This document shows, one piece after another, positions 1 through 54,444 of a stretch of 54,444 nt of DNA (positions are counted from its first letter, which is position 1; every line of letters begins with the position of its first letter). The DNA comes from Candidatus Zhuqueibacterota bacterium (GTDB lineage: Bacteria > Zhuqueibacterota > Zhuqueibacteria > Residuimicrobiales > Oceaniaggregativiventaceae), in contig WJMF01000216.1 in assembly GCA_014728085.1 (NCBI GenBank), positions 1-54,444 on the forward strand. Reading direction: 5' to 3'. The position numbers and the translations under genes were made by a program. The notes beneath the pieces were generated by a model. The model was not told the DNA's origin and did no database searches. It worked only from the letters and a program-made list of their open reading frames with translations.

Positions 1-249
1 AAACAACCACTCAAAGTATCTTATGATATTTTTTTCATTTTATCTCTTTACATAACTCTGTTTTTCTCAGCGTTCCTCAGCAGTTTTAATTGGTCTTGAA
101 CAAGTGATATCTCACATTCTTGCGCGGTATTTGATATCATTGGATTATCAATTCTTTTTATCAAGCCTTTTGATACGATCCCCGACTGGAGATTTTTTAA
201 TGCCGGGACTGTCTTATATCTTTTATTGGCGATGGATTTTAGTGGAGTG
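1..249. other. left-edge stretch without a gene
   Basis: AT-rich sequence. Short open frames exist (for example 104-301 plus), but they have no ribosome binding site and a composition unlike the neighbouring genes. I see no RNA gene or clear promoter. It lies just beyond the stop codon (250-252, minus) of the decayed S74-type tail. Confidence 0.4.
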
Positions 250-440
250 TTATTTTAAATGGGCAATCGCTCTCTTTAAATCGCCTATCTGTTTATTCTG
301 ATCTTTGACCACTTTTGCAAGGAGAGCCACTATATCCATCGCATTAATATATTTTCGGTTATTCATTGCCACCAGATCGGGTACATCTTTTGCAATAACT
401 ACTGATAAAACCGCAGAGAAAAGCTTTGCTACAAAAGCCG
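250..440 (-). pseudogene. C-terminal remnant of an S74/tail-fibre-type surface protein
   Basis: Read on the minus strand, the frame ending at the TAA at 250-252 encodes a tail with the pattern IAKDVPDLVA, then NRKYINAMDIVALL, then a short coiled coil (KVVKDQNKQIGDLK). I recognise this as the C-terminal end of surface proteins with an endosialidase-chaperone or tail-fibre domain in FCB-type bacteria. The same kind of coiled-coil tail closes the intact gene at 592-1605. No start codon precedes it: the frame stays open through the antisense of the 5S-like segment up to about 557 without an ATG. It is therefore a fragment fused to foreign sequence, not a working gene. The family assignment rests on memory of the motif, with no search done. 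Confidence 0.55.
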
Positions 441-467
441 CACAACGCTGCTGTTTACCGATCCTGC

Positions 468-548
468 CCTCCAGCGCCGATGGTGCTGCAGGGGAGACAG
501 TGCCGTGACCGCCCGCCGGCGGTTGGGAGAGTAGGTCGTTGCCGGATA
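468..548 (+). rRNA. rrf: 3' part of a 5S rRNA (5' half missing or replaced)
   Basis: The segment contains CAGCGCCGATGGTGCTGC and GGGAGAGTAGGTCG followed by TTGCCGGAT, the conserved 3' half of bacterial 5S rRNA. A hairpin ACCGCC-CGCC-GGCGGT sits where helix IV is expected. The expected 5' strand (pairing with GTCGTTGCCGGAT, plus the CCGAAC loop C) is absent upstream, where antisense S74-type coding sequence appears instead. The piece between GATGG and GAGAGTAGG is also about 20 nt longer than usual. A strong terminator follows within 10 nt, as at the end of an rRNA operon. It is either a remnant left by recombination or an assembly chimera. Confidence 0.55.
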
Positions 549-554
549 CGAATC

Positions 555-593
555 AAGCCCTGATTGTCTTATGATGATCAGGGCTTTTTTTTT
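555..593 (+). terminator. Rho-independent terminator after the 5S-like segment
   Basis: Perfect 10-bp arms AAGCCCTGAT (555-564) and ATCAGGGCTT (577-586), a 12-nt loop and a run of nine T. The T-run overlaps the stop codon of the convergent gene 592-1605. Confidence 0.85.
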
Positions 594-1605
594 AATCTGC
601 GATGATCGACTTTAGAGTGTCGATTTCTTTTTGTTGTTCCTTGAGTGCATTAACCAATATAGGAATAAGTTCCATATATCGAACGCTTTTGTATCCCTCT
701 TTATCGGTATGAACCATTTCAGGCAAAACCCTTTCCAAATCCTGGGCGATGAATCCATAATGGGGATTGGTGTCACCGGGGCGATTCTTCCATTTGTATC
801 GTACGCTCTGCATCTGTTCGATTGCATCCATCGCAGTAGACAATTTAGAAATATCGGTTTTGAATCTGCGGTCCGAACTATGGACGATAGAGCCGCGGAA
901 ACGGACATTGTTGGCATAGAGATCAATGTCTCCGCTGGTATGGGTGATATAAAGTCTGCCGAGAGCAGTATTCTTTCCGATAGAGGCGTTTGTATTTGCA
1001 CCAAAGGCTATATAACCATCCATATCACTACCCTGTGGTCCTCCTTTGAGCCGAACCTGGCCATCGCAGTAGATACCAAAATCACGGGAGCTGTTTCTAT
1101 TATTTATAAAATAGCCTGCGGCGGTTCTGATTTCCGACGGATAGGACGCCGCTGCATCATAAACACTCCCCTGGACGCCGGCAATCCAGGGAGGATTATT
1201 GAGTTCGTTATAATTTTGGTATCCCAATGCCCCGCCACTGATGAGGGTAGAAGTGCTACCCCACTCTGTTAACGTTCCATGCGTGGCAATTCGTACGGTA
1301 TTGTTGTCACCTGTATAGTGTTCGGTCACACCTTCGACGGCGATATGAGAATCAGAGGATAACAATCCTGTGTCCACGCTATAGAGTCCCCCCTTATATG
1401 TAGCTCCATTTGGATGGCTATAAGTTGAAGAGCCGTTTATATCCAGTTTTGCACCGGGATTGGCATTGCCGATACCTACATTACCCGCATTCGTCACACG
1501 CATCAAGAGGTTGTGACTGTCATCCTTAACATCCAGCTGAGCCTGCAATGACCCGCAAAATGTTATGGTAATCAAAATTACAAGAATTAATAATGTTATC
1601 TTCAT
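592..1605 (-). CDS. exported fibre-like protein with C-terminal peptidase S74 chaperone domain
   Basis: 337 aa with the start at 1605, chosen because GGGAGG lies 6 nt upstream and the first residues (MKITLLILVILITI) form a signal peptide ending near SLQAQ. The frame is open further upstream but has no such signals. The middle has fibre-like features: a G/N-rich VGIGNANPGAKLDINGS motif at about 50 and Ser/Thr-rich strands. The last ~95 residues are a peptidase S74 (intramolecular chaperone) domain, starting at SSDRRFKTDI and containing YGFIAQDLE and a terminal coiled coil. In phage tail spikes this domain trimerises the fibre and then cleaves itself just before the Ser of the SDRR motif. In bacteria such proteins are usually surface fibres. 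A 314-bp stretch is repeated in the pseudogene at 7615-8339. Confidence 0.8.
   Translation of the reverse strand: MKITLLILVILITITFCGSLQAQLDVKDDSHNLLMRVTNAGNVGIGNANPGAKLDINGSSTYSHPNGATYKGGLYSVDTGLLSSDSHIAVEGVTEHYTGDNNTVRIATHGTLTEWGSTSTLISGGALGYQNYNELNNPPWIAGVQGSVYDAAASYPSEIRTAAGYFINNRNSSRDFGIYCDGQVRLKGGPQGSDMDGYIAFGANTNASIGKNTALGRLYITHTSGDIDLYANNVRFRGSIVHSSDRRFKTDISKLSTAMDAIEQMQSVRYKWKNRPGDTNPHYGFIAQDLERVLPEMVHTDKEGYKSVRYMELIPILVNALKEQQKEIDTLKSIIAD
1121..1434. repeat. repeat copy A (inside the S74-type gene)
   Basis: Aligns without gaps to 7701-8014 at a constant offset of 6580 bp. By hand count about 37 of 314 columns differ. The two copies are in the same orientation and flank the 1712-aa gene. 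Divergence increases toward the right end, so the duplication is old. Confidence 0.85.
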
Positions 1606-2357
1606 GAATTCCTCCCGAGATATTGTCAATAGTTGTGCAACAAAAAAAAGCATGATCCTTTGGTTTTTTATCAGCACCAAGAAACGAATTATTTTCAACT
1701 TTTCATTTTCCGGTTTACCATCAATGAATTTCTCACCGGACAAAACATATGGTACCATTCTATAGCCCCGTAATCTTTACCATCTGTTTTCTGCATTTCG
1801 TAAAACAGTTTCCAGGGCATTGTTATCGACTTTTTTTTGCTTTGATGGTTTTTATATATTTTTTTATACAAAAGCGTACACTCGCGGTTTGTTTCATTTT
1901 TCGTATAATTTTTCAAGCAACCGATATGCTTTATAATTTTAAAAGTCAATCCACAACAGCAGAACATAACTCAAATTTATAAAGCAAATATTGTACCATA
2001 GACATTAAATGATGGATTTATTTTTATGATATTAGTTAGATTACTGTTTTTAATAAGTTTTTACGTGTGGGTTTTGTCAAGTGGACGGATAAAAGGCATA
2101 GAGTAATGGTTTAATGACAATGCAATTGGTTAAATAACAACTTTGTGACAGCACGGTTTGTCATCTGATCATACTTTAATTGGATCGTGACATTTAATCA
2201 TTGATTATAAATGACCATAATTGTGGCACGACAGGTTGTATAGAGAGATACATGTTGAATGTTTGCGCGGTTTATTATAAATTAAAATTCAGGCGAAACT
2301 ATTTTTAGCTGCATATTTGGGTTAAATTTTCACTGTGACCATTAGTGGGAGATTTTT
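1606..2357. other. intergenic region between divergent surface-protein genes
   Basis: About 750 bp, AT-rich, separating the minus-strand S74 gene from the plus-strand 1712-aa gene. Short open frames here lack ribosome binding sites. A weak promoter-like pair (TTGAAT at 2255-2260 and TATAAA at 2276-2281, spacing only 15) lies upstream of 2358. A TGACA-N8-TGTCA dyad lies at 2146-2163. No RNA gene was recognised. Confidence 0.4.
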
Positions 2358-5300
2358 ATGATGTTTTTTCGTTCCAGCCGGCTTTTGTTTGTGCTGATTT
2401 TTATTTTCGTTCTGACCGGATATACCTTTGCCGCTACAGAAATTCAACTATCGACACATAAAATTTCACCGAATGAACATTACCAGGTTTTCATTACCTG
2501 CAACGGTTCAGGGTACAGCGGCAGGCTTGATTATGAGTTATACAAGTGCGATTTGGATTTTACCAATCTAATTCATGTCACTGATGAGTGGCTCTATGAG
2601 GCGATTGACGGGGTGGCCACTACAGAGCCGAACCAAAATATTCCGGCCGGATTGTATCTGGTTCGTTTTAAACCTCATGGGGCAGCGGATAACGAATTTA
2701 GTGATTTTGAAATATTAATGGTCGATGATCAGCCGACTCTGTACCCGATCGTATATTCTGAACAAACAATTCCCCTACCCCCGCCCGGCTCTTATATGAT
2801 TTTCGAAAGTTATAATTCACGGGATCAATTCGTGGGGTATACCCGTATCGATATTGAAACAGACCAGGCACCCTTCGGTGGTCATGCTATGCGAATGACC
2901 AAAACGGCTCACGACGCCTACTGGAATGCCGGCTGGCCCAATGTTATTCGTTTTGGAATCGATAAAATCACGTCAAATGATCCTTCTCAAACCCAGTGGA
3001 TTGTTTCTCCCGGCTGGGCTATTTACAGCAGCAATACCTCGTTGCAGAATCTGGCACAAAACATCAATGTCTATTACCAGGATAACGGCCTTTTTCAATC
3101 GGACCGACAGGGATTGTTGGGCGGTTATCCTTTGGACTCATCTCATCAGATTACCGGTGTGCAAAATGATATGAAGGCCACTTATAGTTTGCTTCCACCG
3201 AACGGTCTGGTACCTGAATCGATCAATACGATCTTAACGCCGAGGCCCTGTGTGGAACTCGCAGTAGATTACAATGAATTGATGCCTGGCACCGATATCG
3301 TAGATTTATGGCATACTGAAGTGAGGCATCCGACCACTGCAGAGGGTGTTCTGACGATGCGGTATGTCGAAAGCGGTGCTCAGGTAAACGTTGACGCAGA
3401 TTCTGCTATACTCCGATGGAGCGTAAGCGAAGATTGGGTATGGCGCGCGGATGGATTGATCGATCGTATTACCCAATGGACCGATGTGGATCCCCTGTGC
3501 TGGCGCGGCGGATCGTACGACTGCGAAACGAGCGGACAATTGCTCGTTGATGCCAGATTGATCGATTGGTACATTCCAACCGATCAACCATTAACCATTT
3601 CTTTTCGGGATACCGAAACAGGTATATCTGTTGATCATCTGGAGATACAAAACAGCGATTCTTACGAAATGGTTGTACTACAACATGATGGAAGGCTCTA
3701 TTCCGGTTTTCTCGAGTTACTCGTCGACGGGGAAACCATGTTATGGAAAGATGTGGAAAATAAACCCGTCTATGTAAGCAATGGATCTGTTTTCCAGGAT
3801 AATCGGGCATTTGGTAGTCTGGATGACTTTGCCATTTCTCTGAGGGCCCGGCCGTATTTGATAAATTCATCTATCAATTCTTTATATCCGGTCGAGGACC
3901 AGAATCTGATCGAAAACGCTTCCACAGCTGCTTTTTCCAATGAAATATCACTTGTGATTGGCGATCCATTGTTTTACCCCTTTCAGTGTTCTGTAAAAGG
4001 AGGAGGATCTGTTGATATTTCCCCACTGGAGGTAGCGGTAAAAAACCAATATGAAACCTCTGTCACATTGGCTGAACAATTAACGTTGACAGCAATTGCA
4101 GGGGAAAATGTCATTTTTTCTCACTGGACCGTTTCTTCCGAGGTCATACTGCAGAATCCCTTATCTCTTATAATGGATTCGGAAAAAAGTGTGGTGGCGC
4201 ATTTCTTCGATCACGTTAAGGGAGAGCCGTTTGTCAAACAAACCTCTGAAACCATCTCGCGCAACGCTTGTCAAATCTCTCAGGGCGTTTATGACAGCTA
4301 TGCCAACAGGACCTTTATCGTCTATCCGGCAGGACTTGAGCCTTCGGGTGATATTTCCAGTTGTGATCCTTATATTATTTATTACGACCATACCCTGCAA
4401 ACCTGGTCTTCCAGCTTTAAAGTGGCCGAGTCTCCGCCTTATCATGATTCTCACTATTGTCCACAAATTTTACTCGATTCAGATCATTATCTGCATGTAT
4501 TTAACAGTGGGCATGTGAATCCCATTCAGCACTTGAGATCTTCTGTGCCCTGTGATCATCCGGATATTCTCAACCCGTCGAACTGGCAAACAGTTCCTTT
4601 CTCGCATTCGCAACACCAGGACAAAGCCACTTATGTTTATGCTTTCCAAAATGCTCAAAATGATATGTATCTACTGTATCGCCAGTCGACCTACAGCATT
4701 CAGTCACCTGGACCGCTGGGAGACCAAATTTGGTATGAACCAATCTACTATATCAAATCCACAGATGAGGGAAACTCGTGGAGTGCACCTCAAATGATTA
4801 TTGATCCGGGTTATGACTCGGACAATTGGAATACCATCTACATCAAGGGATTGAGAGTATCTAAAGAGCATAATGAGCTTTATTTAACCTATGGTCTTCA
4901 CTATAATCACAATAGCGCTATCGATGAATTATTTTATATCAGAATGGATTTGAATAACGATCAATTTTACGGACCCGCCGGCCATTCTCTGGGTACGTTG
5001 GTGACACGAACAGATTTTGAGTATCCATTGTATAAATGCAGTGTCTGGAAAGAAACCGATACCAGCTGGCGCTATGTGCTTGGCGCCGTCGATCAGGATC
5101 ATTTGGATGTTCCGCACGTTTTTATAAATGTTCCGGATGGAACTCAATCCGGGGAAACAATAGTCCATCGTTACTGGACCGGTGCAGACTGGAGTGAACC
5201 GGAATATCTTTTTCCGGATTTTCCTTTTACATTGATGCCCCAGGAAATTCAATTTTATCCTGATGATTCCTATGCGCTCTATACCGCAAATCACACTTTG

Positions 5301-7496
5301 GATCAGGAGTTTATACAATTAATTCGCTGGAATATTTCCCCGGCCCAAAGAGAAGCGCATGTCGTTTTATCGGATAGCGATCCCGGTATCAGCCGCTTCG
5401 GCCACTGGGGATTTATACAAAACGCACATCCGGATTTGCAGTCGACTTTTATGCAGGGAGAATATCATTCCTGGTATCAACCGCAGCCGGTGGGAAAGTG
5501 GTTTGCTTGGGGTGAGGGAGGGATCCTCGCTAACGGCAGCCAGGATGAATATACTGTATCGCTGACCGTGGAGGGAGCTGGAACGGTTTACAGTGATGAT
5601 CCCTCCCTCTCATGTTCCGGCGCCGGCATATATACACTTTCTGCCAGAAGGCGTCTCTTTCTGCAAACGCTGCCGGAAAAGGGATCATTTTTTTCTCATT
5701 GGGAGGGCATTCAGGGTAATGCAAACGCAAATCAATGCGATATTTTTATCAATAGAGATTATGACATTACTGCCCATTTTGTTTCTGGAAAAGCAGCGAG
5801 CTCGGTGGATGCCGCTGCAATAAAATTTCAGCCCCAGTCGCAGCCAACCCCTGACCTTGCCATAATCGTGGATAAAATTGAAAATGCCTTACAATCGAAT
5901 CCCCAGCTTGATGTTTTGGTTACGCCCGAATATAGTCTTTCACGATATGAAGGTAATCAGATCGGCAGTCCTCCCATAACATTTGATTATGTTCCGGAAG
6001 AGAGACGCTATGTGATCGCGCCGAATCAGGAGGATAACCGGGCGGTTCCCATTATTCGTCAGATTACGAACATAGCAAAAACGGCCGGTTCCAATATCAT
6101 ACTGGGAACAGTCGCCGAACAACATCAGGGATATACTTGTAACTCTCAACTCATTATCGATTTGAATGGAAATATTACAGGAATTCATCGAAAAACGAAT
6201 GAAATTTTTCCCGTTCCGTATCCTGATTATATCCGGCACGAGGCAATGTCCAGCATTAATACTTATACCATACAAAGTGGCGAGGGAACTTTTTTCACGA
6301 TTTTTCCGCTCATTGGTTCTGAGCGAGAGAATACAGAGCTTCTAAACAGAGCTGCTGATTTTAGAGCTGATTTGTTGGCCTATTCGAATCATGAAAAAGA
6401 AGCGGATTATGAATTACTTACGCAGGATATTTTTAACGAACAATTCGATTCTTCATTGCATGGCTGGGAGCGCGTATTTCAGGAGTTTTTCATTCCAGCT
6501 TTGTGCAGTAATCGTTCAGCTATTGATCCTCAATTGGGTTATCTGATTGTTTCAAGCGGGGAATGCGGTAGAGGCGGGCTGGTCAATCTGGCATCTCCTC
6601 CTGTACCGCCATTATCATTAACTGTTGATGATGACGCAGTCTATGGAGAACTTTTGCTTGCATCCCCCCAAAAGCAAGTTTTTGCATATAACTTTGCAAT
6701 ACCGGGTTGGTATATGATTTCGATCCCGGGTACCGCCGATGATCTTCAAGTCAGTTCTTTGTTTTCGAAAATCGGAGCAGAACAGGTTTATGAATACAGC
6801 GACAGCTATATTTCCTCTTCGGAAGTGGAGCCTGGAAAGGGATACTGGATTTATGCCTATACCTCTGCTATCGTAGACCTGGAATTGGATCCCATCTACC
6901 ATTACCAATTGAATTTATCATCAGGATGGCAAATGATCGGTGCTTGTGCCTCAGCAATGACGGTTTCAGCGCTGACCTCTTACCCGTCTTCGGCATTTTC
7001 AAGCTATATATACAGGTATGAAATGGATTCGGGTTATCAGCATACGGATTCCATTCTTCCCAAACAGGGCTATTGGACATGGATTTCCGAACCGTGTGAA
7101 TTCATCGTCTCTACCGGAACGTCAAAATTAGCGAAAAGTGTACATGATGCAGGTAATTTCCCGCCACCGCCCCCTGTTCATTTGAGCGGTAAAGGTCTCG
7201 ACGGATTAAAGCTGCCTCAATATTTCGATATCTATCCCGCTTATCCCAATCCGTTCAATGCGGAAACGACGATCGAGTTTGTGCTTCCAAAATCGGAAAA
7301 CATAACGCTATCTATCTACAATGTTCAGGGAAAGCGGATTCGGGTTTTGGAGTCGCGCTATTGCAGGGCCGGTAATCATCTTATCCGTTGGGACGGTGCG
7401 AATCAACGGGGAATACAGGTTTCATCCGGACTATATCTTGTCCGTTTCAAGGCAGGAGCATTTACAAAAACGATTCGGGTGCTTTATCTGAGATGA
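2358..7496 (+). CDS. very large secreted T9SS cargo with BNR, bacterial-repeat and degenerate nitrilase-like domains
   Basis: 1712 aa. GGGAGA lies 6 nt before ATG 2358, and residues 1-27 form a signal peptide ending at YTFAAT. Seen in order: a beta-rich N-terminal half; an InlB/bacterial-repeat-like unit at about 580-620 (ends VVAHFF); a sialidase-type BNR motif (STDEGNSWSAP) near 800; a second bacterial-repeat unit at about 1070-1135; a nitrilase-fold-like region at about 1148-1400; a GWYMISIP/GYWIYAY module at about 1445-1590; and a T9SS sorting module from about 1620 (AYPNPFNAETTIEF to VSSGLYLVRFK). In the nitrilase-like part the Glu (VTPEYSL) and Lys (GIHRKTNE) positions are visible. The Cys strand reads FPLIGSERENTEL with no Cys, so hydrolase activity is doubtful. 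Probably cell-surface or released; the substrate is unknown. Confidence 0.8.
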   Translation: MMFFRSSRLLFVLIFIFVLTGYTFAATEIQLSTHKISPNEHYQVFITCNGSGYSGRLDYELYKCDLDFTNLIHVTDEWLYEAIDGVATTEPNQNIPAGLYLVRFKPHGAADNEFSDFEILMVDDQPTLYPIVYSEQTIPLPPPGSYMIFESYNSRDQFVGYTRIDIETDQAPFGGHAMRMTKTAHDAYWNAGWPNVIRFGIDKITSNDPSQTQWIVSPGWAIYSSNTSLQNLAQNINVYYQDNGLFQSDRQGLLGGYPLDSSHQITGVQNDMKATYSLLPPNGLVPESINTILTPRPCVELAVDYNELMPGTDIVDLWHTEVRHPTTAEGVLTMRYVESGAQVNVDADSAILRWSVSEDWVWRADGLIDRITQWTDVDPLCWRGGSYDCETSGQLLVDARLIDWYIPTDQPLTISFRDTETGISVDHLEIQNSDSYEMVVLQHDGRLYSGFLELLVDGETMLWKDVENKPVYVSNGSVFQDNRAFGSLDDFAISLRARPYLINSSINSLYPVEDQNLIENASTAAFSNEISLVIGDPLFYPFQCSVKGGGSVDISPLEVAVKNQYETSVTLAEQLTLTAIAGENVIFSHWTVSSEVILQNPLSLIMDSEKSVVAHFFDHVKGEPFVKQTSETISRNACQISQGVYDSYANRTFIVYPAGLEPSGDISSCDPYIIYYDHTLQTWSSSFKVAESPPYHDSHYCPQILLDSDHYLHVFNSGHVNPIQHLRSSVPCDHPDILNPSNWQTVPFSHSQHQDKATYVYAFQNAQNDMYLLYRQSTYSIQSPGPLGDQIWYEPIYYIKSTDEGNSWSAPQMIIDPGYDSDNWNTIYIKGLRVSKEHNELYLTYGLHYNHNSAIDELFYIRMDLNNDQFYGPAGHSLGTLVTRTDFEYPLYKCSVWKETDTSWRYVLGAVDQDHLDVPHVFINVPDGTQSGETIVHRYWTGADWSEPEYLFPDFPFTLMPQEIQFYPDDSYALYTANHTLDQEFIQLIRWNISPAQREAHVVLSDSDPGISRFGHWGFIQNAHPDLQSTFMQGEYHSWYQPQPVGKWFAWGEGGILANGSQDEYTVSLTVEGAGTVYSDDPSLSCSGAGIYTLSARRRLFLQTLPEKGSFFSHWEGIQGNANANQCDIFINRDYDITAHFVSGKAASSVDAAAIKFQPQSQPTPDLAIIVDKIENALQSNPQLDVLVTPEYSLSRYEGNQIGSPPITFDYVPEERRYVIAPNQEDNRAVPIIRQITNIAKTAGSNIILGTVAEQHQGYTCNSQLIIDLNGNITGIHRKTNEIFPVPYPDYIRHEAMSSINTYTIQSGEGTFFTIFPLIGSERENTELLNRAADFRADLLAYSNHEKEADYELLTQDIFNEQFDSSLHGWERVFQEFFIPALCSNRSAIDPQLGYLIVSSGECGRGGLVNLASPPVPPLSLTVDDDAVYGELLLASPQKQVFAYNFAIPGWYMISIPGTADDLQVSSLFSKIGAEQVYEYSDSYISSSEVEPGKGYWIYAYTSAIVDLELDPIYHYQLNLSSGWQMIGACASAMTVSALTSYPSSAFSSYIYRYEMDSGYQHTDSILPKQGYWTWISEPCEFIVSTGTSKLAKSVHDAGNFPPPPPVHLSGKGLDGLKLPQYFDIYPAYPNPFNAETTIEFVLPKSENITLSIYNVQGKRIRVLESRYCRAGNHLIRWDGANQRGIQVSSGLYLVRFKAGAFTKTIRVLYLR

Positions 7497-7614
7497 GAGC
7501 GGAACGGCCGGTACCATGAAGATGGAAAGAAAGGCATTCCGGGCTTACTAGAGCGCCTCTGTTTTCACCACTACCACCGATATTCTCATCACTTACATTC
7601 AATGCATCAGTTGT

Positions 7615-8339
7615 TTAATTGGCCAACAGGATTTTTAATGCATTTATTTCCTGTTGTTGGGCTTTGTTAGCTGAATGGAGCTCTTGCAGAGCGTTGACCG
7701 GCGGTCCTGATTTCCGACGGATAGGACGCCGTTACATCATAAGCACTCCCCCGGACGCCGGCAATCCAGGGAGGATTATTGGGTTCTTTATAATTTTGGT
7801 ATCCCAATGCCCCGCCACTGATGAGGGTAGAAGTGCTACCCCACTTTGTTAACGTTCCATGCGTGGCAATTCGTGCGGTATTGTTGTTATCTGTATAGTG
7901 TTTGCTCACGCCTTCGATGGCGATATGGGAATCCGAAGCTGACAAACCTACATCCACACTATAGAGTTCACCCTGATAGGTGGCTCCATTTATATGGTTA
8001 TACGGTAATGAGCCCGAGATACCCACTCGTCCCATTTGGCTTGTATTTCCAACCACGAGACAGGATACTCCGATAAGACTGTTGTTGTTCGCATTATTTC
8101 CGTCATTGAGAGTTTCGTAGATAGGCTGTGAATCATCAACGGAAAAAGTGGCATTATTTATTACAACGAGAGCATGGAGGGAGAGTTTGGGGAGAAAGTT
8201 GACTGGTCCATGACCTGTTACCGCTATTTCGCGGTAATTTGCAGGGCATTGAATCTGTGCAAAAAATCGCTGCTTTGCGAAAACGGAATCATATCCCTGT
8301 GCAATAAATTGTACCTTTTTTATTCCGGTCAGATCGTTG
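7615..8339 (-). pseudogene. decayed second copy of the S74-type surface gene (internal deletion, no start)
   Basis: Read on minus, an open frame runs from inside the histidine-kinase 3' end (about 8339) to about 7700 without an in-frame ATG. It contains [24 protein letters not shown] and NGATYQGELYS, followed by a region matching the gene at 592-1605 (ISGGALGYQNY, NNPPWIAGV, YPSEIRTA). At about 7700 it jumps, out of frame, to a typical family C-terminus (VNALQELHSANKAQQQEIN...) ending in TAA at 7615-7617. The segment between EIRTA and VNALQ, including the S74 catalytic core, is deleted. No signal peptide or ribosome binding site remains. It is a clear pseudogene of the family, more diverged than a recent duplicate. 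Confidence 0.8.
7701..8014. repeat. repeat copy B (inside the S74-type pseudogene)
   Basis: Partner of 1121-1434, in the same orientation and without gaps. The left boundary at 7701 coincides with the deletion junction of the pseudogene. Confidence 0.85.
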
Positions 8340-8348
8340 GTATGGTAA

Positions 8349-9512
8349 TTATGTTTTGACCACCGGAATACCGACGATTACCCTGGTCCCCTTTTGGGCT
8401 TGGCTCTTTATCTTGATATACCCCTTGTGTTGCTCGACGATATCCTTGACGATGGGTAAGCCCAGTCCGGTGCCTATCCCTTCCGCTTTGGTGGTAAAAA
8501 AGGGTTCGAAGATTTTTTCCTTGATTTCAGGGTCAATCCCGGGGCCGTTATCGATGAATTCCATTTCGAAATAGTTGCCGTTTTCGGTTACATGGGTTTT
8601 GATTTTCAACAGGCCACCCGATTCCATCGCGTGGGCAGCATTGATTTCAAGATTACGGATAACCTGTTCCAGAAGATTTTTATCGCCGTGCACATAACAC
8701 ACCTGATCGCAGAACAATTCCTGAATTTCGTAATGCTTTAAAACGCCGGTCATTTTCAGGGTATCTGTGGTCTCCTTCAAAACCGCATTGAGATCGAGGG
8801 GTTCGAATCTGGGTTTATTGGGACGGCTGAGCGACAGGAGATTTTTACCATGCATGGCCACTTTTTCCAAATTGGTCAGCAGCAGATCAGCGATATTTTG
8901 GACCCGGTCGGGATTGTTATAATGTTGTTTCAATAATTTGGCATGCAGCAACAACCCCCCAACCAAATTGTTAAGCTCGTGTCCGATACTGCCGGAGATG
9001 ACACCGAGGGTAGCCTGTTTTTCGGTTTGGACCAGCTGCTCATATGCGTTTTTCAATTCAGTGATATCTTTATACATAATCGATGCAGCTTCGACCTCGT
9101 CGTTTTCATTTTTAATGGGGGCCGCCGAGACCAGTACATTTTTGGGATTGCCCTTTTTGGTATATCGAATGGCTTCAAAATTGCGAATAGACTCTCCCTG
9201 CATCACTTTTTTGGACAAGGTCATGGCTTCCGATTCGACGTCATCCTTAACGATGAGATTGTCCAGTTTTTCTCCAAGAACCTCTTTTTCTTTAAAATGA
9301 AAAATATTTTCCGCCCCCTGGTTCCAGCTCACGATATGATTATCCGGGTCGATGGTGATAATGCCGTCAACTGCAAATTCTACGATGGAACGATATCGCT
9401 GTTCGGATTCGCGTAGATCATGGATAATATCCCAGATCACATTTTCAAGATTATTGGTAAGGTTCTTTAGTTTATCGGCATATTGGCTGGCTTTTTTATC
9501 TTTTTTTTTCAT
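8349..9512 (-). CDS. soluble PAS-domain sensor histidine kinase
   Basis: 387 aa with no signal peptide or membrane span, so a cytoplasmic sensor. A coiled-coil start (~1-35) leads to a PAS domain (~36-150: [17 protein letters not shown], ending DITELK). Then come a HisKA-like helix pair with phospho-acceptor His in SIGHELNN (~180), an N box ([10 protein letters not shown]), G1 (DNGPGID), F (FEPFFTTK) and G2 (GTGLGLPI). The core is NtrB-like. Its ATG overlaps the stop of the ROK kinase gene (ATGA, 9509-9512), so translation is probably coupled. The first codons hold a run of nine A, a possible slippage site. No response regulator gene is adjacent, so the partner is elsewhere. Confidence 0.9.
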
Positions 9513-10492
9513 TTTTTGTTTTCCTTTGCTGCAACGGCATCCCAGGCGAGTTTGGCTCCGCCGAGTATTGCAGAATCGTCTTTTAGTTGCGCAGCAACGA
9601 TTTTGACATTGCGAATTGCCACAGGGAAAACATTTTTTTCTGCGATGCTTCTGACGATTTTGATGTAGGGCTCTCCGATCGCTTCGATAACGCCACCTCC
9701 CAAGACAACGATTTTGGGATTAAAAATATTTAGCAAAGAAGCAACGCCATAGCCGATATACATGGCTGATTTTCTTATTGCCAGCGTTACAGCCGGGTCT
9801 TCGTCCCTGAAGGCTTTGGCGAGTCGTTTGCTTCGCAAACGCGAGGATTTATTGTCCATGCCCTTAAAAACAGAGGTCTGGACGCCCTTGATTTCTGCAA
9901 TTCGTATCTCCCTTTCGATCGCCAGCCGGCTGGCAAATGCTTCAAGACAACCATTGTTTCCACAGCCACACTTTGGCCCGTCGGGATTGAGGATCATGTG
10001 ACCGAGCTCACCGGCATTTTGATTATATCCGTGCAGCAGTTTGCCGTCGACGATCACACCACCACCGATGCCGGTTCCGATAAACAGACCAACAAGGTCT
10101 TTTGCGCCTTTTCCGGCACCATAAGCATATTCGCCCAGCAGTCCGGCATTACCATCATTTTCTATATAAACGGGTTTTTCCAGAAGACCTTCGAGTTCCT
10201 TTTGGATCGGGGCATCCACCCATTTAAGGTTGGGAGTCTCTATAATTTTTCCGTTTTTCAGATCCAGCGGACCGGGAGACCCCATACCCACGGCTGCGAT
10301 ATCATTTGCTTGCAGACCGGCATTCTCGATGGCTTTTTCAGCGCATTTTGCAATGCGTTTGACTGTCTTGTTGAATCCCTTTTCTGCTTTGGTTTTTTTC
10401 CTGGCTGTGGCCAGTATTTTACCTTCCCGGTCTACAACAGCGGCATAGATTTTGGTACCGCCCAAATCAATTCCGACAACATATTCTGACAT
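9509..10492 (-). CDS. ROK-family sugar kinase (glucokinase-like)
   Basis: 327 aa, the usual ROK length. The N-terminal phosphate-binding motif is GIDLGGTKIYAAVVD. The catalytic Asp lies in ENDGNAG (~114). GTGIGGGVI and the ROK zinc site follow (His in GELGHM plus CGCGNNGCLE, ~160-180), and LGGGV lies near the C-terminus. ROK kinases with this zinc motif phosphorylate glucose or related hexoses with ATP; the exact sugar cannot be told. It follows the lipoprotein gene by 14 nt and overlaps the histidine kinase start by 4 nt, so it is probably the third of four genes in one operon. Confidence 0.9.
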   Translation of the reverse strand: MSEYVVGIDLGGTKIYAAVVDREGKILATARKKTKAEKGFNKTVKRIAKCAEKAIENAGLQANDIAAVGMGSPGPLDLKNGKIIETPNLKWVDAPIQKELEGLLEKPVYIENDGNAGLLGEYAYGAGKGAKDLVGLFIGTGIGGGVIVDGKLLHGYNQNAGELGHMILNPDGPKCGCGNNGCLEAFASRLAIEREIRIAEIKGVQTSVFKGMDNKSSRLRSKRLAKAFRDEDPAVTLAIRKSAMYIGYGVASLLNIFNPKIVVLGGGVIEAIGEPYIKIVRSIAEKNVFPVAIRNVKIVAAQLKDDSAILGGAKLAWDAVAAKENKK

Positions 10493-10506
10493 GATAGTTT
10501 CCCGTA

Positions 10507-11178
10507 TTATTCAAATGTATATAATTTTACTTGATCAAAATCCACTGGATCATCAAAACTGCCGATGCCGATAAAACCTTTCTTAAAGGTTGTATCTTTC
10601 GCTGTCATTACCGGCGTTTCGAGGTCGTCGATGTAGGCTTTTATCCAGCCGTTGTCTGAATTTCGTACCACACTTAGTGTATGCCAATTGGTTACATCGA
10701 GTCGGTAAGTTGACTCGCCCGCGGGCTCGAGGTTGATTTTTTTACGGTCAGCGTTATCGACAAGACCGATAATGTTATGTACCTTGTCGCTGGTCGCGGA
10801 AAAATGGGCATAATAAAAATGCAGCGAATCCTGATAGCCGAAAAACAGGCAAATATCCCGCTTTGGATTGAGAGAATCCGCCCTGCTTTTTGTTTTAACC
10901 ACGAATTTAAAATTATCAACAGAATATAGCGTCCAGATGGCTGTATGTTGGGGCCGGCGGATAGAATATTCTGGTTCCGCTCTGGGTGTGAGACGGTAAA
11001 GCGTCTGTGCATCAATGTCGATCGACTCCCAGTTTTGCGGTACATTCGCATTCCAGTTTTCCAGTTCGGAAGGTTTGAGATCTGTTTCCGCGATCAGGTT
11101 TGTTTTTTCCGTCGAATCGGGTTGACAAAAACAGAACAATATCAACAAAACGAAAAAATTTTTGATTATAAATTGCAT
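10507..11178 (-). CDS. exported LamG/DUF1080-like lipoprotein or secreted protein
   Basis: 223 aa. The start at 11178 is preceded by GAGGATG. A hydrophobic N-terminus (IIKNFFVLLILFCFC) ends in Cys residues that could act as a lipobox, though the match is weak. The rest is beta-rich and resembles concanavalin-type (LamG/3-keto-disaccharide hydrolase-like) folds: NFKFVVKTKS, FFGYQDSLHFYYAHF, WHTLSVVRN, GWIKAYIDD, KKGFIGIGSFDD. Such domains bind or process glycans. It sits between a six-hairpin-like exported protein and a ROK kinase, which supports a role in saccharide use. No catalytic residues can be assigned. Confidence 0.7.
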   Translation of the reverse strand: MQFIIKNFFVLLILFCFCQPDSTEKTNLIAETDLKPSELENWNANVPQNWESIDIDAQTLYRLTPRAEPEYSIRRPQHTAIWTLYSVDNFKFVVKTKSRADSLNPKRDICLFFGYQDSLHFYYAHFSATSDKVHNIIGLVDNADRKKINLEPAGESTYRLDVTNWHTLSVVRNSDNGWIKAYIDDLETPVMTAKDTTFKKGFIGIGSFDDPVDFDQVKLYTFE

Positions 11179-11273
11179 TATTACATCCTCATTTTATTAA
11201 ACGGGTAATATTTTATTCAATGATTCCATTTTAATTGGATTTCATTCCACCTGTTTACCTCTTCGACTTTTCC

Positions 11274-12467
11274 TTAATTCTCAATCCGATAGGTAATACC
11301 TGTATTTAAAATTTCAGCCTGGGCCAAGCCGACAAATCCGGTTGCTACCGGCAACTCGAAAACGCCAAAGCGTTCTGCGTTTTTAGAACAGAGATAATAC
11401 CGGTAATTTCGCTGAATACTTTTCAGAACATATGGATTTTCATATACATTTTGATAATACCAGTTTAGCAGGTTGACGACCACCGGGCTTCTCTGTTGGT
11501 CTTCGCTGCGCAATTTTCCCCAGGTTCCGTTTTTGTTTTGCCGGATAATGAGCCACTGAACGCTTTTATTCAGGCTGGATTCAAGATAATCTTTCAAGTC
11601 CTGATCATCGATATGATAATAGGCAAAAAGAAGACCTTCTGTCACATAACTCATCGTATCCAGAGGCCAGTTGTCTCTTTCTTCGTTATGCAAAACATAG
11701 GGAAACTCTCCCGTCGTTTTGCGATTTTTCATCAGCCACATCACTGCGTTGGCCGCGATATTTTTATGATCCGGATTTCCTGTCAACGCGTATAACGCGG
11801 AAAAGAAAGCGGCTCCGCTATTGCTGGTCGCTATGGTATAGGGCGCCGTTGAGACTTGATTCCTGTAATATCCGCATCCCAATGCTCCCCTGTCCGGACC
11901 GTGTTTAATGATCCATCCGTCAGAACCACCTCTGTTTTTATTCTGTGGATCCTTCTCGGTTCCATGTTGCATAAAGGCTGCATATAATTCAAGCGCCCGC
12001 ATATAGTCTTGCCGGCGGTTTTCATCTGCATAGCGAACCGCTCCGGCGAGAGCTGTGGCAGCGGTGCCGGCATCGCCGAGATAAATATTTTCATGTTTTG
12101 TACCATCGAGCCAGAAAGCAGTCTCCGTTCCATTGGCAGCTGTGGTGTACTTTTGTCTGGATACCAGGACATCAAACCAGCCTAATGCCTGTTCCAGATA
12201 GTGCTGATTCCCGTTTATTTCATATCCGGCGATTAAAATGCGAGCCAGATTACTGTTTACAAAAATGGATCGACTTCTTCCATCATCGACCTGAAGCACA
12301 CCGCTTCCGACCTGACGGTCAATCGCCCAATCGCAAATTTTTTCCAGGAATCTGCGGATTTCTTGCTCGGTTTCCGGCGACATCATTAGGTCGTTTTCAT
12401 TCTGTGTCGGAATCAAGCTATCTGACACAAATAATAAAAGTATGATCGCAAGTAACGTTTTCTTCAT
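11274..12467 (-). CDS. exported six-hairpin (alpha/alpha toroid)-like protein, possible glycan-active enzyme
   Basis: 397 aa with signal peptide MKKTLLAIILLLFVSDS. The body shows repeated helical hairpins with aromatic and polar turns (ICDWAIDRQVGSG, NSNLARILIAGYE, LGWFDVLVSRQ, GDAGTAATALAGA, NSGAAFFSALYALTG, MWLMKNRKT, WLIIRQNKNGTWG). That is the pattern of alpha/alpha-toroid glycosidases, epimerases and lyases. I cannot name the family or the active site. It is first in an operon with the LamG-like protein, ROK kinase and histidine kinase. The strong promoter at 12502-12530 (minus) drives it. A saccharide-processing role is inference from fold and neighbours. Confidence 0.7.
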   Translation of the reverse strand: MKKTLLAIILLLFVSDSLIPTQNENDLMMSPETEQEIRRFLEKICDWAIDRQVGSGVLQVDDGRSRSIFVNSNLARILIAGYEINGNQHYLEQALGWFDVLVSRQKYTTAANGTETAFWLDGTKHENIYLGDAGTAATALAGAVRYADENRRQDYMRALELYAAFMQHGTEKDPQNKNRGGSDGWIIKHGPDRGALGCGYYRNQVSTAPYTIATSNSGAAFFSALYALTGNPDHKNIAANAVMWLMKNRKTTGEFPYVLHNEERDNWPLDTMSYVTEGLLFAYYHIDDQDLKDYLESSLNKSVQWLIIRQNKNGTWGKLRSEDQQRSPVVVNLLNWYYQNVYENPYVLKSIQRNYRYYLCSKNAERFGVFELPVATGFVGLAQAEILNTGITYRIEN

Positions 12468-12501
12468 TATTTTCCAGCAGGGAGGTTGTCATTTTAAAAT
12501 G

Positions 12502-12530
12502 ATTTTAAACAATTAAACACACTTTGTCAA
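12502..12530 (-). promoter_or_regulatory. sigma70-like promoter of the saccharide operon
   Basis: On the minus strand: TTGACA (12525-12530), a 17-bp spacer and TAAAAT (12502-12507), 35 bp before ATG 12467. It diverges from the promoter at 12546-12574; only 15 bp separate the two -35 boxes, so one bound regulator could affect both. Confidence 0.65.
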
Positions 12531-12545
12531 GTAGATATTCATTTC

Positions 12546-12574
12546 TTGAATTTTATCGCATCGATTTATATATT
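12546..12574 (+). promoter_or_regulatory. sigma70-like promoter of the ECF sigma gene
   Basis: TTGAAT (12546-12551), a 17-bp spacer and TATATT (12569-12574). Transcription would start near 12581, after the upstream ATG at 12577. This supports the downstream start at 12601. Confidence 0.6.
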
Positions 12575-12600
12575 ATATGAATATCAAAACGAGGAGATCG

Positions 12601-13200
12601 ATGAACAGTCGATGGGAATCAGAAAAAGAGTTAATCCAGAGAGCTCAGAATGGCGACAAGAAAGCCATGGCCGGTATTGTTAAGAATAACGAGAGTATTG
12701 TGTATAATACCGCTCTCAAGCTATTGGGAAATGAGCAAGAGGCCGAATGTGTGCTGCAGGAGACCTTTTTAAAGGTTTTTAAAGCTCTGCCAGGATTTAA
12801 AGGCGAATCCTCTCTATCCACCTGGATATACCGGATTGCAACAAATTTTGCCCTGATGCGCTTGCGTTCCCGTAAGAAAGAATCCGTAACTTTTGATATA
12901 GCCGATGAGCAGATCAATCAAAATATGCTGGAATCATTCAATCAAACCGTTGGCGATAATCCTTTACACGCTGTTATAAACGATGAACTCAAGCAGGCAA
13001 TGGAAAAGGCCATTCGACAATTGTCGCCAAAATTTAAAACGGTATTTGTTCTCAAGGATATTGATGGTTATTCCCTCAAAGAGATTTCCGAGATGCTTGA
13101 AATGAGTTTGCCCGCAGTTAAATCGAATTTGCACCGGGCTCGTCTGGCACTGCGAAACCAGCTGGCACACTATGTCGGAAGCGAAAAAGTCAATACCTGA
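12601..13200 (+). CDS. ECF-type RNA polymerase sigma factor
   Basis: 199 aa from ATG 12601, chosen because GAGGAG lies 4 nt upstream and the predicted promoter would start the RNA after the alternative ATG at 12577. Sigma region 2 is at about 15-85 (MAGIVKNNESIVYNTALKLL, then STWIYRIATNFALMRLRSR) and sigma region 4 at about 130-190 (IRQLSPKFKTVFVLKDIDGY, then SLKEISEMLEMSLPAVKSNL). Both are canonical for ECF group factors. No zinc-finger anti-sigma gene is adjacent. A Cys-rich 80-aa protein and a redox gene cluster follow on the same strand, so control by thiol or oxidative stress is a reasonable inference. Confidence 0.92.
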   Translation: MNSRWESEKELIQRAQNGDKKAMAGIVKNNESIVYNTALKLLGNEQEAECVLQETFLKVFKALPGFKGESSLSTWIYRIATNFALMRLRSRKKESVTFDIADEQINQNMLESFNQTVGDNPLHAVINDELKQAMEKAIRQLSPKFKTVFVLKDIDGYSLKEISEMLEMSLPAVKSNLHRARLALRNQLAHYVGSEKVNT

Positions 13201-13390
13201 TCCCTGCATGATAAATTCTTTGAATTTACAGCTGAGATCATCTTTTTAGCCGTCAACAGGAGAGATGGTTATTACTGACAAGATAAAAGAATTGTTGAAA
13301 AAACATTCCATGCGATACAGTAGAAAATATTTGTAATTTTTTAGGAATCTTTTCCTTGTCCTGTTCATCTAAGCAATAAAGGGTAGGGCA

Positions 13391-13633
13391 ATGAAAGAAG
13401 AATATGAAATAATCCAAAAATATTGCGGTAACATTAAAAAACGAATACAGGTCTGCCGCAGTAAGGCGATTGCAGAATCGTTGGTTGAGCAACTTTGCAT
13501 CGAGGTCAATGATCACTGCCAGAGTCATGTTATACAGAATCTTCTTAAACACCATTGTCGTCGGATAATCGACTATACTTTTGATTCACAAGGAAAAAAT
13601 TTATTTTTGGAGGAAAATCATGAAAACACGTAA
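13391..13633 (+). CDS. small Cys/His-rich protein of unknown function
   Basis: 80 aa starting at ATG 13391 after a GGGTAGGG box. It holds five Cys (about 12, 22, 36, 43, 56) and a His/Cys cluster (NDHCQSHV, KHHC) in a helical, charged chain. This could bind metal or form disulfides. It is not a recognisable ZAS-type anti-sigma factor (no HxxxCxxC in the usual place). It overlaps the start of the TlpA gene by 14 nt, which suggests coupling. Position between an ECF sigma gene and thiol-redox genes makes a redox-sensing role possible, but that is inference. Confidence 0.55.
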   Translation: MKEEYEIIQKYCGNIKKRIQVCRSKAIAESLVEQLCIEVNDHCQSHVIQNLLKHHCRRIIDYTFDSQGKNLFLEENHENT

Positions 13634-14138
13634 TCTTTTATCCTTTATTTTGTTGTCTTTTTTCTTTATTGTTGCTTGCAGTGGCGAGCAAGAATCCGTC
13701 AATGATAATGCACAATCTGCTCCTTCCTTTTCTCTGCAAACCCTGGAAGGAAAGACGTTAACGCTGGAAGACTATAAAGGCAAGGTTCTTCTTTTAAATA
13801 TCTGGGATACCTGGTGTCCTCCGTGTATTATGGAAATTCCGCACTTTATAGAAATTTACGATGAATATGAGAAAGAGGGATTTGAAATACTCGGTGTCGC
13901 GGTGGCAAGGGATGGCAGAGACGCTGTCGAAAAATTTGTCAAAGACCACAAGATTAACTATCCCATTGCATATGCCACTCAGGAATTGTTTAACAGCTAT
14001 GGGCCCATATCCGGTATTCCCACCTCTTTTTTAATCGATAAAAAAGGCAGAATAGTGGAAAAATATATCGGTATGCCGGGACAGAGTCCCGATGCTGTCA
14101 AACAGGTATTGTTGGATGAGGTTAAACCCCTTTTATAG
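13620..14138 (+). CDS. TlpA/ResA-like thioredoxin-fold lipoprotein
   Basis: 172 aa. The start at 13620 is fixed by GGAGG 6 nt upstream and a lipoprotein signal (hydrophobic run ending FFFIVAC, Cys20). A thioredoxin-like domain follows: PSFSLQTLEGKTLTLEDYKGK, active-site WCPPC (Cys66/Cys69), and the cis-Pro loop GIPTSFLIDKKG. Proteins of this family reduce disulfides or haem-binding Cys pairs in the periplasm, anchored to a membrane by the lipid. The gene follows the Cys-rich protein and precedes DUF1858 by 9 nt, in an apparent redox operon. Confidence 0.92.
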   Translation: MKTRNLLSFILLSFFFIVACSGEQESVNDNAQSAPSFSLQTLEGKTLTLEDYKGKVLLLNIWDTWCPPCIMEIPHFIEIYDEYEKEGFEILGVAVARDGRDAVEKFVKDHKINYPIAYATQELFNSYGPISGIPTSFLIDKKGRIVEKYIGMPGQSPDAVKQVLLDEVKPLL

Positions 14139-14147
14139 AGGATAGGG

Positions 14148-14366
14148 ATGGTAAATAAGGATATCCTCATAGAAGATCTCGTAAACCAGCACCCCGAGTC
14201 TGTGACCTTTCTCATGGAAAAGGGGGTTCGCTGTCTTGCCTGTGGAGAACCGGTCTGGGGGACCCTAGAGTCTGCAGCTTTTGAAAAAGGTTATTCTGAA
14301 GATGATATAGAGCCATTGGTGAACGATCTGAATCAATATATCAGACAAAGGAGAACGCATAAATGA
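14148..14366 (+). CDS. DUF1858-domain protein
   Basis: 72 aa, the typical size of stand-alone DUF1858 proteins. It has the N-terminal MVNKDILIEDLVNQHPE helix pattern, then FLMEKGVRCLACGEPVWGTLE with CxxC (Cys29, Cys32). The domain is often linked to disulfide chemistry or hybrid-cluster/iron-sulfur proteins; its biochemical role is not settled. ATGA overlap (14363-14366) with the OsmC gene and a 9-nt gap from tlpA indicate one transcript. Confidence 0.85.
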   Translation: MVNKDILIEDLVNQHPESVTFLMEKGVRCLACGEPVWGTLESAAFEKGYSEDDIEPLVNDLNQYIRQRRTHK

Positions 14367-14779
14367 AAGTTGAAATCAGGCAAGTAAAGGGTATTACAAT
14401 GGTCGGGAAAGGCGATTCCGGCCATTGGGTTTCAATGGATGGTCCGGAAGCATTTGAGGGTTCAAATGCGGGGGTAAGGCCATTGGAGCTATTTTTAATG
14501 GGATTGGGAGGATGCACCTCAATGGATGTTATCTCTATTCTGCAAAAAAAACGGATTAAAGTTGATGATTATGAATGTATATTGGAGGCGGAAAGAGCTG
14601 AAGAACATCCCAAGGTCTTTACAAAGGTTAAAGTTAATTTTATTTTTTATGGTGAGGATATCGATAAAAAAGATGTCGAACGGGCGATAGAACTCTCTGA
14701 AAACAAATATTGCTCGGCCTCTGCCATGTTAAAAAAATCCGTTCCCATTATAGTCGACTATGAGATTCGCAAAAAATAA
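14363..14779 (+). CDS. OsmC-family peroxiredoxin-like protein
   Basis: 138 aa, full length for OsmC/Ohr-like proteins. The two catalytic Cys are in place: Cys51 in MGLGGCTSMDV and Cys117 in NKYCSASAML. The family reduces organic hydroperoxides or, in some subgroups, acts in sulfur handling. It is the last gene of the TlpA-DUF1858-OsmC cluster, with a 4-nt overlap. A cytoplasmic location is expected, since there is no signal peptide. Confidence 0.9.
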   Translation: MKVEIRQVKGITMVGKGDSGHWVSMDGPEAFEGSNAGVRPLELFLMGLGGCTSMDVISILQKKRIKVDDYECILEAERAEEHPKVFTKVKVNFIFYGEDIDKKDVERAIELSENKYCSASAMLKKSVPIIVDYEIRKK

Positions 14780-14780
14780 T

Positions 14781-14888
14781 ACCGCAAAGCAAACAGACCA
14801 CCAACCCTTTAGAGGGTAGATATTATTCAAATTCATATATCTATATGAACGGCGCAACCAAACATTCAGCGTATCTGTGCTTTGCGGT
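14781..14888. terminator. long-looped inverted repeat between convergent genes
   Basis: ACCGCAAAGCA (14781-14791) pairs perfectly with TGCTTTGCGGT (14878-14888), which is followed by TTTTTT. The 86-nt interval holds smaller dyads (CCCTTTAGAGGG, ATTCATATATCTATATGAA). It lies between the convergent OsmC and barrel genes and could end both transcripts. Confidence 0.45.
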
Positions 14889-14911
14889 TTTTTACACTTT
14901 GAACAATTTCT

Positions 14912-15370
14912 CTACAATCTAAATTCCAGCCCGCCTCCTAAAACAATGTCGTCATAATCCCCCATGATCACTTTTGCCTGAAAATAGGGAATGGCAGATC
15001 TCGTTATAAACCCATATCTGAAGAGAAAATTCAAGCCGGTATCAGAGTCCCCTTCCGCTTTTCCTTCCGGGTCAAAGCGTGAAATCGCCAGCCCGGCACC
15101 GAGCAAGGCAAAATTTCGCCTGTTCGCCATGATGGTAAATAAAAGATCTACATTAATTGTCATATAAGTTCCGCCCTCGATCAAAACATATTCTAGATTG
15201 GGATTCAGATCCAGAGAACGGCCAAGCCCGGTCCGAAAACCTCCACCGATGTACAACTCTTCCACATCGGTGTAATACCCTGCTCGTAAATCCACCAGGG
15301 TTGGTGTTTTTGCAAACGAGAGACAACTCGTTATAATGATCAAGATAAAAATAAATCCGGCTTGTTTCAT
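14912..15370 (-). CDS. small outer-membrane beta-barrel protein
   Basis: 152 aa. GAGGAGG precedes ATG 15370, and the signal peptide is KQAGFIFILIIITSCLSFA. The mature part alternates strands rich in Gly and aromatic residues (YIGGGFRTGLGRSLDLNPNL, NFALLGAGLAISRF, FLFRYGFI, LGGGLEFRL) and ends in an aromatic-containing strand (FRL). That is the pattern of an 8-strand barrel of the OmpA/OmpW size class. No specific function can be assigned. Confidence 0.7.
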   Translation of the reverse strand: MKQAGFIFILIIITSCLSFAKTPTLVDLRAGYYTDVEELYIGGGFRTGLGRSLDLNPNLEYVLIEGGTYMTINVDLLFTIMANRRNFALLGAGLAISRFDPEGKAEGDSDTGLNFLFRYGFITRSAIPYFQAKVIMGDYDDIVLGGGLEFRL

Positions 15371-15823
15371 CGACTATCCTCCTCGAGAGTTCTGACGGCG
15401 AACAAAATTATTCCGCATGGTTGTTGCAACACCTCTGGTTTGATGAACCTGTCACCATAGATGCTTCCATGTGTAATACAAATTTCATGCCATTTTTGTT
15501 TTTATCATAAGTATATAAATTTCAATGATTGGTATCTGCCCGGGGTCAAGGATATTGCTGTGGTATGGTCATATCCCCATTCTCTGAGTGGGGATATGAC
15601 CATACCTAAACCTGTATCTTAACGAGAAAAAAATTGCTCATTTCGCATTAAATGGTTATTTTTATGAAAACCGATCACTGTTACCGGTTGTCTTGAATTC
15701 GTTTTTTAGAGATCGGTTTGAGGAATGAATTCAGAAAAGCATCCTGGTTTCATACCCCCTGAATCCATACTCTCTCTACACCGGCCTGCAGTGGAAATCA
15801 TTTATCAACCAACAGGACAACAG
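15371..15823. other. intergenic region with a large hairpin
   Basis: About 450 bp between the divergent barrel and TPR genes. Apart from the hairpin at 15562-15606 I see no gene. The open frame extending upstream of the TPR start (15725-15823) has no ribosome binding site or signal peptide and is not counted as coding. Confidence 0.45.
15562..15606. repeat. perfect 18-bp inverted repeat (hairpin)
   Basis: GGTATGGTCATATCCCCA (15562-15579), a 9-nt loop and its exact reverse complement (15589-15606). There is no T-run on either side, so it is not an ordinary terminator. It stands alone, about 190 bp from one gene start and 220 bp from the other. Confidence 0.9.
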
Positions 15824-16753
15824 ATGAGATATTTTATTCTTTTTATTTTAACCCTTCTTCTGGCATGCTCTGCATTGAAAAAAGCGAATCAGTCCTATGA
15901 GCAGGGCGATTATCGTCTGACCATAAATGAATGTAAAGAGGTCTTGGCTCGGGATTCAACACGAGTTGATGCTTGTCTTTTATTGGCCAGAGCTTACATG
16001 GCAATCGACAAAGCGGATAGCGCAAAAATGGCTGCTGCCCGTGCCTGGGACCTCGAGCCTGATGATCAGGAAACTCGGAATTTGTACATTACTATTTTGC
16101 TAAATCTGGCACAGCACAAAACGAAAAATGAAAATTTTTACGAGGCAATAGCTCTCTATAAAAATGTGCTTACAGTTGAACCCAAACAACCCGAGGCGTT
16201 AAAAAAACTGGCAGATTTATATTACCGCAATGGCAGAATAGATGAGGCATTGTCCCTGTATCAGCACTCTTTATCCGTGACACAGGATTCTCTCTTGATA
16301 GCCGAAAAAATTGTTAAGATCAAGGAACGAATTATCAAATCAAAGTCTTATCTTGAAAAGGGAAAACAGGCTCTTGAAGAGAACCGGATCAAAAATGCGG
16401 TTCGTTTTCTTTTTACGGCCCTCGATTTAAAACCCGATTCAAAACCGATAAAGTATTATCATCACATGGCAAAGGGTCGTCAACTCTACAAACAAGGCGG
16501 CAAAAGTGAACTTTGGGATGCCATTGAGCACTTTGGACTCGCCGCCACTTTGCGTCCCGAGCTCGGTGAACCGCATTACCGTATGGGGCTCGCCTATCAC
16601 AAAAAGGACCGGGATGAATATGATAATGCAATCAGTGAATTTAAAAAAGCTTATAAAACGAATCCTGATGGTCCATATGCCGAAGAGTCGCTTGAACGCA
16701 GTCGCGAACTGATGAAAAAGAAAAAAATCATGCGTGAATTCTGGGGTAAATAA
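15824..16753 (+). CDS. TPR-repeat lipoprotein
   Basis: 309 aa from ATG 15824, chosen because a lipoprotein signal (MRYFILFILTLLLAC, Cys15) begins there and AGGA lies 6 nt upstream. The chain is built of tetratricopeptide repeats: KKANQSYEQGDYRLTINECK, ACLLLARAYMAIDKADSA, FYEAIALYKNVLTVEPKQPE, ALKKLADLYYRNGRIDEALS, then two more near the C-terminus (PHYRMGLAYHKK, NAISEFKKAYKTNPDGPY). It is probably a periplasmic scaffold at a membrane. The next gene starts 2 nt downstream, so the two are co-transcribed, which suggests a link to that surface enzyme. Confidence 0.88.
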   Translation: MRYFILFILTLLLACSALKKANQSYEQGDYRLTINECKEVLARDSTRVDACLLLARAYMAIDKADSAKMAAARAWDLEPDDQETRNLYITILLNLAQHKTKNENFYEAIALYKNVLTVEPKQPEALKKLADLYYRNGRIDEALSLYQHSLSVTQDSLLIAEKIVKIKERIIKSKSYLEKGKQALEENRIKNAVRFLFTALDLKPDSKPIKYYHHMAKGRQLYKQGGKSELWDAIEHFGLAATLRPELGEPHYRMGLAYHKKDRDEYDNAISEFKKAYKTNPDGPYAEESLERSRELMKKKKIMREFWGK

Positions 16754-16755
16754 TA

Positions 16756-19224
16756 GTGAGGTGTGATTTGAGACCCATAGTGTTTTTTATTATTCTATCT
16801 TTATTAATCGTTTCTTTTTCCGAGGCTCAACAATTCCAAACCCTGGTCAATGAACCTGTGGGCCCAGGTGTGATTTACAAAAGTATTACTGAACCCACAA
16901 AGCCCTGGTCAATCCAGGTGTTGACCGTGGATCTGGGCAATCCATATATTGATATTGAAACGGTAAAGGCAAGGGATCGGCTTCAGGGATTAGAAAAGAC
17001 AAGCTCGATGGCATTGCGAAATGACTCGCTCGGTCACTATGTAGTCGGGGCTGTTAACGGAGATTTTTTCGATAATACCGGAACGCCGATCAATGCGCAA
17101 ATATCCCAGGGGAATCTGTTGCGCCCCCCAATTTCTCCTCCGACAATTGCTTTTAATATTAACAATCTTCCCGCCATTAATCGCGTTTCTTTTCATGGCA
17201 CGATACATGTAAATGATTCTTACCAGCGCATACATTCAGTGAATATGACAAGAAAAGCTGATGAAATGGTACTCTACAACACCTATAGGGGAAATACAAC
17301 CCGAACCAACAAGTGGGGAACGGAAATCCTCATCCATCCCCTGCATAGGTGGCTTGTCAACGACACCCTTTTGTGCGTGGTCAAAGCCAGGCAAACTCAA
17401 ACAGGCGATATGACGATCCCGCAGGGCAGTGCGGTGCTTTCGGGGCATGGTAGTGCCGGTCAATTTTTGTCATCACAAGTGGAGGTCGGCGATACGCTAC
17501 GGATCTGGCTCGGACTAAGTCCCGGTCTGCCGCGCCTGGAAGAGATGGTGGGCGGATATGTTCAGCTGGTTAAAAACGGTAAAAACTATGTGGATACGAG
17601 TTATTTAAATCACAACAAACCGGCTTTTACCTATGTTCGACATCCCCGCACCGCTATTGGTTATTCCGCGGATAAACAAACACTTTATTTGGTTACTGTT
17701 GATGGGCGCCAGCGCATCAGCGCCGGTATGACGCTTCCTGAATTGGCTGACTTTATGATCTCACTCGGCGCTCACGACGCGTTGAATTTAGATGGCGGTG
17801 GATCTACGACCATGGTGGTTCGTCACCAGATTAAAAATTCTCCTTCGGATGAAGGGGGTGAAAGAGCTGTTTGCAATGCGCTGTTGGTGGTTGCCGAAAC
17901 ACCGCCGAGCCCTCTGGTGACTATTAGCGTAGCTCCGGATTCCTTTCGTGTTTTGGCCGGGCAATCGGTTTCTCTGCAAGCCACGGCCAGAGATACTTTT
18001 TACAATCCCGTTCCGCTTGACTTTAAGGAACTGGATATCTCCTTTGCTTCTTCACTGGGAACGCTTTCCGGAGAAGGCCTTTTTACAGCCGCGGTCTCTT
18101 GTGATAGTGGCTATATTCTGCTGAGTAAAGATGGGTTAAAGGATTCTGCCTTTGTGGCGGTTAAATCTGTTGAAAAGTATACAATTTCTCCCTCGCTGGT
18201 TGTAACAGATACGATGAGCACGGTTTCTTTTCAGACAAAAGTTGTGGATAGTGATGGTGAAATTCATGTTTTAACGCCGGATTATTCTGTTTTGGATAAC
18301 CATATCGGCTCAATTGATGAGACCGGCATGTTTATTCCATCCGGTAAAGGCGAAACAGCTGTCATTAGCCGCTATTTATCCTATAGCGACACTGCCCGGG
18401 TAAAGGTGCAGGTGGGGACCGATATATTGAAAATCGATTCTGTGGAGAGTATGGATAGCTGGTCTTTCTTACAACAAAATTGCGACAGCAACAGAACAAA
18501 AATATCCTTATCGGGTAATTCAGTAACGTCGGGAGAATCAGCCCTGCGCCTTGACTATAGCTATAAATATCAACATCGCAATGAATATTGGTTATATCTG
18601 GACACTGAGCAAATCCTGTTTGGTATCCCAGATACATTGTTGATGGATATCAAACTGGACGGTTGGACGCATAGAATATATGTTTTTGCAGAGACAGCAA
18701 CTCGGGAGCAATTTCGTCTTTTTCCGCGGCCGCATCCGGAAATCGTAAATGCATTTAACAGGGTAGCTGTTCCATTAAAACCTCCTCCCGGTTCAGAGGC
18801 TGATAAATTCATTTTTCCTGTCAAGTTAACCCGGATCGCCATACGTTTGATTAACGACAAGATCGAAGATAAACTTTATTCGGGCACGCTTTTCTTTGAT
18901 AATTTGCGGGCGAGTTATCCCACCAAAACCCACGTTGTCTCCCATAATAAGGAATCGATTCCTCATTATCTTTATCTTTATCAAAATTATCCCAACCCGT
19001 TCAATGAAAAGACAACCATTATAATCGAATCCGGACGTTCTCAGAATATCGATATAAAGGTTTATGATATTCTCGGCAGAAATGTTGCGACGCTTTTTTC
19101 CGGTATATTGGAGAGGGGTATCAATAAATTTTTGTTCAAGGCGGAGGAGCTATCCAGCGGGATATATTTTCTTACAGTGGACCCTCCCCTGGCCAAGCCC
19201 CGCAAAATGGTTTTTGCAAAGTAA
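16756..19224 (+). CDS. secreted phosphodiester glycosidase (NAGPA)-like T9SS cargo
   Basis: 822 aa from GTG 16756; TTG 16768, with GAGG 6 nt upstream, is an equally good start. The signal peptide ends near SEAQQ. A phosphodiester-glycosidase domain (PF09992 type) covers about 40-375: NGDFFDNTGTPI, RTAIGYSADKQTLYLVTVDG and NLDGGGSTTMV. Two Ig-like stretches follow (~395-545), then a beta-sandwich that may bind carbohydrate (~560-720) and a T9SS sorting module (YPNPFNEKTTI to SSGIYFLTV). The family removes sugars bound through phosphodiester links, such as N-acetylglucosamine-1-phosphodiesters. Expected at the surface or outside the cell. It pairs with the upstream TPR lipoprotein gene. Confidence 0.88.
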   Translation: MRCDLRPIVFFIILSLLIVSFSEAQQFQTLVNEPVGPGVIYKSITEPTKPWSIQVLTVDLGNPYIDIETVKARDRLQGLEKTSSMALRNDSLGHYVVGAVNGDFFDNTGTPINAQISQGNLLRPPISPPTIAFNINNLPAINRVSFHGTIHVNDSYQRIHSVNMTRKADEMVLYNTYRGNTTRTNKWGTEILIHPLHRWLVNDTLLCVVKARQTQTGDMTIPQGSAVLSGHGSAGQFLSSQVEVGDTLRIWLGLSPGLPRLEEMVGGYVQLVKNGKNYVDTSYLNHNKPAFTYVRHPRTAIGYSADKQTLYLVTVDGRQRISAGMTLPELADFMISLGAHDALNLDGGGSTTMVVRHQIKNSPSDEGGERAVCNALLVVAETPPSPLVTISVAPDSFRVLAGQSVSLQATARDTFYNPVPLDFKELDISFASSLGTLSGEGLFTAAVSCDSGYILLSKDGLKDSAFVAVKSVEKYTISPSLVVTDTMSTVSFQTKVVDSDGEIHVLTPDYSVLDNHIGSIDETGMFIPSGKGETAVISRYLSYSDTARVKVQVGTDILKIDSVESMDSWSFLQQNCDSNRTKISLSGNSVTSGESALRLDYSYKYQHRNEYWLYLDTEQILFGIPDTLLMDIKLDGWTHRIYVFAETATREQFRLFPRPHPEIVNAFNRVAVPLKPPPGSEADKFIFPVKLTRIAIRLINDKIEDKLYSGTLFFDNLRASYPTKTHVVSHNKESIPHYLYLYQNYPNPFNEKTTIIIESGRSQNIDIKVYDILGRNVATLFSGILERGINKFLFKAEELSSGIYFLTVDPPLAKPRKMVFAK

Positions 19225-19237
19225 TCAGGAGGTTATT

Positions 19238-19681
19238 ATGACGAGAAGAGATTTTCTGGTTTCAGGTATTGCAGTGGGCGTCACCTCGGCCGCCCCATCG
19301 TCTTTAGGGGCTAAAAAAATAACCGATTCGAATAATCCCTTAAATTTAAGTATGCACCCCACTTTGGAATATTCAAACATTATGCGGGAGATGATTTTGT
19401 CTCGCAATTGAATTTTATGGCCGATCAAGGATTCCGGGCTTTTGAAGACAATGGCATGAGATCCCGGCCTGTTGATGTACAGGAGAAAATCAGCAAAACG
19501 CTGGACAAACGGGGAATGGAGATGGAGGTTTTTGTTGCTTCCGCTGATTTTCAAAATATTTAAGTATATCTATCAAATGGATGCGAGCAAAATTATCGGT
19601 ATCGAGCACGGTAATTCAATTCCCGGAAAAGAAGGTGAAAAAGCGGTCATTAACGCCTATATCGCCGCTGACGGCTTGTAA
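19238..19681 (+). pseudogene. sugar isomerase (hydroxypyruvate isomerase-like TIM barrel) remnant
   Basis: It starts well: AGGAGG 5 nt before ATG 19238 and a Tat-type signal (MTRRDFLVSG). Near 19345 the family sequence moves to another frame (KYAPHFGIFKHYAGDDF, then FMADQGFRAFEDNGM and VQEKISKTLDKRGMEMEVFV). Near 19545 it jumps to the family C-terminus (IFKYIYQ, IIGIEHGNSIPGKEGEKAV) in another frame. The original frame stops at 19409-19411. About half of the barrel is missing. The motifs match Tat-exported hydroxypyruvate isomerase/xylose-isomerase-like TIM-barrel proteins as I remember them. Frameshift plus internal deletion make this a pseudogene. Confidence 0.85.
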
Positions 19682-20216
19682 ATATGTTGATCGCTATTTC
19701 AACCCATTTAATAATATCGGTGTATTGACAGAGATGAGATATTAAACCAAGAAAAGGGATACAGCACCCGACTAAAATATTGCTATATTCCTGGTGGCTA
19801 TTTGTGGTCACATAATTGTGACATAATCTACGCTTGCTAGCTGTTATAACCACCAAATATACTTATCATATTGATGGCAATGTTTACTAAAATTTAGCAA
19901 TCCTCATACTCTTCATCTGCAATTTTGTTGGTTTTCCTCATTATTTTCGTGCTCAAGTCTATATTTATCAGTGATTTTTTGTAATCTATTCAAACCGTGT
20001 CAATCCTCTTAGGCAAATCCAGCCTTGGTGGTTTTAATGATTGGTCAGGCGGATTCCTTTATGGAATAATTTTTGCTTAAAACATATTCAAATCGACAGT
20101 TTGATTCGATAGAATTTAAACGGATGCAAAGACAGCAACTCGTAGCACTCTGATTATTTTGAACCGAATCTGATTGTGGTATCTGTCAAGATAATGGTCG
20201 ATTCAGGCTAAAGGGT
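19682..20216. other. intergenic region before the sugar transferase
   Basis: About 535 bp, AT-rich, with no credible gene. It contains the exact palindrome GTCACA-TAAT-TGTGAC at 19807-19822. It may hold deleted remains of the catabolic cluster, but I recognise no protein motif. Confidence 0.4.
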
Positions 20217-22244
20217 ATGAGGAATAGAATGAATGTGTCATCGATTTTGGAAGAGGTGGATAAATCTTTTGATTCACAGGCGCTGCCAAAAGAAGGAGAG
20301 ATACAGGTAAGTAGATTTTTTCCTTTTACTATTGACTTTTTGCTTTTTTTATTCTCCTTTTTTTTCATTAATGCTCTCGAACAACGAGATTTAACCCTAT
20401 CCATGGATCCATTGCTTCCTGATCTATTAATATTGACTAGCGTGATATGGTTGCTGGTTGCTTTGTGCAGTGGCCGCTTGAAACTGGAGCGGTATCGTTC
20501 TTTGAATGAATTTTTTCATTTCTTCTTACGCACAATCATATATATGCTCTTTGTTACTACCCTGGCAGTAAATATTTTTGGTATGAATGTATTTTTCCGC
20601 CACCATGTATGCGGTACCTTTGGTCTGTTATTGCTTTTGGAACTCGCGGTCATCCCGTCATTATATTTTAAATCTAGCTCTAAATGGAAAAAATGCAGTT
20701 TTAAAAACGGTTATATCGGGGATTTGCACATGCCTCTTGCATGGATAGACATGAGTTTTTTGCTCATCTCCTATTTCGGTGTTCATTATTTGCTCTATGA
20801 CGTGTTTTATAAGGATACTTTTACTCTTCACATCCTAATAATCCATATTGGAGTGGGTCTTGTTTCCGCTACCTGGACGCATAAATATAAAAAAACGCCA
20901 CCGCAAAATATTTATTTCGCTTATCCGCCATTTTTCAAGTCTGGTATTTTGACTGCTGCTGTTTTTGCTCTACTTGTTTTTGGGGTTGGTCTTTATAAAG
21001 ATCGGTTGTATTTATTATTCGGTCCGATTCCGATACTGATGTTGCTGGAACTACCTCTTTGTTTTTTTTATTGTCGTACACGATTAATGCCTAAAGAGTA
21101 TGATATTGAAGATATTGATGTGGTGAACCGACTTTTACAACAGGAAAAAACGGATGCCGTTGAAGTTGAAAAAATAAAACTGAAAAAATCCGTTCGTGAT
21201 AAACTCGAACTGCTTTATCTTACCGAGCGTCCTGATCTGTTTTCTTTTTTGGAGAATAACATTAATCTCGATTGTATTGAATCGACTGCTACTCGCGTTT
21301 TTAATACCGACAAACTCTTTAAGATTAAAGCGCTGGAAAATTTTTCCATACAGTTCTTTATCAATTTTAATCAGATTAATAATTTCCGTCATTTAAATGA
21401 TTATTTTCTAAATGTTCATCGCAAATTGACCGCTAGCGGATATTTTGTCGGTTGTAAGAACCGTTTTGATGATTATCATGAACAAATTTATCAAAAATAC
21501 CCACCCTTTATGGCCCGTCTTATCTATTCATCTTATGTTCTTTTCAGGCAGGTTTTGCCCGGAATACCCGGAATCAGATGTATTTGCCGGGCAATTCCGC
21601 ATGGTCGCAATACCGTTATCTCCAAAGCAGAATTATTGGGAAGGCTCTATTTTTGCGGCTTTAGAGTTATAAATGTAACCGAATTGAACGGGCACATCTA
21701 TTATATCGTCCAAAAAGCCAAGAGCCCATTATTATACAGAAATCCCTCGCAGGGTCTTTTTATCGAGCTGAAACGGATTGGTTATCAGGGGCAGGTCATC
21801 CGTATTAAAAAATTGCGTACTATGTATCCCTATTCCGAATATATTCAGGATATCGTGTTTTCTCAGAATAGACTGAACCGGAATGGTAAAATACGAGATG
21901 ATTTTCGGGTAACGAAATGGGGCAAGTTTTTTCGTCGCCTGTGGCTGGATGAATTGCCTCAGCTGATCAATTATCTGCACGGTGACCTCAGCCTTGTGGG
22001 AGTGCGTGCCCTGAGTGAACACTATTTCAATCTCTATCCAAAAGATGTCCAAAATCTTCGCATTAAGACCAAACCGGGACTGATCCCCCCTTATTATGCC
22101 GATATGCCGAAGGACTTTGATGCGATTGTAAAGTCCGAACGCATATATCTCGAACGTAAATTGCAAGAACCTTTTTCAACTGATGTACTTTATTTCTGCA
22201 AAGCGATTTATAATATCGTGTTCAAGAGGGCAAGATCGGCATAA
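20217..22244 (+). CDS. membrane polyprenyl-phosphate sugar transferase
   Basis: 675 aa (start ATG 20217; ATG 20229 with GAGGA 5 nt upstream is possible). The N-terminal third has several membrane spans (~35-60, 65-85, 98-118, 125-145, 175-195, 240-260). A soluble middle (~300-510) has no name I can give, but includes AELLGRLYFCGFRVINVTEL. The C-terminal domain is a bacterial sugar transferase (PF02397 type): KKLRTM, RVTKWGKFFRR, the catalytic Asp-Glu of LDELPQLIN, GDLSLVGVR and the acidic KPGLIPPYYADMPK. The enzyme would transfer a sugar-1-phosphate to undecaprenyl phosphate, starting a surface polysaccharide. The usual SLVGPRP motif reads SLVGVRA. It is intact among pseudogenes. Confidence 0.88.
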   Translation: MRNRMNVSSILEEVDKSFDSQALPKEGEIQVSRFFPFTIDFLLFLFSFFFINALEQRDLTLSMDPLLPDLLILTSVIWLLVALCSGRLKLERYRSLNEFFHFFLRTIIYMLFVTTLAVNIFGMNVFFRHHVCGTFGLLLLLELAVIPSLYFKSSSKWKKCSFKNGYIGDLHMPLAWIDMSFLLISYFGVHYLLYDVFYKDTFTLHILIIHIGVGLVSATWTHKYKKTPPQNIYFAYPPFFKSGILTAAVFALLVFGVGLYKDRLYLLFGPIPILMLLELPLCFFYCRTRLMPKEYDIEDIDVVNRLLQQEKTDAVEVEKIKLKKSVRDKLELLYLTERPDLFSFLENNINLDCIESTATRVFNTDKLFKIKALENFSIQFFINFNQINNFRHLNDYFLNVHRKLTASGYFVGCKNRFDDYHEQIYQKYPPFMARLIYSSYVLFRQVLPGIPGIRCICRAIPHGRNTVISKAELLGRLYFCGFRVINVTELNGHIYYIVQKAKSPLLYRNPSQGLFIELKRIGYQGQVIRIKKLRTMYPYSEYIQDIVFSQNRLNRNGKIRDDFRVTKWGKFFRRLWLDELPQLINYLHGDLSLVGVRALSEHYFNLYPKDVQNLRIKTKPGLIPPYYADMPKDFDAIVKSERIYLERKLQEPFSTDVLYFCKAIYNIVFKRARSA

Positions 22245-22297
22245 AGAATTTAAGTTAATACAAATCGATTATTTTACGGTTGGATTTTGTATTTTTT

Positions 22298-22633
22298 TCG
22301 GTTACCTTTCAAAGGCCTTCCATCAAATTCTCGCGCCGCTAAGAGCTACGGTTTTTGCAGGAAGAACAAATTACAGATTCGTTGTTGAGTAAAGTTTAAG
22401 AAATACAAAAACTGGCCAAAGAAAGAGACCAATCCATTGCCGAAATGGCACTCTCCTGGGTTTTACGGGATCAACGGGTTACCTCGGCCCTGATAGGTGT
22501 CAGCAGTCCGGAACAGCTGGATGCCAATCTCCGCGCCCTTGGAAAAAGCGAGTTTGCCCAGGAACACCTTGACAAGATAAATGCTCTGTTCCCCATGAAA
22601 ACGTATTCAATCAATTGTCAAAGTCGGGATTGA
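22298..22633 (+). pseudogene. C-terminal remnant of an aldo/keto reductase
   Basis: The family C-terminus is spread over more than one frame. GLPSNSRAAKSYGF is in one frame. A shift then gives LQEEQITDSLLSKV, an in-frame TAA at about 22396, and then EIQKLAKERDQSIAEMALSW, VLRDQRVTSALIGVSSPEQL and LDKINALFP to the TGA at 22633. This matches the C-terminal third of YghZ-type aldo/keto reductases (MALSWVLRD.RVTS.LIG.S..EQL). The N-terminal two thirds, with the catalytic Tyr/Lys/His and start, are gone. Confidence 0.85.
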
Positions 22634-22658
22634 AACACAAAATGGTGGAGGTTTAACA

Positions 22659-23078
22659 ATGAGGAGCGCGGCAATGATATTGTTTCTGTTGGCGGTGGCG
22701 TTATGTCTGACTGTTCTGATGGTTTCGAACGGCTGTAACGATAAAAATGCGGATGAGCCTTTTCGGGATCCTGCTCTCTCCTTTGATCAGCGCGTTGATG
22801 ATGTGGCAGTGAAACGGCTCTTCAAGGCCCGGTTCAAACTCGGCATGTTCGATCCGCCTGAGCGTGTGCCCTATGCTCAGATTCCGTATTCGGTAAACAA
22901 TTGTGCTAAACGTGACCATCAAAGGATCAAAACATCTATAAACGGTTACGAAATACATATTATATGGAGAACAAGACTGCAAAATGAAACGTTATTACCT
23001 TGGTTTTTCAATTATTTCCCTGTTGATGATCTATATTGGATGTGCCCCCACCATTCCCGGGAAGTTACCCTCCTATGA
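22659..23078 (+). pseudogene. collapsed glycoside hydrolase family 3 gene
   Basis: An intact start (GGAGG before ATG 22659) leads into a lipoprotein signal (AVALCLTVLMVSNGC) and the GH3 N-terminal phrase FRDPALSFDQRVDD. The next residues, VAVKRLFKARFKLGMFDPPE and RVPYAQIPYSV, belong to the end of the GH3 catalytic domain several hundred residues later. Sequence after about NNCAKRDH is unrelated and the frame runs 95 nt into the next gene. A large internal deletion plus loss of the C-terminus is the simplest reading. Export and translation signals survive, but the catalytic domain does not. Confidence 0.82.
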
Positions 23079-26016
23079 CTATAGTGGAATGGACAAATTT
23101 ACCCGTAACGTACATAAGAAGGTTGAAAAATTCCTCGGCCAGTGTTGGTATCGTCAGTGCCCTGTTGAGCTTCCAAGATCGGTGAGAATAGACAGTCTCT
23201 GTGCCGACGAGGATGAGAAGAAAATTGTGGTTTTTTTCAACAAACCCTTCTCTTATCCCGCTTATCGGCCTGACAATGTTAAGGCGCTTTACCAATTGTT
23301 TCGTTCTGTTTTGGGAAAAAGATTTCGAGATTATGATATTGCAATAAAGTCTCTCGAGCATCCGCTGGAAGCACTGATCCCAAATTATTACCGTTCTCAT
23401 CCGGAAGAATACGATTATAGCAGGATGCCTTTTCCCGGGCAAGAGACCGTGCGCTTTATTGAAAACCGGTCCAGACCATTTTCGATTCAAAAGGGGTTAC
23501 AAGACAGGTATATCGCTTTATGGCACAGTCATGGCTGGTATTATGATCATCAACAAAACCGCTGGCAATGGCAAAGACCGCGCTTATTTCAGACAGTGGA
23601 GGACTTGCTGCCGGGGTCCTTTACCTTGCCCTACTTGATCCCAATGCTGGAAAATGCAGGTGCACGCGTTTTTGTACCGCGGGAACGCGATATTCAGAGC
23701 CGGCAATGCGTCGTCGATAATGACGGGTCTCTGCAACCTGAACGCTCTCTTTACCGCGAGACCTCTTTAGACAGCATTCACAGCTGGATTACCGCCCGGG
23801 ATTCCGGATTCGCAGTGGGAGCCCCTCCTTACTGCGCCAATGAAAATCCTTTTTCTCAAGGTACCTTTGTTACTGCTTTTTCAGATTCCTCTGTTTCCGC
23901 CAAAGTTGAGTGGATTCCATTTATTCCCTCTGCAGGTTATTACGCTGTCTATATCAGCTATCGCGCTTCCGATTTTAACGTTCCGGATGCATCCTATACG
24001 GTAAATCATTTCGGCGGAAAGACGGAATTTTTTATCGATCAACGCATCGGCGGTTCGACCTGGATATATCTCGGAACTTTTAAATTTAAACAGGGTGCCC
24101 ATTCCGATTCGGGATCGGTCGTGTTGACAAACAAAAGCCGAAATCCCGATCTGCTCGTCAGTGCGGATGCGGTACGGTTTGGCGGTGGTATGGGAAATGT
24201 GCTCAGAGGGGGAAGAACGAGCAACAGACCGCGGTTTATGGAGGCGGCCCGCTATCATCTGCAATATTCAGGCATGCCGGATACACTGGTATATAATTTG
24301 AATGATGATGAGAACGATTATCGCGATGATTATCAAAGCCGCGGAGAATATGTGAATTATCTCGTTGGCGCTCCCAGTGGCCCCAATAAGAACCGGAAGG
24401 TAAAAGGATTGGGCATTCCAATCGATGTCTCGCTTGCTTTTCATACTGATGCCGGCTTTACACTCGGAGATACCACCATAGGCACTCTCTCTATATACAG
24501 CCTTTATGGAGCCGATACCACCCAGTACTTCCCAAATGGAATATCCCGCCTGGCCAACAGGGATTTAGCGGATATATTGCAAACAAATATTGTCGAGGAT
24601 ATCCGAAAAAAATGGAACAAAAATTGGACCAGGCGTTCACTTTTTCAGGGGCTATACAGCGAGGCATACCGCCCCAATGTTCCGTCCGTTTTGATCGAGT
24701 TATTATCGCATCAGAATTTTGCCGACATGAAATATGCGCTTGATCCGAGGTTCCGTTTTGATGTTGCCAGAGCCATGTACAAGGGATTGGCTCGTTTTAT
24801 AGCTTTTCAACACCGCCAACCTCTGACAATAGCTCCTCTGCCGGTTACTCATCTCAGAGCGTCGTTTAGTGACGATGACAGCGTACTGGTTGAATGGAAA
24901 CCCAATTTAGATCCATTGGAATCCGGTGCTGTTGCTTCTGGTTATATCCTCTACACCAGAACGAATGAATCCGGATTTGATAACGGCAGATATGTGTCAC
25001 GGCCTTTTATTAAAGTCAGGATTAAACCGAATATTATTTATAGTTATAAAGTTTGCGCCGTGAATGCCGGAGGGAAGAGTTTTCCCTCGGAGATTATTGC
25101 TTTAGGTATGCAAAAGAACGGCGAGCAAGATCCGGTTTTGATTGTGAATGGCTTTGATCGTATCTGTGGAGCTGCAACGATTAATAAAGCACCGTTCAAA
25201 GGTTTTTTCAATATCCATGATGAAGGTGTTGCTGACGGATATGATTTTCTCTTTACCGGCAATCAGGTAAATTTTGATCCGAAATCCCTTTTTCTGAGCA
25301 ATGATATGCCCGGATATGGAGAAAGTTTATCCGATTATGAGACTATGGTTGTTGCCGGAAATAGTTTTGATTTTTCCAAAATACACGGTAAAGCCCTTTT
25401 CGCTTGTGGCTACTCTTTTTTATCCTGCAGTGATGAAGCGGTTATGGACTCTCTGGTTATGTTAACGGATTATGATCGGGTGGATTTTATATTTGGAGAG
25501 GAAAAGCAAACCTTCGGGCTCGGGAAAAGTGCAGATTCGGCCGATTATACCGTTTTCCCTGCTGCATTGCAGAAACAGGTAAGACAGTATTGTTTACAGG
25601 GGGGCCGATTGTTTATTTCAGGAGCTTATGTGGCAACCGATTTGATTTCAGGAAAAGACAAGGATGACTCTGATGTTTGTTTTGCTCGCGACATTTTAAA
25701 AATCGACTGGGACTCAAATTATGGTGCCGGAACCGGCAAAGTCTTTTCAATTGATGAGGCTTTTAATGTTGGGGGTGTGATCCGGTTCAACACTGTTTAT
25801 GATCGGGATCGTTATAAGGTTGAAGCTCCGGATGCAATTACAGCCTGTACTGACGCCCGGGTTATCCTGCGTTATAGCGAGAATGAACGAGGTGCCGGCG
25901 TGGCATTTTCAGGTCCTTATCAGCTTGTCCTGCTTGGATTTCCCTTTGAGAGCATCATTTCCGAGCAAGACCGCCATATGCTGATGCAGAGAATTATGGC
26001 TTTTCTATCTCAATAA
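22984..26016 (+). CDS. large lipoprotein with amidase-like domain, golvesin-type insert and FN3 domain
   Basis: 1010 aa. Lipoprotein signal (SIISLLMIYIGC, Cys20). The pattern of an N-acetylmuramoyl-L-alanine amidase-type zinc site is visible: His in LWHSHGWYY (~182), Glu in QTVEDLL (~205), His in LAFHTDAG (~484) and Glu in VLIELLSHQN (~570). The domain is interrupted at about 298-402 by a golvesin/xanthan-lyase-like beta domain (AGYYAVYISYRAS, GGSTWIYLGTFKF, VSADAVRFGGG). An FN3-like region (~610-710) and an uncharacterised C-terminal domain with a glutamine-amidotransferase-like feel follow. Related proteins are often annotated as xanthan lyase or amidase in Bacteroidetes; the substrate is uncertain. 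The ribosome binding site is poor. Confidence 0.78.
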   Translation: MKRYYLGFSIISLLMIYIGCAPTIPGKLPSYDYSGMDKFTRNVHKKVEKFLGQCWYRQCPVELPRSVRIDSLCADEDEKKIVVFFNKPFSYPAYRPDNVKALYQLFRSVLGKRFRDYDIAIKSLEHPLEALIPNYYRSHPEEYDYSRMPFPGQETVRFIENRSRPFSIQKGLQDRYIALWHSHGWYYDHQQNRWQWQRPRLFQTVEDLLPGSFTLPYLIPMLENAGARVFVPRERDIQSRQCVVDNDGSLQPERSLYRETSLDSIHSWITARDSGFAVGAPPYCANENPFSQGTFVTAFSDSSVSAKVEWIPFIPSAGYYAVYISYRASDFNVPDASYTVNHFGGKTEFFIDQRIGGSTWIYLGTFKFKQGAHSDSGSVVLTNKSRNPDLLVSADAVRFGGGMGNVLRGGRTSNRPRFMEAARYHLQYSGMPDTLVYNLNDDENDYRDDYQSRGEYVNYLVGAPSGPNKNRKVKGLGIPIDVSLAFHTDAGFTLGDTTIGTLSIYSLYGADTTQYFPNGISRLANRDLADILQTNIVEDIRKKWNKNWTRRSLFQGLYSEAYRPNVPSVLIELLSHQNFADMKYALDPRFRFDVARAMYKGLARFIAFQHRQPLTIAPLPVTHLRASFSDDDSVLVEWKPNLDPLESGAVASGYILYTRTNESGFDNGRYVSRPFIKVRIKPNIIYSYKVCAVNAGGKSFPSEIIALGMQKNGEQDPVLIVNGFDRICGAATINKAPFKGFFNIHDEGVADGYDFLFTGNQVNFDPKSLFLSNDMPGYGESLSDYETMVVAGNSFDFSKIHGKALFACGYSFLSCSDEAVMDSLVMLTDYDRVDFIFGEEKQTFGLGKSADSADYTVFPAALQKQVRQYCLQGGRLFISGAYVATDLISGKDKDDSDVCFARDILKIDWDSNYGAGTGKVFSIDEAFNVGGVIRFNTVYDRDRYKVEAPDAITACTDARVILRYSENERGAGVAFSGPYQLVLLGFPFESIISEQDRHMLMQRIMAFLSQ

Positions 26017-26029
26017 CCACTAAGCGGAT

Positions 26030-26058
26030 TTGCATTAGGATAAGAGTTTTGCTATATT
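26030..26058 (+). promoter_or_regulatory. sigma70-like promoter of ppk
   Basis: TTGCAT (26030-26035), a 17-bp spacer and TATATT (26053-26058), 36 bp before the ppk start codon. Confidence 0.5.
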
Positions 26059-26094
26059 AAAAGATATTGACCGTAGACAAAAGAGACTAGAGAG

Positions 26095-28287
26095 ATGACC
26101 AAAAAAGCAGAAAAAAAAGATAAAGATCTCGATTATATTCGTGACAGAATGACTTTTATTCCTTCTGTTGAACCTCAGGAGGTATCCAAAGAGTCGGACT
26201 TGAACCACCCTTCGTTATATTTCAATCATGAATTGAGCTGGATGGACTTTAACTGGCGGGTCTTTTGTCAAGCCCTGGATCCGCGTACACCGGTGCTGGA
26301 ACGGGTGCGGTTTATTGCCATCACTGCCAATAACCTGGATGAATTTATTCAGAAACGAGTGGGTGGTTTAAAAAGACAGCAAGCTGCCGGGGTTACCAAA
26401 CTCTCTCCGGATGGTCGGACGCCGACGGAACAGCTGGTTTTGGTTCGCGATACGGCTCTCAGAATGACGAATATGATGACCCGGGTCTGGGAGAAGGAGC
26501 TTGTTCCTATTTTAAAAAACAAAGTTCATTTGGAAATTTGTGAGTATGATGATCTGACGGCGAGCGAAAAAGCGAATGCAAAAAAATATTTTCACGAACA
26601 TATCTATCCGATCCTGACACCGCTGGCCGTGGACCCCGGTCATCCGTTTCCCTTGATTTCAAATCTAAGCCTTTCTTTGGCAATAGAAATGAAACATCCC
26701 CTGGAGGATTCTACTCATTTTGCCCGGGTAAAGGTGCCTGCGAGTCACGGACGCTTTTACTTTTTAGAAAAGGGCAAAAATTATCGTCTCCTTCCTATTG
26801 AGCAGATTATTCTAAACAACATCCACGAGTTGTTCAAGGGAATGGAAATAGAAAGCATTTATCCGTTTCGCATCACTCGAAATGCCGATGTACGGCGAGA
26901 TGAGGAGGAAGCAGAAGATCTATTGGGCATGATATCTGAAGAGCTGCGTGAACGTCGCTTTGCACCTGTTGTCAGGTTGGAAGTGGTGAAAGACATGTCT
27001 GATAATGTTTTGAATCTATTGATACGTGAACTCGATCTTGAAGAAGATGATATCTATCAAGTGGATGGCTTGCTGGATTTATCCGATTGTTTTGAGATCG
27101 CCGATCTCAACATACCGTCTTTCACCTATAAACCATGGGAGCCGGTGATCGCAAAACCTTTTGTGCAAACCGGTGACAGCAAAGAAAATCAGGATATTTT
27201 CTCTATTATCCGACGAGGCGATGAACTTGTATATCATCCTTATGACTCGTTTACTGCGACGGTTCAGCGTTTTGTAGAAGACGCCGCCTCGGATCCAAAA
27301 GTTATCGCCATTAAACAAACACTTTATCGCACCTCAAAGGGATCGCCGATTGTAAAAGCGTTGATGAAGGCCGCAGAAAGCGGCAAGCAGGTAGCTGTTC
27401 TGGTCGAGGTCAAGGCAAGATTCGATGAAGCCAAAAATATTGAATTTGGACAAATGTTGGAAAATGCCGGTGTTCATGTGACGTATGGTCTGGTGGGATT
27501 GAAGACCCATTGCAAGGTGACTCTGGTCGTACGGGAAGAAGCGGACGGACCTCATGCGTACTGCCATATTGGTACAGGAAATTATCACGCCCAAACTGCA
27601 AGGCTCTATACTGATATCGGTCTGTTCACCTGTAATAAAGAATTCGGCGAAGATCTGGTAAATCTCTTCCATTATCTCACCGGTCATGCACCGGATCAGT
27701 CTTATAAGCATTTTATTGTGGCTCCCACCTATATGCGGAATAAATTTTATGAATTGATTGAAAAGGAAATAGAATCTCACAAAAAAAATAATAATGGTCG
27801 AATTATTTGCAAAATGAATGCGCTGGATGATGTCGGTATGATCAAATGGCTTTATCTGGCGTCTCAGGCCGGCGTAAAAATTGACTTGATTATCAGGGGG
27901 CATACACGGATGCGCCCCGGACTGGCGAATTACAGCGAAAATATCAGGATCATCAGTATTATCGGCCGTTTTTTGGAACACGACCGCATTTTTTATTTTC
28001 ATAACAATGATCGTCCTACGGTTTTTATCGGCAGCGCTGACTGGCGCCGGCGAAATTTGAATGACAGGGTTGAGGCGATCATACCTATTTTACAGCCCCG
28101 GCTTCGAAATCGTCTGATTTATGTGCTTGAACAAGCCCTGACCGACAACCGATTGGCCTGGGACCTTCATTCCGACGGCCGCTATACGTTGCGCATACCA
28201 CAGCCAAAAGAGAGAAAAAAGAGTTTCCACAAGATTTTGATGAAGCGCGCTATGCGGCGCACAGGGAGCCGGAGAGAGTTATATTGA
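26095..28287 (+). CDS. ppk1: polyphosphate kinase 1
   Basis: 730 aa, normal Ppk1 length. N-terminal domain signature YFNHELSWMDFNWRVFCQA and FIAITANNLDEFIQKRVGG. The C-terminal catalytic part has IAIKQTLYRTS, LVEVKARFDEAKNIEF, the first active-site His in GLKTHCKVTLV (~470), CHIGTGNYHAQTARLYTDIG, and the phospho-accepting His in GRFLEHDRIFYF (~629). The enzyme makes long-chain polyphosphate from ATP, reversibly, at the inner face of the membrane. It has its own promoter and is followed 46 nt later by an ABC-F gene. Confidence 0.97.
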   Translation: MTKKAEKKDKDLDYIRDRMTFIPSVEPQEVSKESDLNHPSLYFNHELSWMDFNWRVFCQALDPRTPVLERVRFIAITANNLDEFIQKRVGGLKRQQAAGVTKLSPDGRTPTEQLVLVRDTALRMTNMMTRVWEKELVPILKNKVHLEICEYDDLTASEKANAKKYFHEHIYPILTPLAVDPGHPFPLISNLSLSLAIEMKHPLEDSTHFARVKVPASHGRFYFLEKGKNYRLLPIEQIILNNIHELFKGMEIESIYPFRITRNADVRRDEEEAEDLLGMISEELRERRFAPVVRLEVVKDMSDNVLNLLIRELDLEEDDIYQVDGLLDLSDCFEIADLNIPSFTYKPWEPVIAKPFVQTGDSKENQDIFSIIRRGDELVYHPYDSFTATVQRFVEDAASDPKVIAIKQTLYRTSKGSPIVKALMKAAESGKQVAVLVEVKARFDEAKNIEFGQMLENAGVHVTYGLVGLKTHCKVTLVVREEADGPHAYCHIGTGNYHAQTARLYTDIGLFTCNKEFGEDLVNLFHYLTGHAPDQSYKHFIVAPTYMRNKFYELIEKEIESHKKNNNGRIICKMNALDDVGMIKWLYLASQAGVKIDLIIRGHTRMRPGLANYSENIRIISIIGRFLEHDRIFYFHNNDRPTVFIGSADWRRRNLNDRVEAIIPILQPRLRNRLIYVLEQALTDNRLAWDLHSDGRYTLRIPQPKERKKSFHKILMKRAMRRTGSRRELY

Positions 28288-28333
28288 ATTGGCCTGTCCT
28301 TTATCCTGAACGCAGGAATCTGCCCCTTTAATC

Positions 28334-30295
28334 ATGTTACAGCTCAATAAATTGACATTTTCATTTGACGACCGTTTGTTGCTCGATAGTATCGACTGGA
28401 ATATCCAACCCGAAATGCGCTATTCGTTGATCGGGCCGAATGGTGCCGGTAAAACGACTCTTCTGCGTTTACTGAACGGCGATTTACAGCCTACCTCCGG
28501 TCATATAATCAAATCCAAAAATTATCACATAGGTTATCTGCCACAGGAATCGATCCTTTTTTCGGGTACCACAGTACTGGATAGTGCATTGGAAGCAAGA
28601 AAAGATTTGATTGCCCTTGAGGACCAGATTCGTCAACTCGGACGGGCGGTTGAAACCGCTGGCAAGGATCATAAGGCTCAAATTGAAAAACTGGGGGTTC
28701 TCCAGCAACAATATGAGCTCCAGGGCGGATACCGGCTGGAGGCGGATGTAAAATCTATTCTTAGCGGTCTTGGATTCCGTCAGAATGATTTTAGGCGATC
28801 GCTCGCGGAGTTGAGTGGTGGATGGAGAATGAGGGTTTATCTGGCCCGTCTTTTATTGCAAACTCCCAACTTGTTGCTGCTGGATGAGCCCAGCAATCAT
28901 CTCGATCTCGATTCGCTACAATGGCTTGAACAATATTTATCGGGATTGAGATCAAGCATGATTATCGTCTCCCATGACCGATATTTTATCGATCGTTTAT
29001 CAAATGAAATCGTTGAACTCGATCGGGGCAAACTGAGTCATTATCCGGGTTCTTATCATGAATATGAGAGACAAAAACTTGAGCACCAGATGCTCGTATA
29101 TAAAAAGTGGGTAGAGCAGCAACAGGAGCGCCAACGCATACAGCGATTTGTGGATCGATTCCGATACAAAGCCACAAAAGCGGCTCAGGTCCAAAGCCGG
29201 ATCAAACAATTGGAGAAATTAAACCAGGCTGACCTTTTTAAGCCGGATGTAGAACCGGTTCGGTTCAGGATCGAACCGGCTTATCCGAGCTATCACCATG
29301 TTGTTCATATGAAAAATTTATATTTCCGTTACCAGCAGGAGTGGGTACTTGAAGATATCGATCTGGATATTTACAGAGGGCAGAAAATTGCTCTGGTGGG
29401 CCCCAACGGAGCGGGCAAGACCACTCTCACACGCATTATTCATCAGGAACTGAACCCTCAAAAAGGCGAGATTAAGGTGGGAAAACGGGTAGCGATCGGT
29501 TACTATGCACAACATCAGATCGATGCGCTTGAGCTTGACCAGACACCTTATAAGGTGATTGAAAACGTCACCGAGTCAAAAAACATTCCGCATATTCGCG
29601 ATGTTCTGGGATTATTTGGGATACGTGGTGAAAAGGTGAACAAGGTAATCGGTATATTGTCCGGCGGTGAGAAAGCGCGCGTCTCATTGGCTAAAATCTT
29701 TTTGTCTTCGGTTAATTTTTTGATTATGGATGAACCAACAAATCATCTCGACCTTGCCACCAAACAAGCGCTCGAAGAGACGCTGTCAGCGTATCAGGGA
29801 ACGTTGTTGCTGGTGTCGCATGATCGCTATTTCCTGGATAAAATTGTACACAAGATTGTCCAGGTACGGCCGGACGGCTTGATGCAATATGAGGGCAATT
29901 ACACGGAATATCTGGAAAAGCATTTAAAGGAGGGTCAAGCGAATGACAACGCCGGTAAACCGTTTGAGAGTGGAAACCGGAAAAAAATGCATAAACGTCT
30001 TAAGGCTCAGGCACGACAACAGGTTAGCAAAGAACGTTCGGAACTGCAGCAGCGCGTTGCCCGGTTGGAAAATGAAATCAATAATCTGGAACACCGCAAA
30101 CACGAGCTTGAGGCTGAGCTGAGCAAACCTGAGAATTACAGCAAAAGCGCGAAAATTAAATCTTTGCAAACGGATTATGAAATTGTAAAACGCAATTTAA
30201 AACACGCCTATGGTGACTGGGAAGAGGCGACGCTTAAACTCGAACAACTGTTGGAAAAGTTGGAACAGCAAATAAACGCTCTTGATGTCTCTTAA
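28334..30295 (+). CDS. ABC-F family ATPase (ribosome-associated type)
   Basis: 653 aa. Two ABC domains in one chain without membrane spans: Walker A GPNGAGKTT twice (~37 and ~357), signatures LSGGWRMR and LSGGEKAR, and Walker B LLLDEPSNHLD and LIMDEPTNHLD. The inter-domain linker has the charged helical pair typical of ABC-F proteins (YERQKLEHQMLVYKKWVEQQ). A C-terminal coiled coil (~560-650) resembles the Uup/YdiF branch. ABC-F proteins act on the ribosomal E site in translation rescue, assembly or antibiotic resistance; the subtype cannot be fixed. No Shine-Dalgarno is seen before ATG 28334. Confidence 0.93.
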   Translation: MLQLNKLTFSFDDRLLLDSIDWNIQPEMRYSLIGPNGAGKTTLLRLLNGDLQPTSGHIIKSKNYHIGYLPQESILFSGTTVLDSALEARKDLIALEDQIRQLGRAVETAGKDHKAQIEKLGVLQQQYELQGGYRLEADVKSILSGLGFRQNDFRRSLAELSGGWRMRVYLARLLLQTPNLLLLDEPSNHLDLDSLQWLEQYLSGLRSSMIIVSHDRYFIDRLSNEIVELDRGKLSHYPGSYHEYERQKLEHQMLVYKKWVEQQQERQRIQRFVDRFRYKATKAAQVQSRIKQLEKLNQADLFKPDVEPVRFRIEPAYPSYHHVVHMKNLYFRYQQEWVLEDIDLDIYRGQKIALVGPNGAGKTTLTRIIHQELNPQKGEIKVGKRVAIGYYAQHQIDALELDQTPYKVIENVTESKNIPHIRDVLGLFGIRGEKVNKVIGILSGGEKARVSLAKIFLSSVNFLIMDEPTNHLDLATKQALEETLSAYQGTLLLVSHDRYFLDKIVHKIVQVRPDGLMQYEGNYTEYLEKHLKEGQANDNAGKPFESGNRKKMHKRLKAQARQQVSKERSELQQRVARLENEINNLEHRKHELEAELSKPENYSKSAKIKSLQTDYEIVKRNLKHAYGDWEEATLKLEQLLEKLEQQINALDVS

Positions 30296-30297
30296 GA

Positions 30298-30326
30298 GAA
30301 ACGCCTGTGTAAATCAGGCCGTTTTC
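30298..30326. terminator. terminator between convergent ABC-F and permease genes
   Basis: GAAACGCCTG and CAGGCCGTTTTC form a stem with one bulge around a 7-nt loop, ending in a T-rich tail on the plus strand. It probably serves the ABC-F gene, possibly both. Confidence 0.6.
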
Positions 30327-30330
30327 TTTA

Positions 30331-31647
30331 TTATATAACCAGAGCCAGGATTGCAAAGATGTCGATAATTAAGAGTGTGATACCGATCTCTTTATACTTT
30401 CCCGTAACCGCTTTCAGACATGTCCAGCTTAGAAATCCCCAAATAATACCTTGAGTGATTGAATTGGCAAGCGGTATCAAAATCATCGCCAAAAATGCCG
30501 GGATGGCTTCGTCGTATTGCTGCCAGTTAATTTTTAGTACCGGTGTCATCATAAACACTCCGACCAAAATTAATGCGGGGGCAGTCGCTATTGCGGGTAC
30601 GACCGAGAGGAGCGGGGATAAAAACATAAACGGTAAAAAGAGCAAACCGGCAACAATTGCGGTCAAGCCATAGCGCCCGCCCTCTTCTACACCGGTAGCG
30701 GATTCGATGTATGCTGTTCCGGCACTTGTACCAAATAATCCTGAAATGGTGGTGGAAAAGGCGTCGACAATAAGCGATGGTTTTATATTTCTGGGTTCTC
30801 CTTTCTCATCGACCAGGTTTGCCGCTTCGGAAACACCGATGAATGTGGAGAGGCTGTCGAACATGTCCGTAAAAAGAAAGGCAAAGATTACCGGCCATAG
30901 TGAGAGTTGGAGTGACTCGATCAGGTTGAGTGAAAAGAATAAACCAAAGTCAGGGGCGGCAAAGAGACCTTTCCAGGTCACAAGAGTCTGAATGCCTTCC
31001 ATATCGACTGAAGCATCTCCCCAAATGCGTCCAATCGGGATTGCCAGAATGGTTGTACTTATGATACCGAATACCAGAGCACCTTTGATTCTTTTACAAA
31101 CCAATACAGCGGTGATAAACAAGCCGGCGACAAAAGTAATGGTGACGGGGTTCATTCTGGCCAGAGCACTCAGTGTTTCATTGTTATCGACGATAAACAG
31201 GGCATTTTTAAAACCAATATAGCTGATAAAGAGACCGATTCCGGCAGCAATGGCGTAACGCAGGGGACGTGGAATGGCTTTGACGATATGCGTGCGTACA
31301 TTGAATATCGACAAGAGCAGGAAAACGATTCCCGACCAAAAAACAGCACCCAGAGCGACCGGCCAGGAGATATCCATTCCGATAACAACGGAATAGGCAA
31401 AAAAGGCATTTATTCCCATGCCAGGGGCGATGACAATCGGATTTCGGGCATAAACACCCATGAGAATACTGCTGAATGCTGATACCAGAACGGTGGCGGT
31501 TAACACACCATTATAAGGCATGCCGGCGTCCTGCAGGATAGCTGGATTCACAACGATAATGTACATGGTAGCCAGGAATGTGGTTATGCCTGCGATAATC
31601 TCTGTACGCATATTCATGTTCTGGTTTTGTGGGTTGGTTTTTTCCAT
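30331..31647 (-). CDS. NCS2-type purine permease (AzgA-like)
   Basis: 438 aa from ATG 31647, with GAGGAG upstream; the longer frame to 31722 overlaps the previous gene's end and adds no family sequence. About 12-14 membrane spans. AzgA/GhxP hallmarks: MRTEIIAGITTFLATMYIIV, NPAILQDAGMP, APGMGINAFFAYSVV, GIGLFISYIGFKNA, FTDMFDSLSTFIGV, and SAGTAYIESATGVEEGGRYG. These transporters import adenine, guanine or hypoxanthine with protons. Directly downstream of the DUF5020 gene (32 nt), so outer- and inner-membrane purine uptake are probably co-expressed. Confidence 0.93.
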   Translation of the reverse strand: MEKTNPQNQNMNMRTEIIAGITTFLATMYIIVVNPAILQDAGMPYNGVLTATVLVSAFSSILMGVYARNPIVIAPGMGINAFFAYSVVIGMDISWPVALGAVFWSGIVFLLLSIFNVRTHIVKAIPRPLRYAIAAGIGLFISYIGFKNALFIVDNNETLSALARMNPVTITFVAGLFITAVLVCKRIKGALVFGIISTTILAIPIGRIWGDASVDMEGIQTLVTWKGLFAAPDFGLFFSLNLIESLQLSLWPVIFAFLFTDMFDSLSTFIGVSEAANLVDEKGEPRNIKPSLIVDAFSTTISGLFGTSAGTAYIESATGVEEGGRYGLTAIVAGLLFLPFMFLSPLLSVVPAIATAPALILVGVFMMTPVLKINWQQYDEAIPAFLAMILIPLANSITQGIIWGFLSWTCLKAVTGKYKEIGITLLIIDIFAILALVI

Positions 31648-31679
31648 AGCGTCCACTCCTCTGTTTTGAATGTTACTCT

Positions 31680-32321
31680 CTAAAAAATGTAACGAACTGC
31701 AACCGTCGGCATAAAGTCCCACCCATTGCCGGGCAAAAAGTTTTTGCTGATTTCAACTTCACTACCCGCAGCAAAATGGTCATTAAAATTATACCATATC
31801 TGGGGTTCTGTTTGAACCGCGAGTTCTTTCCTATCCTTCGTTTTATCCTGGGTCCAGATATCGCAATATCCGGCAAACTCGATTTTTTGACGGGAAAATA
31901 TCCAGACGAGAGTAAATTGTAGATCCATACCGGCAGCAGCGCGTTGATGCCGGTACAAAAGTTCAGGGGCGATATACGCAGATCCTATCAAAAGGGGGAG
32001 TGAAAATCCTGTCAACCAGACCTGTCCCAGGGAACCAAAATCAGAGATACCGTCGTTGTATTGTACGGTAACCGAGAAGGGTTTGAAAAGAGAAGAGCTG
32101 AAATAACGGGCAAGTTCAAGATAGGCCAGGGACATGCTTTTATCTTTGCCCTTGTTATAGTCCATATCAATAAACCAAAAGGTTGCTCCATAGTCATCCG
32201 CTTTGAACATTTCAAATGTTGTGGTTAAATAGTTGCGGTCCTCTCCAAAATCATAGTGAACCTGAAGATTTTGACAATATGCTGCAGCGGATAATATTAA
32301 AATAAAGCCAAATACTCTCAA
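31680..32321 (-). CDS. DUF5020/Tsx-like outer-membrane channel
   Basis: 213 aa if translation starts at TTG 32321; an ATG at 32333 gives four more residues, but the GGAGGAGG ribosome binding site lies inside that ATG's first codons and is spaced 5 nt from the TTG. Signal peptide VFGFILILSAAAYC. The mature part matches DUF5020, related to nucleoside channel Tsx: LQVHYDFGEDRNYLTTTFEM, GATFWFIDMDY, AYLELARYF, VQYNDGI, and a final barrel strand VAVRYIF. A role in nucleobase or nucleoside passage is supported by the AzgA-like permease downstream. Confidence 0.82.
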   Translation of the reverse strand: MRVFGFILILSAAAYCQNLQVHYDFGEDRNYLTTTFEMFKADDYGATFWFIDMDYNKGKDKSMSLAYLELARYFSSSLFKPFSVTVQYNDGISDFGSLGQVWLTGFSLPLLIGSAYIAPELLYRHQRAAAGMDLQFTLVWIFSRQKIEFAGYCDIWTQDKTKDRKELAVQTEPQIWYNFNDHFAAGSEVEISKNFLPGNGWDFMPTVAVRYIF

Positions 32322-32345
32322 ATCCTCCTCCATGATTTTTCCTGT

Positions 32346-32374
32346 AATATAAATCCTTGTTGACAAATAAACAA
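32346..32374 (-). promoter_or_regulatory. promoter of the DUF5020-permease operon
   Basis: On minus: TTGTTT (32369-32374), a 17-bp spacer and TATATT (32346-32351). It overlaps the opposite promoter at 32360-32388, so the two would compete for polymerase. Confidence 0.5.
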
Positions 32375-32388
32375 TAATTTATTAAAGT
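32360..32388 (+). promoter_or_regulatory. promoter of the porin-like/LRR/Dus operon
   Basis: TTGACA (32360-32365), a 17-bp spacer and TAAAGT (32383-32388), 32 bp before ATG 32421. The -10 box is weak. It overlaps the divergent promoter. Confidence 0.45.
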
Positions 32389-32420
32389 TGAACTGGAATT
32401 GGTAACAACCGGAGGTGGCA

Positions 32421-33032
32421 ATGAGGGCTGTGAAAAGGTATATAGTGTTATTTTTATCTCTTATGGTATATCCCTGTTTTTTAATGGCGGTTTTTTCTGA
32501 GCAAAGTCAAAAAGTGGAGCGGATTGACGATGAATCTCGCTATCGGGAATTCTCGGGTATAAGAATAGGCGGACAATGGTTTTTATCGTATCTAAAAGGT
32601 AAAGGGAGGGAGACACGATACAGTGAGTTCATCATAAATCGAGGGTACATTATAATCAAAAAAGAGTTCAATGCCTTCATGTCCGGACGCATCACGCCTG
32701 ATATTTCTGTCGACAGAGAGGGTGACGGCGAGGGCGATCTGGAGATGCGTTTAAAGTATTGTTATATTGATTTTAAACTACCGGATTTTTATCTTTTTAC
32801 GATACCGGCAATAGAGTTCGGACTGGTGCATCGCCCCTGGCTGCACTATGAAGATAAGATCAATGGATATCGTGCTCAGGGAACCATGTTTTTGGAGCGC
32901 AATAATATTATCAATTCCGGCGATTATGGGGTCACGTTTACGGCATTATTGGGTGAGAAAACCAATTTTGATCATTTAAATGCCAGGTGGGAGAATTCTG
33001 CTGTCAAGTTTACCACTGAGGTGAATTTTTAA
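32421..33032 (+). CDS. short porin-like outer-membrane protein (probably C-terminally shortened)
   Basis: 203 aa from ATG 32421 with GGAGG 5 nt upstream (GTG 32415 is inside that site). Signal peptide IVLFLSLMVYPCFLMAVFS. The mature part looks like the first third of a large porin: GGQWFLSYLKGK, FIINRGYIIIKKEFNAFMSG, RLKYCYIDFKL, IPAIEFGLVHRPWLHYED. The remaining strands of a normal barrel are absent, and the chain ends soon after GVTFTALLGEK. Either truncated by a deletion or a distinct short form. The LRR gene starts 1 nt after its stop. Confidence 0.6.
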   Translation: MRAVKRYIVLFLSLMVYPCFLMAVFSEQSQKVERIDDESRYREFSGIRIGGQWFLSYLKGKGRETRYSEFIINRGYIIIKKEFNAFMSGRITPDISVDREGDGEGDLEMRLKYCYIDFKLPDFYLFTIPAIEFGLVHRPWLHYEDKINGYRAQGTMFLERNNIINSGDYGVTFTALLGEKTNFDHLNARWENSAVKFTTEVNF

Positions 33033-33033
33033 G

Positions 33034-34446
33034 ATGAAAAGAATGAATCGTATTCTTTATGTTATTCTCTTTATTTTACCGAGCCTAAACGCTCAATCAT
33101 TTACCGATCCGAAAAGCACTTATTACAGTCTGACGGAGGCTCTCGAATATCCTCAAAAGGTAGAGAAACTATTATTAATCCCGGGAAAGGTGAATGATTA
33201 CTATAATGCTGCTTTTAAGACGATCCCCGGCGCTGTGTTGACTTTGAAAAATGTAAGGATTCTGGATTTGAGCGGCAATGATCTGGATGTAATTCCGGGT
33301 GAACTCTATAGATTGCCGGAGCTGCAAACCTTAATTTTAAATGAAAACCAGATAAGGGCAATTCCGAAGGACATTAAAAATTTTGCAAAGTTGAAGGCAC
33401 TTTTACTCTGGAACAACAAGGTCGAGTCTGTCGATCCGGCTATTTCAGAGCTTTCGCTGGAAACGCTTGATTTAAGCCATAATTCGCTTGCCACAGTCCC
33501 CGCGGCACTATATGATTTATCTGATTTAGAGGTATTAATTCTTTTCAACAATGACATTCAGAATCTAAGCCGGTCGGTCGCTCGTCTGCAATCCCTTGTT
33601 GAATTAAATATTGCAAATAACCGTCTGCGCGCCCTTCCCGGTTCTATTACCGAGCTGAAAAATGTACGCAGGATAAATTTTTCCAACAATAATATCGTAC
33701 AGCTACCCCGATCACTGGATGGTTGGATTCGTTTGCAGGATTTTATTGTACAAAGGAATAAGCTAACGATCTTGCCTGAGAGCGTTGTTCAGTTATCTCT
33801 GCTCGAAAGATTGGATGTTTCATTCAATCAATTGCAGCACTTGCCACAAAAGCTGGGAAATTTGCAGCGTTTACACTCTTTATATATCAGAGACAATCGG
33901 CTGTCATATTTACCCGGTTCTATCGGTGCATTATCAAAGTTACGGGTGTTATATGGTTCTTTTAATCAACTCCGCTCTCTACCGGATGCAATGTGTGATT
34001 TGACATCTATCAAAACGTTGTTTTTAGATCATAATCAATTACAAACCTTGCCACCCCGTTTTGGCTGTTTGTCCGGCCTCAATCAACTTTATCTGGAAAA
34101 CAACGCGTTGGAAACACTGCCCCCGGGCATCGGAGAGTTGAAAAAACTGGATAAACTGAATCTATCCTTCAATTCTTTACGAGCACTTCCGCGCACTATT
34201 GGCCAGTTGAAAAACCTGCGCAAGCTCTATCTGAAAAACAACAAACTCACCTCTTTACCGACTACCATTGGTGAACTGGAAAATCTTCGCATTTTATATT
34301 TGTCGGATAATCAGCTTACCACACTTCCGGTAGAAATTTCTAAATTACGCCGGTTAAGATCATTATATTTACAGGGAAATCATTTTTCCTTTCTCGAAAA
34401 GGAACGAATACAGAATCTGCTTCCCGACACCCGGATTTTTTTCTGA
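33034..34446 (+). CDS. exported leucine-rich repeat protein
   Basis: 470 aa with signal peptide (RILYVILFILPSLNAQ). From about 75 to the end it is a run of about seventeen 23-residue leucine-rich repeats (L..L.LS.N.L..LP..I..L..L), e.g. LKNLRKLYLKNNKLTSLPTT. These are the spacing type found in bacterial and Leptospira LRR proteins. They build a curved binding surface; the partner is unknown. No sorting module or anchor, so periplasmic or released. Its stop codon overlaps the start of the Dus gene by 1 nt (TGATG), so it is co-translated with it, although the products act in different places. Confidence 0.9.
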   Translation: MKRMNRILYVILFILPSLNAQSFTDPKSTYYSLTEALEYPQKVEKLLLIPGKVNDYYNAAFKTIPGAVLTLKNVRILDLSGNDLDVIPGELYRLPELQTLILNENQIRAIPKDIKNFAKLKALLLWNNKVESVDPAISELSLETLDLSHNSLATVPAALYDLSDLEVLILFNNDIQNLSRSVARLQSLVELNIANNRLRALPGSITELKNVRRINFSNNNIVQLPRSLDGWIRLQDFIVQRNKLTILPESVVQLSLLERLDVSFNQLQHLPQKLGNLQRLHSLYIRDNRLSYLPGSIGALSKLRVLYGSFNQLRSLPDAMCDLTSIKTLFLDHNQLQTLPPRFGCLSGLNQLYLENNALETLPPGIGELKKLDKLNLSFNSLRALPRTIGQLKNLRKLYLKNNKLTSLPTTIGELENLRILYLSDNQLTTLPVEISKLRRLRSLYLQGNHFSFLEKERIQNLLPDTRIFF

Positions 34447-35471
34447 TGAGTTCAGACCTGTCCGTAAAAGATTTAGACTTTCCGCTATCCATTGCTCCGA
34501 TGATGAAACTAACGGATCGTCATTTTCGCTATTTTATGCGACTTATAACGCGGTATACGGTTCTCTACAGCGAAATGATAACCACGTTTGCATTGCTGCG
34601 AGGAAACCGGGACAAACTTTTGGCCTTTGATCCGGTAGAATTGCCATTGGTGCTTCAATTGGGGGGTAGCGATGCTCAATCATTGGCTCTCTGTGCCCGG
34701 ATGGCTCAGGAATACGGCTTTAGTGCTGTTAACCTTAATGCCGGCTGCCCGAGCCCAAAAGTACAAAAAGGAGAATTTGGAATCAAACTGATGAAGAATC
34801 CGGATTTTGCGGCGGAATTGTACAATACAATAAAAAATGCAGTTACCATTCCGGTTTCGGTTAAACATCGTCTTGGAATAGAGAATAAAGTTGATTATGA
34901 ACAACTTTACAGGTTTATCGAACGGCTGGCTGCGGCGGGATGTTGCCATTTTATTATTCATGCACGGATTGCAGATCTGAATACCCTGGATGCCAAGCAA
35001 AATCGAAAAATTCCGCCTCTGCGCCATACAGATGTTTACCATTTAAAAAAGACGTTTCCCGGCTTGATCTTTGAACTAAACGGTGGTGTTACAACCCTGA
35101 AAGAGGCCCGGGAACATCTCTGCAAGACAGACAAAGTGATGATCGGTCGCGCAGCTTATGCTGATCCCTATTTATTTGCAAATGCAGATTCTTTCTTTAA
35201 ACCCGGGAATGGATTGCCTCCGACGCGACGGCAAGTGATAGAAAGGATAATACCTTATTTGCAAAAACAGGAAGCGGAAGGTATTAATCCCTTATCGATG
35301 TTGAGACATTTGATGGGATTATTCAGATATACTTCATGTGCCAGGGCCTGGAGGCGATATTTAAGCGAATCCGTAAAATCAAATAAACCGGTTGATAAGA
35401 TTTTGGAGCATGCCCAAAAGGGGCTTCCTTCAGAGATTCTGGATGATCGAGCGAGGCTATCCCTATCCTGA
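34446..35471 (+). CDS. dusA: tRNA-dihydrouridine synthase, DusA-like
   Basis: 341 aa. FMN-dependent TIM barrel: SIAPMMKLTDRHFRYFMRL at the N-terminus, YSEMITT, LQLGG, catalytic Cys in NLNAGCPSPKVQKGEFG (~99), SVKHRLGIEN, HFIIHARIA, FELNGGV and MIGRAAYADPYLF. The APM(M).TDRH(F)R form and the length fit DusA, which reduces U20/U20a in the D-loop. Some DusA relatives modify only one of these sites. The gene overlaps the LRR gene stop by 1 nt. Confidence 0.92.
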   Translation: MSSDLSVKDLDFPLSIAPMMKLTDRHFRYFMRLITRYTVLYSEMITTFALLRGNRDKLLAFDPVELPLVLQLGGSDAQSLALCARMAQEYGFSAVNLNAGCPSPKVQKGEFGIKLMKNPDFAAELYNTIKNAVTIPVSVKHRLGIENKVDYEQLYRFIERLAAAGCCHFIIHARIADLNTLDAKQNRKIPPLRHTDVYHLKKTFPGLIFELNGGVTTLKEAREHLCKTDKVMIGRAAYADPYLFANADSFFKPGNGLPPTRRQVIERIIPYLQKQEAEGINPLSMLRHLMGLFRYTSCARAWRRYLSESVKSNKPVDKILEHAQKGLPSEILDDRARLSLS

Positions 35472-35725
35472 TTTTTATGCTTGAATTTTTACTCCCGCTT
35501 TTGTATCATAAATTGTAGCCATTGCTGTTTTTATGAAAAGTTGATCGGTGGCTGGCTTGACCGGTTGATTTGTCTGTATAATAAATTGGCAAGAGGAAAA
35601 TTTAAACCCAACAGCGGGCAAAGATTGACCGGCATAACGACAAGGGTGAGTGTCCGGTGGGTTTGTCGGTTGATTCTTTCACACGGCAATACAATATTAA
35701 ATCGTAATTTTATCAGGTTATTTAT
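35472..35725. other. intergenic region between dus and SWIM genes
   Basis: About 250 bp. The open frame at 35481-35729 has no ribosome binding site or family features. No terminator or RNA gene was recognised. Confidence 0.4.
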
Positions 35726-36205
35726 ATGAAAAATAAAGAAGATAAAAGGATTTCCCGGGAACTCCTGGACATAGGTTTTAGAGATGTTGGGTCGCTGGAC
35801 GAAGAGATGGTCCAGGGTAAAGGTTTGGAATATTACGAATCTTCCGAGGTCACACAGGCTTCCGTATTTCATAATGCCATTTCGGGACACGTCGGTACAA
35901 TGACGGAGGATTTTGCGGTAAGAATACGCGTCCACGGCAATGAGATCAGCACGTCCTGTACCTGTAAAGATACCAGACAGTTATGCAAGCATGTCATCGC
36001 TTTGCTCTATTCATGGGTTCAGGATGGCAATGATTTTGTAAATATAGCGGATAAACTGGACATGATCAGAAAACTCGACAAAGAACGTCTCATTGAAGTT
36101 ATCACCAACATTATTGAATATGACCCGGCATTGGCCGAACTCTTTCTGAACAGAAAAATCCCCCAGTGGTATGAAATCGATCCTCTGGATAAAAATTCTG
36201 AATAA
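35726..36205 (+). CDS. small SWIM zinc-finger protein
   Basis: 159 aa, cytoplasmic. A SWIM motif lies in the middle (CTCKDTRQLCKHV, i.e. CxCxnCxH, ~78-90), preceded by the usual beta-strand stretch (VRIRVHGNEIST) and followed by acidic helices. SWIM domains bind DNA or protein, commonly as part of SWI2/SNF2 systems. Here the domain stands alone, with no helicase nearby. Function unknown. Confidence 0.82.
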   Translation: MKNKEDKRISRELLDIGFRDVGSLDEEMVQGKGLEYYESSEVTQASVFHNAISGHVGTMTEDFAVRIRVHGNEISTSCTCKDTRQLCKHVIALLYSWVQDGNDFVNIADKLDMIRKLDKERLIEVITNIIEYDPALAELFLNRKIPQWYEIDPLDKNSE

Positions 36206-36444
36206 CGCAGCTTTGACAAGGCATAAAGATTTAATCCAAACCCTATGATTAATTTCTTGCCTTTTTAATTTCCGAAAAATTTTGGCTCATTTTATGCAGC
36301 ACGATTGGGGTCGGAGGGAATGTTTTCTTAATGCTTTAAAAAACATTATCCTTTAAAGACGCTATTGTTTAATGCTGTCTTACATGTTAGACACTTGTAA
36401 CAAAATGAACATGAATTCAGTGTGAAAAAGGGTGGTTTTTTGGT
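36206..36444. other. intergenic region before the transglycosylase gene
   Basis: About 240 bp, AT-rich, with no gene-like feature and no clear promoter by eye. Confidence 0.35.
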
Positions 36445-38334
36445 ATGATGAAAAAAGTTGATTCATTTTTTAGCTTGTTTCTTATTTGCTGTGCCTTTGC
36501 GACGGCATCGGAACGCTTTCCACTACCTGAAAATTTAAAAACAAATGTAGAGTTTTGGGAAAAAATATATAGTCAATATCCCGACAGTTGTGCTCTTATT
36601 CACGATAAGGATCAGTTGGATATCGTTTATAAGGTGGTCTATCTGGACGATGGACCACAAAGCTGGAAAAAGGTCGAAAAAGAGAAGGATAGAATTATAG
36701 ATGTCCTCAATTCTTTATCGCATCGAATGCCGGATATTGATACGCTGACGCTAAATGATGAAGAACGTTTTATCTATCGATTGTGGCTGGATACGGATGA
36801 TCCCCATAAATTCCGCAAAGCCAGGTACAACATCCGTGGCCAGCTTGGTCTCGCCAACAGGTTTCGTGAAGGACTAATACGCTCTGGTCAATATTTAGAG
36901 AATATTCAGAAGATTTTTCGCCAATATGATTTGCCGGTAGAACTGGCATATCTACCCCATGTTGAGTCGTCGTTCAATCCCAAGGCTTATTCCAAGGTTG
37001 GTGCTGCCGGCATGTGGCAATTTACCCGATCGACTGGCAGGCTTTTTCTGAAAATTAATTACGAACTTGATGAGCGTTTTGACCCCCATTTATCTACTAT
37101 TGCGGCAGCTAAACTTTTAAAAAAGAATTATAAGGAATTAGGAGTCTGGCCTCTCGCGATTACAGCGTATAATCACGGATTATACGGTATGAAACGGGCA
37201 ATAGCCCGAACGGGAACCGACGATATTGGCCAAATCGTTGAACAGTATAAAAGCCGAAGATTCGGCTTTGCGTCCAAAAATTTTTACAGCGAGTTTTTGG
37301 CTGCCAAAAACGTTGCCGCCAACTATGAAAACTATTTCGGCGATTTCAAGCTTGCCAAAGCCCCGGAGCATGAGCTCTATGAGTTGCCGCATTTTGTTAC
37401 GCTAAAGTCTGTTTCCGGCGTTTTTAAGGTTGATATTGATACATTGATCGCTTTAAATCCGGCATTCCGTATACCCGTCATTAAATCTCAACGCCGCATA
37501 CCCAAAGGCTACAAGTTACGTTTGCCATTTCGCGATAATATAGATGTGGAGGATCTTTACAGCCGTCTTAATCCGATTCACAAATATCATCGCCAAATAC
37601 GGGATCGATACTATACGATTCGCCGGGGAGACAATCTGAGTGCGATCGCCCGGCGATACAAAACATCGATTTATAGTCTTATGGCCATGAATGATTTGTC
37701 GGATCCTCATTTTATACGGGCAGGTCAGATTCTCGAATTGCCCGGGTCGGAAAAAAGTATTATTTCTTCGGTTGAAAAAGATGAGATGTTGGGAGGCGGC
37801 CTGAAACCGCATCAAAAAGTTCAAAGTGAAACTATACCCGAGCAGGAAACGAGGCCGGATACGATAATGAGAAAATATCAGAGTTTCCCCTTCAGGGTGA
37901 GCTTTATGGTGCCTTCGGATAATTATATATATGTACAGCCCGAAGAGACCCTGGGACATTATGCAGATTGGCTGCAGATCAACACCCAACGCCTTAGAGA
38001 TGCGAATTCATTGTTGTTTGGTCAGGATATCCAGATTGGTCAGAGAATACGGCTGATCTTTACCAGAGTAGCAGCCAGGGAGTTTCATCGCAGAAGATTA
38101 GAGTATCATAAAAGTATACAGGAAGATTTTTTCAACAATTATAAAGTAAACGGGGTAAGGCATTATTCCGTTCAGTCAGGCGATAATCTCTGGCGGATCT
38201 GCAACCAGCAGTTTGAAATTCCCTGCTGGTTACTCGCACAATATAATCCGGATAAAAAGATTTCAAAACTTTACCCCGGGGATAAGTTGGTCGTCCCCAT
38301 AATTTCAACTTTAATCAGCACAGGGAATGAATGA
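36445..38334 (+). CDS. MltD-like lytic transglycosylase with three LysM domains
   Basis: 629 aa (ATG 36445 or 36448), signal peptide SFFSLFLICCAFATA. The SLT domain at about 160-330 has the catalytic Glu in LPHVESSFNP (~173) and GAAGMWQFTRSTGR. ITAYNHGLYGMKRA, and NFYSEFLAAKNVA follow in the order of MltD/family 1D enzymes. LysM domains lie at about 389-435 (YYTIRRGDNLSAIARRY), 492-540 (weaker) and 573-618 (HYSVQSGDNLWRI). It cuts peptidoglycan to 1,6-anhydro-muropeptides in the periplasm. The 4-nt overlap with a muramidase gene suggests joint wall turnover. Confidence 0.93.
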   Translation: MMKKVDSFFSLFLICCAFATASERFPLPENLKTNVEFWEKIYSQYPDSCALIHDKDQLDIVYKVVYLDDGPQSWKKVEKEKDRIIDVLNSLSHRMPDIDTLTLNDEERFIYRLWLDTDDPHKFRKARYNIRGQLGLANRFREGLIRSGQYLENIQKIFRQYDLPVELAYLPHVESSFNPKAYSKVGAAGMWQFTRSTGRLFLKINYELDERFDPHLSTIAAAKLLKKNYKELGVWPLAITAYNHGLYGMKRAIARTGTDDIGQIVEQYKSRRFGFASKNFYSEFLAAKNVAANYENYFGDFKLAKAPEHELYELPHFVTLKSVSGVFKVDIDTLIALNPAFRIPVIKSQRRIPKGYKLRLPFRDNIDVEDLYSRLNPIHKYHRQIRDRYYTIRRGDNLSAIARRYKTSIYSLMAMNDLSDPHFIRAGQILELPGSEKSIISSVEKDEMLGGGLKPHQKVQSETIPEQETRPDTIMRKYQSFPFRVSFMVPSDNYIYVQPEETLGHYADWLQINTQRLRDANSLLFGQDIQIGQRIRLIFTRVAAREFHRRRLEYHKSIQEDFFNNYKVNGVRHYSVQSGDNLWRICNQQFEIPCWLLAQYNPDKKISKLYPGDKLVVPIISTLISTGNE

Positions 38335-39566
38335 TGAAACGACTGCTTTGTTTGATTTTAATTTTGTTCTTCGTCTCAAGTGCCATTGCAAAAGAAGGGG
38401 TGCTAAGCGGCCTGGATAACCTGGTACAATCCCGTTTCAAGTCGTTGGACGGGCTTTCAGTGGGGTTGATAACAAATCCCACGGCTGTTTCACGCCGGCA
38501 TGTTCACGCAATCGATATCCTTCATAAAGCCCCCAATGTGGAATTGGTAGCCCTGTTTGCCCCTGAACATGGGTTGCGCGGAGACGAGGAAGGTGGAAGA
38601 GAAATATCCTCGAAAACGGATCCGAAAACCGGATTGCCCATATTTAGTTTGTACGGCAAAAACAAGAGTCCGTCGGGTGAGATGCTCGAGGATGTTGATG
38701 CTCTTGTTTTTGATATTCAGGACATTGGAACCCGTTTTTACACCTATATCAGTACAATGTTTTTGTGCATGGATGCCGCTGCCCGGGAGAACAAAATATT
38801 CATTGTCCTGGATCGACCCAATCCCATTAACGGCGTTATTGTTGAAGGCCCTGTATTGGATCTTGAATGCCAATCGTTTGTCGGCATTCAACAAATAGCT
38901 CTGCGCCATGGCATGACTGTAGGAGAACTGGCTTTGATGTTTAATGGTGAAGAGTGGTTGGAAAGTGGCAAGGTCGATCTGAGGATTATTGAAATGAAAA
39001 ACTGGCAACGGCATCAGGTGTATACAGAAACCGGTTTGCCATGGATTAAGCCCTCTCCAAATATAAATACGGTACAGAGTGCTCTTTTATATCCGGGTAT
39101 GGGGCTCCTTGAGGGAACCAATGTTTCGGAAGGACGGGGTACTTTGCAGCCTTTTGAGATCATGGGTGCCCCCTGGATAGATGCTGTTCTTCTCAAAGGT
39201 GAGATGGAGAATAGAAGATTCACCGGCATCAGTATGGATACATGTTCTTATATCCCTGCAAGCATTCCCGGTGTTGCATCCCGTCCCAAATATGAGGGAC
39301 AGGTATGTAAGGGACTTTTATTTCACATCAAAGATATGGAACACTTGAACTCGGTTGAATTCGGAGTCCATTTGCTGTGTGCAATGAAGCAGTTGTTTCC
39401 GGATGATTTTGAGCTACGTGAACAATGGCTATGTAAACTATTGGGCTCCAAAGAGATCACGGCACAATTATCGCTTGGCAGACCTGCAGATGAAATTATT
39501 GCGGCCTGGCAACCGTTACTGGATCATTTTAAAAAACAAAGAGAAAAGGTTTTACTCTATCCCTGA
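38331..39566 (+). CDS. namZ: NamZ-type exo-beta-N-acetylmuramidase (DUF1343, GH171)
   Basis: 411 aa, signal peptide RLLCLILILFFVSSAIA. DUF1343 phrases: GLITNPTAVSR, LFAPEHGLRGDEEGG, GLPIFSLYGK, LVFDIQDIGTRFYTYISTM, VLDRPNPINGVIVEGP, IALRHGMTVGELALMFN and NVSEGRGTLQPFE. The Bacillus member NamZ releases terminal MurNAc from peptidoglycan fragments; the name is used here by family membership only. The start overlaps the transglycosylase stop (ATGA), consistent with a wall-recycling operon. Probably periplasmic. Confidence 0.88.
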   Translation: MMKRLLCLILILFFVSSAIAKEGVLSGLDNLVQSRFKSLDGLSVGLITNPTAVSRRHVHAIDILHKAPNVELVALFAPEHGLRGDEEGGREISSKTDPKTGLPIFSLYGKNKSPSGEMLEDVDALVFDIQDIGTRFYTYISTMFLCMDAAARENKIFIVLDRPNPINGVIVEGPVLDLECQSFVGIQQIALRHGMTVGELALMFNGEEWLESGKVDLRIIEMKNWQRHQVYTETGLPWIKPSPNINTVQSALLYPGMGLLEGTNVSEGRGTLQPFEIMGAPWIDAVLLKGEMENRRFTGISMDTCSYIPASIPGVASRPKYEGQVCKGLLFHIKDMEHLNSVEFGVHLLCAMKQLFPDDFELREQWLCKLLGSKEITAQLSLGRPADEIIAAWQPLLDHFKKQREKVLLYP

Positions 39567-39591
39567 TATCATTATTGGGTAAAAGAACACG

Positions 39592-40863
39592 GTGACTCTT
39601 AAAAGAATCCACAAGAAAACGGAAAACAGCGAATTCGGGCTTTATCCAAGATTGCGCAAAGGCATTGAGGTTGTTTATGCCGAAACGGATGAAAATGAAG
39701 AACTCGTCGGATTAAAAGATAACTGGGGGTTGACGTCTGAAATCATATGGCTGTCACCGGATATCTACTATATGTTACAGTATTTTGATGGTATGCATTC
39801 GCATATGGATATGCAACAGGCCTACAAAAAAAAATTCGGTGAATTTCTTTTTAAAAAAACACTGGATGATCTTATCAGTGTTCTGGATGAGCACTATCTT
39901 CTGGACAATTCCCGCTCAGAGCGTCAAATTTACGAGTTGAACAAAGTTTATTCCCTGCAACCCTATCGCTATCCGAAACATGCCGGTGTTTGCTACAGCG
40001 ATGATCCGCAACAATTGTCTAAACAAATCGATCAATATGGCAAGGAAATGCCCGTAAACAGAACCCTTGTCAATTCTGTGATTAACCTGGATATTTGTGC
40101 TGCAATTATTCCGCATATCGATATTCGCCTTGGGGGAGGTGTATATGCCAATGTTTATAAAATTTTGTCTCAAGCCCGGCCAGCTGATGTTTATATTGTT
40201 CTTGGTATCGCTCACCGCGGTCTTCAGAATCTTTTTACCCTTAGCAATAAGAATTTTCAAACCCCGTTTGGAATTGTCAAAACGGATAATGAAATCATAG
40301 ATTCTATTCGGTCGGATTGTGACTTTGATGTTTTTGCGGACGAGTGGAGTCACGGATATGAACATAGTATTGAATTCCAGACTATTTTTCTTCAACACTA
40401 TATCCATTCAGAGTTTAAAATCGTTCCGGTTCTCACTTCGTTTCCTCATACTGTATTTCAAAACGAAAATTCTTTAGAGCATTCCAGTTTTTGTGATTTT
40501 ATCAGAGCTATCCAGCGTGCCGTTGAAAAAAGCGGTAAAAGGGTTTGTTTTATCGCCTCTGTGGATTTCGCCCATGTCGGTCCGGCATATGGCGGTCCCG
40601 AGAATATGACCTCCAAATTCCGCGTTAAAGTGGAACAAAATGATAAATTGATTCTGGATGCCCTGTCAAAGCGGGACATTAAATTGTTTCATCAACTCAT
40701 TGCAGAATATGATAATCCATACAGAATATGTGGTTATTCCGCTCTGATCTCCCTGTTGTATTGTCTGCAGGGGGACGGAAAGGGAGAATGCCTGGCCTAC
40801 GAAGGGGCCAGGATGGATGATCAGGTTTCGCTGGTCACATTTGCAGGCATGATTTATAAATAA
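39592..40863 (+). CDS. Memo-family protein with N-terminal extension
   Basis: 423 aa from GTG 39592 (ribosome binding site weak). Residues 1-125 form an extra domain with a winged-helix/PqqD-like look (WLSPDIYYMLQYFDG, FLFKKTLDDLISVLDEHYLL). From about 129 a Memo domain (PF01875) follows: AGVCYSDDP, AIIPHIDIRLGGGVYANVY, VLGIAHRG, EHSIEFQTIFLQHY, SVDFAHVGPAYGG, CGYSALISLLY. The His and Asp residues used as metal ligands in Memo proteins are present. The family resembles extradiol dioxygenases and is often called AmmeMemoRadiSam system protein B; its reaction is uncertain. No AMMECR1 or radical-SAM partner lies next to it. 25 nt after namZ. Confidence 0.87.
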   Translation: MTLKRIHKKTENSEFGLYPRLRKGIEVVYAETDENEELVGLKDNWGLTSEIIWLSPDIYYMLQYFDGMHSHMDMQQAYKKKFGEFLFKKTLDDLISVLDEHYLLDNSRSERQIYELNKVYSLQPYRYPKHAGVCYSDDPQQLSKQIDQYGKEMPVNRTLVNSVINLDICAAIIPHIDIRLGGGVYANVYKILSQARPADVYIVLGIAHRGLQNLFTLSNKNFQTPFGIVKTDNEIIDSIRSDCDFDVFADEWSHGYEHSIEFQTIFLQHYIHSEFKIVPVLTSFPHTVFQNENSLEHSSFCDFIRAIQRAVEKSGKRVCFIASVDFAHVGPAYGGPENMTSKFRVKVEQNDKLILDALSKRDIKLFHQLIAEYDNPYRICGYSALISLLYCLQGDGKGECLAYEGARMDDQVSLVTFAGMIYK

Positions 40864-40873
40864 GGATCGCAAG

Positions 40874-41581
40874 ATGAAGTATAAGGTTATTTTATTCGAT
40901 CTCGATGATACGCTATTGCGGAATGACGTCGACCAATTTTTAGCAGCCTATTTTCGAACGTTAACGCCTCATATTTCTCATTATTTTCCAAAAGATGATT
41001 TTTATTCAATTTTTCATACTGCAACTCGTGCTGTTTTGATGGCCAAACCATCCTCACAAACCCTGTTACAGGTGTTTATCGATGCTTTTGAAAAAAACAC
41101 GACCACGCATTTTTCAGATATTGCGGCAGCATTGACCAAGTATTACGAAACCGATTTCAGCAAAATCAGCAAAGTGACTCGCAACGTTCCCAAAGCCGAC
41201 ATTGCAGTTGAGACAGCATATCGAAAAAGCGAAGGACTGGTCTTGGCCACCACTCCCATTTTTCCTGAACGAGCTATTCTGGAAAGGTTAAAATGGTCCG
41301 GAATCGATGCCTCATTGTTCAAATTGATCACCCATATCGAAAACATGCATGCCAGCAAACCTCAGCCGGAGTATTACACAGAAATCGCCGAGGTGATGCG
41401 GGTAAATCCTGAAGATTGTCTGATGATCGGTAATGATCATATTGATGACTTGTCTGCAAAAATCGTGGGTATGAATACTTTTCTGGTGAGCGATTTTGAA
41501 AAAAATCGCGATTCTGCAAAGCTCAGTCCTGATCATTACGGTAGCATGGAGGAACTGGTTGCTTTTCTGGAGAATATTTAG
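40874..41581 (+). CDS. HAD-superfamily hydrolase
   Basis: 235 aa, cytoplasmic. Motif I VILFDLDDTLLRNDVD (nucleophile Asp and +2 Asp), motif II TTPIF, motif III Lys in the KPQPEYY region, and motif IV MIGNDHIDDLSAKI. A helical cap lies between motifs I and II, so it is a C1-cap phosphatase. The substrate cannot be told. It begins 10 nt after the Memo gene (AAGGA site), last in the wall-turnover run, so a sugar phosphate from MurNAc recycling is a possible but untested substrate. Confidence 0.88.
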   Translation: MKYKVILFDLDDTLLRNDVDQFLAAYFRTLTPHISHYFPKDDFYSIFHTATRAVLMAKPSSQTLLQVFIDAFEKNTTTHFSDIAAALTKYYETDFSKISKVTRNVPKADIAVETAYRKSEGLVLATTPIFPERAILERLKWSGIDASLFKLITHIENMHASKPQPEYYTEIAEVMRVNPEDCLMIGNDHIDDLSAKIVGMNTFLVSDFEKNRDSAKLSPDHYGSMEELVAFLENI

Positions 41582-41616
41582 CTGAACGATATGGCTTGAT
41601 GGCCACATCGTTCAGC
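41581..41616. terminator. hairpin between convergent genes
   Basis: GCTGAACGATATGG (41581-41594) pairs with CCACATCGTTCAGC (41603-41616) with one mismatch and an 8-nt loop. It lies between the HAD gene and the minus-strand T9SS gene and is without a long T-run, so termination is probable but not certain. Confidence 0.55.
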
Positions 41617-41624
41617 GAGCGGGC

Positions 41625-42713
41625 TTATCTTAAAAAGAGCATTTTTCGGGTTGAAATCTCTGAATCGCTTTTCAGGCGATAAAAATAGGTACCCGAGGCA
41701 ACGGTCTCACCAACCTCATTGCGACCATTCCAAACGCTGGTATGATTTCCAGCTCCCACCATTTCGGAGAGCAGGGTTGCCACTTTTTCTCCGGTGAGGG
41801 AATAAATATCAAGTTGGACATGGCTGTTTTCTTGTAGCCGAAAGCCGATTACGGTACGGCTATTAAAGGGATTGGGATAATTGGTCAGCAGCTCGGATTT
41901 TTCGGGCAAAGACGACAAAACCTCTACAGCGTTGTAAAGACATGTATTGCCGTTATAATCGATTTGTACGAGTTGATAATAATAGGTTTCCCCGTTTTTG
42001 ATGTCCTTGTCGACAAAAGAATACGAGTGTTCAATTTGAGAGTCACCCGCACCCGGTATCAGTGTTGCATTGATTTTTACAAACCCGTCATCAGGATGAG
42101 TAGACCGTAACAAATCAAAACCCATACAATTGGTCTCGGTGGCTGTCGTCCAGTTCACATGTATACCATTTTGATGCTGAAGCGCCGTGAAACCTGTCAG
42201 TTCAACGGGCACCGGGAATGTCCCCGGCTGAATCCAGGTAAATTTGTATTTGATAAAATTATCTTCCCAATCGTAGATACTGGTATAATGTGACAGATCC
42301 CATTGTATACCCGAAACCGCTTCGCGGTTGAGTATTTCAAATAAAAGCCGAATGACTCTTGTCGGGGCAGATGGTATGGCCACTCCCTGTTCTTTTCCGG
42401 TGCGGACGATATGGACCATCACCCTGGGTGCATGATCTTCCGGATAGATTTGCAGGTAAGAAGGAGAATAATCCGCATCCCATAAACCATCATAGCGACT
42501 ATCCTTGCCGATAAAACTGAGGGCCTGATCATTATACTGCAGGGACAAAACAGCGTCGCCCAATCGGTCGGGGATGCCGCTTGTTGTTTCGAACAAAAGA
42601 TCAACGACAAGGGTATTATCCGCTACAATTTGCTGAATGGTTGCCTGATATGTCTGGGGAGTCCCCTGACCGGCAAGCAATGCAATGATAAAAAGCATTT
42701 TAACCACTTTCAT
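41625..42713 (-). CDS. T9SS cargo with cohesin-like N-terminal domain
   Basis: 362 aa from ATG 42713, chosen for GGGAGG upstream and a signal peptide (MLFIIALLAGQGTPQ). N-terminal ~20-165 is a beta-sandwich resembling cohesin-like domains (LVVDLLFET, LGDAVLSLQYNDQALSF, TRVIRLLFEI). An FN3-like region (~175-270: PVELTGFTALQHQNGIHVNW, TETNCMGFDLLRS, YYYQLVQIDYNGNT) and the T9SS sorting module (~279-362: YPNPFNSRTVIGF to VASGTYFYRLK) follow. The C-terminal half is shared with 46395, 49238 and 52521. It should reach the surface through T9SS. Dockerin-bearing neighbours make a cohesin-dockerin pairing worth testing. Confidence 0.85.
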   Translation of the reverse strand: MKVVKMLFIIALLAGQGTPQTYQATIQQIVADNTLVVDLLFETTSGIPDRLGDAVLSLQYNDQALSFIGKDSRYDGLWDADYSPSYLQIYPEDHAPRVMVHIVRTGKEQGVAIPSAPTRVIRLLFEILNREAVSGIQWDLSHYTSIYDWEDNFIKYKFTWIQPGTFPVPVELTGFTALQHQNGIHVNWTTATETNCMGFDLLRSTHPDDGFVKINATLIPGAGDSQIEHSYSFVDKDIKNGETYYYQLVQIDYNGNTCLYNAVEVLSSLPEKSELLTNYPNPFNSRTVIGFRLQENSHVQLDIYSLTGEKVATLLSEMVGAGNHTSVWNGRNEVGETVASGTYFYRLKSDSEISTRKMLFLR

Positions 42714-42892
42714 TTTTATACCTCCCAATAAAAAAAGTGAACTCGCTGTTTCATTGGGCGGACAAAATTGTAAACAAAGGAAGGATAATAGGGATGGATA
42801 CGATGGCGGGATGGTTTTTCTTGATGCCCAATTACAATTGTTGTCCTGCTGAAAAGCGAAGTTGCCAATCCAATCGTCAAACCTAATCGCCA

Positions 42893-42921
42893 ATTGTAAT
42901 ATATTTAATTAATATAAACAA
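42893..42921 (-). promoter_or_regulatory. sigma70-like promoter of the cohesin-like gene
   Basis: On minus: TTGTTT (42916-42921), a 17-bp spacer and TACAAT (42893-42898). It lies about 180 bp before ATG 42713, leaving a long 5' leader. Confidence 0.45.
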
Positions 42922-42951
42922 TGCCAGTAAAAAATCTATGTGGAGGGCAAA

Positions 42952-45900
42952 TTAGTGTAAAGGAATATAAATATAGTTGTTATGCCATAGCAGGTAATCA
43001 CGTGTCGTGACGATGCCGTCTCCGTTGAAATCCTCATGGATATAATTTGATTTTTCCTTAAGGGCAGCCTGGAACCATAAGGAATAATCATCCAGATTCA
43101 ATATACCATCCTGGTTGGCATCACCCGCTCGCATGGCCCAGAGACTTTTGCCTATTTTTTTTATATTATTTTTAGTTTTAACATTTTCCGGAGTATATCT
43201 GAGATCAACTTCACAAAGGAAATCATTGCTCAGAGTGATAGATGACAGTTCGCAGGGCATATGATTTCTGTGTTTGATCACGATATCATACTTTCCCGGC
43301 TGCAGATCCGGCTGTAGATAAGATGACAAGGTTTCAGGAGAGAGGATGTTTCCAAATTGATCCAGTAAAAAATGATGGGTAAAAGTCGAGCCACCTTTAA
43401 TGAAATCTATGCTGATCCAGTCGACAATATCATCAGCTAACTCTTGTTGCTGCAACACAGATGATTGATGGGGGGATTCGGCAGTAAGACTTTTTCGGCT
43501 GAGAGCTGTTTCCATTTTTTCCTTTTTTTGATTATAGAAACCTTCAAGGACAAGTGACAGTTTTAGGTAAACGACCTGTTGATCGATGATTTCGAACTGC
43601 TGCACAGGGGCATATTCTGAAACCGCCCCGGCACCATCTATCGCCTGAACGCTCCAATAATACTTGCCGGCTTTCAAATAGAGACGCCATCGGGTATTCA
43701 AATTTATATTTCCCGGCAGAGAATGATCAGAAAAAGCATTTTGGGGGGAATAAATATCCGCCTTGCCGGGTGCTGTGCCGACGCGAAGATTATAGCTCAG
43801 AGATTGTTTTGGTGTTTTATCATCATGAGGGGCTTGCCAGCTAAAGGTAACGCTCTCTCCTAAAGCCATGGCTTGCAATTGTGCCGGCGCGGCAGGTGGA
43901 TTATTGCTCTCAGAGGTTTTGTTGTAATATATTTTGTTAATGCCGCCTTTACCGACGAGCATAAAGTCGCATTTTGTATCTTGATCCACATCCAGAAAAG
44001 AAAACACGCCTCCATTGACGCCGTGAGGGGAAAATGTTTTTTCCCATTCATTAGCCGATTTGTTATGATAGATAGCGGAAAAATATTGGCGGGGAACATG
44101 TTCTCCGGTGATAAACAGATCTGGAAATCCATCATTATCGTAATCGTTCCAGGCAATATCTCCCCCGGCATAGTCGGCAAAGTCGATGCGGGAAAAGCCT
44201 GTGCTCTGAGTGAGGAATTGGTTACGGTAAAGCAGTACCTTTGATCCCTGATCCGATTGCCCCATTATTGCCAAATCTGCGTCTCCGTCCAGATCGTAAT
44301 CCTGCCAGGCAAATCTGGCAAATCTCATAGCGTCAAAATTGACTTGCGCCTCCGTGAAGGCTTTAGCGCCGGATGTTTCTCTCAATGTATTCAAATATAA
44401 ATTGACAAAACCGTTGCCGGAAAGATCAGAACCGGTAATGAACAAATCTTTATCCAGGTCCCCGTCAATATCCAGCCAGGCGCTTTCACCGTATAAGCGA
44501 CCATTGATACCGGTTTCAATTTCTTCGAACCTCAAAGAAGAGGATTGCAAAGATGTATTTAAATATAAAAACGTTGCCGGTGTCTCTTTATACAAGCCGC
44601 AGATGAATATATCTATATCACCATCGTTATCAATGTCCTCGGCGGATATACATCCGTTGGTTACACCTTTAACAGCAGGGTCGATTTTAATAAAGCCGGA
44701 AAAATGGTTTTGTTCGCTGTTGTTTATGTATATCAAAGTCTTGTAGTTATTGGTATACAGTCCTGAAATCAGCAAATCTTCCAGACCATCCCCGTTGATA
44801 TCCGCCAGAGTAGCACAGCCTCTTGTTGGTGGAATAATATGATTGGGCATAGACATAAAAGTCTGATTATTCGAAGCAAGATAGGTTCTGATGGCATAGG
44901 AATTGGAATGATTAGAGCCTGTTGTCAATATATCCATGTTACTGTTCGCATCCAAATCCACGGACCGGATATCCTTAAAATCCAGAACCGGAGAATCGGA
45001 GAAAAGTTCCTTCTCCTGAAAATCATGGAAATAGAGAGGATTCAGGGTAGCATCTCCTGAAAGGATCATACCATAGATCCATTTTGGTGATTCTTGGGGA
45101 AATTTTTTAATGGTTTCATTAAACCAAAGCCTGAAAGCTGTTCCAAAATTTTCGCCGTCCCCCAGGTATTTGTATAGATTTTTTTCTTTATAAAGCCCGC
45201 CGGTCTTGCTGCTACCCCAACTCAGCAAAGTCGGGGAATCCGGGTTAAAGGTGAGAATATTTGCCAGATTATTGGTTTGGATAAAGTCACTCGAAGAACA
45301 GATATATAGAGAATAGAAAAAAACTTGTGGATCACTTTCAACATAGTCCGAAACATTGACGCTATTATAGAGAGTTTGGCCATTTTGATAGAAAGCATGG
45401 GCTTGATAGTTACCATGCGCTCTAATATGCACGAGCTCATAAAGTTGTAAAAGGTGGGTCTGGACGTAATTTGTCCGATTGGTCTCTTCGGAATAATTCA
45501 CCGTTACGATCTGATTTTCAGGATAGATTTGGGAAAAATTTTCTTTATCTCCGGCTGCAAGGGTACTCCAATCATCGTCATTGTAGATCAGAACTTTGTG
45601 GGGATAATTTTTTGTTTTACGATAATGATCATTTTTAATGAAATACGTGTTTAATAGTTCTGTTTCCCCGCCAATAAGCGGCAAATTATCGGTTTTGATT
45701 CTGCTTACCCATATTTCCAGTGATTTATCGCCGCTATGCGTATCGAGTTTGTTGTTGTTGGATCTAAGCATTCCCTCATTTCTTGAATCTTCCCATACAC
45801 CATCCAAATCCATAAAATAAAGATCACAAACGAAATCTTCAAACGCCGGGGCATAATGGTTGTTGTTGTCCTCCCAACTCTGCATCATTTCATAAATAAC

Positions 45901-46311
45901 ATAGGGTAAATTGCCTATCAGAATAGCACCTTCGAGGGATTGTTCACTCTGATATAGGGTTGTCAGGTATAATTTCAGATTTTCCGCTGTGCCTGAACCG
46001 AAGGTGGATACGAGTATCGAGTAGCCGTCCGCAGCAAGTCCCTTTGCAAACACATCCAGTGTATTTTCGATATCCGTGTATACATCGGCATCCACAATCA
46101 CACAAATTCTCCTGTTGCCTTTGTTGTATTTTTTCAGGGGTTGAATATTCTGCAGCTGATACGTTGCCTTCCCGGTGTTGTAGGGTTCATGGGCAGGCCT
46201 GGCGGTTTGGTCGACGGTGATCCACCGGCTGGTTACCGGATTGCTATCCGTTTGGGCGAGCGAAACGCTCAAAAAGACAATCAGGAGGAACTGTGTGATT
46301 AGATTTTTCAT
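42952..46311 (-). CDS. clan-CD (C25/caspase-like) protease-like surface protein with FG-GAP repeats and C-terminal dockerin
   Basis: 1119 aa from ATG 46311, where a signal peptide begins (NLITQFLLIVFLSVSLAQ); the ribosome binding site is weak. A caspase/gingipain-like domain covers about 45-425 (RRICVIVDADVY, AILIGNLPYV, VHIRAHGNYQAH with His-Gly ~299, YSLYICSSSDF with Cys ~338, SWGSSKTGG), giving the His/Cys dyad of clan CD. FG-GAP/VCBS units follow at about 455-810 (ADINGDGLEDLLISG, DIDNDGDIDIFICG). An FN3-like part (~830-930) comes next, then a dockerin at about 1060-1115 with two calcium loops (GDANQDGILNLDDY, DFNGDGIVTTRDY). No T9SS sorting module. Surface attachment by dockerin is an inference. 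Confidence 0.85.
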   Translation of the reverse strand: MKNLITQFLLIVFLSVSLAQTDSNPVTSRWITVDQTARPAHEPYNTGKATYQLQNIQPLKKYNKGNRRICVIVDADVYTDIENTLDVFAKGLAADGYSILVSTFGSGTAENLKLYLTTLYQSEQSLEGAILIGNLPYVIYEMMQSWEDNNNHYAPAFEDFVCDLYFMDLDGVWEDSRNEGMLRSNNNKLDTHSGDKSLEIWVSRIKTDNLPLIGGETELLNTYFIKNDHYRKTKNYPHKVLIYNDDDWSTLAAGDKENFSQIYPENQIVTVNYSEETNRTNYVQTHLLQLYELVHIRAHGNYQAHAFYQNGQTLYNSVNVSDYVESDPQVFFYSLYICSSSDFIQTNNLANILTFNPDSPTLLSWGSSKTGGLYKEKNLYKYLGDGENFGTAFRLWFNETIKKFPQESPKWIYGMILSGDATLNPLYFHDFQEKELFSDSPVLDFKDIRSVDLDANSNMDILTTGSNHSNSYAIRTYLASNNQTFMSMPNHIIPPTRGCATLADINGDGLEDLLISGLYTNNYKTLIYINNSEQNHFSGFIKIDPAVKGVTNGCISAEDIDNDGDIDIFICGLYKETPATFLYLNTSLQSSSLRFEEIETGINGRLYGESAWLDIDGDLDKDLFITGSDLSGNGFVNLYLNTLRETSGAKAFTEAQVNFDAMRFARFAWQDYDLDGDADLAIMGQSDQGSKVLLYRNQFLTQSTGFSRIDFADYAGGDIAWNDYDNDGFPDLFITGEHVPRQYFSAIYHNKSANEWEKTFSPHGVNGGVFSFLDVDQDTKCDFMLVGKGGINKIYYNKTSESNNPPAAPAQLQAMALGESVTFSWQAPHDDKTPKQSLSYNLRVGTAPGKADIYSPQNAFSDHSLPGNINLNTRWRLYLKAGKYYWSVQAIDGAGAVSEYAPVQQFEIIDQQVVYLKLSLVLEGFYNQKKEKMETALSRKSLTAESPHQSSVLQQQELADDIVDWISIDFIKGGSTFTHHFLLDQFGNILSPETLSSYLQPDLQPGKYDIVIKHRNHMPCELSSITLSNDFLCEVDLRYTPENVKTKNNIKKIGKSLWAMRAGDANQDGILNLDDYSLWFQAALKEKSNYIHEDFNGDGIVTTRDYLLWHNNYIYIPLH

Positions 46312-46336
46312 TGGTTCGCAATCGTTAATCAAAGAT

Positions 46337-46374
46337 AAAACCTGCAGCATGCTGAGCAGAATGCTGCAGGTTTT
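46337..46374 (-). terminator. strong hairpin, terminator or leader element
   Basis: Perfect 14-bp arms AAAACCTGCAGCAT (46337-46350) and ATGCTGCAGGTTTT (46361-46374), a 10-nt loop and a TTTTATCTTT tail on the minus strand. It sits 20 nt after the stop of gene 46395-48983 and only 25 nt before the start of gene 42952-46311, so it could also control the latter. Confidence 0.75.
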
Positions 46375-46394
46375 ATAAAGAACATCTCTCGATC

Positions 46395-48983
46395 CTATTT
46401 AATAAGAATCATTTTTTGCATCTGTTCAAAGTCATTTACTTTCAGTGAATAGACATAGGATCCGCTCGGAACAACTGCTCCCGATGCATCTGTTCCGTCC
46501 CAGGAAATGGTATGATACCCTGAGGGCATATTGCTGGTGACAAGTTCTTTTATCTTTTGTCCCTGGGTATTATAAATACTCAAATTTACAAAGCCATCTC
46601 TCTGAAGATGAAAACGTATTTTTGTGTTCATATTAAAGGGATTTGGGAAATTTTGCTGAAGCTGATAACTCTTCGGCGCACTCGGGTTTATGCTTATGGG
46701 ATCGTGAAACATCTGATCGCCGGCATAGCTCAAATCAGCCAATTTATAATAAACGGTTCCCTCCAACGGAGAATCATCGATATAACTGTAGAAATGTTCT
46801 GCCTGGCTGTTGCCCGCACCGGCGATAATTTCGCGGGTGATTTTTTTGAACGGTCCTGAACGGGAGGTGGCTCTGTAGATATGAAAGCCGGCGTTATCGG
46901 TTTCGCTAAAGGTTCTCCATTCAAGCTTAACCATCCCGTTAACCAATGTTGCTGTAAATGAGGTTAATTCTACGGGGATCAGGGTATGTGTTTGTGCGGA
47001 GGCGGAGTTGTTATCAATATTCGGATCTTTATTTTCAGCGGAGACAAACACATTGTTATCCATGCCGCCGAGTACCTGATCATTTGCCTGGGCATAGATC
47101 GTAATTGAAATTTGTTCATTCACGTCGAGATGGTCAAAATTCCAGATAAGGGGATTTGGACCAGCATCGTTTGCCGGGGTAGCATGTTGAAAGGTGATGC
47201 CTGCCGGCAAATCGTCGATAACCTGAATATTTTCTGCCGGATCGGGGCCGAGATTGATGACAGTAATGGTGTAATAAAAGAATTCTCCCGGCGTAAGATA
47301 TTTTTCGCTAGCGCTTTTGGAAACTCGTAAATCAGAGATTTTTTTGCGAATCAATCCGGCGTCCCATTGTAGTTGTGATTCGCCCTCAACCATGGTAAAG
47401 TCTATTGTCAGACCCGTATTCGGATCCGGATCAGAATCGAGGTCATCATTTGTTCCTATGTCTTGAGAGGTGAAAAAGGAATTTTCAGCCGGCATGAATT
47501 CGATTCTATACTCTCCGGCCATGACATTGACGAAAAAATATTCACCATCGACATTGGTAGTTGTGGTGGCGAGGATATTTCCACCCGGGTCCAGGAGATT
47601 GACATCAATCCCTGCAAAGCCGGGTTCTCCTGCATCCTGTAAGCCATTCTGATTCAGATCTTCCCAGACTCTGTCTCCCAGGAGCCAGTCTTCATCCTCG
47701 ATCTGATTCATATCACAGTCTTCTTCCGGATCATAAGACCCTCCCATGGCATCTTCGTATTCAACGGTTGCACAGTTTTCAAATGAACCGCTGGCATCAT
47801 TCCGGACGCGGTAGGTCAAAGAGAGGTCTATACTTTCAGAAGGCGCGAGCTCGTTCAGCGACCAGGTTACCAGGGTATTTCCGTTCGATGCCACGCCGCC
47901 ATGACTGGCTGAGATAAACTCGATATGGGAGGGTAGTTCATCCGTTACCATAACGTGATAAGCTGTTGCTGCCCCGATATTGGTCACCCGAATGGTATAG
48001 GTATATTCACCATTCGGTTCCACCACTGTTTCTGAATCATTCTTGTCGATGTTCAGCTCCGGATATTGCATCTGATCGGGAAAAGGTGGAGGATAAAATA
48101 TAATCTGATTGAGGTTTTCGAGCTCTATTTCTGCTCGCCAACGGCCCTGCTCCGGGGTATAAAAAATATCTCCGCCGCTCGTCGGAAAATCTACCGACGG
48201 AGGGTCGGAATTCCAGACATTATCATCGGAAGGTATACCGGGTGTTATATCCCCGGATGGATTTATAATATCATAGCGATCTACTTTATCGAAATTGGCA
48301 TCCATGTCGAAATTGTAGATGTGCATTACATCCATCAAAGGCACATAAAAGTCGACGACTATGGTTTCCGTTGGATCCGGGGTAAGTACCTGCAGACAGG
48401 CTCTCTCGGAATAAATAAATATTTCATCTCCACTCTCTGTTATCCCATCGGGGTCCTCTTCCTGAATGCGCAGTTTGTATCCGTTTTCATCATCTCTTTC
48501 CGTCCACACTTCCAATCTGTAAATCCCGCTTCCATAGGTGCCGATTGCTTCGGTAAAAAGATTGACCCAGCTTTCCGACGTTGTTGCTTCGGGTGCAAAG
48601 GTTAAAAAAGCAATTTGAGTACCGTTTGGTGAAAGAACTCTAAAATAGGTATCATCCCACCTGCCATTGCCTCCAATTCTCGGGGGATCTATTTCATCAA
48701 GATCATTATCGGTACGAAACGATTCGGGATCAAAAACATCCATTGTCAGCACAAAGGATGGAGATACCGATTGCGGTACCACGATTTTATACAAGTGAGT
48801 GGTATTGCCGTGATGTCGGTTGGTCCACCAGTCCCCGTTATTGATTTCGGAATAGCTTCCATTGGTTTGAAAGTAGCCATAATTATTTTCACTTTTGGGA
48901 TAGATTTGTTGTCCTGCCGGAAGGATAGCAACATTTACCAGGATGCTAAATCCCATCAAAAGCATGAGAACGGACTTTTTCAT
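46395..48983 (-). CDS. T9SS cargo with DUF11, SdrD_B-like and FN3-like domains
   Basis: 862 aa from ATG 48983, set by GGAGG upstream and the signal peptide (VLMLLMGFSILVNVAILPA). N-terminal ~300 residues are unassigned and beta-rich. Then DUF11 (~305-430: EPNGEYTYTIRVTN), an SdrD_B-like domain (~431-542: GDRVWEDLNQNGLQDAGEPG, NVDGEYFFVNV), a second DUF11 (~547-645), the shared FN3-like region (~660-750) and a T9SS sorting module (FPNPFNMNTKIRF to VPSGSYVYSLK). These are wall- or surface-adhesin style modules that make stalks. The C-terminal half is paralogous to neighbouring cargo. Confidence 0.88.
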   Translation of the reverse strand: MKKSVLMLLMGFSILVNVAILPAGQQIYPKSENNYGYFQTNGSYSEINNGDWWTNRHHGNTTHLYKIVVPQSVSPSFVLTMDVFDPESFRTDNDLDEIDPPRIGGNGRWDDTYFRVLSPNGTQIAFLTFAPEATTSESWVNLFTEAIGTYGSGIYRLEVWTERDDENGYKLRIQEEDPDGITESGDEIFIYSERACLQVLTPDPTETIVVDFYVPLMDVMHIYNFDMDANFDKVDRYDIINPSGDITPGIPSDDNVWNSDPPSVDFPTSGGDIFYTPEQGRWRAEIELENLNQIIFYPPPFPDQMQYPELNIDKNDSETVVEPNGEYTYTIRVTNIGAATAYHVMVTDELPSHIEFISASHGGVASNGNTLVTWSLNELAPSESIDLSLTYRVRNDASGSFENCATVEYEDAMGGSYDPEEDCDMNQIEDEDWLLGDRVWEDLNQNGLQDAGEPGFAGIDVNLLDPGGNILATTTTNVDGEYFFVNVMAGEYRIEFMPAENSFFTSQDIGTNDDLDSDPDPNTGLTIDFTMVEGESQLQWDAGLIRKKISDLRVSKSASEKYLTPGEFFYYTITVINLGPDPAENIQVIDDLPAGITFQHATPANDAGPNPLIWNFDHLDVNEQISITIYAQANDQVLGGMDNNVFVSAENKDPNIDNNSASAQTHTLIPVELTSFTATLVNGMVKLEWRTFSETDNAGFHIYRATSRSGPFKKITREIIAGAGNSQAEHFYSYIDDSPLEGTVYYKLADLSYAGDQMFHDPISINPSAPKSYQLQQNFPNPFNMNTKIRFHLQRDGFVNLSIYNTQGQKIKELVTSNMPSGYHTISWDGTDASGAVVPSGSYVYSLKVNDFEQMQKMILIK

Positions 48984-49173
48984 CACGAGCCTCCTTTTTA
49001 AGAGAAAAGTGTTGACTCTATGCCACAATAGATAGCGGCACGGGGGTCACTTTTTTGTTAAGATCTTTATAAAACAACTACTTAGGTTTGTTGTTTTTCA
49101 ACCAATTGTTAAAATGCAATTAGTATGCCATTCGCGGAATGGGCAGGAGGCCTGTAGAAAAGGGGAGGGATAA

Positions 49174-49210
49174 AAAAAGGGTTACCTTTATGGTAAAGAT
49201 AACCCTTTTT
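49174..49210 (-). terminator. terminator of the 51815-49238 operon
   Basis: Arms AAAAAGGGTTA (49174-49184) and TAACCCTTTTT (49200-49210) with an inner CTTTA/TAAAG pairing. On the minus strand it ends in a T-run. Confidence 0.85.
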
Positions 49211-49237
49211 CATTTGTAGCAATTATTGTGTCGGGAA

Positions 49238-50401
49238 CTAGCGCAACAGCTGCATCCTTTGTACTTTAGAAAAGTTGTTGGCTTGCATTCGGTAAAAATA
49301 AGTACCGCTGGAGACATGTTGACCGTTGTTGTCTTTCGCGTTCCAGACAAGATCGTAAGAACCCGGTTTCATTTGACGGTTGACCAGGGTACGAACAAGT
49401 TGTCCGGCCATATTATAGATGCTGATATTGACGATTCCCGCCTCTTTGACCTTGTACTTGATCGTGGTTTCCGGATTGAAGGGATTGGGAAAGTTTTGTT
49501 CGAGCGCATATTCTTTGGGAGCGGTGACTGTGGTGGAAACCACATCGTGTGTCATCATATTGCCGTTATAGTCGACATCGACCAGGCGATAGTATCGTTT
49601 TTCTCCAACTTCGCCGGATTCATCGGTAAAGGAGTAATCGCGGCCATTGTTGTCGGTACCCAGTCCACCAATCATCTGGCTGTTGAGACGCGTAAAGGGT
49701 CCCTCTTCACTATCGCTGTACTCGACATAAAAACCGGCATTGTTGGTTTCTGAAGCGGTCACCCATTGCAGGTTTACTTCGCCATCTACAGATTCAGCAG
49801 AAAATGATGCCAGTTCGACGGGGACCACCTGTGGGTTTAGCGTAAACCCGGTCAATTCTGGTGAAATTGCCAACTCCTCTCCTTCAATCCGTTCAGATGC
49901 CGGAGTAAAAATAACCCATATTGGGGGCATTGGATCGGGAAACCAGTCGACTTTTCCGGCGTTTTCAGCTGTATTATACATCACACTTATGGTGACGATT
50001 CTGAGCCAGTCCTCGGTAGGGGGTATATTGATAAAATCTCCACTACCGTGTTGATAAATAAAATATATCCACGTGCTGTCATCAAGAATGTTATAGGTTT
50101 CCGAGGTATAATAACCTTCTCCTGAGGGATCAGTATCTCTATTCGGAAAAAGTTGATTTGTAAAGTAAATTGTATCCAACTGCGCAGATAAATGTTCACT
50201 GAGTTTAAATGCATTCTGGATCGCTCGTACATTATAGGCTGTTCCATCACCTTTAATCTCTACATCGAATACCAGCTTGCCTTTTAAAGTTGTTGGATCG
50301 GTAAAGTTACTTACAAAGTTTAGTCTCGTATCTATTTCTGCAAATGATATATTTGCAAACGCGACCAGGAACAGAACCAAAGATATCACTTTTTTATGCA
50401 T
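49238..50401 (-). CDS. T9SS cargo protein with short N-terminal beta domain
   Basis: 387 aa. AGGAGGT precedes ATG 50401 and the signal peptide is VISLVLFLVAFANISFA. The N-terminal domain (~22-190: LNFVSNFTDPTTLKGKLVFD, TISVMYNTAENAGKVDWF) resembles a cohesin-like beta-sandwich but diverges from its neighbour's. The FN3-like region (~195-295: PVELASFSAESVDGEVNLQW, TNNAGFYVEYSD, YYRLVDVDYNGN) and sorting module (FPNPFNPETTIKY to VSSGTYFYRMQ) follow. Starts 31 nt after the stop of 50433-51815, so both are in one operon. Function unknown. Confidence 0.87.
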   Translation of the reverse strand: MHKKVISLVLFLVAFANISFAEIDTRLNFVSNFTDPTTLKGKLVFDVEIKGDGTAYNVRAIQNAFKLSEHLSAQLDTIYFTNQLFPNRDTDPSGEGYYTSETYNILDDSTWIYFIYQHGSGDFINIPPTEDWLRIVTISVMYNTAENAGKVDWFPDPMPPIWVIFTPASERIEGEELAISPELTGFTLNPQVVPVELASFSAESVDGEVNLQWVTASETNNAGFYVEYSDSEEGPFTRLNSQMIGGLGTDNNGRDYSFTDESGEVGEKRYYRLVDVDYNGNMMTHDVVSTTVTAPKEYALEQNFPNPFNPETTIKYKVKEAGIVNISIYNMAGQLVRTLVNRQMKPGSYDLVWNAKDNNGQHVSSGTYFYRMQANNFSKVQRMQLLR

Positions 50402-50432
50402 AATATTTACCTCCTTTATTTACAATATTGTT

Positions 50433-51815
50433 TTATGGTAGCGGATTGTCACCAGGAAGATTGTCGTCAGTGGTGATAAAGGTAAACCTACCACTACCTT
50501 TTTTCGTCCATGTGTCATCGAACGAATCGACGAATCCTGTCAGATCATAATCGGCTCTATAATAGCCCATTAAGCCACTTCGTTGCAGGGTATATTCTGA
50601 ATCAAATGAATCGAGGAAATTCATTGACTGTGCAAAGTCTCCATCACCAGTCAATATCGCATACACTTCCTGAGGTGCAACCGTGCCGGCGAGTGTAACC
50701 TTTTCGGTTGTTACACCATCATCACCGAGTGGAGCTGCGAAATTTGTTTTTACATTCATCAGGTCTAGTGGTGTAGTGCTGTCATAATTGCCCAATTGGA
50801 TTTGGACAGTTATTGCTGCAAGGTGTGATTTATGCCTGATGACAAGATGTACATCCTGAGTTGTGGGAACATTTTCTATAGGCATGCCTGAACTGCCATT
50901 TACATCGACTATATCCCCTGATTTGGTGATTATGGCACTTCCCTCAGCCAAGGTTGTTGCATTTCCGGTAGGGCTTCCATCGCGAACATAGACATAAACC
51001 CAATCTACAAAATGATCTGGTATGGGAGAAAGGCTAATGGATTTGCCATCACCAAAGGGTGACGTCGCAGGCATAGCCTCTATTCCCATTTGACCAAAAA
51101 ACAGGCGGTAATGGGCATGCATCACATCACCGGACGAACGGGTTTCGTCTAGATATGGATTTACGGAAATGGGTACATGCGCGGCTCCTTTCAAACACAT
51201 TTGTGCAAACACACGCGCAATCTCTGCCGGTCCAAAAAACCAAAAAGAGGCACCACTCGGAACCGTAGCCGATGTGGCTGATACCGGCGATGTTGAACCA
51301 CCCGGCTGATACCAGGTTTCGTCCGTGCCGTCATCCATCCAGACATGAACGGGATCGCTGCTGACGCCGTCATTGGTGGCATGAAAAGCGACCATAAGAT
51401 CGCGTGTAATGTTGCTGCCTCCGCTATAGTTGACCTGATAATAACGGCGGCCTTCAGCGTTGCCGGAGCCGTAACCATGGGGATCGGTTGACGGACTCGT
51501 AAAACGCATTACTGTCGTCGCTTCAGCTATATTTGTTTGCGGAGCCCAGCCGGCAAAACCCGAGTGGCTGGTTCTTTCATCTGAAATGATCTTTCCCCAT
51601 ACATAGCCGTCTGTTTCTACCAGGTCACCGCTCAGTTCGATGAACACCGGGTATTTATCGTTTGGATTGTCCGGATTGGAAGGATTCGAACCCATTGCAT
51701 CATCCCATTCCAAAACGACTTCCATACCACCACTCAGCTCCAGATCAACGGAAGCAGATGCAGTGAATGCGATTACCAACAGCATCGCCATGCATAATGT
51801 AAATAATTTTTTCAT
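50433..51815 (-). CDS. exported surface protein with dockerin-like C-terminal loop
   Basis: 460 aa. AGGAGG precedes ATG 51815 and the signal peptide is LFTLCMAMLLVIAFTASA. The mature protein is Gly/Ser/Asp-rich and beta-rich, with HAHYRLFFGQMGIEAMP in the middle. Near 415-440 a calcium-loop-like segment YYRADYDLTGFVDSFDDTW resembles a dockerin half or the DxDxxG loop seen in FCB surface proteins. No T9SS sorting module, unlike its operon partner. I do not recognise the main domain. Confidence 0.75.
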   Translation of the reverse strand: MKKLFTLCMAMLLVIAFTASASVDLELSGGMEVVLEWDDAMGSNPSNPDNPNDKYPVFIELSGDLVETDGYVWGKIISDERTSHSGFAGWAPQTNIAEATTVMRFTSPSTDPHGYGSGNAEGRRYYQVNYSGGSNITRDLMVAFHATNDGVSSDPVHVWMDDGTDETWYQPGGSTSPVSATSATVPSGASFWFFGPAEIARVFAQMCLKGAAHVPISVNPYLDETRSSGDVMHAHYRLFFGQMGIEAMPATSPFGDGKSISLSPIPDHFVDWVYVYVRDGSPTGNATTLAEGSAIITKSGDIVDVNGSSGMPIENVPTTQDVHLVIRHKSHLAAITVQIQLGNYDSTTPLDLMNVKTNFAAPLGDDGVTTEKVTLAGTVAPQEVYAILTGDGDFAQSMNFLDSFDSEYTLQRSGLMGYYRADYDLTGFVDSFDDTWTKKGSGRFTFITTDDNLPGDNPLP

Positions 51816-52474
51816 GAGGTCCTCCTTACTAATGTTTTTTTTGCCCTGGAATTATTCTGTTTATCTTAAATGAATTTAAATTTTCCTCCTTTCAGGGTTT
51901 GTCATTCATAACTCAAAAACCATGCCAATATATGCTATTTTATAACTCTATAATTAACAATATTTTTATTTAACCCTCAATCAGAATTCGTTTTTATTCT
52001 GGGCATTTAACCATCCTGTTTTAGTGTTTTGACAAATGAATGATCATTGTTTTGAATGCTATATAGTATCACGTGCATGTCGAATTTGGTTAATTGTCTC
52101 ACTTTTATGACAGTGTGTCATATATTTTTTACCAGGGACAATTGTTGTACTCAACTCAAGTTATTGTTTTTTTGTTTATTGATTGTAATAGCAACGTCCA
52201 TCGTACATATGTTGCAAAAATCATGTCAACCGGTTATCACCTGGAAATTATTTATTTTTCCGATACGTGATTTCTACTATCTTTATAGCAAGATTAATGC
52301 CAAAGTTTTAATGAATTTATATGTGTAATAGAAATAAAAACTTAAGGTTTCTTGTTTTTCAGAGCTGCCAGGGGTTAAAATGTGGATATGTATAACTTTT
52401 ATGTCACCCAGACTTGTAAGTGTGTCGATTTTGACCTGATCCCCTGAGTATCTCATATCGATTTTGACGTAAAA
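51816..52474. other. intergenic region between surface-protein genes
   Basis: About 660 bp, AT-rich. It should hold the promoter of the 51815-49238 operon, but I see no clear consensus pair. A palindrome lies at 52106-52122. An AGGAGG at about 51890 (minus) has no start codon after it. Confidence 0.4.
52106..52122. promoter_or_regulatory. perfect 17-bp palindrome, possible operator
   Basis: TATGACA-GTG-TGTCATA, perfect 7-bp arms. It lies about 290 bp upstream of the operon starting at 51815. The regulator is unknown. Confidence 0.35.
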
Positions 52475-52504
52475 AAAAAGGCGACAAAGATTTGCCGCCT
52501 TTTT
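52475..52504 (-). terminator. terminator of the right-edge surface gene
   Basis: AAAAAGGCG (52475-52483) and CGCCTTTTT (52496-52504), with A-rich flank giving a long T-run on the minus strand, 16 nt after the stop at 52521. Confidence 0.85.
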
Positions 52505-52520
52505 CTCAGGTTTGTTTTAA

Positions 52521-54444
52521 TTATTTGATAAATTCCATCATGCGGCTCTCTACCCGATCATCAAATTTCAGTTTGTAGATGTAAATGCCGCTTGCCTGAA
52601 TCCTGCCATTGCTGTCCATGCCATCCCAGATTACACTGTGACTTCCTGCATTGAGACTTTGGGAAACCAGGGTTCTTACTTTTTGTCCTTTCATGTTGTA
52701 TATGGACAATGTACAGAACCCATTCTTTTGCAGGTGGAATCTGATCGTGGTCTCCGGGTTGAACGGATTTGGGAAATTCTGCTCCAGACTGAATTTCTCC
52801 GGCAAGGAGGCTTCTACGCTGATTGGGCCATGATAGACCTGCTGACCATTATAATTGAGATCAGCGAGTTTGTAGAAATAGGTCTTGCCAACCTTGATCT
52901 CATCATCGGTATAGGTATAATGATTTATCCTTTCAGAATTGCCGGCGCCGGGAATCAGCGTTGAATTCACGCGTTTATAGTCGCCGTTTTTCTGTTCCGA
53001 GCGGTAGAGATAGAATCCCAGATTATTGGTTTCAGACTGGGTGACCCAGTTCAGAACCACCATACCGCCATGAACCTGTGCCTGAAAGGATGAGAGCTCG
53101 ATCGGATATTCTACCGGACAGAGATTGGGATCATCGTGCAAGACACCGGTCAGGTCTTCATTCATTTCACCAAGAACTTGATAGGAAGCATTTGGAATAT
53201 GCGGTTGCGCCCATCGAATACAGCCGGTTTCACCTTCTGCAATATCGTAATCGACCTGTACCAGCAGAATGCGTTGTTCACTGCCGTCAAGAGTCAACAG
53301 CGAGCCGGTACCGTTGTATTGATAACCGAAGGTTATGGTTTGGGCCACCAGGTCTTCCGTTTCGTTGCCGACACCGGTATAGTTGCTAAAGTATTGATCG
53401 GAATAGGTGAATACCGGATTCAAAGTCGGCAAGGTCGAGTCGAATTCGATGACAGGATCATAGAGCGTTATTAAATAGGTGTTCCCATCTGTAGCCCAGG
53501 CAACAACCTCGAAAGTGAGGTGACCGCGGCCACCGGGTCCTTCGCTCTGATCATTATTGATCAGCCGCAGCATCGAATCGATCACTCCGCCAGTTCCGCC
53601 CCGGGTAACGGTCGGATCATCGTCCTGGCCGGTATCCGGATCATCGGTGGGTTCAGGATCGGTTTCATCGCTATCGACAAAGCCCTGGTTTTCGATTTGC
53701 GAAACGTCGGCGGTTACGGTGACGCTAAACGTTACCGTCACTGTAGCGCCGGCAGCCATAGTACCGATATCGATTTGTATTGTGGGGCTCTGTGAAACAA
53801 TTGTACCCTGTGTTGTGGTAATTGTACCGGCGACCAGACTGGTGTTGTTCGGAATATCGTCGGTAAAGACGACATTATTGGCCGCTTCGCCACCCGAGTT
53901 GACGATACTGATGGCATAGTCGATTTGATCACCGACCGAGATCATTCCGTCACTGTCCAAGTCGGTCCAGGTATCGTTCTTTTCGGTCTCCTGAAAAGAG
54001 GCTCCACCCGTGGTGATCGTCGGATCATCATCCGGAGTCGTATCGGGATCATCGGTTGGTTCGGGGTCGGTTTCATCGCTATCCACTTCACCCTGGTTCT
54101 CGATTTGGGCGACATCGGCTGCCACAATTACGCTAAAAGTAATCGTAACAACAGCGCCTGCGTTCATCGTGCCGATATCGATTTCCATAATCGGTTCGTC
54201 ATTGACGATGGTTCCCTGAGTGGTGCTGATCGAACCCGCAACCAGGCCGGTATTGGCCGGGATTTCATCGGTAAAGACGACATTGTTTGCGGTTTCACCG
54301 CCAGAGTTGGTGATAACGATGGTATAGTCGATTTGATCACCAACCGAGATGGTACCGTCGCTGTCATTATCGATCCAGGAATCGGTTTTTTCGGTATCCT
54401 GAAAAGAGGCACCGGCTCTGGTGACAGTGGGATCGTCGTCTTGA
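52521..54444 (-). CDS. T9SS cargo with tandem DUF11-like repeats (5' end outside window)
   Basis: The frame is open to the right edge, so the start is missing; the ATG at 54188 is internal to a repeat. At least 640 residues. Two 136-residue repeats occur, each with DDDPT(V/I)T, GASFQ(D/E)TEK, ISVGDQIDY, NVVFTD(E/D)IP, TTTQGTIV, IDIGTM and SDETDPEPTDDPDT. They resemble DUF11-type stalk domains. A cohesin-like domain (GGRGHLTFEVVAW, QRILLVQVDYDIAEGETGC) follows, then the shared FN3-like part (PIELSSFQAQVHGGMVVLNW, YYTD-type strands) and the sorting module (FPNPFNPETTIRF to QASGIYIYKLK). Probably a long surface stalk or adhesin. Confidence 0.87.
   Translation of the reverse strand, partial: QDDDPTVTRAGASFQDTEKTDSWIDNDSDGTISVGDQIDYTIVITNSGGETANNVVFTDEIPANTGLVAGSISTTQGTIVNDEPIMEIDIGTMNAGAVVTITFSVIVAADVAQIENQGEVDSDETDPEPTDDPDTTPDDDPTITTGGASFQETEKNDTWTDLDSDGMISVGDQIDYAISIVNSGGEAANNVVFTDDIPNNTSLVAGTITTTQGTIVSQSPTIQIDIGTMAAGATVTVTFSVTVTADVSQIENQGFVDSDETDPEPTDDPDTGQDDDPTVTRGGTGGVIDSMLRLINNDQSEGPGGRGHLTFEVVAWATDGNTYLITLYDPVIEFDSTLPTLNPVFTYSDQYFSNYTGVGNETEDLVAQTITFGYQYNGTGSLLTLDGSEQRILLVQVDYDIAEGETGCIRWAQPHIPNASYQVLGEMNEDLTGVLHDDPNLCPVEYPIELSSFQAQVHGGMVVLNWVTQSETNNLGFYLYRSEQKNGDYKRVNSTLIPGAGNSERINHYTYTDDEIKVGKTYFYKLADLNYNGQQVYHGPISVEASLPEKFSLEQNFPNPFNPETTIRFHLQKNGFCTLSIYNMKGQKVRTLVSQSLNAGSHSVIWDGMDSNGRIQASGIYIYKLKFDDRVESRMMEFIK
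53615..54444 (-). repeat. tandem 408-bp coding repeats
   Basis: The string CTGAAAAGAG recurs at 53991-54000 and 54399-54408, 408 bp apart, and the surrounding sequence matches throughout. The unit encodes 136 residues. The array continues beyond the window edge. Confidence 0.8.

Follow-up and report, generated by a model that had tools for sequence, protein, structure and literature searches.

The window, a stretch of 54,444 nucleotides from a Candidatus Zhuqueibacterota bacterium, encodes two proteins that end in an X-module–dockerin (XDoc) module, each followed by a gene for a small cohesin-like protein with a T9SS tail. We consider it probable that the T9SS-anchored cohesin-like domains display the XDoc proteins and that the two form a two-part surface-display unit, whose binding, calcium dependence and surface location are inferred. 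An earlier note had proposed that T9SS-anchored cohesins display dockerin proteins, and gene pairing, co-occurrence across genomes, exchange of C-terminal tails and the predicted XDoc fold support this proposal, binding itself remaining an inference. In the mechanism that we envisage, the first gene would encode a Sec-exported protein with a C-terminal XDoc and no T9SS tail, and the next gene a small Sec-exported protein combining a cohesin-like head with a T9SS type A tail. The cohesin-like protein would be attached to the cell surface by the T9SS (PorU is present in the genome, 910 bits), its head would bind XDoc there in a calcium-dependent manner, and the Peptidase-C25-like protein and the genome's other XDoc proteins would be kept on the surface although they carry no sorting signal themselves.

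The XDoc proteins and their neighbours

Every gene considered lies on the minus strand, and the gene positions of the earlier note were all correct (table). The C25-like XDoc gene is followed downstream by the 41625 gene after 59 bp and the 50433 XDoc gene by the 49238 gene after 32 bp. The start of the 41625 gene at 42713 is inferred from its signal peptide; the 42952 ORF extends to 46350, with a probable start at 46311. T9SS tails were detected with TIGR04183 (cut-off 23 bits) in the three neighbours with cohesin-like heads, 41625, 49238 and 52521 (35.0, 38.1 and 33.0 bits), and in the 46395 protein (27.5 bits), whereas this model matches neither the 42952 nor the 50433 protein, a division between tailed neighbours and dockerin proteins without a sorting module that had been noticed before. 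The six-gene order recurs in G046, the 46395 protein is kept in G045, G046 and G047, and a relative of the 50433 protein is present in G045.

Features of the window discussed in the text
Feature	Position	Strand	Evidence or detail
Cohesin-like protein, putatively T9SS-anchored	41625..42713	-	Signal peptide, head 42207-42653, fibronectin-like linker, T9SS type A tail
Peptidase-C25-like protein with FG-GAP repeats and C-terminal XDoc	42952..46311	-	FG-GAP 1.3e-20 (Pfam)
X-module and two-loop dockerin of the C25-like protein (modelled residues)	42955..43578	-	AF2
Peptidase-C25-like domain with His (HIRAHG) and Cys (ICSSS) motifs	45019..46311	-	Alignment A11, Pfam of relatives, motifs
Surface protein (SdrD-B/DUF11, T9SS tail) located between the two pairs	46395..49028	-	Pfam, TIGR04183
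Cohesin-like protein, putatively T9SS-anchored, head 49820-50338	49238..50401	-	TIGR04183 tail, head profile
Secreted protein with head of unknown type and C-terminal divergent XDoc 50469-51080	50433..51815	-	Module profile
DUF11 repeats, cohesin-like head 53103-53582 and T9SS tail	52521..54443	-	Truncated by contig end

The 42952–46311 and 50433–51815 proteins share a C-terminal module of ~210 residues. A two-loop dockerin had been read at the end of the first and a dockerin-like loop at the end of the second; both readings hold, with the correction that the proteins share a whole X-module–dockerin module, of which the dockerin forms just the end. The 42952 protein terminates in two canonical EF-type loops (DANQDGILNLDD and DFNGDGIVTTRD) and meets, by sequence and model, the cellulosomal XDoc criterion of two calcium-binding loop-helix repeats. 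Its Pfam Dockerin_1 scores of 14.4 and 20.6 bits in two scans fall under the 22.9 cut-off, and Pfam on its own would therefore miss the dockerin. The last ~200 residues of the 50433 protein align with the 42952 module and score 176 bits against the module profile, which included 50433 itself in its training set; the first calcium loop is degenerate and the second fair, so that the two-loop criterion is not clearly met. A search of PDB sequences with the module-family profile returned 37 matches at E≤1, the C-terminal third of the profile being the part that aligned; most were dockerins, the best match was 8x39, an entry named serine protease (E 4e-6), and the best named dockerin reached 5e-5.

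AF2 predicts the 42952 module as a carboxypeptidase-D-like Ig X-module joined to a dockerin with helices at residues 162-173 and 192-202 (best model pLDDT 88.7, pTM 0.86; the remaining four of five models have mean pLDDT of only 59-64). The top eight VIA-align entries for this model are all cellulosomal XDoc structures (Z 9.5-10.4, 141-147 aa at 3.2-3.8 Å; next Z 5.7), and both VIA-align (Z 10.4, 145 aa, 3.7 Å) and Foldseek (3.6e-5) rank 4wi0_B first. Carboxypeptidase D domains (5aq0, 1qmu) appear further down in the structural searches, and the X-module fold is described as that of carboxypeptidase D domains (PMC5141474).

The genome holds 13 full copies of the module but only four heads, an imbalance that weighs against the display model. 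Among ten scanned XDoc proteins of the genome, Pfam identified one GH123, beta-helix, lectin-like and FG-GAP cargo and no cellulase family at E≤1e-3. Plasmids yielded no match to the module, and viral contigs no relatives of head or module.

The suggestion that the 42952 protein resembles a clan-CD protease is supported through its relatives: six of nine aligned family rows match Peptidase_C25 (PF01364; best 6.7e-13). The domain of the window itself does not match PF01364 at E≤0.1, and PDB sequence searches with the domain alone or with the nine-row profile found no peptidase. Relatives and His/Cys motifs support a C25-like assignment by sequence; catalysis is inferred at most, as there are no activity data.

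XDoc and T9SS tail are exchanged on C25 relatives. Those of G000, G045, G046 and G047 end in XDoc; those of G001, G003, G063, G072 and G073, all module-free genomes, end in a T9SS tail, and those of G080 and G056 carry neither. Such replacement could mean that the XDoc-like C-terminus works as a sorting signal in its own right and represents one more class of T9SS C-terminal domain, the heads being separate adhesins that are not needed. The module does sit at the extreme C-terminus (≤20 aa from the end in 81 of 82 ORFs of the fetched loci) and almost never accompanies a T9SS tail (1 of 82), and some Bacteroidota MAG proteins terminate in the X-module alone. We nevertheless regard this explanation as unlikely: the predicted fold is that of XDoc binding modules, one ORF (L123_3550_5745) has part of the X-module plus a T9SS tail, and the explanation would not account for why the module is paired and co-occurs with cohesin-like heads that carry a T9SS tail, as described below.

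Cohesin-like heads, gene pairs and co-occurrence

No window protein matches Pfam Cohesin (PF00963) at E≤1, and a head from another locus (L126) reaches 23.1 bits against a cut-off of 24.1; we therefore name these domains cohesin-like rather than cohesins. A 60-row head profile built without any window sequence detects the heads of 41625 (iE 2.4e-15) and 49238 (iE 1.7e-6), whereas that of 52521 reaches only 0.015 itself and 1.5e-6 through its G046 relative; an earlier 15-row non-window profile found 41625 (iE 1e-7) but neither 49238 (3.2) nor 52521. When 61 of 70 non-redundant heads (alignment A10, nine omitted) were compared with 177,635 PDB sequences, the four matches at E≤5 were all cohesins (E 0.17-1.2), none significant alone, and Cohesin was the commonest Pfam family among these heads (5 of 61, best 9e-5). 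Five head alignments (A3, A5, A6, A7 and A8) put the window heads out of register, and a three-row alignment (A9) was modelled instead; the AF2 prediction of a head has a pLDDT of 40.9, and the cohesin fold is therefore not shown. The heads appear related to cohesins on profile evidence. Some other proteins combine head and XDoc, resembling adaptor scaffoldins, and one of them (G044:C104) has a Pfam cohesin above the cut-off.

The partner in these pairs is a small gene encoding a cohesin-like head and a T9SS tail, often directly after the module gene. Among 104 module genes that have a gene downstream of them, the next gene was of this type, on the same strand, in 30 cases and another module gene in 34; among 369 non-module genes of the same regions, only two were followed by a same-strand gene with head and T9SS tail. 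Regions L231-L246 had been selected because heads were already found there.

Heads occur in 30 of 33 module genomes of the window's phylum versus 4 of 49 module-free ones, and in 18 of 21 versus 4 of 49 once the 12 genomes that supplied head sequences are excluded. A Bacteroidota-type sample, independent in that none of its genomes was used for training, gave 19 of 55 versus 3 of 340. The A2 head profile omits L127, L123, L119 and L134 (the last near-identical to L133). In two module-free genomes (G002, G036) the match is confined to the profile's second part and could reflect a common linker; both were kept in the counts, and the genomes are not independent of one another. No head was found with A2 in 36 of the 55 module-bearing Bacteroidota-type genomes; in 11 of 12 that were inspected, a T9SS-tailed gene lies directly downstream of the module, four of these tails scoring merely 15-19 bits, and in one it does not. 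Likewise, in G010, a genome of the window's phylum, the module at the inspected place has no T9SS neighbour.

Pfam cohesins were rejected as the module-tracking partner: within the phylum, 71 of 82 genomes have them, among these most of the module-free ones, and they therefore do not track the module, whereas A2 heads do. This bears on docking of the XDoc proteins to other cohesins of the genome instead of the window heads. At E≤1 just two Pfam cohesins were detected in the genome, both on contig C205, in a 2413-aa protein with a T9SS tail and an adjoining 276-aa protein, which makes them conceivable receptors, but given the absence of tracking we find this highly improbable.

An operon of unrelated surface proteins, with XDoc a calcium-stabilised cap and the heads binding other things such as substrate without mutual contact, could also be imagined, as simple co-regulation could give the six-gene order, the heads lie under the Pfam cohesin cut-off and there are no binding data. 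We think it very unlikely, since the same pair is found again with different cargo and in another genome sample, and adaptor proteins with head and XDoc exist. Furthermore, XDoc distances correlate more closely with those of the head than with those of the remainder of the partner protein (partial r 0.56 versus 0.29, 28 pairs), an exploratory correlation in which shared ancestry is controlled only in part.

Relation to known systems and implications

The proposed display of XDoc proteins by T9SS-anchored heads resembles the clostridial type II cohesin/XDoc system (2b59, 4wi0, 5k39, 5g5d), which likewise has an X-module followed by a two-loop C-terminal dockerin, a surface partner with a cohesin-like domain and adaptors with both modules. 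Clostridia are Gram-positive, and the surface protein of the clostridial cellulosome is not known to be T9SS-anchored. The window differs in that the anchor is a T9SS tail and XDoc sits on the cargo proteins themselves, not on a scaffoldin, and its XDoc is merely 12-19% identical to the solved ones. Peer et al. are said to have described, in 2009, scattered cohesin and dockerin modules outside cellulosomes, as distinct from the two-gene unit seen here, which recurs and whose partner is fixed. The heads themselves would reach the surface by T9SS type A anchoring (Por_Secre_tail, TIGR04183; PorU); XDoc proteins, unlike type A substrates, have no such tail and would attach second-hand.

The closest published idea, judging from the part of the source available, is the cellulosome-like complex of Ca. 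Stygibacter (Cloacimonadota), in which C-terminal dockerins are found on secreted enzymes, a C25 gingipain-like peptidase among them, and a 3,755-aa scaffoldin carries tandem cohesins, CBMs and a conserved CTD for surface attachment (PMC8542988). As far as that part goes, it relies on one large tandem-cohesin scaffoldin, whereas the window has single-head anchors, each beside an XDoc gene, in other phyla; section 7 of the paper describes no X-module, gene pairs or tail exchange. The term cellulosome-like, as the earlier note had it, fits the attachment step only: the window has single cohesin-like domains, peptidase-like cargo, no multi-cohesin scaffoldin or cellulase and no CBM by Pfam, and does not qualify as a cellulosome.

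A more far-reaching version, which we hold to be possible but doubtful, is that folding of the XDoc protein and its binding to the head of the T9SS-tailed partner take place in the periplasm, and that the two then cross the outer membrane together. If so, the T9SS would export a two-protein cargo with a signal on one partner only, and XDoc and partner would be an export and anchoring device in KSB1-type and Bacteroidota-type genomes.

The pair is easily missed because both halves are often at or below Pfam cut-offs. A 2018 paper states, in the portion available, that its genome has no cohesins or dockerins, in line with other Bacteroidetes genomes (PMC5831590). That the same gene pair is found in many distant bacteria points to a widespread means of attaching enzymes to the cell surface, and apparently to a new and widespread form of the known cohesin/XDoc-type attachment. 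It suggests a second, combinable route by which T9SS bacteria may put enzymes on their surface, would supply new cohesin-dockerin pairs for display work, and turns into a testable question how secreted proteins lacking a T9SS tail get to these surfaces and remain there.

A six-gene unit and its relatives

Within a 5.19 Mb genome of 244 contigs, the window corresponds to the complete contig C145, and six minus-strand genes extend from 41625 up to the contig end. The genome encodes PorU (910 bits against a cut-off of 420) and at least 150 T9SS tails, the type A sorting domains (150 of 219 candidates scored). Such tails are present in 41625, 49238 and 52521, in agreement with the earlier note, which held that the neighbours with cohesin-like domains bear sorting modules.

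Genes of the unit, named by lower coordinate and listed in transcription order
Gene	Order	Strand	Features
52521	1	-	DUF11 repeats, head (cohesin-like domain), T9SS tail; truncated at contig end
50433	2	-	no Pfam family
49238	3	-	head, T9SS tail
46395	4	-	SdrD-B, DUF11, T9SS tail
42952	5	-	C25-like, FG-GAP, dockerin
41625	6	-	head, T9SS tail

The complete gene order was found again in genome G046, with five genes of the same kind in G045 and two in G047. In all three, the SdrD-B/DUF11 T9SS protein (46395–49028 in the window) also adjoins the C25-like gene. Genes 36445, 38331 and 39592 (36445–40863) lie outside the unit, as they do in G045 and G047, and this flank of the neighbourhood is therefore old as well.

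A predicted C-terminal X-module–dockerin

The two-loop dockerin of 42952 and the dockerin-like loop of a second protein, here 50433, both reported by the earlier note, hold as parts of a common C-terminal module, with the amendment that this module begins with a domain predicted to be X-module-like. This conserved stretch (XDoc), recognised by viewing the dockerin matches of the genome in context, is shared by both proteins and ten others of the same genome. Dockerin_1 was matched by 10 of 12 members at E ≤ 0.1, and no other Pfam family was matched by many of the 12 scanned. A search with the module, whose training set included the twelve aligned copies, returned 13 full copies in this genome, together with one truncated at a contig end and a match of 47 residues. 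In 81 of 82 module ORFs from the fetched loci, no more than 20 residues follow the module; some of these ORFs are truncated at contig ends, and a few are duplicates, L081 and L121 being the same contig. The single ORF with a T9SS tail has a partial X-module and no dockerin. In some Bacteroidota-type MAGs (L083, L084, L085, L087), proteins terminate in the X-module alone; three frames read past the stop revealed no hidden dockerin at the places inspected.

The best AF2 model of the window module (18 rows) reached a pLDDT of 88.7 and a pTM of 0.86, the remaining four averaging 59–64 pLDDT. Foldseek gave three matches at E ≤ 0.001 and VIA-align eight best entries, all cellulosomal XDoc chains, followed in VIA-align by a zymogen domain (Z 5.7) and carboxypeptidase D domains (Z 5.1–5.3). 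Since PMC5141474 likens the X-module to carboxypeptidase D domain II (1qmu), the segment N-terminal to the dockerin is, in the predicted fold, an X-module-like domain. The same article reports that the X-module stabilises the dockerin and that both helices of type II dockerins engage cohesin.

By our tally, matches to the C25-like domain are present in 11 of the phylum's 82 genomes, this one included. The protein terminates in the module here and in G045, G046 and G047, and in a T9SS tail in the module-free G063, G001, G072, G073 and G003 (the last a weak match); the relatives in G080 and G056 have neither. This exchange suggests that the XDoc serves the same end as the tail, surface attachment.

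Cohesin-like heads often accompany the module

In clusters fetched irrespective of partners (L118–L137), the module gene usually adjoins a T9SS-tailed protein of 270–450 aa with a cohesin-looking head. By sequence comparison, the heads form one loose family. A 61-row head profile run against all PDB sequences gave only four matches at E ≤ 5, all cohesins and none significant alone, and among 24,736 Pfam families, Cohesin was matched by more heads than any other (5 of 61). Without window sequences, the profile clearly detected the heads of 41625 and 49238, bearing out the earlier note for these two, and reached that of 52521 solely via a relative in G046. Judged from sequence, with no usable structure model, the heads look like cohesins.

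Among the phylum's 82 genomes, 33 have the module, 34 the head and 30 both. Excluding the 12 head-source genomes, the head occurs in 18 of 21 module genomes versus 4 of 49 others (Fisher 3e-10). The 395 genomes of the phylum of G083, a Melioribacteraceae MAG, contributed nothing to the head profile; there, 55 have the module, 22 the head and 19 both (3e-15), and 22 of the 41 head matches are at most 1 kb away from one of the module matches listed. These p-values ignore kinship. Within a single genus, G076 and G077 have both, not as neighbours, and G074 and G075 neither.

The gene following 104 module genes (five more lie at contig or region ends) encodes head plus T9SS tail in 30 cases and a further module protein in 34, versus a same-strand head–T9SS gene after 2 of 369 other genes. 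This count is biased in part, as L231–L246 were selected for having both. The 30 gaps span -67 to 493 bp, 24 being below 60 bp. Among 12 module genomes in which no head was detected, a T9SS-tailed gene of 270–452 aa stands immediately downstream in 11 (tail scores 15–74 bits, four at 15–19) and is absent there in the twelfth.

Adaptors, scaffolds and inferred surface attachment

Several proteins of about 400 aa combine an N-terminal head with a C-terminal module, one of them (in G044) with a Pfam cohesin above cut-off, and an 841-aa protein (L238 5780–8305, G280:C23) has three tandem heads and no T9SS tail by the profile used. Such architectures are reminiscent of adaptor scaffoldins and of those with several cohesins. 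Among 10 XDoc-bearing proteins scanned from the window's genome are a GH123 protein, beta-helix proteins, one lectin-like protein and one FG-GAP protein. In this genome, a contig-end-truncated adaptor-type protein with a cohesin-like head and the module (L056 15821–16732, C185) lies directly behind another module gene. On C205 of the same genome, a 2413-aa protein that combines a Pfam cohesin, dockerin-like pieces and a T9SS tail adjoins a 276-aa Pfam-cohesin protein, with PorU about 8 kb away (L061, C205:51000–70900, 7639–15746, and C205:47676–50954). Pfam cohesins occur in 71 of the 82 genomes (up to 31 matches each), often in tandem in ORFs of about 2,200 aa where the XDoc module is absent, perhaps a different cohesin–dockerin system.

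XDoc distances correlate with head distances at r = 0.65, versus 0.47 for the partner sequence outside the head (partial r 0.56 versus 0.29; 28 pairs), and none of 2,000 permutations was as high as the XDoc–head correlation. In a literature search on T9SS or these taxa with dockerin or cohesin, which covered few subscription journals, PMC8542988 was the only one among the papers listed in which a description of surface-CTD-anchored cohesins together with dockerin proteins was seen; PMC5831590 and PMC3534657 report none in the genome or cellulase genes studied there.

Our boldest reading is that the XDoc protein crosses the outer membrane jointly with its T9SS-tailed partner, the crossing route remaining open. 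Pairing and co-occurrence indicate that the XDoc attaches through the head protein. Most likely, the T9SS-tailed head protein would be exported and anchored, and its head would grip the XDoc of the neighbour protein through a cohesin–dockerin contact, whose binding and calcium dependence are inferred, thereby holding that neighbour.
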